Below are positions 1 to 35,260 of a stretch of 35,260 bases of DNA, in pieces. Within the stretch, counting starts at the first letter, position 1; each line of letters starts with the position of its first letter. The position numbers and the translations under genes were made by a program. The stretch is from an uncultured Eisenbergiella sp. (lineage in GTDB: Bacteria; Bacillota; Clostridia; Lachnospirales; Lachnospiraceae): NCBI GenBank assembly GCA_947630215.1, contig CANRGX010000025.1:1-35260 (forward strand). Direction: 5' to 3'. Under the pieces are notes generated by a model. It searched no databases. It was not told the DNA's origin and saw nothing but the letters and a program-made list of their open reading frames with translations.

Positions 1-255
1 GACATTCTGACAGAAAAGGAAGACGGGAAATTTCTGCTGGATCTGTGGCGGGCCAATGAGGCCATCCTGCTGGCCGCTGGCATTTTGCCGGAGCATCTTT
101 TTGTGACGGATCTGTGCACCTGCTGCAATCCGGACTATCTGTTTTCCCACCGGGCCAGTCACGGGAAACGGGGCAATTTCTGTGCTTTTATCATGCTAAA
201 CGATCCGGCGCCGTCCGAAAATGGGGCCGAAAGGGAGGAAAAGCAGGGAAATTAA
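1..255 (+). CDS. pgeF: PgeF/YfiH (laccase-domain) family protein, C-terminal fragment
   Basis: This frame is open from the first base to a TAA at 253-255, so only the last 84 residues are visible and the start lies outside the window. The fragment contains a Leu-Cys-Thr-Cys-Cys stretch followed about ten residues later by Phe-Ser-His-Arg, and then a Gly-Lys-Arg-Gly-Asn-Phe segment. This is the C-terminal signature of the YfiH/YlmD/LACC1 'polyphenol oxidase' family, with the conserved metal-binding Cys and His. Members have been reported as purine nucleoside-cleaving enzymes and, in E. coli, as editing enzymes of peptidoglycan precursors (PgeF). The last 15 or so residues are hydrophilic and probably disordered. 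It lies 76 bp upstream of a response regulator on the same strand. The family call is fairly secure; the cellular role is inferred from relatives. Confidence 0.8.
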   Translation, partial: DILTEKEDGKFLLDLWRANEAILLAAGILPEHLFVTDLCTCCNPDYLFSHRASHGKRGNFCAFIMLNDPAPSENGAEREEKQGN

Positions 256-331
256 GGATTCTTTAAGAAAGATCCCGCTCATAGATTCAGATTTATATGG
301 TTCAATCACAGGTAACAGGAGGAAAAGAGGG

Positions 332-1027
332 ATGATGAATATACTGGTGTGCGACGATGACCGCGAGATCGTCGAGGCGATAGAGATCTATCTGGTACAG
401 GAAGGGTATCATGTGATCAAGGCTTATGACGGGGAGCAGGCGATTCGGGCGCTGAAGCAAAACGAGATCCACCTGCTGATCCTGGATGTGATGATGCCGA
501 AGCTGGACGGGATCCACGCTACGCTCAAGATCCGGGAGTACAGCAGCATTCCCATCATTATGCTTTCGGCAAAATCCGAGGACGCGGACAAGATCCTGGG
601 ACTGAATATCGGAGCGGACGACTATGTGACCAAGCCGTTCAATCCGCTGGAGCTGGTGGCGCGGGTCAAATCCCAGCTGCGCCGGTACACGAAGCTGGGC
701 AATCTGAACGTGGAGAACAACGCCGTATTCCGTGCGGGCGGCCTGGTCATCAACGACGATACCAAGGAAGTGACCGTGGATGACGAGCCGGTGCGTCTGA
801 CGCCCATCGAGTATAATATCCTCCTTTTGCTGGTAAAAAACCAGGGCCGCGTGTTTTCCATCGATCAGATTTACGAGAGCATCTGGGAGGAGGAGGCCAT
901 CGGGGCGGACAATACGGTGGCGGTGCATATCCGGCACATTCGCGAAAAAATTGAAATCAACCCCAAGGAGCCGCGCTATCTCAAGGTAGTCTGGGGCGTG
1001 GGATATAAGATTGAAAAGCAGGACTGA
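332..1027 (+). CDS. OmpR/VanR-like response regulator
   Basis: This is a 231-residue DNA-binding response regulator. An N-terminal receiver domain covers about residues 3-115. It has the acidic cluster Asp8-Asp9-Asp10, the phospho-acceptor Asp52 in a Leu-Asp-Val-Met-Met-Pro motif, Ser79 at the switch position and Lys101 before Pro. A C-terminal winged-helix (Trans_reg_C) domain follows at about 135-230. The frame is open further upstream, but the ATG at 332 is chosen because an AGGAGG at 317-322 sits nine bases before it and the protein then begins at the usual place for the family. The stop codon is 40 bases before the TTG start of the sensor kinase, so the two genes form a cognate pair. Its sequence style is closest to the VanR-like regulators of Firmicutes. 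Its target genes cannot be read from the sequence. Confidence 0.93.
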   Translation: MMNILVCDDDREIVEAIEIYLVQEGYHVIKAYDGEQAIRALKQNEIHLLILDVMMPKLDGIHATLKIREYSSIPIIMLSAKSEDADKILGLNIGADDYVTKPFNPLELVARVKSQLRRYTKLGNLNVENNAVFRAGGLVINDDTKEVTVDDEPVRLTPIEYNILLLLVKNQGRVFSIDQIYESIWEEEAIGADNTVAVHIRHIREKIEINPKEPRYLKVVWGVGYKIEKQD

Positions 1028-1052
1028 CGGCCGGAAAGCCGGTAGGCGAAAG

Positions 1053-1059
1053 AAGGGAG
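1053..1059 (+). promoter_or_regulatory. Ribosome binding site fixing the TTG start of the sensor kinase
   Basis: AAGGGAG ends eight bases before the TTG at 1068. The frame is also open from another TTG at 1011 inside the preceding gene, but that codon has no Shine-Dalgarno sequence. The next ATG at 1086 is too far from this site. Confidence 0.65.
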
Positions 1060-1067
1060 AGACCCGA

Positions 1068-3662
1068 TTGAAAAAGAAGCAGGAAATGGGAAAGACAAGA
1101 CGCGCGTTCCAGACGATCCTGCACCGGCTGTTTATCGCAGCGGCCGTGGTCATTATCGTGGCGCTGGCGTGCAACTCTACGGTGACGGTGGAAAACAACG
1201 GCAAGGTCTACCGGCAGAACATCGCCTTAAAAAAACAGGGCAGTTTTGAGGATTCCACGCTTTTTTACGATATTTTCAGGGAAGAACTGGATGGAATTAC
1301 CCGGATGGTGGTGATCAAAAGCCAGCTGGAGACGGACGGATCCTACAACGGCGCAAAAGAGGTGGACATCGCGCAGTACGCGCACCGGAACGAGGAGTTT
1401 TCGGAAACCGGCGCGACCGCCCGGTATCTGTTGGACGATCTGATCAAATGGGGGAACTACGGTCTGGTGACAGAGAGCGTATACGCCACCCAGGCGGAGC
1501 TGGATTCCTATTTTGCCACGGGCAGCAGTCCTTTTTTCATGCAAAACGATCTGACGGCGGGAGACTGGAAACAACAGAGCGAATCCACCCGCGCCATGCT
1601 GGCCCAATCCGTCAACGAGCAGGAGGAAGAAACCCTTTCCATGCGCATGATCGCACAGCTGCCCTCCAGCCGGGAGGAATATCTGCGCATGGCGGAAAGC
1701 CTGGGAAAATATGTGGAGGAGGACGATATTCTGAGGCTGGATATCCTGGTGCCCCGGTATCTTTCAGCCGAGGGGCTGGATCTGGCCGAATACGCTTCCG
1801 ACACGGCCGAATACGTGAAGCTGCGGGAGGATCTGCGCATCACTTCCAAGGATCTGTTTTATAATTTCACGGAATACTCCGGGCAGAAAAACTATTACGC
1901 CGCGTCCGCCACCAATGTCCGGTATTGCTACCGGCTGGCGGTGAACGGCGAAATCTGTTACTTTTCCAATGTGGAAGGGGATTTTAACGGCAAGAAAATC
2001 GACGAGATCACCCAGAAGTTTTCGGACTATGGGAAATACGTCTACTATAACGCGGATCGGTCGGAGATCCATACCAATACCCATATCGGCGCCGATCTGA
2101 TGAAAACGGTGATAGGAAGCTATCAGTATGCGTTCGGGGACAATACCCGGGTCTGGCTGGCGGTGGACGGTTCGTATCCGGCTGTGGACGGTTTTTCGGT
2201 GGCACGGGAGGCCTATAACCGTCTGATTCCCTATTACCTCTATCTGGCAGGCGCCGCGGTTATTTTCCTGCTGCTTTCCCTGCTGTCTTTGATCCGTCTG
2301 ACCCGGTTTGAAGGGCGGGTTGCCACGCAGGAGGGGTATCAGATTGCGCTGCGCAGAGAGGATCGGATGCCGACGGAGCCCTTTGTGCTGTTGGGGGCGC
2401 TTTCCTTTGCCGCTGTGCTGGCAGCAGGCTATGCAGGCTATTCCTTCTTCCTTTCCGCCTGGGAGGACGCGCTGCACAGTCTGTGGCTGCCCTGCTGCGC
2501 CGGGGTGCTGGCCCTGTTTGGGGACTATGTTTTCCTCTTTTTCTACCTGAGTCTGGTGCGCAGGGGAAAGGCGCATACGCTGTGGAAAAATTCTCTGCTG
2601 CGCTGGGTGCTGCAAAGGCTGCGCCGGGGCTTTTTGTCCCTTTACGATCACAGTCATATTCTGGTGCGGGCGATGATTCCCTTCGTCCTTCTGCTGGCGC
2701 TGAACCTGATTCTGGGCGGCAGCGGCGTGTTTGGCATCCTGTCCGCCGCCGTCATGGATGTGGCTGCGATTCTGCTTTTATACCGGGAGAAGACAAATCT
2801 GGGAGAGATTGTGGAATCCGCCCGGCGGATCGGAGGAGGAGATTTTTCCCTGAAGATTGACGCACAGAAGATGCACGGCGAAAACCGGACGCTGGCGGAC
2901 GCGGTCAACGGCATCGGGGACGGCATTAAGACGGCCGTGGAACAGAGCATGAAGGACGAGCGGCTCAAAGCCGATCTGATTACCAACGTGTCCCACGATA
3001 TCAAGACTCCGCTGACCTCCATTATCAATTTCGTCAATCTGCTCAAGCGGGAGGAGATCCAGGACGAACGTATCCGGAGCTATATTGATGTGCTGGACAG
3101 CAAGTCCCAGCGTTTAAAACAGCTGACCGACGATTTGGTAGAGGCTTCCAAGATCAGCTCCGGCAACATCTCCCTGCAGATGGAGCGCATCAATTTTGCG
3201 GAGCTGGTGAACCAGACCTGCGGGGAGTTTGCCGACAAGTTCCGGGAGCGCTGTCTGGAAATCGTGCGGAATATGCCGGAAAAGCCCGTTTACATCGAAG
3301 CGGATTCCCGGCGCATCTGGCGGGTGGTGGAGAATCTGTTTTCCAACGCCTGCAAATACGCGCTGGAGGGGACGCGGGTCTACCTGGAAATCCGTACGAT
3401 ACGGGAAGGAGAACGGGAATTTGCGATCTTTTCCATGAAAAATATTTCCGCTCAGGCGCTGAACATCCCGGCGGACGAACTGACGGAGCGTTTTATCCGG
3501 GGCGATATTTCCCGCAGCAGCGAGGGCAGCGGGCTGGGACTGTCCATAGCCAAGAACCTGACGGAACTGCAGAAGGGAAAATTTGAAATTTATCTGGACG
3601 GGGATTTGTTCAAGGTGCTGCTCACCTTCCCGTGTCTGGAGGAAGGACGGGAATCTCTATGA
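1068..3662 (+). CDS. Multi-pass sensor histidine kinase
   Basis: This is an 864-residue membrane kinase starting at TTG. One membrane segment lies at about residues 18-38. A long extracytoplasmic region of about 340 residues follows, rich in Tyr, Asp and Glu and not recognised as a named sensor domain. Four or five further hydrophobic segments lie between about 385 and 570, and then a short HAMP-like linker. The kinase core has the H-box Asn-Val-Ser-His-Asp-Ile-Lys-Thr-Pro with phospho-His643, an N-box Asn-Leu-Phe-Ser-Asn-Ala near 756-761 and a Gly-Ser-Gly-Leu-Gly-Leu box near 820. The core resembles VanS-like HisKA kinases. The membrane part is much larger than in VanS, which has two segments. 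It is co-transcribed with the regulator upstream, and its stop overlaps the ATG of the next gene (ATGA). The stimulus is unknown. Confidence 0.9.
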   Translation: MKKKQEMGKTRRAFQTILHRLFIAAAVVIIVALACNSTVTVENNGKVYRQNIALKKQGSFEDSTLFYDIFREELDGITRMVVIKSQLETDGSYNGAKEVDIAQYAHRNEEFSETGATARYLLDDLIKWGNYGLVTESVYATQAELDSYFATGSSPFFMQNDLTAGDWKQQSESTRAMLAQSVNEQEEETLSMRMIAQLPSSREEYLRMAESLGKYVEEDDILRLDILVPRYLSAEGLDLAEYASDTAEYVKLREDLRITSKDLFYNFTEYSGQKNYYAASATNVRYCYRLAVNGEICYFSNVEGDFNGKKIDEITQKFSDYGKYVYYNADRSEIHTNTHIGADLMKTVIGSYQYAFGDNTRVWLAVDGSYPAVDGFSVAREAYNRLIPYYLYLAGAAVIFLLLSLLSLIRLTRFEGRVATQEGYQIALRREDRMPTEPFVLLGALSFAAVLAAGYAGYSFFLSAWEDALHSLWLPCCAGVLALFGDYVFLFFYLSLVRRGKAHTLWKNSLLRWVLQRLRRGFLSLYDHSHILVRAMIPFVLLLALNLILGGSGVFGILSAAVMDVAAILLLYREKTNLGEIVESARRIGGGDFSLKIDAQKMHGENRTLADAVNGIGDGIKTAVEQSMKDERLKADLITNVSHDIKTPLTSIINFVNLLKREEIQDERIRSYIDVLDSKSQRLKQLTDDLVEASKISSGNISLQMERINFAELVNQTCGEFADKFRERCLEIVRNMPEKPVYIEADSRRIWRVVENLFSNACKYALEGTRVYLEIRTIREGEREFAIFSMKNISAQALNIPADELTERFIRGDISRSSEGSGLGLSIAKNLTELQKGKFEIYLDGDLFKVLLTFPCLEEGRESL

Positions 3663-4684
3663 TATCTTTTCAGTGCGATTATATGGAGGGCGCCCATCCG
3701 GCCCTGTTAAAAAGGCTGGTGGAAACCAACCTGGAGCAGACCGTCGGATACGGGGAAGATCCCTATTGCCGTGCGGCGAAGGAAAAAATCCGGGCGGCCT
3801 GCGGATGTCCGGAAGCGGAGATTTATTTCCTGGTGGGCGGCACGCAGACCAACGCTGCCGTCATAAAGGCTTTTCTGCGGCCCTTTCAGGGCGTGCTGGC
3901 CGCCGACAGCGGGCATATTAACGTCCACGAGGCCGGCGCCATAGAAGCGGGCGGCCACAAGGTACTGACGCTTCCGCAGCGGGAAGGGAAGCTGGAGGCA
4001 GAGACGCTGGAGACGTATTTACAGGCATTTTTTAAGGACGAAAGCCACTCTCATATGGTCTGTCCCGGCATGGTCTATCTTTCCCATCCCACGGAGTACG
4101 GGACGTTGTATACGAAACAGGAGCTTACCGGGATCAAACGGGTATGCAGCGCGTATGGCCTGCCGCTGTTTCTGGACGGCGCGCGGCTGGGATACGGGCT
4201 GGCCGCCGATGGGACGGATCTGACGCTTCCAGAGATTGCCGCGCTCTGCGACGCCTTTTCCATCGGTGCAACCAAAGTAGGGGCGCTGTTCGGGGAAGCA
4301 GCGGTATTTCCCAAGGGCGCGCCTGCAGGCTTCTTTACGCTGATGAAACAGCAGGGAGCGGTGCTGGCCAAGGGGCGGCTTTTGGGACTGCAGTTCGATA
4401 CGCTGTTTACGGACGGACTGTATCTGGAAATTTCCCGTCATGCCATTTCCATGGCCCAAAGACTGAAGGAGATCCTGAAAAAAAACGGGTGTCTGCTCTG
4501 GGTCGATTCCCCCACCAATCAGCAGTTTGTGATACTGAAGAAGGAAATGAGAGAACGGTTGTCCGGAAAGGTGGGATACGAGGTCTGGCAGGAGCTGCAA
4601 GACGGAGGGGCCGTGGCGCGCTTTGCCGTCAGCTGGGCCACGCAGGAGGCGGATTTGCAGGCGCTGGAACAGGCGCTGGCATAA
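3659..4684 (+). CDS. Threonine aldolase / beta-eliminating lyase family PLP enzyme
   Basis: This is a 341-residue fold-type I PLP enzyme. The fold markers are visible in order: a Gly-Gly-Thr-Gln-Thr-Asn cofactor-phosphate segment at about 60-65, Asp173 in Phe-Leu-Asp-Gly-Ala-Arg (pyridine-nitrogen ligand), and Lys206 in Gly-Ala-Thr-Lys-Val-Gly-Ala as the Schiff-base lysine. This matches the low-specificity L-threonine aldolase group, which cleaves threonine or allo-threonine to glycine and acetaldehyde. The same superfamily includes other beta-eliminating lyases, so the substrate is not certain. The ATG at 3659 overlaps the kinase stop by four bases and has GGAGGAAGG at 3638-3646. The frame extends to a GTG at 3632, which would lie inside the kinase. 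Coupling to the two-component pair may only reflect dense packing. Confidence 0.85.
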   Translation: MISFQCDYMEGAHPALLKRLVETNLEQTVGYGEDPYCRAAKEKIRAACGCPEAEIYFLVGGTQTNAAVIKAFLRPFQGVLAADSGHINVHEAGAIEAGGHKVLTLPQREGKLEAETLETYLQAFFKDESHSHMVCPGMVYLSHPTEYGTLYTKQELTGIKRVCSAYGLPLFLDGARLGYGLAADGTDLTLPEIAALCDAFSIGATKVGALFGEAAVFPKGAPAGFFTLMKQQGAVLAKGRLLGLQFDTLFTDGLYLEISRHAISMAQRLKEILKKNGCLLWVDSPTNQQFVILKKEMRERLSGKVGYEVWQELQDGGAVARFAVSWATQEADLQALEQALA

Positions 4685-4685
4685 A

Positions 4686-4716
4686 GAAGGCGTGCCGTTT
4701 AAAACTCCACGCCTTC
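4686..4716. terminator. Inverted repeat between convergent genes, possible terminator
   Basis: A perfect 9-bp stem (GAAGGCGTG at 4686-4694 with CACGCCTTC at 4708-4716) has a 13-base loop. It lies immediately after the stop of the PLP enzyme and overlaps the last codons of the minus-strand cobO. Read on the minus strand it is followed by TTTAT. There is no clear T-run on the plus strand, so bidirectional function is a guess. Confidence 0.45.
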
Positions 4717-5211
4717 CCGGGCCGCAACGCCTTTTTCATATGGATGCCTGATTTTTCGCATTTCGGTCAGATAGTCTGCGCATTCGAACAGAAAATCCGC
4801 GGGATCCCGGCCGGTGAGCACAATTTCTGTCTGTCCCGGACAGGAGAGCAGCTGTTTTAGCAAAGACACGTCCAGAAGCCCCCAGTTGACCGGATAGGTA
4901 ATCTCATCCAGTACCATGAGATCGCAGCTTTGCGTCTGCATCCGGGACAGCAGACGGTAGAGAATATCGTTGTGGATACCGGTCAGAGCGGCTTTGTCGG
5001 ATTCGCTCATGGAACGGTAGAACCCAAAATTTTTTTCACTTCTGAAAAGCTCCACCTGGGGAAGCAGCGCCAGCGCGTGCAGTTCCCCGGTGTCGTTTCC
5101 CTTCATGAACTGGGAAAAGCACACCCGCTTTCCCCTTCCTGCCGCCCGCACGGCAAGCCCGATGGCGGCGGTGGTTTTTCCCTTCCCGTCTCCCGTGTAT
5201 AAATGGATCAT
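4699..5211 (-). CDS. cobO: Cob(I)yrinic acid a,c-diamide adenosyltransferase (CobO/BtuR family)
   Basis: This 170-residue cytoplasmic enzyme transfers the adenosyl group of ATP to the cobalt of corrinoids, making the coenzyme B12 form. The protein opens with a P-loop of the inverted CobA/BtuR type, Gly-Asp-Gly-Lys-Gly-Lys-Thr-Thr at residues 7-14. It also has a Leu-Asp-Glu-Ile motif in the middle and the family's Thr-Gly-Arg-Asp-Pro near the C-terminus. The ATG at 5211 (minus strand) is set by a GGAAGGGAG six bases upstream; the much longer open frame beyond it runs antisense through the prepilin peptidase gene and is not real. No other cobalamin genes lie near. It could serve salvage of imported corrinoids or supply a B12-dependent enzyme elsewhere. 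The C-terminus is convergent with the PLP enzyme gene. Confidence 0.9.
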   Translation of the reverse strand: MIHLYTGDGKGKTTAAIGLAVRAAGRGKRVCFSQFMKGNDTGELHALALLPQVELFRSEKNFGFYRSMSESDKAALTGIHNDILYRLLSRMQTQSCDLMVLDEITYPVNWGLLDVSLLKQLLSCPGQTEIVLTGRDPADFLFECADYLTEMRKIRHPYEKGVAAREGVEF

Positions 5212-5331
5212 GGCGTTCTCCCTTCCGGTGCGTATCTGCCCCGTTTCTTTGTACCACGTTCTGTCCTTTTGCGCAAGAGAAGAAAAAGCGGCCGCTGGGT
5301 CGTTTCCCTCTGAAACCCCGGCGTTTCGCTG

Positions 5332-5361
5332 TTGCCTTGGGACCGTCTTTTGTGCTACAAT
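5332..5361 (+). promoter_or_regulatory. Sigma-A-type promoter with extended -10 for the prepilin peptidase gene
   Basis: TTGCCT at 5332-5337 is separated by 18 bases from TACAAT at 5356-5361, which is preceded by TG one base upstream (extended -10). It lies 58 bases before the ATG at 5420, in the divergent gap between cobO and this gene. Confidence 0.6.
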
Positions 5362-5419
5362 GACATTCGGGGAAATGGGAGAATCGGTTCGATGCGTTTT
5401 GTCCCGATAGGGAGGGAAA

Positions 5420-5854
5420 ATGGGACATACGCTGACGCAGGCGTGTTTTTGCGGCCTGCTTTTTTGGATCGCACAAAAAGATTTTAAAACCAGGCGGATC
5501 GAAGACGGGAGCCTTCTGGCGCTGTTTCTTTTGGGCGTGCTTTCCCTGCTGTCCGGCGGGGGGCCGGCGCTGCCGGAGCGGCTGTTGGGGATGGCCGCTG
5601 TGAGCGTCCCTTTTTTGGGTCTGGCCTTATTTTTGCCGGGCGCGATGGGCGGCGGAGACGTCAAGCTCATGGCGGCGGGCGGATTTTTTCTGGGAAGCAG
5701 GGGCATATGGACGGCTTTGCTTTTTGCCCTGCCGGGCAGCGCCGTTTTCTGTCTCTGGCTTCTGATCCGGAAAAAAGGAAGAAAGGCGGCCTTTCCTTTG
5801 GGCCCTTTTTTGTGCGCCGGAATGGCGCTGGCCTGTCTGTTGGGACAGCTGTAA
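5420..5854 (+). CDS. Stand-alone prepilin peptidase (A24A family), short form
   Basis: This 144-residue integral membrane protein consists only of the peptidase half of the PilD/ComC family and lacks the N-terminal methyltransferase/zinc domain of long forms. The two catalytic aspartates are visible: Asp21 in Gln-Lys-Asp-Phe-Lys-Thr-Arg-Arg-Ile, and Asp80 in Gly-Gly-Gly-Asp-Val-Lys-Leu. Four to five hydrophobic segments alternate with them, and a Phe-Pro-Leu-Gly-Pro-Phe segment near residue 125 is also typical. Such enzymes cleave the leader of type IV pilin-like or Tad/Flp pilin precursors at the membrane. No pilin, ATPase or secretin gene is present in the window, so its substrates are encoded elsewhere. 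A GGGAGGG ribosome binding site precedes the ATG. Confidence 0.85.
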   Translation: MGHTLTQACFCGLLFWIAQKDFKTRRIEDGSLLALFLLGVLSLLSGGGPALPERLLGMAAVSVPFLGLALFLPGAMGGGDVKLMAAGGFFLGSRGIWTALLFALPGSAVFCLWLLIRKKGRKAAFPLGPFLCAGMALACLLGQL

Positions 5855-5885
5855 GCGCAAGGGGCTGGCGCGGCAGGGAAAAATG

Positions 5886-5894
5886 TGTTACAAT
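5886..5894 (+). promoter_or_regulatory. Extended -10 element before the MATE gene
   Basis: TG at 5886-5887, one base, then TACAAT at 5889-5894 form a good extended -10, 40 bases before the ATG at 5935. No convincing -35 hexamer is found 17-18 bases upstream. The element resembles the one before the prepilin peptidase gene. Confidence 0.5.
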
Positions 5895-5934
5895 CCCTGT
5901 ACAGAAAGACCGATATGGGAAAAAGGAGGAAAGC

Positions 5935-7344
5935 ATGGAGGAACTGACAAAGGAAGAAGAAAAGAGACGGGCCCATTACCGGAAAATGACGCAGACCCCG
6001 ATTCCAAAGCTGGTATCCGGGCTGGCCGTGCCCACCATTATCAGTATGCTGACCTCCTCCCTTTACAATATGGCGGACACCTTTTTTGTGTCGCAGCTGG
6101 GGACCAGCGCAGCGGGTGCGGTGGGAATCGTATTTTCGCTGATGGCGATTATTCAGGCCATAGGGTTTACGCTGGGCATGGGAGCCGGGACGCTGGTTTC
6201 CCTGCATCTGGGCGCGAAGGAGCAGGAGGAGGCCACCTGTGCCGCCAGCACCGGATTCTTTTCGGCCATTGCGCTGGGCGGCCTGCTGGCGTTGTCCGGG
6301 ACCCTTCTGATCGATCCGCTGATGCGGGCGCTGGGCGCGACGGAAACGATCCTTCCCTATGCGCGCGCTTACGGGCAGTACATTCTGCTGGCCGCCCCCA
6401 TCATGTGTTCTTCCTTTGTGATGAACAATATTTTCCGGCAGGAGGGGAAAGCGGCCATGGGGATGCTGGGCATCACCACGGGCGGCCTTTTGAATATTGC
6501 GCTGGATCCGGTTTTCATCTTTGCCCTGAAGCTGGGGACGGCGGGCGCGGCCATCGCAACGGCTCTCAGCCAGACCGTCAGTTTTTGTATTTTGCTTTCT
6601 CTGTTCTTGACGGGCAAAAGCAATGTGCGGCTGCGCATTACCCGCGTGTCCCGCCGGGTAAAACTGTACGGCGAGATTCTCTGGAGAGGGTTCCCGTCCC
6701 TGTGCCGGCAGGGGCTGGCCAGTATTTCCAGCGTGTGCTTGAATGTCAACGCGGCGCTTTACGGAGATGCGGCCGTGGCGGCCATGAGCATTGTAGGACG
6801 GATCATGTTCTTTATGTTTTCCGCCATGCTGGGGCTGGGACAGGGGTTCCAGCCTGTGGCGGGCTTTAACTACGGGGCCAAAAAGTACAAACGGGTGGGA
6901 GAGGCCACCCGGTTTACCCTGTTTACGGGCGCTGCTGTCATGTTTTTATTTGCGGCGGCAATGTATGCCCTGGCGCCCCGGATCCTGTCGGCCTTCCGGC
7001 GGGACGATGCGCAGGTAATTGCCATCGGCGTTTACGCTCTGCGGGCCCAGTGTCTGATCATGCCGCTGTTTGGCGTCACCACCACCACGAATATGGCGCT
7101 GCAGTGTACGGGCCATTCGGGAGGCGCCACGTTTCTGGCCCTGTGCCGGCAGGGGATCTTTTTCCTTCCCCTGATCTGGGTGCTGCCGGTGTATTTCGGA
7201 CTGCGGGGCGTGCAGCTGGCCCAGCCGCTTGCGGATCTGTGTTCGCTTCTGGCGGGACTGCCGTTTCTGGTGTTTTTCCTGCGCAAGCTCGCCCGTCTGG
7301 AAAGCGAGACGAAAGGCGGCGCCGCTGACAGTGCGTTTTCCTGA
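5935..7344 (+). CDS. MATE-family multidrug/cation efflux transporter
   Basis: This is a 469-residue polytopic membrane protein with about twelve hydrophobic segments arranged as two homologous halves. The N-terminal half carries Pro-Thr-Ile-Ile-Ser-Met-Leu followed by Tyr-Asn-Met-Ala-Asp-Thr-Phe-Phe-Val, a clear MATE (MatE/NorM) signature. The second half has Gly-Leu-Gly-Gln-Gly-Phe-Gln-Pro-Val followed by an Asn-Tyr-Gly-Ala segment at the usual place. MATE proteins export cationic drugs or metabolites in exchange for sodium or protons; the substrate cannot be read here. The ATG at 5935 has AAGGAGGA at 5923-5930. The frame is open far upstream into the prepilin peptidase gene, but that part is a shadow. 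Length is normal for the family. Confidence 0.92.
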   Translation: MEELTKEEEKRRAHYRKMTQTPIPKLVSGLAVPTIISMLTSSLYNMADTFFVSQLGTSAAGAVGIVFSLMAIIQAIGFTLGMGAGTLVSLHLGAKEQEEATCAASTGFFSAIALGGLLALSGTLLIDPLMRALGATETILPYARAYGQYILLAAPIMCSSFVMNNIFRQEGKAAMGMLGITTGGLLNIALDPVFIFALKLGTAGAAIATALSQTVSFCILLSLFLTGKSNVRLRITRVSRRVKLYGEILWRGFPSLCRQGLASISSVCLNVNAALYGDAAVAAMSIVGRIMFFMFSAMLGLGQGFQPVAGFNYGAKKYKRVGEATRFTLFTGAAVMFLFAAAMYALAPRILSAFRRDDAQVIAIGVYALRAQCLIMPLFGVTTTTNMALQCTGHSGGATFLALCRQGIFFLPLIWVLPVYFGLRGVQLAQPLADLCSLLAGLPFLVFFLRKLARLESETKGGAADSAFS

Positions 7345-7383
7345 TGCTGTGTGGAAGAAGAAAAAGGGACAGGAGAGAGGACA

Positions 7384-8139
7384 ATGGCGAATACGGAAAA
7401 GGTGCGTTTGAATAAATACCTGTCGGAGAGCGGCGTCTGCTCCAGGCGGGAAGCGGACCGGCTGATTGCAGAAGGCCGGGTGACGGTCAACCAAAAACCG
7501 GCGCAGCCGGGCATGAAAGTCAGCGATCTGGATACCATTCTGGTAGGAGAGACTCCGGTGAAGGGCCGGGAGAAAAAGGTGGTGCTGGCGTACTACAAGC
7601 CGGCGGGCGTCACCTGTACACAACGGGATCGCCACGCCCAGGTGACCTTAAAGGACGTGCTGGATTATCCGGTGCGCGTCACCTACGCGGGACGGCTGGA
7701 TCGGGATTCCGAAGGGCTGCTTTTGATGACCAACGACGGGGATCTGATCAACGGGCTGATGCGCGCGGCCAACTACCATGAAAAGGAATATCTGGTGCGG
7801 GTGAATAAACCGCTGAGCGCCGAATTTTTAAAAAAGATGTCGGACGGTGTGTTCTTAAAGGATCTGGAGGTGACGACCCGTCCCTGTACGGTGAAAGAGG
7901 AGGGCAGATTTCTGTTCCGCATCGTTCTCACCCAGGGGCTGAACCGGCAGATCCGCCGGATGTGCCGCGCCTGCGGCTATGACGTGGTCAGCATCAAGCG
8001 GGTGCGCGTGGCCAATATCCTTTTGGGCAGACTCAATCCCGGGGATGTGCGGGTGCTTTCGGGCGAAGAAAAGCGGGAGCTCTATGAACGGGTGGCACGG
8101 AGGGAAACATGGACGAAAAAGAAAGAATGCAGGAATTGA
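7384..8139 (+). CDS. rluF: RluF/RsuA-family 23S rRNA pseudouridine synthase
   Basis: This is a 251-residue RNA-modifying enzyme. An N-terminal S4 RNA-binding domain (about residues 6-60, with Ser-Arg-Arg-Glu-Ala-Asp-Arg-Leu-Ile) is followed by the pseudouridine synthase domain. The catalytic residue is Asp106 in Gly-Arg-Leu-Asp-Arg-Asp-Ser-Glu-Gly-Leu-Leu. The later Gly-Leu-Asn-Arg-Gln-Ile-Arg-Arg-Met-Cys block is typical of the RluF subgroup, which modifies U2604 of 23S rRNA in E. coli; the exact target here is inferred. The ATG at 7384 is preferred over an in-frame GTG at 7351 because a GGAGAGAGG lies just before it. The 3' end overlaps ligA by 31 bases, so translation is probably coupled. 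Confidence 0.88.
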   Translation: MANTEKVRLNKYLSESGVCSRREADRLIAEGRVTVNQKPAQPGMKVSDLDTILVGETPVKGREKKVVLAYYKPAGVTCTQRDRHAQVTLKDVLDYPVRVTYAGRLDRDSEGLLLMTNDGDLINGLMRAANYHEKEYLVRVNKPLSAEFLKKMSDGVFLKDLEVTTRPCTVKEEGRFLFRIVLTQGLNRQIRRMCRACGYDVVSIKRVRVANILLGRLNPGDVRVLSGEEKRELYERVARRETWTKKKECRN

Positions 8140-10088
8140 TCTCGCTGCTTCAGGCGGCGTCCAAGGCGTATTACGCCGAGGATCGGGAGATCATGAGCAA
8201 TTATGAATACGACAGACTCTACGATGAGCTTTCCCTGCTGGAGGAACGCACCGGCACGGTGCTGGCGGGCAGTCCTACAGAAACCGTGGGCTATGCTGCC
8301 GTGGACGAACTGCCCAAGGAACGGCATGAGCGCCCCATGCTTTCTCTGGGAAAGACCAAGAGCAGGCAGGAACTGGCAGCGTGGCTGGGCGACCAGGAGG
8401 GGCTTTTGTCCTGGAAGCTGGACGGGCTGACCATCGTGCTGACCTACCGGGAGGGACGGCTTTTTAAGGCGGTGACCCGGGGGAACGGCGAAGTGGGAGA
8501 GGTCATTACCAATAACGCCAGAACCTTTTTGAATCTCCCTTTGCGCATTCCCTTTCAGGGGGAACTGATCCTGCGGGGAGAGGCCGTTATCAACTATGAG
8601 GATTTTAAGCGAATCAACGAAAAGATTGCGGACGTGGACGCCCGGTACAAAAATCCGCGCAATCTCTGCTCCGGCTCCGTGCGGCAGCTCAACAGTCAGA
8701 TCACTGCGGAGCGCAGCGTGCGTTTCTTCGCTTTTTTCCTGGTGCAGGCGCAGGATATGTCGTTTGACAACTCCCGGGAAAAACAGTTTTTGTTTTTGAA
8801 GGAACAGGGATTTGACGTAGTGGAATATAAAAGGGTGTCGGCGCAGAACGTGGAGGAAGCCGTAGCGGGCTTTGAAGCGGCCATTGGGGATTTCCCGGTG
8901 CCCTCGGACGGACTGGTGCTGATGCTGGACGATATTGCATACGGCGATTCCCTTGGCGCCACCGCCAAGTTCCCGCGCAATGCCATCGCCTTTAAGTGGG
9001 CGGACGAGGTGGCGGATACCACGTTGTTACAGGTGGAGTGGAGCGCCAGCCGCACCGGGCTGATCAACCCGGTGGCGGTTTTTGAACCGGTGGAGCTGGA
9101 GGGAACCACAGTGAGCCGCGCCAGCATTCACAACGTCAGCATTGTCAAGGGGCTGAAGCTGGGAATCGGAGATCGGATCACGGTCTATAAAGCCAATATG
9201 ATCATTCCCCAGATCGCGGAGAATCTGACGAAAAGCGGGACGCTTCCGATTCCGGACGTCTGTCCCGTATGCGGGCAGCCTACGCAGATCAGACGGGAAA
9301 ACGATACGGAAACGCTGGTATGTCCCAATCCGGACTGCGACGCCAAAAAGTTAAAATCCTTTTCCCTGTTTGTCAGCAGGGACGCCATGAACATCGACGG
9401 GCTTTCGGAGATGACGTTGGAAAAATTCCTGGGCAGGGGATTTTTGCACACCTACGCCGATCTGTTCCATCTGGATCGCTACCGGGACGAGATCGTGGAA
9501 ATGGAAGGGTTTGGGGAAAAGTCCTATCAGAATCTGCAAAACAGTCTGGAGCGCGCGCGCCACACCACGCTTGCGCGCCTGCTTTACAGTCTGGGGATTC
9601 CCAATATCGGCGCTTCCAACGCCAGGATGATTTGCCGCGCCTATCAGAACGATTTGGATAAAATGCTGTCTGCCCCGGCAGAGGAGCTGTCCGCTATCGA
9701 CGGCGTGGGCCCCGTGATCGCGGGAACCTTTCACGAGTTCTGGGAGAAGGAGAAAAACCGGGAGGCGCTGGCCCTTTTGCTGGACGAGGTGACCGTAGAA
9801 ACGGAAAAGCCCGGGATGGACGGACAGCCATTGGCAGGCCTGTCCTTTGTGGTCACCGGCAGCCTGGAACATTTTGAAAACCGGAACGTTTTAAAGGAAC
9901 GGATCGAGTCGCTGGGCGGCAAGGTCACCGGAAGCGTCACGGGGAAAACCACCTGTCTGATCAACAACGACAGCACATCCGGTTCCACAAAGAATAAAAA
10001 GGCGAAGGAACTGGGTGTGGAAATTCTGACGGAAGGGCAGTTTATGGAGCGCTATCTGGAAGCGGGAGGAGAGAAGAATGCCGATTAA
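8109..10088 (+). CDS. ligA: NAD-dependent DNA ligase LigA
   Basis: This 659-residue protein is the replicative ligase that seals nicks using NAD+. The order of domains is standard. The N-terminal Ia helices precede the adenylation domain, with the AMP-accepting Lys103 in Trp-Lys-Leu-Asp-Gly. An OB fold follows, then a four-cysteine zinc finger at about 385-410 (Cys-Pro-Val-Cys and Cys-Pro-Asn-Pro-Asp-Cys), helix-hairpin-helix repeats (about 430-570) and a C-terminal BRCT domain (about 575-655). Length is normal. The ATG at 8109 lies inside the end of the pseudouridine synthase gene and has GGAGGGAAAC before it. The 3' end overlaps metA by 11 bases. The four genes from the MATE transporter to metA appear translationally chained. 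Confidence 0.97.
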
Positions 10089-10995
10089 AATACAGAGCGA
10101 TCTGCCCGCAAGGGAAATTCTGGACAATGAAAATATTTTTGTGATGGACGAGTACCGGGCGCTGCATCAGAACATCCGCCCGCTGCAGATCTGCATTTTG
10201 AATCTGATGCCGATCAAGCAGGATACGGAACTGCATCTCTTACGTTCCCTGTCCAACACGCCGCTGCAGGTGGACGTGACCTTCATGAAAATGAACAGCC
10301 ACGTCTCCCTGAATACCTCCGCCACGCATTTGAACCAGTTTTATCATACTTTTAATGAGCTGCGGGAGAACAAATATGACGGTCTGATCATCACCGGCGC
10401 GCCGGTGGAGCAGATTCCGTTTGAGGAAGTGGACTACTGGCCGGAGCTGTGCGAGATCATGAGCTGGTCCAAAAAGCACGTGACCAGCACCTTTCATATC
10501 TGCTGGGGCGCCCAGGCCGGACTGTACTATCATTTCGGGCTGGACAAGGTGCTGCTGCCCGAAAAACTGTTCGGCGTCTATGAGCACCGGGTCTTAAACC
10601 GCAAGGTGCCGCTGGTGCGGGGGTTTGACGACGTGTTCTGTATTCCGCACAGCCGCCATACCTCTACGCCTTCCCAGGCCATCCACGGCTGCCGGGAACT
10701 GGTGGTCATGGCGGAGTCGGACAGAGCCGGGGTGCTGTTGTGCATGACGCAGGACGGCCGCCAGATCTTTGTCATGGGCCATCCCGAGTACGACCGCTAC
10801 ACCCTGCACAACGAATACATACGGGATCTGGAGAAGGGACTGCCCATCCGTGTGCCGGAAAACTATTATCCGGGAGACGACCCCGGGCAAAAACCGCTGT
10901 TGTCCTGGCGGGCGCACTGCAACGGACTGTATACCAACTGGCTCAATTATTACGTCTATCAGACCACGCCGTACGATATCCGTGAAATCCTGTGA
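10078..10995 (+). CDS. metA: Homoserine O-acyltransferase MetA, predicted acetyl-CoA type
   Basis: This 305-residue protein acts at the first committed step of methionine synthesis from homoserine. It has the MetA/HTS fold with the catalytic nucleophile Cys142 in Ile-Cys-Trp-Gly-Ala-Gln-Ala-Gly, and His235 and Glu237 in Gly-His-Pro-Glu-Tyr. These numbers fit the standard MetA numbering exactly. Position 111 is glutamate. Published work on Bacillus MetA showed that Glu at this position selects acetyl-CoA whereas Gly selects succinyl-CoA, so this enzyme is predicted to be a homoserine O-acetyltransferase despite its MetA family name. The ATG lies inside the ligA terminus with GGGAGGAG before it. 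No other methionine genes are adjacent. Confidence 0.95.
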
Positions 10996-11011
10996 GGAAA
11001 GGAGGAACCCC

Positions 11012-11938
11012 ATGGATTTATCTCATGTCAAAAATCCGCACGATGCCAATGAACTGACCAGAGCTTATCTGGACAGCCTGCTGGTGGAGGCCCGGTATCT
11101 GGACAGCGCCTCCCCCGATACCCGGCTGACGCTCTATGGAAAAACCTTTGAAACGCCCATCATGATTGCGGCCTTTTCCCATCTGGACAACGTCCGGAAA
11201 AACGGAATGGCGCAGATGGCGCAGGGGGCGAAGGACGCGGGGGCCTGCAACTGGGCCGGAATGGGAGAGGAGAGCGAACTGGAAGGCATTCTTGCCACCG
11301 GGGCGCAGACTGTCAAGATTGTGAAGCCCTATGCGGATCGCAGTCTGGTATTCCACCGTCTGGAGCATGCGTACCGGGCGGGAGCGCTGGCGGTGGGCAT
11401 GGATATTGACCACAGCTTCGGCCCTGCGGGACAGCCGGATCGGATCGGAGATCTGGAAATGGCGCCGGTTTCCCTGGAGGAACTCAAGGCGTTTGTGAAG
11501 GCCACGCCCCTGCCTTTTGTCGTAAAAGGGGTGCTGAGCGTGCAGGACGCTCTCAAATGCGCGCAGGCAGGGGTAAGCGGCATTTTGATTTCCCATCATC
11601 ACGGGATCCTTCCCTGCGCGGTTCCGCCGCTGATGGCGCTGCCCGCCATCCGCAGGGCGGTGGGGGACAGGCTGGATCTGTTTGTGGACTGCTCCATCGA
11701 TTCGGGCATCGACGCCTTTAAGGCGCTGGCGCTGGGCGCCAGGGCCGTCTGTGTGGGAAGGGCCATCCTGCCCGCCCTGGAAAGGGACGGGGCCGCCGGC
11801 GTCACCGCCTTCCTGAAACAGGCCACCGGGGAGCTGGCAGGGATGATGGCAAAGACCGGATGTACGGATTTGGGTCACATCGGCCGCGGCCTTCTCTGGG
11901 ACGCGTCCCGGGGCGCGCCGGCAGACGGGAGAGAATAG
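11012..11938 (+). CDS. Divergent FMN-dependent alpha-hydroxy-acid oxidizing-like protein
   Basis: This is a 308-residue TIM-barrel protein of the FMN-dependent alpha-hydroxy-acid dehydrogenase family (lactate oxidase, glycolate oxidase, isopentenyl-diphosphate isomerase-like). It shows an early Pro-Ile-Met-Ile-Ala-Ala-Phe segment, Val-Val-Lys-Gly-Val-Leu in the strand that supplies the flavin-binding lysine, and the late Phe-Lys-Ala-Leu-Ala-Leu-Gly-Ala-Arg-Ala-Val...Gly-Arg block. Two hallmark segments are changed. Ser-Asn-His-Gly-Gly-Arg reads Ser-His-His-His-Gly-Ile (residues 194-199), and the Asp-Gly-Gly-Ile-Arg-Arg-Gly loop reads Asp-Cys-Ser-Ile-Asp-Ser-Gly. It is also shorter than classical members (about 350-380 residues). 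An AAAGGAGG sits just upstream of the ATG. The substrate is unknown, and oxidase activity should not be assumed. Confidence 0.75.
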   Translation: MDLSHVKNPHDANELTRAYLDSLLVEARYLDSASPDTRLTLYGKTFETPIMIAAFSHLDNVRKNGMAQMAQGAKDAGACNWAGMGEESELEGILATGAQTVKIVKPYADRSLVFHRLEHAYRAGALAVGMDIDHSFGPAGQPDRIGDLEMAPVSLEELKAFVKATPLPFVVKGVLSVQDALKCAQAGVSGILISHHHGILPCAVPPLMALPAIRRAVGDRLDLFVDCSIDSGIDAFKALALGARAVCVGRAILPALERDGAAGVTAFLKQATGELAGMMAKTGCTDLGHIGRGLLWDASRGAPADGRE

Positions 11939-11962
11939 GGAAAGAAACGCTCCGAAGCAAGG

Positions 11963-12010
11963 AAAAACCGCCGTTTTACGGGGAAAACTCCGCAAAAAAC
12001 GGCGGTTTTT
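11963..12010 (+). terminator. Strong intrinsic terminator after the FMN protein gene
   Basis: A perfect 15-bp stem (11963-11977 with 11996-12010) has a GC core CCGCCG/CGGCGG flanked by an A-run on the left and a T-run on the right. Inside the loop a second 5-bp stem (11979-11983 with 11988-11992) closes on AAAA. It starts 25 bases after the stop codon and separates the housekeeping block from the glycan locus. Confidence 0.85.
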
Positions 12011-12107
12011 GCGTGGAATTTGCCAGATATGCACAAAAGAAAGAAACAGAAAAAAGCAAAAAATGATAAGGTAATAGCAAGAGTTAAGTTGCTGGAACAG
12101 AACAAAA

Positions 12108-12136
12108 TTGTGTAATATGCTAATGTAAGGTAGAAT
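12108..12136 (+). promoter_or_regulatory. Probable promoter of the glycan-capture operon
   Basis: TTGTGT at 12108-12113 is followed after 17 bases by TAGAAT at 12131-12136, about 55 bases before the ATG at 12192. An alternative pair, TTGCTG at 12089-12094 and TAATAT at 12113-12118 with an 18-base spacer, overlaps it. A perfect 10-bp palindrome AGAATATTCT at 12132-12141 overlaps the downstream -10 and could be an operator half. The 12011-12191 gap is AT-rich compared with its surroundings and holds no gene. Confidence 0.5.
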
Positions 12137-12191
12137 ATTCTGGCATATGGTATAAGAATTTGACAACGGCAGCCGGTGCTTGGAGGGTTTT

Positions 12192-15140
12192 ATGAAAAAT
12201 TCTGCTAAAAAAATCGTCGTAGGTGTAGTGGTCGTAGCAGTGGTGGCTCTTTTCGCCTTTTTCATCCTGCATGATACGGTGGAGAATTTCAGCGACAAAT
12301 ACGCAGGAGCGGATCTCACCAAAGATGTGGAGGGCATGGAGAGAGAGGGAACCTATAGCGGATATCTTCTCGCCCATGGGGACGCTGCGTATCCCGGACA
12401 GGACGTGGACATCGATCTGTTCGGCTATTCCGACGCCAGCGACGTGGAAGTCTACGAGAATTACGAGGGCGAGGAGAAGGCGCTGTATACCGGATCCGGT
12501 TCCACCGCCACCTGGCAGGTGGAAGTGCCCGAAGCGGGTTTTTATAATCTTTATATGGAATATCTTGCGCCCGAGTCCCGGGGTGTGCCGGCGGAGCGTT
12601 CCGTCTATCTCAACGGCGAACTTCCCTTTGACGGCGCCAACAATATTACCTTCAGCCGGATCTGGATGGATGGCGACGTGGTCAAGGTAGATAACCAGGG
12701 CAACGAGATCCGGCCCATCCAGGTGGAGTCCTTCCAGTGGCAGTCGGCTTATTTCAAAGACGACATGGGCTATGAGACGGAGCCGTATCTGTTCTATCTG
12801 GATAAGGGCGTCAATGAACTGACGCTGGTTGGGGAGAACGAACCCCTGGTACTGCGCAGGCTGGGTCTGCGCGCGGTGAAGCAGCTGGACGACTATGCGC
12901 AGTATCTGGCCGCACAGCCTTCCGGCAGCAGCGTGTCCGGTTATTCTCAGATCATTCAGGGGGAAGATTCCACCTTCCGTTCCGAATCCTCTCTTTATGC
13001 AAAATATGACAGATCATCTCCGACGACCCAGCCCAACAGCGTGACCACCACGGTATTGAACTACGTGGGCGGCGACGCCTGGAAAAATTCCGGCCAGTGG
13101 ATCGAATGGGAATTTGAAGTGCCGCAGGACGGCTTCTACAACATCATGGTGAAGGGGCGTCAGAACTATTCCCGCGGCGTGGTGAGCAGCAGAAGCGTAT
13201 ACATAGACGGGCAGATCCCCTTTGAAGAAATGAAGGAGATCGCTTTCGATTACAGCAACGACTGGAACTGCATGACGCTGGGCGATGAGGAGGGCAATCC
13301 TTATCAGTTCTATCTGACGGCCGGCAAACACACCATCCGTCTGGAAGCCACCCTGGGCGGTGTGGGTTCCATCCTGGAGGAACTGGAGGATTCTACCTTC
13401 CGTCTGAATCAGATTTACCGGAAGGTGCTGGTATATACCGGCGCGAACCCCGACCAGTACCGGGATTATTTCATCGAGAGAAACTACCCCGAAGTGATGG
13501 AAGCCATGGATCTGGAATCCAAACGGCTGTTCAAGATCGTGGACGACATGGTGGCCTACAGCGGACAGAAGGCGGAAAATATCGCGTCCGCGCAGACGGT
13601 GGCCCAGCAGCTGGAGCGCTTCTGCAAGAAGCCCCAGAAAATCACGCTGGAATTTACGACCTTCAAGGATAATATCACGGCTCTGGGCACGGCGGCGCTG
13701 AACTTGAGCGAGACCAAGCTGGACATCGACTATCTCCAGGTTTGCAGTCCCGATGTGAAACCGGAAAACGACAAGTCCAACTTCTTCGGCAAGGCCTGGC
13801 ACGAGATGAAGTCCTTCGCGGCCTCCTTTGTGGTGGACTACAACTCGGTAGGCGATGTGTACGATGAGAACAGCGGCGAGGATGTGGTCAAGGTATGGAT
13901 CCTGACCGGACGCGACCAGGGTACGATTTTGAAGTCCATGGTGGACGACACCTTTACCCCCAATTCCGGCATCAAGGTCAACGTGGAAGTGGTGGATCCC
14001 AGCGCGCTGCTCAACGCGGTAATGGCGGGCAGGGGCCCCAACGTGGTGCTTTCCGTGGGCGCGGATCAGCCGGTCAACCTGGCTTTGCGTAACGCGGTGG
14101 AAGATCTGACCCAGTTTGAGGACTGGGAGGATGTGTTCTCCCACTATACCAAGAGCTCCTACGAGCAGTACGGATTGGACGGCCACATTTACGCCATTCC
14201 GGAGACACAGACCTTCAACGTCATGTTCTACCGCGAGGACGTGTTGGAGGAGCTGGGCGTGGAAGTACCCCAGACCTGGCAGGAGTTAATTGAACTGCTT
14301 CCCACGATCCAGGGGAATAACCTTTCTATCGGGATCCCCACGGCGGCCGGCAGCAGTACCACCACCACGGCCAGTACGTCGGTGGCGTCCAATACGCCGG
14401 ATCTGTCGTTGTACTTTACTCTGCTGTACCAGTACGGCGGCGATATGTATACCGAGGGCGGCGGCAAGACCACGGTGGATTCCGAAGCCGGTGTGAGGGC
14501 GTTTAAGGATTATGTCCGCTACTTCAACGATTACGGCCTTCCGACCATTTACGATTTTGTCAGCCGGTTCCGTTCCGGCGAGATGCCCATCGGCATAGCG
14601 GCCTATTCGACCTACAATACGCTGATGGTGTCGGCGCCCGAAATCCGCGGGCTGTGGGATTTCACACTGATCCCCGGCACGGAGTATACGAACGCCGACG
14701 GCAGTACCTATATTGATCGCTCCGACTTTATCACCGGCAACGCGACCATGATGATTGCCACGGAGAAAGAATCGCTGCGCAACGCCTCCTGGGAGTTCAT
14801 GAAGTGGTGGGCGCAGCCGGATACGCAGGTGCGTTTCGGACGGGAAATCGAGGCCCTCTTGGGATCCTCCGCCCGGTACGCGACGGCGAATAAAGACGCT
14901 TTCGTGCAGCTTTCCTGGAGCGCCGACGACATTGAGGTGCTCAGCGCCCAGTGGGATCAGACCGTGGGAATCCGGGAGGTGCCCGGCGGATACTTTACAG
15001 GCCGCCATATTACCAACGCCATCCGGAAGGTTATCAACGAAAAGGTGGATTCCCGCGAGACCATCATAGATTATGCGGTAACTATCAACGATGAGCTCAC
15101 CAAGAAACGGATTGAGTTCGGCCTGCCGTTGGAGGAGTAG
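12192..15140 (+). CDS. Membrane-anchored solute-binding protein fused to two CBM-like domains
   Basis: This is a 982-residue protein. One N-terminal hydrophobic segment (about residues 8-26) has no lipobox cysteine, so the protein is probably held by an uncleaved membrane anchor facing outward. Two related beta-sandwich domains follow (about 68-230 and 255-405). Each has a 'Trp-x-Val/Phe-Glu-Val-Pro-x-x-Gly-Phe-Tyr-Asn' strand, an 'Arg-Gly-Val...Arg-Ser-Val-Tyr' strand and an 'Phe-Tyr-Leu...Gly' strand, as in CBM6/CBM35-like modules. After a helical linker, residues about 564-982 form an extracellular family-1 sugar-binding domain. A solute-binding protein is usually 400-550 residues, so this is roughly twice the usual size. 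GGAGGG precedes the ATG at 12192. It begins a long operon with two permeases directly after it. The role proposed is capture of an oligo- or polysaccharide; the ligand is unknown. Confidence 0.85.
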   Translation: MKNSAKKIVVGVVVVAVVALFAFFILHDTVENFSDKYAGADLTKDVEGMEREGTYSGYLLAHGDAAYPGQDVDIDLFGYSDASDVEVYENYEGEEKALYTGSGSTATWQVEVPEAGFYNLYMEYLAPESRGVPAERSVYLNGELPFDGANNITFSRIWMDGDVVKVDNQGNEIRPIQVESFQWQSAYFKDDMGYETEPYLFYLDKGVNELTLVGENEPLVLRRLGLRAVKQLDDYAQYLAAQPSGSSVSGYSQIIQGEDSTFRSESSLYAKYDRSSPTTQPNSVTTTVLNYVGGDAWKNSGQWIEWEFEVPQDGFYNIMVKGRQNYSRGVVSSRSVYIDGQIPFEEMKEIAFDYSNDWNCMTLGDEEGNPYQFYLTAGKHTIRLEATLGGVGSILEELEDSTFRLNQIYRKVLVYTGANPDQYRDYFIERNYPEVMEAMDLESKRLFKIVDDMVAYSGQKAENIASAQTVAQQLERFCKKPQKITLEFTTFKDNITALGTAALNLSETKLDIDYLQVCSPDVKPENDKSNFFGKAWHEMKSFAASFVVDYNSVGDVYDENSGEDVVKVWILTGRDQGTILKSMVDDTFTPNSGIKVNVEVVDPSALLNAVMAGRGPNVVLSVGADQPVNLALRNAVEDLTQFEDWEDVFSHYTKSSYEQYGLDGHIYAIPETQTFNVMFYREDVLEELGVEVPQTWQELIELLPTIQGNNLSIGIPTAAGSSTTTTASTSVASNTPDLSLYFTLLYQYGGDMYTEGGGKTTVDSEAGVRAFKDYVRYFNDYGLPTIYDFVSRFRSGEMPIGIAAYSTYNTLMVSAPEIRGLWDFTLIPGTEYTNADGSTYIDRSDFITGNATMMIATEKESLRNASWEFMKWWAQPDTQVRFGREIEALLGSSARYATANKDAFVQLSWSADDIEVLSAQWDQTVGIREVPGGYFTGRHITNAIRKVINEKVDSRETIIDYAVTINDELTKKRIEFGLPLEE

Positions 15141-15151
15141 GGGAGGATAGC

Positions 15152-16090
15152 ATGAAAGAATATTGGAAGAAATATCTGACACTGCGAAAGCATAATATGC
15201 AGGTGGCCTGGAAAAAGGCGAAAAGAAGCAAGATGTGTTATGCCTTCCTTTTTCCTTACGCGCTGTTGTTTACCCTGTTTTACATCGCGCCGGTGGTGGC
15301 CTCCATCTTTTTCAGCTTTACCTATTACAACATCCTGGAGCCGCCCAGCTTTATCGGACTGCAGAACTATATCAGTCTGATTCTGGAAGACGACATTTTC
15401 CTGATTGGTCTGAAAAACACCTTCATGATCGCCGTCATCACCGGCCCGCTGGGCTACATCATGTCCTTCCTGTTCGCCTGGCTGATCAATGAACTTCCCA
15501 GGTGGGTGCGCAGCGTGGCGGTTGTGGTGTTCTACGCGCCCTCCATCGCGGGCAACTGTTACGTGATTTTCTCCGTGTTCTTCCGGGGAGACGCCAACGG
15601 CTATGTCAACGCCTTTCTGATGAACATCGGAATTATTGATAAGCCGATCCTGTGGTTCATCGATCCGAAGTATATGTTGCCTATCTGTATGCTGGTCATC
15701 CTGTGGATGAGCCTGGGCACCGGCTTCCTTTCCTTTGTGGCAGGCCTGCAGGGCGTGGATCGTTCCCAGTTTGAAGCGGGCTATATGGACGGCATCAAAA
15801 ACAGATGGCAGGAGCTGTGGTACATCACCCTTCCCAACATGAAGCCCATGCTGATGTTCGGCGCGGTTATGTCCATTACCCAGGCCTTCGGTGTCTGCGA
15901 CGTGACAATGGCCCTGTGCGGTTATCCCAGTACGGATTACGCGGCCCGTACCATTGTGACTCACCTGTTCGACTACGGCTTCACCCGTTTTGAAATGGGT
16001 TACGCGTGCGCAATCGCGACGATATTGTTCCTTATTATGATTCTTTGTAACAAGGCAATACAGAGTCTGTTGAGAAGAGTGGGGACCTGA
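15152..16090 (+). CDS. ABC sugar transporter permease (MalF/UgpA-like), first pair
   Basis: This is a 312-residue integral membrane subunit with six main hydrophobic segments. The cytoplasmic EAA loop is present at about residues 208-228 (Glu-Ala-Gly-Tyr-Met-Asp-Gly...Leu-Pro-Asn-Met), where the ATPase subunit docks. A positively charged N-terminal stretch of about 30 residues precedes the first membrane segment. It begins 11 bases after the CBM-fused binding protein with a GGGGAGGA site, and its stop is followed one base later by the ATG of the next permease. Together they should form the transmembrane channel served by the binding protein at 12192. No ATPase is encoded here. Confidence 0.92.
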   Translation: MKEYWKKYLTLRKHNMQVAWKKAKRSKMCYAFLFPYALLFTLFYIAPVVASIFFSFTYYNILEPPSFIGLQNYISLILEDDIFLIGLKNTFMIAVITGPLGYIMSFLFAWLINELPRWVRSVAVVVFYAPSIAGNCYVIFSVFFRGDANGYVNAFLMNIGIIDKPILWFIDPKYMLPICMLVILWMSLGTGFLSFVAGLQGVDRSQFEAGYMDGIKNRWQELWYITLPNMKPMLMFGAVMSITQAFGVCDVTMALCGYPSTDYAARTIVTHLFDYGFTRFEMGYACAIATILFLIMILCNKAIQSLLRRVGT

Positions 16091-16091
16091 T

Positions 16092-16994
16092 ATGAGCAAG
16101 AAGAAAAAACAAAAAAATGTAGAAGTAGTCTATCACAAAAAGCTGATCAAGAGAAGAAAACCCAACCGTTCCATCTGGGGAGATATTTTCCTCTACCTCT
16201 TTCTGCTGTTTGTGGCGGTGGTCATGGTGTTCCCCATCGTATACGCGGTCAGCAGCGCCTTAAAGCCGTTGGATGAACTGTTCAAGTTCCCTCCCCGGAT
16301 CCTGCCGCAGAACCCGACGATGGATAACTTCTCAGACCTGTTTGTGACCATGGGCAAATCCTGGGTGACTTTCTCCCGGTATCTGTTCAATACGGTGTTT
16401 ATCACATTCGTCGGAACATTCGGCCATCTGATTGTGGCATCCATGGGCGCCTTCGTACTGGCGAAATACGATTTTCCCGGCGGGGATACGTTCTTTAAGC
16501 TGGTTACCGTAGCCATGATGTTTACCGGCTATGTAACCCAGATCCCCAACTACTTGATCTTAAACGCCCTGGGCTGGATCGATACCTACTGGTCCATTAT
16601 CATTCCGGCTTTCGCTTCTCCCATGGGACTGTTTTTGATGAAGCAGTTTATGGAAGGGCTGCCCACCTCGCTGATTGAAGCGGCCAAGATTGACGGCGCC
16701 AACGAGTGGAGGGTGTTCTCCGGAATCGTAATGCCGAATGTGAAACCGGCCTGGATGACGCTGATTATCTTTTCTGTCCAGGGCCTCTGGAACAACAAGG
16801 CGGCTACCTTTATCTATTCGGAAGCGAAGAAGACACTGGTGTACGCCATGCAGCAGATCCAGAGCGGCGGTATCGCCAGAACCGGGCAAGGCGCCGCGGT
16901 GCTGGTGGTGCTGATGATTGTTCCCATCGCCATATTCATCTTCTCCGAGAGCCAGATTCTGGAAACCATGGCAAGCTCCGGTCTGAAGGATTAA
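16092..16994 (+). CDS. ABC sugar transporter permease (MalG/UgpE-like), first pair
   Basis: This 300-residue protein has six membrane segments. Its EAA loop at about residues 195-215 (Glu-Ala-Ala-Lys-Ile-Asp-Gly-Ala-Asn-Glu...Pro-Asn-Val-Lys-Pro) is of the MalG type. A Pro-Leu-Asp-Glu-Leu-Phe-Lys-Phe-Pro-Pro segment after the first membrane helix is typical of CUT1 permeases. Its first 30 residues are very rich in Lys and Arg. The ribosome binding site is weak, which fits translational coupling to the preceding permease one base away. The C-terminus Ala-Ser-Ser-Gly-Leu-Lys-Asp corresponds to the usual CUT1 permease ending. Confidence 0.92.
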   Translation: MSKKKKQKNVEVVYHKKLIKRRKPNRSIWGDIFLYLFLLFVAVVMVFPIVYAVSSALKPLDELFKFPPRILPQNPTMDNFSDLFVTMGKSWVTFSRYLFNTVFITFVGTFGHLIVASMGAFVLAKYDFPGGDTFFKLVTVAMMFTGYVTQIPNYLILNALGWIDTYWSIIIPAFASPMGLFLMKQFMEGLPTSLIEAAKIDGANEWRVFSGIVMPNVKPAWMTLIIFSVQGLWNNKAATFIYSEAKKTLVYAMQQIQSGGIARTGQGAAVLVVLMIVPIAIFIFSESQILETMASSGLKD

Positions 16995-17012
16995 CAGAAA
17001 ATGAGGTGGCCT

Positions 17013-18515
17013 ATGAAAAAGAGAATCAAGTCAATCGGCGTGCTGGCGCTGGGAGTTCTGATTTTGGCGGCGACGCCCCTCACCGTCTCGGCGCGGGAGA
17101 GAAGCTATACATACAACTACGATTACTGGGGCGATGTGCAGGATTCCCCGGACTTCTATACGGTGACGAAGGTATATCCGGCGGAGGCGTTCGGCCTGGA
17201 AGACAACTTCAGTACTCCCCAGGGGATGTTTGTGAAGGATGATATGGTCTACATCTGCGATACCGGCAACAACCGGATCGTGCAGCTGAAGCGCACGGGG
17301 ACGGAGCAGTTTGAGGTGGAGCGGATCTTCCACAGCATCCAGGGGAATACGGATGTCAAGGAGCTGTCCCAGCCTACCGACATTGCGGTTTCGGAAGAAG
17401 GGGATATTTACATCTGCGACCAGGGCAATGCCAGAATTGTAAAGCTGGACAGCGACTTAAATTATCTGCTTCAGTTCAATCTGCCGGTGGATTCCACGGT
17501 GAGCGCCGACAGCACCTTCAAGCCTTCCAAGCTGGTGGTGGATACGGCGGGGCGTGTGTACTGCATCGCCACCAGTATCAACCAGGGCCTGTGCAAATAT
17601 GAAGCGGACGGGACGTTTTCCGGATTCGTGGGAGCGACCCCCGTTACCTTCAACCTGGTGGACTATCTCTGGAAGAAATTTGCGACCCAGGAGCAGAGAC
17701 AGCGTATGGCTTCCTTTGTTCCTACCGCCTATGACAATATCTATATGGATCAGGAAGGCTTTATCTATGCCTGCGCCGGCGGCCAGGAGGAAGAAGATCT
17801 GGATTCCGGCGCCGCGGACGCGGTACGTAAGCTGAACCTGATGGGATCCGATATTCTGGTTCAGAACGGTGAATATCCCGCTTACGGCGACCTGTACTGG
17901 GGAGAGGGCGGCGGCTATGAGGGCCCTTCCTACTTTACCGACGTGACGGTGCTGGACAATGACATTTATGTCTGCCTGGACAAAAACAGGGGACGTCTTT
18001 TCGGCTACGACGATCAGGGCAAGACCGTATTCTGCTTCGGCGGCAACGGCAATATGGACGGCTTTTTCAGACAGCCGGCCGCCATTGAGCACATGGGACA
18101 CGATCTGCTGGTTCTGGATACGCTGGATTGCAGCGTGACGCTGTTTACGCCCACGGAGTTTGGAGAACTGGTTTACGACGCCATTGAACAGTTCGACGAA
18201 GGCGACTACGAGGTCTCCGGAGAAAGCTGGCAGAAGGTCATGGATCTGGACGGCAACTACGATCTGGCCTATATCGGGATCGGCCGTTCCCTGCTGCGTC
18301 AGGAAAAATACAAGGAGGCCATGGATTACTTTGAACTGAAATACGACGATGAAAACTACTCCAAAGCCTACAAACAGTACCGCAAGGAGTGGGTGGAGGA
18401 CCATATCGTCGTCATCGTCATCGTGGTTCTGGCGATTTTCCTGATTCCGCTTTCTATCGGCAAGGTCAAGAGCGTCAAGCATGAAATCGATATCGCAGAT
18501 ATCTTCAGATTCTAG
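17013..18515 (+). CDS. Secreted NHL beta-propeller / TPR protein with C-terminal membrane anchor
   Basis: This is a 500-residue protein with an N-terminal signal peptide (Lys-Lys-Arg, then a hydrophobic stretch, cleavage probably after Val-Ser-Ala near residue 27). Residues about 55-385 carry several NHL-type repeats. Recurring units such as Val-Tyr-Ile-Cys-Asp-Thr-Gly-Asn-Asn-Arg-Ile and Ile-Tyr-Ile-Cys-Asp-Gln-Gly-Asn-Ala-Arg-Ile mark the first two blades. A short TPR-like helical region lies at about 390-450 and one membrane segment at about 463-482, followed by a short charged tail. The propeller therefore faces outward, tethered to the membrane. The ATG at 17013 is chosen because the signal peptide starts there and an AGGTGG sits just before it; an in-frame ATG at 17001 has a poorly placed site. 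Function is unknown; a scaffold or glycan-sensing role in the transporter is a guess. Confidence 0.8.
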   Translation: MKKRIKSIGVLALGVLILAATPLTVSARERSYTYNYDYWGDVQDSPDFYTVTKVYPAEAFGLEDNFSTPQGMFVKDDMVYICDTGNNRIVQLKRTGTEQFEVERIFHSIQGNTDVKELSQPTDIAVSEEGDIYICDQGNARIVKLDSDLNYLLQFNLPVDSTVSADSTFKPSKLVVDTAGRVYCIATSINQGLCKYEADGTFSGFVGATPVTFNLVDYLWKKFATQEQRQRMASFVPTAYDNIYMDQEGFIYACAGGQEEEDLDSGAADAVRKLNLMGSDILVQNGEYPAYGDLYWGEGGGYEGPSYFTDVTVLDNDIYVCLDKNRGRLFGYDDQGKTVFCFGGNGNMDGFFRQPAAIEHMGHDLLVLDTLDCSVTLFTPTEFGELVYDAIEQFDEGDYEVSGESWQKVMDLDGNYDLAYIGIGRSLLRQEKYKEAMDYFELKYDDENYSKAYKQYRKEWVEDHIVVIVIVVLAIFLIPLSIGKVKSVKHEIDIADIFRF

Positions 18516-18531
18516 GGAAGGGGAGACCGGT

Positions 18532-19188
18532 ATGATTGCTGCACTGAATAATAAAATTGACTTTCAACGGTATCTGGGAAGCCTGAAATTTGCGCTGTAC
18601 TGTATTACCCATCCTCTGGACGGATTCTGGGATCTGACCCATGAAAAGAGGGGCACCTACGCGGCGGCCAACACCATCCTGTTTCTGACCCTTCTGATCA
18701 GGGTGCTCAAGCTGCGCTATACCAGTTTTATTTTCCTCACCGTTTACTGGGAGGATATCAACATTTTCCTGTATATTGCCAGTGTACTGTTCCCGCTTGC
18801 CATGTTTGTAATCGGCAACTGGGGCCTGACCACTCTGTTTGACGGCAAAGCGAGACTGGGGCAGGTCTATATGGCCAGCTGCTACGCGCTGACGCCGTAC
18901 CCGCTGATGCAGTTCCCGCTGATGTTTTTCAGTAATTTCGTCACGGTGGACGAGGCGGAGTTCTACTCGGTATTAAGCGCCCTTTCCCTGGTTTGGGCAG
19001 CGCTTTTGTTCATCGCCGCCATGGGCCAGATCCATGAGTTCGGAATGGCAAAGAATATGCTTTTTATGGTGGCCAGCCTGTTTGCCATGCTGGTAATCGT
19101 ATTTATCCTGCTGTTGTTCTTCGGCATGATTTCCCAGGGCGTTGCGTATTTCATTTCCCTGGCCAAGGAAATCATGTTCCGACTATAG
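18532..19188 (+). CDS. YIP1-family-like integral membrane protein
   Basis: This is a 218-residue protein with five hydrophobic segments and an amphipathic N-terminus. Its layout resembles the Yip1 family: an N-terminal Tyr-Cys-Ile-Thr-His-Pro-Leu-Asp-Gly-Phe-Trp motif, then membrane helices with a Gly-Lys-Ala-Arg-Leu-Gly-Gln-Val segment and a Tyr-Ala-Leu-Thr-Pro-Tyr-Pro-Leu motif. The ATG at 18532 is set by an AAGGGGAG at 18517-18524; a longer frame starts inside the NHL gene. Bacterial YIP1-like proteins have no established function. It lies between the NHL gene and the DUF5696-type gene, and I recall this neighbourhood recurring in Firmicutes sugar-transport loci, which would need a search to confirm. 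It may help assemble or anchor the neighbouring membrane proteins. Confidence 0.75.
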   Translation: MIAALNNKIDFQRYLGSLKFALYCITHPLDGFWDLTHEKRGTYAAANTILFLTLLIRVLKLRYTSFIFLTVYWEDINIFLYIASVLFPLAMFVIGNWGLTTLFDGKARLGQVYMASCYALTPYPLMQFPLMFFSNFVTVDEAEFYSVLSALSLVWAALLFIAAMGQIHEFGMAKNMLFMVASLFAMLVIVFILLLFFGMISQGVAYFISLAKEIMFRL

Positions 19189-19240
19189 CGGGAACGGAAC
19201 GGAAAAGATATCTGCCGGAACGTAAAGGATGGGAGTGACC

Positions 19241-21838
19241 ATGAAGAAAGAAAAATCAGTTAGAAAAGCAGAATGGAAGGCGGCCCTGATCGGACAGTTG
19301 AAAAGCCTGGCGGTGCCCGTGATCATAACGGCGCTTATCGCGGTTGCGATTGTGGTTATCATCAATTTCCAGACGGGTACGGAGCAGGAACCGGTGGTGG
19401 AGCTGAACGGATATGACGGGACCACGGATCCGATTGTGGTGGAGAACGACCGGCTGAAGCTGACCATGGATCCTGCCACCACGCAGTTTTCGCTGGAGGT
19501 CAAGGATACCGGGAAGGTCTGGTATTCCAATCCGCCCGAGGCGGCTGCGGATCCGCTGGCTGTGGCGTCGTACAAGGGAAGGCTCCAGTCCACGCTGCTG
19601 CTGACGTTCAGTCAGGCGACGGGACTGCAGACCACTTATGATAACTTCAGTTACGGCATTGACAATCAGCTCTATGAGATTGAGCAGGGCCAGGACTATA
19701 TCAAAGTCAACTATTCCATCGGCGAAGCGGAGAGAGAGTATCGGATCCCTCCGGTTACCACGGCGGAAAAGATGCAGGGGTGGTTCGACGCGGCCGGCAA
19801 ACAGGACGCCAGCTTTATCCGGCGTTACTACAAAAAATATGACATCAACGATCTGGACGAGGATGATAATCGGGAAGAACTTCTGGCGAATTATCCCATT
19901 CTGGAGACGGAACCCATTTATGTACTGAGGGATACCACCGTTTCGGGCGCGGCGACCATCAAGCTGGAACAGATTTTTGAGTCGGCCGGGTATACCGCAG
20001 AGGATCTGGAAGCGGACAAAGCGCTGAACAACAAGATCAAATCCAGCAACAAGCTGGTCTTCAACGTCAGCATCACCTACCGTCTGGATGGCGGGGATCT
20101 GGTGGTGGAGATGCCGCTGGATGATATGAAATACAAAAAGAGCGCTCCGATCTATACCATGGTCATGCTGCCTTACTTTGGCGCAGGCGGCCCGGAGGAT
20201 GAAGGCTATCTGATGGTGCCCGAAGGCGGCGGCGCGCTGATTCATTTCAACAATGAAAAACTCTCCCAGGCGTCCTATTATGCGAACCTTTACGGTTGGG
20301 ACATGGCGCTGTCCAGGGAAGCGGTGGTGCACGATACGCGGGTGTGTTTCAATGCGTTCGGCATTGCCAACGGCGACGATTCCTTCGTCTGTATCCTGGA
20401 GGAGGGCGCTCCCTACGCTTCCGTGCAGGCGGACATTGCCGGACACGGCGGCAGCTATAACTATGTGAACGCAATTTACAGCATCAGCCCCCGCGAACTG
20501 TTTGAGGTAGGCGATCTGGGCAGCCAGAGCACTTATAAATTCCTGGAGACTCTGCCCCATGAGACCCTGACCCAGCGGTATCGTTTCGTGGACAGCAACG
20601 ATTATGTGGATATGGCGAAGGCTTACCAGGGGTACCTGCAGGATAAGTACGGAGCGTATCTGACGCAGAACGACGATACACAGGCGCCTGTGGCGCTGGA
20701 AATCGTGGGCGCGGTGGATAAAGTTAAGCAGATCCTGGGCGTGCCGGTTTCCCGTCCCCTGCGTCTGACCAAATACAGCGAGGCGGAGGATATGATCCGC
20801 CAGCTTTCCGAGGAGGGCATGGGCAACCTGTCCGTGAAGCTGACCGGCTGGTGCAACGGCGGTGTGAACCAGAAGATTCTGCGCAAGGCCAAGACGATTT
20901 CGACACTGGGCAGTAAAAAGGATTTGAAGTCCCTGGGCGATACGGCCAAAGAGTTGGGCGCGGATCTGTATCTGGAGGGCGTGACCCACTATGAATATGA
21001 CAGCGGCCTGTTGGACGGCTTCTTCTCCTTTACGGACGCCGCGCGGTTCATTTCCAAAGAGCGGGCGGAGCTGTTTGTCTACAGCCCGGTGACCTACGCC
21101 GCGAGGGAAGGTGTGGACAGCTACTATCTGCTGCACCCGGATCTGATTCAGAAGAATACGGAAACGCTTGCGGCGGCAGCGGCGAAATATAACGCCAACG
21201 TGGCTTTCCGGGATACGGGCATGGATCTTTCCTCCGACTATTATCTGAAAGATACGGTGAGCCGGCAGAGCGCCATGGAGTCCCAGGCGCAGATGCTCAA
21301 GGATATCGAGGACGGCGGCCAGAAGAACCTGATCAATATGGGGAACGATTACGCCATTCCCTATGCGGACATGGTGACCGATATGGATCTGGCGGGCAGC
21401 GGCTATACGATTCTGGACGAGGAGGTTCCCTTCTATCAGCTGGCGATTCACGGGTTCGTGAATTACACGGGCGATCCTTTGAACACCTGTGGCAATGAAC
21501 AGCAGGAGCTGTTAGAGTCTGCGGAATACGGGGCCGGTCTTTCCTTCTCCCTGATGCGGGAGACAGCCTTTGCCCTGCAGAAGACCCTCTACACCGAGTA
21601 TTACGCATCCGATTTTGCCGTAGAGCATGACAGGATGATGGAAATTTATAACAGATATAACAGCGAACTGGGCCATGTGTTTAACCAGCAGATGGTCGAT
21701 CACAAAAAGCTGGACGGGAATATGTCCTGTACCACCTATGAGGACGGCACAAAGGTCTACGTCAACTACAGCTTTACCGATGGGATGACGCCGGAGGGCG
21801 TATCGGTTCCGGCAAGGGATTATAAGGTGATCCGCTAA
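19241..21838 (+). CDS. Large membrane-anchored DUF5696-type protein, possible glycan-acting enzyme
   Basis: This is an 865-residue protein. One uncleaved hydrophobic segment lies at about residues 23-45 and no lipobox is seen, so the rest should face outward. Residues about 60-480 look beta-rich, like the N-terminal sandwich of large glycoside hydrolases. Residues about 500-800 look like an alpha/beta barrel with strands such as Leu-Ser-Val-Lys-Leu-Thr-Gly-Trp-Cys-Asn (near 527), Ala-Asp-Leu-Tyr-Leu-Glu-Gly-Val and Val-Ala-Phe-Arg-Asp-Thr-Gly-Met-Asp (near 655). I assign DUF5696 from memory of the family and context. Barrel strand ends carry acidic residues, but I cannot name a catalytic pair. 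A GGGAG five bases before the ATG at 19241 favours it over the ATG at 19229. It stands between the two transporter permease pairs. Confidence 0.7.
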   Translation: MKKEKSVRKAEWKAALIGQLKSLAVPVIITALIAVAIVVIINFQTGTEQEPVVELNGYDGTTDPIVVENDRLKLTMDPATTQFSLEVKDTGKVWYSNPPEAAADPLAVASYKGRLQSTLLLTFSQATGLQTTYDNFSYGIDNQLYEIEQGQDYIKVNYSIGEAEREYRIPPVTTAEKMQGWFDAAGKQDASFIRRYYKKYDINDLDEDDNREELLANYPILETEPIYVLRDTTVSGAATIKLEQIFESAGYTAEDLEADKALNNKIKSSNKLVFNVSITYRLDGGDLVVEMPLDDMKYKKSAPIYTMVMLPYFGAGGPEDEGYLMVPEGGGALIHFNNEKLSQASYYANLYGWDMALSREAVVHDTRVCFNAFGIANGDDSFVCILEEGAPYASVQADIAGHGGSYNYVNAIYSISPRELFEVGDLGSQSTYKFLETLPHETLTQRYRFVDSNDYVDMAKAYQGYLQDKYGAYLTQNDDTQAPVALEIVGAVDKVKQILGVPVSRPLRLTKYSEAEDMIRQLSEEGMGNLSVKLTGWCNGGVNQKILRKAKTISTLGSKKDLKSLGDTAKELGADLYLEGVTHYEYDSGLLDGFFSFTDAARFISKERAELFVYSPVTYAAREGVDSYYLLHPDLIQKNTETLAAAAAKYNANVAFRDTGMDLSSDYYLKDTVSRQSAMESQAQMLKDIEDGGQKNLINMGNDYAIPYADMVTDMDLAGSGYTILDEEVPFYQLAIHGFVNYTGDPLNTCGNEQQELLESAEYGAGLSFSLMRETAFALQKTLYTEYYASDFAVEHDRMMEIYNRYNSELGHVFNQQMVDHKKLDGNMSCTTYEDGTKVYVNYSFTDGMTPEGVSVPARDYKVIR

Positions 21839-21877
21839 AGGGTCTGACAGGAAAAGTTTTCAGAAAGGGTAGTGGGT

Positions 21878-22789
21878 ATGAAAAGACAGAAGAACAAGTT
21901 AGCAGGGCTTCAGAAACGGAAAGCCATCTCGGGGTATCTGTTCATCTCACCGTTCATCATTGGATTTCTGCTCTTTATGGTGAAACCGCTCATTCAGTCT
22001 CTGTATATGAGCTTCTGCGATGTGCAGCTGGGATCAGGCACCTTTAACCCGGTGTGGAGAGGACTGTTCAATTACAATTATGCCTTCCGGGTGGATGCCG
22101 AATATGTGAGACTTCTGACGGAGGAGCTCAGCAGGATGGCGATTTATTCCGTCGCCATCATGGTATTCAGCTTCTTTGTGGCGCTGATCCTGAACGGGAA
22201 TTTCAAGGGCAGGGCGCTGGTGCGTTCCGTGTTCTTCCTGCCGGTTATCCTGGCATCCGGCGTCATGCTGAAGCTGGATTCGGAAAACGCGCTGATGGCT
22301 GCCGTAGCGGCGACCGTGGAGGTCAACGCCGGGGGCACCACAGGAATTACGGACGCCATCCAGAATATCCTGCGTACCACCGGGGTCGGTGTCAGGGCCT
22401 TTGAACAGCTGTTTGAGATCATGGATAACATCTACGATGTGGCCATTTCCTCCGGTATCCAGATCATCATCTTCCTGTCCGGGCTGCAGACCATTTCCTC
22501 CAGTATGTATGAGGCGGCGGATATCGAAGGCTGTACCAAATGGGAGAGTCTCTGGAAGATCACCTTCCCCATGGTCAGTTCCCTGTTTTTGGTCAACTGG
22601 ATTTACACGGTGGTGGATTTCTGCATGAGATCAGACAATGCGATTATTGAAAAAATCACCAATCTGATGAATGTAAACCTGAACTACGGACTGGCGTCGG
22701 CCATGTCCTGGGCATACTTCGTGCTGGTTATGGCCATTGTGGGAGTCAGTTCGCTGATTATTTCGAAGGGGGTTTACTACTATGAGTAA
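21878..22789 (+). CDS. ABC sugar transporter permease (MalF-like), second pair
   Basis: This 303-residue CUT1-type permease opens with a Lys/Arg-rich segment and a first helix Tyr-Leu-Phe-Ile-Ser-Pro-Phe-Ile-Ile-Gly-Phe. The EAA loop appears as Glu-Ala-Ala-Asp-Ile-Glu-Gly-Cys-Thr-Lys-Trp-Glu near residues 212-225. A stretch of about 60 hydrophilic and small residues (about 130-190) lies between two membrane helices and is longer than usual for the family; it may reach outside. The ATG at 21878 is preferred to the GTG at 21872, which would sit right against the AAAGGGT site. Its 3' end overlaps the next permease by eight bases, showing translational coupling. Confidence 0.9.
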   Translation: MKRQKNKLAGLQKRKAISGYLFISPFIIGFLLFMVKPLIQSLYMSFCDVQLGSGTFNPVWRGLFNYNYAFRVDAEYVRLLTEELSRMAIYSVAIMVFSFFVALILNGNFKGRALVRSVFFLPVILASGVMLKLDSENALMAAVAATVEVNAGGTTGITDAIQNILRTTGVGVRAFEQLFEIMDNIYDVAISSGIQIIIFLSGLQTISSSMYEAADIEGCTKWESLWKITFPMVSSLFLVNWIYTVVDFCMRSDNAIIEKITNLMNVNLNYGLASAMSWAYFVLVMAIVGVSSLIISKGVYYYE

Positions 22790-23795
22790 GAGCAAAACGA
22801 AGACGGCAAAATACGCGGGCTTCTGGGAACGGAACAAAAAATCCGGCGGTTACCTCCTTCGTAAGACGGTGATGAAGTACACGGTCAGCATCTGTCGGGC
22901 AATCCTGCTTTTCGGACTGTGCTTTCTGATCCTGCAGCCCCTTTTGAACAAAATATCGGTGAGCTTCATGACAGAGCAGGATCTTTACGATCCGATTGTG
23001 ACGTCCATTCCGCTGCATTTCACCACGGAGAATTACCGGCTGGCTGCCGGACTGATGGAATACGGGAAAACGCTGGTCAACTCCCTTGTGATTTCCTTGA
23101 CCATCGCCATTTTGCAGGTGAGCGTAAGCACCCTGGTAGGGTATGGGTTCGCCAGGTTCCAGTTCCCGCTAAAGAACTTCTGGTTCGCCTGCGTCATGGT
23201 CATGGTGCTGATTCCGCCCCAGGTCATTTCCACTTCCCTGCATCTGCATTTCCGTTTCTTCGATGTCCTGGGGATTTATAAGGCGATTACCGGCACGACC
23301 ATGAACCTCAAGTCTTCGGTGCTTCCGTACTATATGATGAGCGCGGGCTGTATGGGATTGAAGAACGGACTGTATATCTACATGATCCGACAGTTCTTCC
23401 GCAACATCCCCAAGGAGCTGGAGGAAGCGGCCTATGTGGACGGCTGCGGCACCTTAAAGACCTTTATCCGGATCATGCTGCCGGATGCAAAGCCCATTCT
23501 GACTTCCTGCTTCCTTTTCGCCTTTGTGTGGCAGTGGACGGACGGCTTTTATTCCAGTATGTTCCTGGGCAATATCAGTTTGCTGAGCATCAAGCTCAAG
23601 CAGCTGCCGGATACCTTCGGCGGCTATATGGCCCGTATCAGCGGGGCGTCCAGTTCCGCGGGCGTTTCCGTTCCGTACAGCAACTGTATGCTGGCGACCG
23701 GTACCCTGATGGTGATCGTACCGTTGATTGTCCTGTACCTGTTCGCGCAGAAGGGCTTTGTGGAGAGCTTAAGCAGCACGGGAATCAAGATGTGA
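22782..23795 (+). CDS. ABC sugar transporter permease (MalG-like), second pair
   Basis: This is a 337-residue permease of the CUT1 family. A charged N-terminal extension of about 35 residues precedes the first membrane helix, making it somewhat longer than usual (about 275-300 residues). The EAA loop is Glu-Glu-Ala-Ala-Tyr-Val-Asp-Gly-Cys-Gly...Leu-Pro-Asp-Ala-Lys-Pro near residues 210-233. It ends in Ser-Ser-Thr-Gly-Ile-Lys-Met, the normal CUT1-type tail. The start codon lies within the preceding permease gene and has GAAGGGGG upstream. Its partners are the permease upstream and presumably the lipoprotein solute-binding protein downstream at 23907. Confidence 0.9.
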   Translation: MSKSKTKTAKYAGFWERNKKSGGYLLRKTVMKYTVSICRAILLFGLCFLILQPLLNKISVSFMTEQDLYDPIVTSIPLHFTTENYRLAAGLMEYGKTLVNSLVISLTIAILQVSVSTLVGYGFARFQFPLKNFWFACVMVMVLIPPQVISTSLHLHFRFFDVLGIYKAITGTTMNLKSSVLPYYMMSAGCMGLKNGLYIYMIRQFFRNIPKELEEAAYVDGCGTLKTFIRIMLPDAKPILTSCFLFAFVWQWTDGFYSSMFLGNISLLSIKLKQLPDTFGGYMARISGASSSAGVSVPYSNCMLATGTLMVIVPLIVLYLFAQKGFVESLSSTGIKM

Positions 23796-23819
23796 TTCCG
23801 TGGCTGCCCCAAACCTGTG

Positions 23820-23886
23820 ATAAATTTCGCCCGGCGCGGCCCGGACCCGGAAAGATTATGTGGGACGCGCTGCGGCTGAAATTTAT
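23820..23886 (+). other. Inverted repeat with GC-rich core before the binding-protein gene
   Basis: In the 111-base gap between the permease and the binding-protein gene, ATAAATTTC at 23820-23828 is the exact complement of GAAATTTAT at 23878-23886. The pairing extends by GCC/GGC with one bulged base, and an inner GCGCG/CGCGC pair (23834-23838 and 23866-23870) is possible. The arm ends just before the AAGGAGGAGAG site. There is no T-run after it, so it is not a standard terminator. An mRNA-stabilising or processing structure is one reading. Confidence 0.45.
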
Positions 23887-23906
23887 ATAAGAAAAAGGAG
23901 GAGAGT

Positions 23907-25508
23907 ATGAAAAGAAAAACGTTAGGCAGATTGATGGCGGCTTCTATCGCGGCCGTTATGACGGTAGGTATGGTTGGCTGCGGCGGCAACAGCAGCGCGC
24001 CGGCTGACAACGCAGCGGATACCCCCGCGGCAGCGGAGACCCCCGCAGCGGCGGAGACGCCTGCAGCGGAGACCCCTGCGGCAGAGGACACTGCGGCAGC
24101 GGAGACCCCTGCAGCGGAAGATGACGGAATGGGCGAGGTGAGAATCGACCCCAAGACCGGCGAACCCTTCGACCTGGGCGGCATGGAAATCATCGTCGCC
24201 GACTGGTGGACCGATCCTACCGCTGAGCCTACTACCGAGTTCGGTGAGGCGCAGAAGGAATACCGCGACTGGCTGCAGGAGACCTACAACTTCACTCTGG
24301 TACAGAAGAACTACGCTGGCTGGGGCTGGGGCGAAGGCTCTATCGGCGAGGCATTTGTGCAGGCCGCTACTTCCGGTTCTGACGAAAACATCATTTATAT
24401 CCTGACCAATTCCGCTTCCACCGCTTCTTATGTGAGCCAGGGTCTGTGCTATGACATTTCCAAACTGGACGGCGATGTTGTCGATCTGTCCCGTGAGAAA
24501 TGGACCTGCAACGGCGAACTGACAAGCTGGGGTATCGGCGATGCCAAGTACGGCTTCTATGCCGGACCTTCGGAGCCCAGAGGCGGACTTTACTTCAACA
24601 AGACGGTGCTCAAGGATGCGGGCATTGATCCCGAGTCCATCTATGACATGCAGGCGGACGGCACCTGGACCTGGGATGCCTGGATTGATATTATGAGCAA
24701 AGTACAGCGCGATATCGATTCCGACGGCCAGATCGATGTATACGGCTGCGTACAGAACAACGGCGGTATGGTTATGCAGTGTATCCGTTCCAACGGCGGC
24801 GCTCTGGTGACCAAGAATCCCGACGGTACTTATGAACTGACCGCTGACAGCGATGCGGTAAGAGAAGGCCTGCACTTCGCCATTGACGAAGTAACCGACA
24901 AGTACTTCCTGAACTACAGCAACGAAGACGGCAGCAACTGGGAAGATTATAAGGTTCGTTTCATGAACGGTGAAGCCGCTTTCATGTTTGACGATGCGTA
25001 CTGCGCATACCAGGGCGGCTGGCTGACCGGTCAGTCCAAGGATGCCGACGGTAACGCGACTGCGGTTAACGGCGTTGAGCTGACCCAGCAGATCGACTAT
25101 GGCTTCGTTATGTTCCCGAAGGGGCCCAGAGCGAGTGACTATGTGACCAACAAGTCCAACAACGTTACCATGATGCCCGCTTCTTATGACGATGACAAGG
25201 CCAGACTGCTGATGTTTGCTTACGACGTGTGGACCGACGACGTTCCCGGTGAGGAATGGGAAGGCTACTACGGCCTGCTGGATAACCTGTACGGCGGCAT
25301 GAGAGATACCCGTTCCGTGGACGAGACCATCGACATGATGACCACCAGAGGCGTTGACGACGTGCACGCTATCGTTCCCAACTTCAACCCGAACGACAAC
25401 TTCCTGTATCAGGCCGGTGTCGGCGCGGATGCGGACGCTCTGCTGGAGCAGAACCTGGCCGAATGGCAGACTGCTGTGGACGAATTTAACGCTTCCATGC
25501 AGAAGTAA
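23907..25508 (+). CDS. Lipoprotein extracellular solute-binding protein (sugar ABC transporter)
   Basis: This is a 533-residue lipoprotein. A signal peptide of 24 residues ends in a lipobox Met-Val-Gly-Cys with lipidated Cys25. A low-complexity linker rich in Ala, Glu, Thr and Pro spans about residues 31-73. The binding domain follows (about 85-533), with many Trp, Tyr and Asp residues of the kind that stack on sugars. It is of the family-1 extracellular sugar-binding type. An exceptionally good AAGGAGGAGAG precedes the ATG. Its codons look biased toward C-ending choices for Asn, Asp, Phe and Tyr and toward GGC/GGT for Gly, as expected for an abundant protein, more so than in the housekeeping genes here. 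It follows the second permease pair and is closed by a terminator. The ligand is unknown; a plant cell wall oligosaccharide is inferred from the neighbours. Confidence 0.9.
   Translation: MKRKTLGRLMAASIAAVMTVGMVGCGGNSSAPADNAADTPAAAETPAAAETPAAETPAAEDTAAAETPAAEDDGMGEVRIDPKTGEPFDLGGMEIIVADWWTDPTAEPTTEFGEAQKEYRDWLQETYNFTLVQKNYAGWGWGEGSIGEAFVQAATSGSDENIIYILTNSASTASYVSQGLCYDISKLDGDVVDLSREKWTCNGELTSWGIGDAKYGFYAGPSEPRGGLYFNKTVLKDAGIDPESIYDMQADGTWTWDAWIDIMSKVQRDIDSDGQIDVYGCVQNNGGMVMQCIRSNGGALVTKNPDGTYELTADSDAVREGLHFAIDEVTDKYFLNYSNEDGSNWEDYKVRFMNGEAAFMFDDAYCAYQGGWLTGQSKDADGNATAVNGVELTQQIDYGFVMFPKGPRASDYVTNKSNNVTMMPASYDDDKARLLMFAYDVWTDDVPGEEWEGYYGLLDNLYGGMRDTRSVDETIDMMTTRGVDDVHAIVPNFNPNDNFLYQAGVGADADALLEQNLAEWQTAVDEFNASMQK
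24018..24119 (+). repeat. Degenerate in-frame tandem repeat coding Glu-Thr-Pro-Ala-Ala linker
   Basis: Imperfect units of 12-18 bases encode repeated (Ala)-Glu-Thr-Pro-Ala-Ala from residue 38 to 71 of the lipoprotein binding protein. The copies differ mainly in third codon positions. The segment makes a flexible, acidic, proline-rich tether between the lipid anchor and the binding domain, and it is a likely site of length variation between strains. Confidence 0.8.
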
Positions 25509-25544
25509 TTGCTCATAAGAGTAGTTTGTAACAATTAACTGATT

Positions 25545-25576
25545 GGGGATGGTGTTTTCCGGGCGCCATCCCCTTT
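25545..25576 (+). terminator. Intrinsic terminator after the lipoprotein binding-protein gene
   Basis: A 10-bp stem (25545-25554 with 25564-25573, core GGGGATGG/CCATCCCC and one G-T pair) has a 9-base loop and is followed by TTTGTT. It starts 36 bases after the stop codon. The GH5 gene begins about 40 bases later without an obvious promoter, so partial readthrough is possible. Confidence 0.8.
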
Positions 25577-25616
25577 GTTCTCCTAAGCAGAGACGGGAAA
25601 GGCTGATCGTATATCC

Positions 25617-26936
25617 ATGAGAGAAGAAAAGAGAAGGAAAAGAATCCGCAGAGCGGCCGCTGTGGTTCTGTTGTTACTGGGAGCCGCAGGGCTTGCCGGC
25701 TGCGGCAGGACAGGTGTGGAGGAAGACGCCTTACAAACGGAGACAGAGGCAGAGACAAAGACGGCGGAAAGCACGGGAACGGAAAGCACGGGAACGGAAA
25801 GTGTGCGGGAAGAAAGCGCTCCGGCGGAAAGTCCCCAGGCAGAAAATCCCCAGACAGAAAGCGGAGAAGCAGAGACAGAGACAAAGACCGCAGCCGTGGC
25901 AGAGACGGATCGGTCGGCTGTGTTTGAGCTGTTTTCCCATATGACGGTGGGGTGGAACCTGGGCAATACCTTTGACTCCCACGGAGCAGGCAATTCCCTT
26001 GGGGCGGAGACATATTGGGGCAATCCTGTCACCACGAAGGAAATGATCGACATGGTGGCCGCCCAGGGCATCAACACACTGCGGATTCCGGTGACCTGGG
26101 CCGAGCACGTGGGGGCCGCTCCGGCGTATTCCATCGACAAAGCCTGGCTGGATCGGGTGGAAGAAGTGGTGGGCTATGGTCTGGACAACGGGATGTATGT
26201 GATCCTGGATACGCACCATGAACCCGATTTCTGGATGAAGCTGGACGAGGGATCGTTTGACGCAACCAAGGCCGAGCTGACGGCCATCTGGACGCAGGTT
26301 GCGGAGCGCTTCCGGGACTATGACGAGCATCTGATCTTCGAGGGGATGAACGAACCCAGGACAAAGGGGTCGCCCGCCGAATGGAGCGGCGGCACCGGGC
26401 CGGAGCGCGCGGCGGTAAATGAGTTAAACGGCGCGTTTCTTGACGCGGTCCGTGCCGTGGGAGGCGGCAACGAAACCCGCTGCCTGATCATCTGTCCTTA
26501 CGGCAACAGCGTGACCCGGGATACTCTGCAGACCTTGAAGCTATATGACGATCCCAATCTTGCGGTATCCGTGCATCTGTATACGCCCTATTTCTTTACC
26601 TATGATGCCCAGGGGGGATATGCCCAGTGGGATGGAAGCAAGAAGTCGGAAATTGTCTCCAATGTGGATCTGGTCGATACGTTCCTCTTACAAAAGGGAG
26701 TCCCGGTGATTGTGACGGAGTTTGGTGCGGTCAACAAGAACAACACGCAGGACGAGATCCGCTGGCTGCAGGATTACCTTGGCGTCATGCAGGAGAAGGG
26801 GATCAAATGTATCTGGTGGGACAACGGACAGTTTGTCGGAAACGGGGAGAATTTTGCGCTGCTGGATCGCAGGAATCTCAAATGGTTCTCCCAGGAAGTG
26901 GCGGACGCCCTGGTAGAGGCGGCGGGAGGTAGATAA
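25617..26936 (+). CDS. GH5 family endoglucanase-type lipoprotein
   Basis: This is a 439-residue lipoprotein. A basic N-terminus and hydrophobic stretch end in Leu-Ala-Gly-Cys with lipidated Cys29. A Glu/Thr/Ser-rich linker covers about residues 33-97. The GH5 barrel covers about 100-435 and shows the family signatures in order: Gly-Trp-Asn-Leu-Gly-Asn-Thr-Phe-Asp (112-120), Leu-Arg-Ile-Pro-Val-Thr-Trp, Asp-Thr-His-His-Glu, the acid/base Glu246 in Gly-Met-Asn-Glu-Pro-Arg, Ser-Val-His-Leu-Tyr-Thr-Pro-Tyr, and the nucleophile Glu368 in Thr-Glu-Phe-Gly-Ala. The style is closest to subfamily 4, which includes endo-beta-1,4-glucanases, xyloglucanases, lichenases and some xylanases. The start has a weak ribosome binding site, but no alternative start retains the signal peptide. 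It should act on the cell surface and feed the transporters upstream. Confidence 0.92.
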   Translation: MREEKRRKRIRRAAAVVLLLLGAAGLAGCGRTGVEEDALQTETEAETKTAESTGTESTGTESVREESAPAESPQAENPQTESGEAETETKTAAVAETDRSAVFELFSHMTVGWNLGNTFDSHGAGNSLGAETYWGNPVTTKEMIDMVAAQGINTLRIPVTWAEHVGAAPAYSIDKAWLDRVEEVVGYGLDNGMYVILDTHHEPDFWMKLDEGSFDATKAELTAIWTQVAERFRDYDEHLIFEGMNEPRTKGSPAEWSGGTGPERAAVNELNGAFLDAVRAVGGGNETRCLIICPYGNSVTRDTLQTLKLYDDPNLAVSVHLYTPYFFTYDAQGGYAQWDGSKKSEIVSNVDLVDTFLLQKGVPVIVTEFGAVNKNNTQDEIRWLQDYLGVMQEKGIKCIWWDNGQFVGNGENFALLDRRNLKWFSQEVADALVEAAGGR

Positions 26937-27887
26937 ATGGAAGTTTGTTTTCATCTGCCGGGACTGCGGCAGAATTATCCCTTAAATATGATGCTTTTGT
27001 CCATGCTGGAAAAAAAGCCGCAGTATTTCAGGGAGGGCGTAAGGATCGCTTCCTTTTTCGGAGAATTTCCCATGTCCCTCTGGAACGGCGGCCGGAAATC
27101 CCCGCAGGATCAGTGCGACGCAGGCTATATTCAGAATGCGATTCATAATATCAACGCAAAGGGCGTGGCGGTGCGCTATACCTATACCAATCTGTTCCTG
27201 GATGAGCAGGATTTGAAGGATCCCTACTGTAACTTCTGCATGAAGGCGGCGGACAACGGAAAGAACGAGATCCTGGTGGTGTCTCCCCTCCTGGAGGCCT
27301 ACGTGCGCAAGACCTACCCGTCCTTTCGGATCAACAGCTCCACCTGTAAGGAGATCCGCAGCATCGACGCGGTGAACGAGGAACTGAAAAAAGACTATCA
27401 TCTGGTGGTGCTGGATTACAATTTTAACAACCGGTTTGACCAGCTTGCGCAGATCGAGGACAAGGGACGCTGTGAGATTCTGGTGAACGCGGTCTGCCAG
27501 CCCGACTGCCCGAGGAGAGGGAGACACTACGAGAACGAGGCGAAGAACCAGAAGATCATGCTCAAAAACCGTACCCGCACGCCGGACAGACAGATCCCTC
27601 TGGAGCCCTGGCACTGCGATTACGGGGAGCACAACGAGTTTCGTACCATCCAGACCTACTGTACCTACGTCTCTCCGGAGGATATCTGGGAAAAATATGT
27701 GCCCATGGGCTTTACGAACTTTAAGCTGGAAGGGCGGACAGCAAACCTCTTTTATATCCTGGAGGTGTACTGCCACTATCTGATCCGGCCCGAATACAGG
27801 GTGGACGCCGCCACCACACTGTTAAACAGTCTGGTGGGAAACCGTCTGCTTACGGTGGCGCGGCCCCGGCCTTCCAGGTGGCCTTGA
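26937..27887 (+). CDS. U32-peptidase-like four-cysteine protein, paralogue 1
   Basis: This is a 316-residue soluble protein without signal peptide or membrane segment. I do not recognise it with certainty. Its plan resembles peptidase U32-type proteins: an N-terminal alpha/beta barrel-like part, a Leu-Val-Asn-x-Val-Cys-x-Pro-x-Cys-Pro-Arg-Arg motif, and a late Phe-Thr-Asn-Phe-Lys-Leu-Glu-Gly-Arg segment like the U32 Phe-Lys-Ile-x-Gly-Arg. Four cysteines, Cys187, Cys191, Cys227 and Cys242, are in places shared with the next gene and could bind an iron-sulfur cluster, as reported for UbiU/UbiV and other U32 members. An N-terminal Cys-Asn-Phe-Cys pair (near residue 100) is not shared. The ATG follows the GH5 stop directly, with GGGAGGT inside the GH5 end. 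The last residues (Arg-Pro-Arg-Pro-Ser-Arg-Trp-Pro) look like a frayed end. No function is proposed. Confidence 0.6.
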   Translation: MEVCFHLPGLRQNYPLNMMLLSMLEKKPQYFREGVRIASFFGEFPMSLWNGGRKSPQDQCDAGYIQNAIHNINAKGVAVRYTYTNLFLDEQDLKDPYCNFCMKAADNGKNEILVVSPLLEAYVRKTYPSFRINSSTCKEIRSIDAVNEELKKDYHLVVLDYNFNNRFDQLAQIEDKGRCEILVNAVCQPDCPRRGRHYENEAKNQKIMLKNRTRTPDRQIPLEPWHCDYGEHNEFRTIQTYCTYVSPEDIWEKYVPMGFTNFKLEGRTANLFYILEVYCHYLIRPEYRVDAATTLLNSLVGNRLLTVARPRPSRWP

Positions 27888-27912
27888 GAAAGAACGAAAA
27901 AGGAGTCTGAAA

Positions 27913-28815
27913 ATGGCGGAAAAAAAGGTATTCTGGCATTTGCCCGGTTTTTGTTATTTCAGGGCGCTGAATCTTGCGGTGATTACGCTGATGAAGGAGT
28001 ATCCGTCCTGCTTTCGGGACGGCTACCGGATCGGATCGGTCTACGGCACCTTCCCCGGCGCAATCTGGAACGGCGGCCGGGTGGTCATGGGAATTGCCGG
28101 AAAGCGGGATATCGAGGCGACTCTGAAGCAATATAACAGCAGAAATGTTCCCGTCCGGTTCACCTGGACCAATTCCTGTCTGGAGGAGAAGCACGTGTGG
28201 GATACCTATTGTAATCTCATTATGCGGCTGGCGGACAACGGAATGAACCAGGTGCTGGTAAATACCCCGGTGCTGGAGGAGTATATCCGCCGGGAGTATC
28301 CCGGTTTTCCCATGATTTCTTCCACCACAAAGCGGATTGTGAAGACAGAGGACGTGCTCCGGGAGCTGGAAAAGGACTACTATCTGGTGGTGCTGGACTA
28401 CGATCTGAACCATAACCGGCAGGCGCTGGAGCGGCTGGAACCCTATGCGGGCCGGGTGGAAATCCTGGTCAATGAGGTCTGTACGCCCGGCTGTCCCAGA
28501 CGGGCGGAGCACTATGCCCAGCAGTCCAGGGCCCAGCTGGAATTTGACGTGAAGGATCTGTTTGCCTGTCCCAACGCCAATCCCAACAAAACCTTTGCGG
28601 AATGCAGGAAGCGTCCCGCCTTTATTTCCAACGAGGAGATCGGCGGCTATATCGACCGGGGATTTGTGAACTTTAAGATCGCCGGGCGGGGGATGCCCCA
28701 GCAGTATGTGCTGGATGCGTATCTGTACTTCCTGGTGAAAGAGGAGCAAAGGGACTTTATCCGGGGCAGGATCGAAAAGCTGCTGACCCCGTCCAAAACA
28801 GCAGGACGGCGGTAA
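27913..28815 (+). CDS. U32-peptidase-like four-cysteine protein, paralogue 2
   Basis: This 300-residue soluble protein is clearly related to the preceding one along its whole length. Shared blocks include Leu-Pro-Gly near the start, Phe-Pro-x-x-x-Trp-Asn-Gly-Gly-Arg, Ala-Asp-Asn-Gly, Tyr-x-Leu-Val-Val-Leu-Asp-Tyr, and the Val-Asn-x-Val-Cys-x-Pro-x-Cys-Pro-Arg-Arg motif. The four matching cysteines are Cys190, Cys194, Cys219 and Cys231. The later Phe-Val-Asn-Phe-Lys-Ile-Ala-Gly-Arg segment supports the link with U32-type proteins. It starts 25 bases after its paralogue, with a GGAG eight bases before the ATG. U32 relatives act as tRNA or rRNA hydroxylation factors, collagenase-like proteases or cofactor-pathway oxygen-independent hydroxylases, but nothing here allows a choice. 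Its place between GH5 and GH43 genes is unusual. Confidence 0.6.
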   Translation: MAEKKVFWHLPGFCYFRALNLAVITLMKEYPSCFRDGYRIGSVYGTFPGAIWNGGRVVMGIAGKRDIEATLKQYNSRNVPVRFTWTNSCLEEKHVWDTYCNLIMRLADNGMNQVLVNTPVLEEYIRREYPGFPMISSTTKRIVKTEDVLRELEKDYYLVVLDYDLNHNRQALERLEPYAGRVEILVNEVCTPGCPRRAEHYAQQSRAQLEFDVKDLFACPNANPNKTFAECRKRPAFISNEEIGGYIDRGFVNFKIAGRGMPQQYVLDAYLYFLVKEEQRDFIRGRIEKLLTPSKTAGRR

Positions 28816-28837
28816 CTATCGTAAAGCGAGAGGGAAG

Positions 28838-30532
28838 ATGAAAAAGGCTGAAATGACGGCCGTGGTGAGACGGACGCCGTTAATCGGGGCGGATTATCCG
28901 GATCCGGAGGTGATCCGGGTGGACGACGCCTATTATATGCTGAGCACGACCATGCACTTTTTGCCGGGCGCGCAGATTCTGCGCTCGTACGATCTGGTGA
29001 ACTGGGAGCACGCTGCCTACGTGTTTTCTTCTTTTGAAGACGCCAAAGAGGCCCGTATGACCTATGAGAGCAACGGCTACGGATGCGGAATGTGGGCGGG
29101 CTCCATGCGGTATCATAACGGGCGCTTCTATGTGAGCTTTGCGGCGAAACAGAGTCAGAAGACATATTTTTATACGGCCCCGAAGGTGGAAGGCCCCTGG
29201 AAGAAAACCAGCCTGGATCGCTATCTGCACGACGGATCCCTGTTTTTTGACGATGACGGCAGGACGTATCTGGTATACGGAAATTCCGAAATCCGGATAC
29301 AGGAGCTCTCTCCCGATTTGAGCGGACTGAAAGAAGACGGGTTTTCCCGGGTACTGGTACGGGAGAAGGACGATGTGATCCTGGGGCATGAAGGATCCCA
29401 CTTCTATAAGATTGACGGCAGATACTATCTGTTTACGATCCACTGGCCCAGAACCGGAACGGCCAGAAGGACGCAGATGTGTTTTTCCAGCGATTCCCTG
29501 GAAGGAGAATTTCGCGGCGGGCCCGTGCTGGACGACGACATGGGCTTTCAGAACTGCGGCGTGGCCCAGGGGGGAATCGTCCAGGCCAGCGACGGCAGAT
29601 GGTACAGCATTCTCCTTCAGGATCACGGCGCGGTGGGACGTGTGCCGGTGCTGGTTGACGTGCACTGGGAGAACGGATTTCCCGTGTTCGGGGATCGTGG
29701 AAAAATCCCGGCGGCGGTGACGGTGGCCAGCAACAGACCCTATTACCAGTATGAACCGCTGTACACCTCGGATGACTTTTCTTACCTTCCCGATGAGTCC
29801 GGGCGGTTTGGGCTGAAAGAACAGTGGCAGTGGAACCACGAGCCCCAGCCGGATCTGTGGACGATTCTGCCATATGGCGGATTGTGCATCACAACGGGAA
29901 AGCTCTGCGCCAATGTGACCCAGGCGGTAAACACCCTGACCCAGCGGCTGACGCTGCCGGGCACCGTCGCAGAGGTGACCGTGGACGCCACGGACTTAAA
30001 CGAGGGCGATTACGCCGGATTGTGCGCCCTTCAGGGCTGTTACGCAATGGCAGCGGTGACGAAGGAACTGCATCGGTATTATCTGGTGATGATCGAGAGG
30101 AACCGGGAGGAGAAAAATACCGGTATGGGGGCCAACGACTATATGCCGGGCCGGATTGTGGAGAAAATCGTCCTGACAGAGCCGGTGGTGCGGCTGCGGA
30201 TGGAAGCGTGCTTTTCCAAACGTTCCGACAAGGTGACGTTTTTTTACCGGGAATCCCGGGAAGGCGGAAATTTCAGAAAGATCGGCAGGGAACACGCCCT
30301 GTTTTTCGGACTGGATCACTTTGTGGGCTGCCGCTGCGGGCTGTCCGTGTTTGCCACCAGAAAGATAGGCGGTTCCGCCGTTTTTCAGCATTTTACTTAC
30401 GAAAAGCGGCTGTCACAGCGTCCGGCAGGCGGCTGTACGGACGGCGGGAGGAGAGAAAATGGTGCCGGTATTAAAGGATGCGGTACAGCGGGCGATGGGA
30501 TGCCGGATCGGAGCGGAAGCGACCCTGCCTGA
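28838..30532 (+). CDS. GH43 family beta-xylosidase / alpha-arabinofuranosidase, cytoplasmic
   Basis: This 564-residue enzyme has no signal peptide. The five-bladed GH43 propeller covers about residues 12-310. The expected catalytic residues are Asp22 in Tyr-Pro-Asp-Pro-Glu (base), Asp132 in His-Asp-Gly-Ser-Leu-Phe (pKa modulator) and Glu185 in Gly-His-Glu-Gly-Ser-His (acid). A C-terminal beta-sandwich of the type found in GH43 beta-xylosidases covers about 325-525 and ends near Phe-Thr-Tyr-Glu-Lys-Arg-Leu. The last 35 or so residues are rich in Gly, Arg and Asp and look unrelated to the fold; they overlap the GH10 gene by 74 bases. The activity is inferred from family architecture: release of xylose or arabinose from imported oligosaccharides. 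The ATG at 28838 lies close behind an AGGGA, so ATG 28853 is a possible alternative. Confidence 0.9.
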   Translation: MKKAEMTAVVRRTPLIGADYPDPEVIRVDDAYYMLSTTMHFLPGAQILRSYDLVNWEHAAYVFSSFEDAKEARMTYESNGYGCGMWAGSMRYHNGRFYVSFAAKQSQKTYFYTAPKVEGPWKKTSLDRYLHDGSLFFDDDGRTYLVYGNSEIRIQELSPDLSGLKEDGFSRVLVREKDDVILGHEGSHFYKIDGRYYLFTIHWPRTGTARRTQMCFSSDSLEGEFRGGPVLDDDMGFQNCGVAQGGIVQASDGRWYSILLQDHGAVGRVPVLVDVHWENGFPVFGDRGKIPAAVTVASNRPYYQYEPLYTSDDFSYLPDESGRFGLKEQWQWNHEPQPDLWTILPYGGLCITTGKLCANVTQAVNTLTQRLTLPGTVAEVTVDATDLNEGDYAGLCALQGCYAMAAVTKELHRYYLVMIERNREEKNTGMGANDYMPGRIVEKIVLTEPVVRLRMEACFSKRSDKVTFFYRESREGGNFRKIGREHALFFGLDHFVGCRCGLSVFATRKIGGSAVFQHFTYEKRLSQRPAGGCTDGGRRENGAGIKGCGTAGDGMPDRSGSDPA

Positions 30533-31658
30533 AATGAAGGACAAAAAGGTGTGGGAGATTATCACCACCCATTTTAATGCGCTCACCTTCGGAAATGAAC
30601 TCAAGCCGGATTCCATGTTCGGCTACAGCAGAGAGAAGTGCCGCAGCCTGGAGCGGGCGGAGGTAAACGGAGAGAGCCTGGCTGTTCCCAGACTGGATTT
30701 TTCCAGGGCACAGGCCATGCTGGATCAGGTACTTGCCTGGAACCAGAGCCACCCGGACAGCCCGATCCGGGTGAGGGGACATGTGCTGGTATGGCACTCC
30801 CAGACGCCGGAATGGTTCTTCCATGTGGATTACGATAAGAACAAAGACTACGTGGACAAGGACACCATGAACAGACGGCTGGAATGGTATATCCGGACGA
30901 TGCTGACCCATTTTACCGGGGAAGAAAGCAGATACCGGGAGCTGTTCTACGGCTGGGACGTGGTAAACGAAGCGATCAGCGACCGCACGGGCACCTATCG
31001 CAGCGACAGGGAAAATCCGGACGAACCCTTAAGCCGGAATACCCACGGCAGCAATTCCAGCTGGTGGCGGGTGTATCAGAGCGAGGAATATATTCTGAAC
31101 GCTTTTTTCTATGCCAACCGCTATGCGCCTGCCGGCCTGGAGCTGTATTACAACGATTACAACGAGAGTTCCCCGATCAAACAGCAGGGGATTCTGACGC
31201 TGCTGGCGGCGATAAAAGAGCGGGAGGGCGCGCCCGGAGAGGGAACCCGTATCGACGGAATGGGCATGCAGGGGCATTACGGTATGACTTCCCCTTTGGA
31301 GGGCGACTTTGAGACTGCCATCGTAAAATACGCAAAGGCGGTGGGAAGCGTTCAGATTACAGAGTTTGATTTGCGCGCCGGCGAGGGCTACGACGGGAGC
31401 CGGAAAGCGAAAGCAGAAGAATACGAAAAGCAGGCGGAGCGCTACCGGACGCTGTATCGGGCCATCCGGCGGGCCAGAGAGAAGGAAGGGGCCAATGTGA
31501 CGGGCCTTACGTTCTGGGGAACGGTGGATCCCTATTCCTGGCTGCAGGGCCGTTCCGATGTAGGGGGCGGCAATACCACGGGACTGCCCCAGTGTCCGCT
31601 TCTGTTTGACGAAGCCTATCAGCCCAAGCCCGCGTTTTTTGCGTTTGCCAGGGGATAA
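30459..31658 (+). CDS. GH10 family endo-beta-1,4-xylanase, predicted intracellular
   Basis: This is a 399-residue glycoside hydrolase with no signal peptide. The GH10 barrel spans nearly the whole protein. Signatures include Phe-Asn-Ala-Leu-Thr-Phe-Gly-Asn-Glu-Leu-Lys-Pro (39-50), Arg-Gly-His-Val-Leu-Val-Trp-His-Ser-Gln-Thr-Pro, the acid/base Glu171 in Trp-Asp-Val-Val-Asn-Glu-Ala, Gln-Gly-His-Tyr, the nucleophile Glu302 in Gln-Ile-Thr-Glu-Phe-Asp, and a Phe-Trp-Gly-Thr-Val-Asp segment near the end. Intracellular GH10 enzymes trim short xylo-oligosaccharides. The ATG lies inside the GH43 gene, but its GGGAGGAGA site and homology from the first residues show that it is the true start. The gene ends 22 bases before the convergent AraC regulator, with no clear terminator between them. 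Confidence 0.94.
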   Translation: MVPVLKDAVQRAMGCRIGAEATLPEMKDKKVWEIITTHFNALTFGNELKPDSMFGYSREKCRSLERAEVNGESLAVPRLDFSRAQAMLDQVLAWNQSHPDSPIRVRGHVLVWHSQTPEWFFHVDYDKNKDYVDKDTMNRRLEWYIRTMLTHFTGEESRYRELFYGWDVVNEAISDRTGTYRSDRENPDEPLSRNTHGSNSSWWRVYQSEEYILNAFFYANRYAPAGLELYYNDYNESSPIKQQGILTLLAAIKEREGAPGEGTRIDGMGMQGHYGMTSPLEGDFETAIVKYAKAVGSVQITEFDLRAGEGYDGSRKAKAEEYEKQAERYRTLYRAIRRAREKEGANVTGLTFWGTVDPYSWLQGRSDVGGGNTTGLPQCPLLFDEAYQPKPAFFAFARG

Positions 31659-31680
31659 CCGGTCAGAGGGCGTTGCCGTC

Positions 31681-32595
31681 TTATCTGGATCGGGCCATAT
31701 TGCGGTAGGCGGAAGGAGAGCAGTTCATCTGCTGGCGGAACACGCGGTTGAAGGTGGAAAGACTGGAAAAGCCGGACTGCATGGCGATCTGGGTGATGGA
31801 CAGATCGGGCCGGCTCAGCAGCTCCTCCGCCACCCGGATCTTGCGGTGGCAGACGTAGGCGGAAAAGGTAAAGCCGGTATACTGTTTAAAGAGCCTGGAA
31901 AAATGGAATTTGGAAAAGCCCGCGCGGGCGGCCACGTCGTCCAGGTTGAGATCGTCCATATAATGTGTATCGATGTAGCTGAGAATATCGTTGAACTTGT
32001 TGATATATTCCTTCTGATGGGACACATAGCCGGAGGAAAGCATCGGCATAGTGTTTAACCGGTGCGTCCCCAGAACCACACACAGATTCAGAAACAGCGA
32101 ATAGACGGACAGATCGGAAAATTCATTGGAACCGAAGTATTCGTTGCGCATCTGCAGCAGAATATGATAAACTTCATCATAAAGGGCCGGATTTTCGCTG
32201 CGGGTCAGGCAAAGTGGTGCGGCCAGCAGAGGTTCCAGCCGGGAAAAGCCGTGCATCGTCTCCAAGGGCGCAGAGTCCAGCAGGAAAATGAAACGGACGC
32301 CGCTTTCGGGGGCGGCGATACTGTGGATGGCCCGGGAGGGGATCAGCAGAATCTCTCCGGCCTGCAGACGGAACACCTCGTCCCTGACGGTCACTTCATA
32401 TCCGTTTTCCATGGGGAGGATGATTTCCACGGCGCTGTGCCAGTGGGCTTCAAATCCCACGGGCTGGTCGTTGTACCAGATACGCACGGAAGCGTCCTGG
32501 CGGTATTCCACCACTTCCTGGATATCCGGCTGGATTTTGCGGATACCGGAGAAATCGTTATTGGTGTGATAAAATTCAGCGCGGTTTTTTCCCAT
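31681..32595 (-). CDS. AraC-family transcriptional regulator with cupin-like sensing domain
   Basis: This is a 304-residue regulator. The N-terminal half (about residues 25-165) has a cupin-type ligand-binding pattern, with His-Trp-His-Ser-Ala-Val-Glu-Ile and a later Ile-Pro-Ser-Arg-Ala-Ile-His-Ser. The C-terminal 100 residues hold the two helix-turn-helix motifs of AraC proteins: Asp-Asp-Val-Ala-Ala-Arg-Ala-Gly-Phe-Ser-Lys-Phe-His-Phe-Ser-Arg, and Ile-Thr-Gln-Ile-Ala-Met-Gln-Ser-Gly-Phe followed by Phe-Asn-Arg-Val-Phe-Arg. A GGGAGGTGA lies seven bases before the ATG on the minus strand. It is convergent with the glycoside hydrolase genes and divergent from deoC. It is the only transcription factor near the locus, so sugar-dependent control of the GH and transporter genes is a reasonable inference, but its binding site is not identified. 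Confidence 0.93.
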   Translation of the reverse strand: MGKNRAEFYHTNNDFSGIRKIQPDIQEVVEYRQDASVRIWYNDQPVGFEAHWHSAVEIILPMENGYEVTVRDEVFRLQAGEILLIPSRAIHSIAAPESGVRFIFLLDSAPLETMHGFSRLEPLLAAPLCLTRSENPALYDEVYHILLQMRNEYFGSNEFSDLSVYSLFLNLCVVLGTHRLNTMPMLSSGYVSHQKEYINKFNDILSYIDTHYMDDLNLDDVAARAGFSKFHFSRLFKQYTGFTFSAYVCHRKIRVAEELLSRPDLSITQIAMQSGFSSLSTFNRVFRQQMNCSPSAYRNMARSR

Positions 32596-32626
32596 GTGCG
32601 GTTCACCTCCCTTGTCCTTTTTTATT

Positions 32627-32655
32627 ATTTTAGCTTTTTTGGCGGAAAAAGTAAA
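32627..32655 (-). promoter_or_regulatory. Sigma-A-type promoter of the AraC-family regulator
   Basis: Read on the minus strand, TTTACT (complement of 32650-32655) is followed after exactly 17 bases by TAAAAT (complement of 32627-32632). This is about 30 bases before the start codon at 32595. The same gap must also hold the deoC promoter, for which no good hexamer pair is seen. Confidence 0.6.
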
Positions 32656-32701
32656 GTAGGGGTTCTATGGAATCTTTTTGCAATTTCAGGAGGCAAATAC
32701 C

Positions 32702-33346
32702 ATGACGGATCGGGAAATCCTGTCGCATATCGATCATACGCTTTTAAAGCCCTGGGCGGACTGGGGGCAGATGAAAGAAGTCTGCCGGGAAGCGCTCATG
32801 CTGGAAACGGCGTCCGCGTGCATTCCGCCGGTCTATATCGCCCGGGCCCGCGCAGCGTTCGCGCAGCTGAATCTGTGTACGGTGATCGGCTTTCCGCTGG
32901 GCTACAGCGTGACGGAAGCAAAGGCGGCCGAGGTCAGGCGCGCGCTGGCGGAGGGCTGTAACGAAATCGATATGGTCATCAATCTCACCGATGTCAAAAA
33001 CGGGCGGTTCGATCTGGTGGAAAGTGAGATCCGCACATTAAAGCAGATCTGCGGCGCGCACATTTTGAAGGTGATCGTGGAAACCTGTTATCTGACCCGG
33101 GAGGAAAAGATTGCCCTGTGCCGCGTGGTGACGGATGCGGGCGCGGATTTTATCAAGACGTCCACCGGGTTTGGAACGGGCGGCGCGGTTCTGGAGGACG
33201 TGCACTTGTTTCGGGAGCACATCGGCCCGGGGGTGCGGATCAAGGCCGCGGGAGGTGTGAAAACCCGGGAGGATCTGCTCGCCTTTCTGGAAGCGGGCTG
33301 TGATCGGATCGGAACTTCCTCGGCAGTTTCTCTGCTGAAGGGATGA
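32702..33346 (+). CDS. deoC: Deoxyribose-phosphate aldolase
   Basis: This 214-residue class I aldolase splits 2-deoxyribose-5-phosphate into glyceraldehyde-3-phosphate and acetaldehyde in deoxynucleoside catabolism. The catalytic set is complete: Asp90 in Asn-Glu-Ile-Asp-Met-Val, Lys152 in Phe-Ile-Lys-Thr-Ser-Thr-Gly (Schiff base) and Lys181 in Ile-Lys-Ala-Ala-Gly-Gly-Val-Lys. An AGGAGG precedes the ATG at 32702; the open frame extends upstream only through a TTG at 32678. The stop overlaps a possible ATG of the next gene, so deoC and the aminopeptidase gene are probably co-transcribed. No deoxyribose transport or phosphorylase gene is next to it. Confidence 0.96.
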   Translation: MTDREILSHIDHTLLKPWADWGQMKEVCREALMLETASACIPPVYIARARAAFAQLNLCTVIGFPLGYSVTEAKAAEVRRALAEGCNEIDMVINLTDVKNGRFDLVESEIRTLKQICGAHILKVIVETCYLTREEKIALCRVVTDAGADFIKTSTGFGTGGAVLEDVHLFREHIGPGVRIKAAGGVKTREDLLAFLEAGCDRIGTSSAVSLLKG

Positions 33347-33363
33347 CAGGGAAGGAGACAGAC

Positions 33364-35163
33364 ATGGAAAATCAGAGGATTCTGGATCGGCTGGAGCGGC
33401 TGAGAAGCGCCATGCGCGCCTGCGGCGCGGACTGGTATCTGGTGCCGACGGCGGATTATCACAATTCGGAATATGTGGATGATTATTTTAAAGTACGGGA
33501 ATATCTCTGCAATTTTTCCGGCTCCAACGGGACGCTGATCGTCGGAAGGACGGAAGCGGGACTGTGGACAGACGGGCGGTATTTTATCCAGGCCCAGCGG
33601 GAGCTGGAGGGAACGGGCGTCACGCTGTACCGGATGCTGGAGGAGGGGGTTCCTTCCAAGGAGGAATTTTTGGCACAGAAGATGCGGGAGGGAGAGACGC
33701 TCGCCTTTGACGGGCGCGTGGTGGACACCCGCTTCGGACTGGAACTGGAGAAGGCGCTGGCCAAAAAGAAGGTGACCATAGACTTCCATCAGGATCTGGC
33801 CGCCCGCATCTGGACGGATCGGCCGTCTTTGCCCTGTCATCCGGTGCGGGTGCTGGATGCGTTCCTCTGCGGAAAAACCGCCCGGGAAAAGCTGGAAAGC
33901 GTGCGCGCCGCCATGAAGGAACTGGGCGCTTCCTGTTTCTTTTTGAGCAAGCTGGACGATCTGATGTGGCTTTTCAATATCCGGGGACAGGATGTGCCCT
34001 GTAATCCGGTGGCGCTGTCCTATGCCTGGATCACGGAGACGGCCTGCCATTATTTCCTGCAGGAGAAAGCGATGAGCGAGACGTTTGTTTCCTATGCCGC
34101 AGACTGTGGGATCACGCTGCATACCTATCAGGAGACGGCGGATTTCTTGCAGACCTGTCCGGTGGAGGGGAAAATCCTGTGCGATCCCAATCAGGTCAGC
34201 TACGCCTTTTATAAGATTTTGTCCGGCCGCGCGCCGGTGATAGAGGCGCCCAACCCGACGGAACGGATGAAGGCGGTGAAGAACGAAACCGAGCTTTCCC
34301 GGATGCGCGAAGTCTTTTTAAAGGACAGCGCCGCCGTCTGCAAATTTATTTACTGGCTGAAGAAGAACATCGGCACGCAGCCTCTTACGGAGCTGTCCGC
34401 GGCCCGGTATCTGGACGGCCTGCGCGCCGGAATCGACGGCTATCTGGATCTTTCCTTCCCCACCATCAGCGCCTATGGGCCCAATGCGGCGATGATGCAC
34501 TATGAGGCCACCGAGGAGAGCTTTGCGGTTCTCAGACCGCAGGGGATGCTGCTGGTGGATTCCGGCGGACAGTACCTGGGCGGCACCACGGACGTGACCC
34601 GCACCATCGTACTGGGGGAGCTTTCGCAGGAGGAAAAGGCGCATTTTACGGCGGTGGCCATCGGAATGCTGCAGCTTTCCGACGCGCATTTCCTATACGG
34701 CTGCAGCGGACGCAACCTGGATATTCTGGCCCGTCAGCCGCTCTGGGAGAAGGGAATCGATTATAAGTGCGGAACGGGGCACGGCGTAGGCTATATCTTG
34801 AATGTGCATGAAGGCCCGCAGAACATCCGGTGGCGCTATACGGAAGGGATGCGGGAGGCGGTTCTGGAGCCGGGCATGGACGTTACCAACGAACCCGGCG
34901 TCTATCTGGAGGGCAGATACGGCATCCGCACGGAAAACGTGATGGTGGTGACGGAAGCGGAGAAGAACGGGGACGGGCAGTTCCTTCGTTTTGAGACGCT
35001 GACCTTTGTTCCCATCGATCTGGACGCCATCGATCCTTCCCTGATGCAGCCCAAGGACATCTGGCGGCTGAACCGCTATCACGCCATGGTGAAAGAGAAA
35101 ATCACGCCTTATCTGAACGCAGAGGAGGCCGCGTGGCTGGCAGAGGCTACGCGGGCTATCTGA
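33364..35163 (+). CDS. Aminopeptidase P family protein (M24B, Xaa-Pro aminopeptidase)
   Basis: This is a 599-residue cytoplasmic metallopeptidase that removes N-terminal residues ahead of proline. It has the three-domain layout of long aminopeptidase P (two creatinase-like N-terminal domains, then the pita-bread catalytic domain) as in the eukaryotic-type enzymes of about 600 residues. The five metal ligands are all present: Asp399 and Asp410 (Val-Asp-Ser-Gly and Thr-Asp-Val-Thr-Arg), His473 (Gly-Thr-Gly-His-Gly-Val-Gly), Glu510 (Asn-Glu-Pro-Gly) and Glu524 (Thr-Glu-Asn). The ATG at 33364 is preferred because AAGGAG lies six to seven bases upstream; the in-frame ATG at 33343 overlaps the deoC stop and would add seven residues. 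Confidence 0.94.
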   Translation: MENQRILDRLERLRSAMRACGADWYLVPTADYHNSEYVDDYFKVREYLCNFSGSNGTLIVGRTEAGLWTDGRYFIQAQRELEGTGVTLYRMLEEGVPSKEEFLAQKMREGETLAFDGRVVDTRFGLELEKALAKKKVTIDFHQDLAARIWTDRPSLPCHPVRVLDAFLCGKTAREKLESVRAAMKELGASCFFLSKLDDLMWLFNIRGQDVPCNPVALSYAWITETACHYFLQEKAMSETFVSYAADCGITLHTYQETADFLQTCPVEGKILCDPNQVSYAFYKILSGRAPVIEAPNPTERMKAVKNETELSRMREVFLKDSAAVCKFIYWLKKNIGTQPLTELSAARYLDGLRAGIDGYLDLSFPTISAYGPNAAMMHYEATEESFAVLRPQGMLLVDSGGQYLGGTTDVTRTIVLGELSQEEKAHFTAVAIGMLQLSDAHFLYGCSGRNLDILARQPLWEKGIDYKCGTGHGVGYILNVHEGPQNIRWRYTEGMREAVLEPGMDVTNEPGVYLEGRYGIRTENVMVVTEAEKNGDGQFLRFETLTFVPIDLDAIDPSLMQPKDIWRLNRYHAMVKEKITPYLNAEEAAWLAEATRAI

Positions 35164-35168
35164 GCGGC

Positions 35169-35192
35169 AATCATTTTTCAAGGAAAGTGATT
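35169..35192 (+). terminator. Short hairpin after the aminopeptidase gene, weak terminator candidate
   Basis: AATCATTTT at 35169-35177 pairs with AAAGTGATT at 35184-35192 through nine pairs including one G-T, with a six-base loop. It begins six bases after the stop codon. It is AT-rich, is followed by GACTTTTG rather than a clean T-run, and overlaps the next promoter's -35, so it may have a regulatory role instead. Confidence 0.35.
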
Positions 35193-35219
35193 GACTTTTG
35201 AAAACACTTTTGAGATAAT
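35191..35219 (+). promoter_or_regulatory. Strong sigma-A-type promoter with internal direct repeats
   Basis: TTGACT at 35191-35196 and GATAAT at 35214-35219 are separated by exactly 17 bases, both five out of six to consensus. ACTTTTGA occurs at 35194-35201 and again at 35206-35213, a 12-base period that fills the spacer. It should drive a gene starting near 35241. Confidence 0.75.
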
Positions 35220-35240
35220 ACATACGGTGTAAAGGATTAC

Positions 35241-35260
35241 ATGACACAATACTATGAAAG
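35241..35260 (+). CDS. Possible first codons of the next gene (cut by window end)
   Basis: An ATG at 35241 follows an AAAGGA at 35231-35236 and lies about 20 bases after the -10 of the strong promoter, so the leader would be short. Only Met-Thr-Gln-Tyr-Tyr-Glu is visible before the window ends. The frame stays open but is too short to identify; the ATG could also be chance. Confidence 0.35.

Follow-up and report, generated by a model that had tools for sequence, protein, structure and literature searches.

Several described systems resemble parts of the locus studied here. The SusCD systems of Bacteroidota combine a TonB-dependent channel with a SusD lipoprotein. According to excerpts of the respective papers, a shared MsmK has been described for Caldicellulosiruptor (PMC8579813), the catalytic domains of NagBb and GH101 are alike (PMC8106489), and DagB, an active GH129-like enzyme composed of a beta-sandwich, a TIM barrel and an Ig-like domain, has retained, of the NagBb catalytic pair, the Asp alone and uses other acids (PMC5698469). 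In the heteromeric amino acid transporters, 4F2hc or rBAT provides an anchored ectodomain of the glycosidase kind that supports the transporter (excerpt of PMC8537225).

The 35,260-nucleotide stretch that was analysed (the window) holds a nine-gene cassette that has features in common with each of these systems. With the CUT1 importers relying on shared MsmX/MsmK it has in common the permease pairs, the solute-binding proteins and an ATPase gene outside the nine-gene block, but it differs in possessing two permease pairs together with three conserved, dedicated non-ABC proteins. Like SusCD loci it is present in many diverged copies per genome, here in some lineages; the cassette consists of ABC importers instead, and no SusC/SusD-type Pfam match was obtained in the nine genes at E ≤ 0.01. 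Its DUF5696 protein is homologous to GH129 and DagB by sequence profile and matches GH101 by fold search, but the catalytic pair conserved in GH129 is degenerate in DUF5696, which in further contrast is predicted to be extracellular and is linked to a transporter. The likeness to 4F2hc/rBAT is hypothetical and lies in an anchored glycosidase-type ectodomain aiding a transporter; these vertebrate proteins differ in having an alpha-amylase (GH13-type) ectodomain and an SLC7 partner, whereas no GH13 Pfam match was present in the nine genes and DUF5696 is of GH129 type by sequence. A literature search found no described role of DUF5696 or its YIP1/NHL partners. DUF, Yip1, NHL and TPR are not mentioned in the excerpt of PMC8579813, nor are YIP, DUF and NHL in that of PMC6484121.

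Layout and protein content of the cassette

An earlier note on this DNA had described nine co-directional genes framed by two terminators, and gene calls, Pfam matches and two strong hairpins bear this out. The genes occupy positions 12192-25508 and are separated by 1-111 bp or overlap (Table 1). The upstream hairpin was absent from the terminator scan list and was found by reading the sequence and then folding it. No Rfam family reached its gathering score in the window. Prediction also agrees with the membrane tethering that the earlier note had assigned to the three middle proteins, with a C-terminal TM segment in the NHL protein, a polytopic YIP1 protein and an N-terminal TM segment in DUF5696.

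Table 1. Features of the cassette and its immediate surroundings in the window
Feature	Position	Strand	Evidence
Symmetrical hairpin followed by U-run, terminator candidate upstream of the cassette	11963..12010	+	MFE -30.1 kcal/mol, z -5.4
CBM-SBP1, N-anchored solute-binding protein with CBM35-like modules	12192..15140	+	Pfam SBP_bac_8/1, own HMMs
PermA, CUT1-type permease	15152..16090	+	47.4 bits
PermB, CUT1-type permease	16092..16994	+	47.1 bits
NHL beta-propeller with TPR, signal peptide and C-terminal TM	17001..18515	+	
YIP1-domain polytopic membrane protein	18481..19188	+	Yip1 38.1 bits, cut-off 28.6
DUF5696, membrane-anchored (N-terminal TM), GH129-fold, probable pseudo-glycosidase	19229..21838	+	626.8 bits
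PermC, CUT1-type permease	21872..22789	+	29.2 bits
PermD, CUT1-type permease	22782..23795	+	46.4 bits
SBP2, lipoprotein-like solute-binding protein with lipobox-like start	23907..25508	+	SBP_bac_1 25.9 bits, cut-off 26
Terminator hairpin after SBP2	25545..25573	+	MFE -21.5, z -3.6
Separate downstream genes: GH5, two unknowns, GH43, GH10	25617..31658	+	

CBM-SBP1 starts with an ATG at 12192 behind a GGAGG at 12182 and has an N-terminal hydrophobic anchor. Its single CBM_35 stretch is sub-threshold in Pfam; further CBM-like modules were detected in the protein with our own HMMs, and Pfam CBM_35 matched in 6 of 20 aligned CBM-SBP1 members (best 2.8e-8). As a solute-binding protein CBM-SBP1 scores above the Pfam cut-off and SBP2 just below it. 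All four permeases exceed the cut-off for BPD_transp_1, which amounts to two per CUT1 importer. No ATPase gene for the two importers is present in the window. An MsmX-like ATPase with 56% identity to Paenibacillus UgpC is encoded elsewhere in the genome (G000:C19:12723-13820), and we infer that it serves the cassette importers; on a Paenibacillus plasmid, a gene annotated as UgpC ATPase lies ahead of the cassette.

Beside its NHL propeller, the protein encoded at 17001-18515 carries a TPR stretch that the earlier note had not named. The YIP1 gene that follows possibly starts at 18532, as in most relatives. Going beyond the earlier note, we found that NHL-TPR and YIP1, which are separate genes in the window, form a single polypeptide in 39 of 79 loci, and Yip1 (PF04893) was matched by all 14 aligned fused proteins at E ≤ 0.01. 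The NHL and YIP1 HMMs were domain-trimmed before the loci were labelled because fused proteins had entered both sets and mixed the two labels. On the DUF5696 tree, built without nine close Lachnospiraceae loci and with L101 manually labelled as split, the fused or split state of 69 labelled rows changes five times, with four changes forced by supported branches. Apparent NHL-only and YIP-only loci proved to be mostly artefacts, since long antisense ORFs had displaced real genes in gene calling; a six-frame search without overlap filter left two loci lacking YIP1, and in both it was recovered in other searches. A Foldseek search with the AlphaFold model of YIP1 (mean pLDDT 62.1) gave no structural match below E 1.0.

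Distribution of the cassette

DUF5696 was detected in 41 of 398 sampled genomes of the phylum (E ≤ 1e-20), about a tenth. NHL-TPR/YIP1 occurred in the same 41 genomes and as a partial match in G282, and CBM-SBP1 in the same 41 and in seven more (E ≤ 1e-60). Five of these seven match in the SBP part only; the match in G157 begins at a contig edge, without the CBM part, and G158 and G200 hold a full-length CBM-SBP1 without a DUF5696 match on contigs of only 3.8 and 4.3 kb. Copy numbers in this survey are lower bounds, as two to three candidates at most were scored per genome.

For the analysis of gene neighbourhoods 89 DUF5696 loci were taken, leaving out L113-L116, which scored below 200 bits with our own DUF5696 HMM. 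Where enough upstream sequence was available, NHL-TPR lay beside DUF5696 in 79 of 79 loci and YIP1 in 77 of 79, and two permeases followed downstream in 79 of 84. YIP1-like, NHL and DUF5696 genes stand beside permeases in named Lachnospiraceae and in 18 families of the phylum; the arrangement also occurs on a Butyrivibrio plasmid and a Paenibacillus plasmid. A neighbour scan took 85 of 117 listed proteins as input and covered the 25 families at the head of the 112 that matched. Weaker PF18952 matches were not counted as cassette members. Among them, L013 is a GH129 protein to which L011, L012 and L014 are 59, 60 and 37% identical; L015-L018, L023 and L025 were excluded as well.

Genome co-occurrence and locus counts together indicate that the layout is more than chance. 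The statement in the earlier note that YIP1-like and DUF5696 genes recur together in sugar-transport loci of Firmicutes is supported, and since the trio recurs beside permeases, the single machine is not refuted by the note's own criterion of middle genes lying apart from the transporters in most genomes.

DUF5696 as a relative of GH129 glycosidases

Profile-profile comparison by hhalign aligned DUF5696 with GH129 at 99.9% (E 1e-35, 477 columns), and the DUF5696 profile matched the PDB entries 5opq (4.6e-16) and 5wzq (9e-10). The homology extends over the TIM barrel. The AlphaFold model of DUF5696 is too poor for pocket work (mean pLDDT 54.5); with this model Foldseek matched 5opq at E 8.7e-18 with a TM-score of only 0.21, also matched GH101, and returned weak rows for LAT1-4F2hc with a TM-score of about 0.15.

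In the window protein, Asp662 occupies the nucleophile position (Asp435 of NagBb). The acid/base Glu, which in GH129 sits 43 residues past the nucleophile and which we take to be the catalytic Glu478 of NagBb, is replaced by Asn703. Among 40 transporter-linked DUF5696 members, picked out of 92 HMM matches so as to be diverse, the Asp is kept in 14, the Glu in seven and both in three, leaving the pair incomplete in 37, whereas all seven GH129-like rows keep both residues. Four D/E/H/C/W positions besides the nucleophile are fixed in these seven rows, and at three of them (an Asp, a His and the Glu) most DUF5696 members carry another residue. A simple rule assigned a lipobox to eight of the 40 members, a hydrophobic N-segment to 28 and no anchor to four. 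DUF5696 is also the fastest-changing part of the cassette (mean identity 28.2% vs 46.8% for PermA in 21 chosen cassettes), which would fit weak constraint as well. In our reading DUF5696 is probably a pseudo-glycosidase and a subunit of the transporter; the apparent loss of its cutting residues suggests that it grips or guides sugars rather than cutting them.

A proposed glycan import system and its alternatives

We propose that the nine genes specify a system by which Bacillota import glycans at the cell surface, composed of two CUT1 importers and dedicated accessory proteins, a reading to which we assign a probability of about 0.58; co-inheritance of the components has been shown by computation. 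Module 1 would consist of CBM-SBP1 with PermA/PermB. Module 2 would combine PermC/PermD with DUF5696 and an NHL-TPR(-YIP1) scaffold in the membrane, and SBP2 usually belongs to it as well. Oligosaccharides cut outside the cell would be captured by CBM-SBP1, DUF5696 and SBP2 and then imported, with energy provided by a shared MsmX-type ATPase. DUF5696 may act outside the cell as a subunit without catalytic function, binding glycan, stabilising the permease pair or both, and NHL-TPR-YIP1 would keep DUF5696 and the binding proteins in place at the permeases. The cargo in the window is likely a xylan-derived oligosaccharide because GH5, GH43 and GH10 genes adjoin the cassette.

How tightly the two modules belong together bears on a different explanation, in which two independent CUT1 importers share one locus and NHL-TPR, YIP1 and DUF5696 serve in assembly or glycan sensing and stand outside transport. 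NHL propellers and TPRs serve as general-purpose interaction domains, and the two modules can occur apart and in unequal copy numbers. When all candidates were fully scored, with contig-end fragments counted, DUF5696 and CBM-SBP1 matches numbered 10 vs 4 in both G118 and G184, 8 vs 4 in G210, 11 vs 6 in G097 and 20 vs 10 in G137, and these counts take in fragments above all in G137 (310 contigs, 5% contamination) and G097. Furthermore, CBM-SBP1-PermA-PermB trios without module 2 within roughly 5-8 kb on either side were found at L127, L128, L131 and L134. Independent importers are nevertheless improbable in our view, as both modules are present together in 41 of 41 DUF5696 genomes and paralogous cassettes diverged as units: in three genomes, eight of the nine components (SBP2 left out) group by cassette and not by genome. 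The single machine envisaged in the earlier note is partly supported, by co-divergence and co-inheritance, but a strict unit of both halves is not supported in view of the unequal copy numbers and a CBM-SBP1 trio that can stand alone.

The proposed non-catalytic role of DUF5696 has to be weighed against the idea that the protein remains catalytically active at the cell surface, as a glycosidase whose catalytic pair has moved, so that the importer would carry its own trimming enzyme. DagB is active although it has kept, of the NagBb pair, just the Asp (excerpt of PMC5698469); a missing Glu by itself is hence no proof of inactivity, and the moved catalytic acids of DagB leave room for enzyme activity in DUF5696. 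The nucleophile-position Asp is among the residues that the window protein retains, three members keep both catalytic residues, and Asp358, Asp670 and Glu766 are kept in 34, 33 and 33 of the 40 rows. On the other hand, no Asp, Glu, His or Cys column is common to more than 34 of these rows and most of the other positions fixed in GH129 have been replaced. We therefore regard retained activity as unlikely.

Within the non-catalytic reading, a bolder version is tentative and rather doubtful, though worth stating: the cassettes might form a multi-subunit class of glycan importer in Bacillota, in which a dead GH129-fold ectodomain on a propeller-TPR-YIP1 scaffold is a subunit that an ABC permease pair requires and from which it gains its specificity, similar in kind to 4F2hc/rBAT and multiplied in a SusCD-like manner. 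If true, some lineages would possess about ten or more diverged importer copies per genome.

DUF5696 is recognised here, beyond the earlier note, as a degenerate GH129-fold protein that is inherited with permeases. Genes that had been anonymous can thereby be placed in a testable model of how glycans are taken up. The model would apply to Gram-positive bacteria of gut, rumen and soil and may add a case of a dead glycosidase turned transporter subunit.

Layout and recurrence of the cassette

The window makes up one entire contig (G000:C25) of a 2.57-Mb assembly, and the closest named relatives of its genome are Eisenbergiella and Lachnospiraceae assemblies, several of which carry the label Lapin and are therefore presumably of rabbit origin. 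Gene calls and domain matches bore out the parts list of the earlier note, namely a CBM-fused solute-binding protein (CBM-SBP1), two permeases (PermA, PermB), an NHL protein, a YIP1-like protein, a DUF5696 protein, two further permeases (PermC, PermD) and a second binding protein (SBP2). In addition, the NHL protein bears a TPR stretch (hence NHL-TPR). SBP2 scored 25.9 bits, just short of its cut-off of 26, and the CBM_35 match of CBM-SBP1 lies under its cut-off.

Features in and around the cassette
Feature	Position	Strand	Remarks
Upstream hairpin	11963-12010		fold -30.1 kcal/mol, z -5.4
Nine-gene cassette	12192-25508	+	inter-gene gaps 1-111 bp or overlaps
Antisense ORF	19256-21451	-	731 aa; covers DUF5696 gene
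Downstream hairpin	25545-25573		fold -21.5 kcal/mol, z -3.6
Genes 3' of cassette			GH5, two unknown proteins, GH43, GH10
Two adjacent genes after GH5	26937-28815		products of 316 and 300 aa
AraC regulator	downstream of cassette	opposite	

Long antisense ORFs repeatedly overlie cassette loci and misled gene calling. The 316- and 300-aa proteins encoded after GH5 show sub-threshold similarity only, to Peptidase_U32; neither matched an NCBIfam model, and a PDB search with the 316-aa protein, the first after GH5, gave no match. Genes of similar size come after SBP2 in several close relatives.

Conservation was assessed in 75 neighbourhoods (64 from a draw of 398 genomes, the window included, and 11 from a separate search) and in 18 named Lachnospiraceae loci, three of which are the same contigs as matches from the separate search. 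With a custom HMM, the DUF5696 gene was detected above 200 bits in 89 of 93 loci. The YIP1-like, NHL and DUF5696 genes recur together with permeases: where a DUF5696 locus offered more than 2.6 kb of upstream sequence, NHL-TPR was present in 79/79 and YIP1 in 77/79 cases, the two exceptions (L047, L101) showing YIP1 in other searches, and two permeases came next downstream in 79 of the 84 loci with enough sequence, one being called in the other five. CBM-SBP1 was found in 61 of 89 loci within the sequence covered, several loci stopping at contig ends.

Because many loci are close orthologues, genome counts weigh more than locus counts. DUF5696 occurs in 41 of the 398 genomes drawn from the phylum (23/271 genera, 18 families), and all 41 carry NHL-TPR/YIP1 as well as CBM-SBP1, the latter cut by a contig edge in genome G157. 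Elsewhere in the draw, a partial NHL-TPR/YIP1 match lies where an 8.5-kb contig ends (G282), full-length CBM-SBP1 is found in G158 and G200 on contigs of 3.8 and 4.3 kb, and five further genomes match the SBP part of CBM-SBP1 only. A laxer DUF5696 search in G158, G200, G282 and G135 gave no match. On plasmid pNP243 of Butyrivibrio fibrisolvens D1 the order is GH43, CBM-SBP1, two permeases, NHL, YIP1, DUF5696, two permeases and two SBPs. In Paenibacillus cellulosilyticus, a member of the Bacilli, a gene annotated as UgpC ATPase stands ahead of CBM-SBP1, two permeases, a single 719-aa NHL-TPR-YIP1 protein, DUF5696 and two permeases. Adjoining the Paenibacillus cassette (L120, 15958-25181) are several annotated LLM flavin-dependent oxidoreductases, one of which matches the NtaA/DmoA family, an NADPH-dependent oxidoreductase and two SBPs; we take these oxidoreductase genes to be reminiscent of sulfosugar monooxygenase pathways.

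In the literature searched, which leaves most subscription papers outside its coverage, we found no mention of DUF5696, of the YIP1 family together with an ABC transporter and NHL repeat, or of the NHL repeat in connection with Caldicellulosiruptor. Yip1 combined with ABC transporter and xylan gave a single match there which, judging from its catalogue entry, concerns a fungus.

DUF5696 and the GH129 glycosidases

In a single-sequence search, the N-terminal domain of the window DUF5696 protein matched PDB 8rzk, 8rzg and 5opq (5e-9 to 9e-9). When 40 diverse transporter-linked members were combined into a profile, it matched 5opq (4.6e-16), 8rzg (1.7e-15) and the GH129 enzyme NagBb (5wzq, 9e-10). 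Compared profile to profile with seven GH129-like proteins, DUF5696 aligned across 477 columns at E 1e-35, a stretch corresponding to residues 324-856 of the window protein. The available part of PMC5698469 equates the catalytic Asp435 of NagBb with Asp486 of DagB; in the GH129 member L013, which matches NagBb at 1e-250, Asp434 aligns with NagBb residue 435. This nucleophile position is Asp in 14/40 DUF5696 rows and the position 43 residues further on is Glu in 7/40; L048, L050 and L085 are the sole DUF5696 rows to retain both. The seven GH129-like rows all have both. At other D/E/H/C/W positions fixed in the GH129-like rows, an Asp and a His are mostly replaced in DUF5696, and one further His is kept in 25/40. 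The best-kept acidic column of DUF5696 reaches 34/40. In the window protein the two catalytic positions are occupied by Asp662 and Asn703, as MAFFT and hhalign agree.

Since the residues of the catalytic positions are mostly missing from DUF5696, the window protein is probably a pseudo-glycosidase. Against this counts the case of DagB, which according to the available part of PMC5698469 is active though it retains the Asp alone of the NagBb pair, so that this superfamily can move its catalytic acids. Two proteins from G005, a genome of the same genus as the window, are akin to both GH129 and DUF5696 (L010 and L021, the same places as L113 and L114); they keep both catalytic-position residues, show no signal peptide by eye and are possibly active cousins.

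A pseudo-glycosidase beside a transporter may be likened to the 4F2hc/rBAT heavy chains, a comparison drawn here; these combine a single transmembrane segment with an ectodomain of the alpha-amylase family and support transporter stability and trafficking (PMC8537225, available part). DUF5696 anchoring varies between members, which weakens the comparison. LAT1-4F2hc was among the weak Foldseek matches of a DUF5696 model (6jmq, E 4.9e-4, TM 0.15), which is no evidence of kinship because the query model was poor.

NHL-TPR/YIP1 fusion and glycan neighbours

NHL-TPR and YIP1 form one polypeptide in 39/79 loci, and NHL and Yip1 matches were both present in 14/14 fused proteins of protein set A3. 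On a quick DUF5696 tree with several long branches (69 labelled rows), the fused or split state requires five changes, of which well supported branches force four. This recurrence of fusion argues that the two proteins act as one unit. In the window a YIP1 start at 18481 would make their ORFs overlap by 35 bases, and a start at 18532 would leave no overlap.

Among the matches listed for 85 proteins near cassettes (the first 25 of 112 matching families), GH42, GH43, GH3 and GH5 occur three times each, GH26 and GH31 twice, and GH2, GH10, GH30, pectic acid lyase and apiosidase once, together with non-glycosidase families; in two loci of genome family f107 the cassette is followed by GH43 with CBM6 and GH26 with CBM27. 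Given such varied glycosidases, the cassette does not look bound to one glycan. Our best guess for the cargo in the window is a xylan-type oligosaccharide. Mean pairwise identity in 21 chosen cassettes was 28.2% for DUF5696, 29.5% for YIP1, 34.3% for NHL, 36.6% for PermC, 38.2% for PermD, 41.8% for the SBP1 domain, 45.7% for PermB and 46.8% for PermA. The rapid change of DUF5696 would suit a ligand-facing part and also a weakly constrained one.

One machine or two modules

The earlier note had proposed a single machine. Paralogous cassettes in G365, G122 and G401 (seven loci in total) allowed comparison of DUF5696, NHL-TPR, YIP1, CBM-SBP1, PermA and PermB in all seven loci and of PermC and PermD in six. 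Cassettes of the same type share 72-98% identity across genomes and those of different types 33-72%, whether in the same genome or not. The identities thus group by cassette type, so the eight parts diverged together. This favours the proposal, as does the presence in 41/41 DUF5696 genomes of the draw of both module 1 (CBM-SBP1, PermA, PermB) and module 2 (PermC, PermD, NHL-TPR and YIP1 whether fused or separate, DUF5696 and usually SBP2).

Copy numbers and instances of module 1 standing alone, however, count against a strict unit. DUF5696 and CBM-SBP1 matches number 10/4 in G118, 10/4 in G184, 8/4 in G210, 11/6 in G097 and 20/10 in G137, the DUF5696 counts including fragments; they are equal in G155 (3/3), G371 (4/4), G122 (2/2) and G365 (3/3). 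G118 has 10 fused NHL-TPR-YIP1 and 10 DUF5696 matches, equal totals that are not a one-by-one pairing. CBM-SBP1-PermA-PermB trios lack module 2 in the flanking sequence covered at L127, L128, L131 and L134. The five genomes with unequal counts are small (2.2-3.0 Mb) and have 8 to 20 DUF5696 matches each, fragments included, and the DUF5696 expansion lies in genome families f84 and f70. The cassette thus comprises two modules, often joined in one operon-like block.
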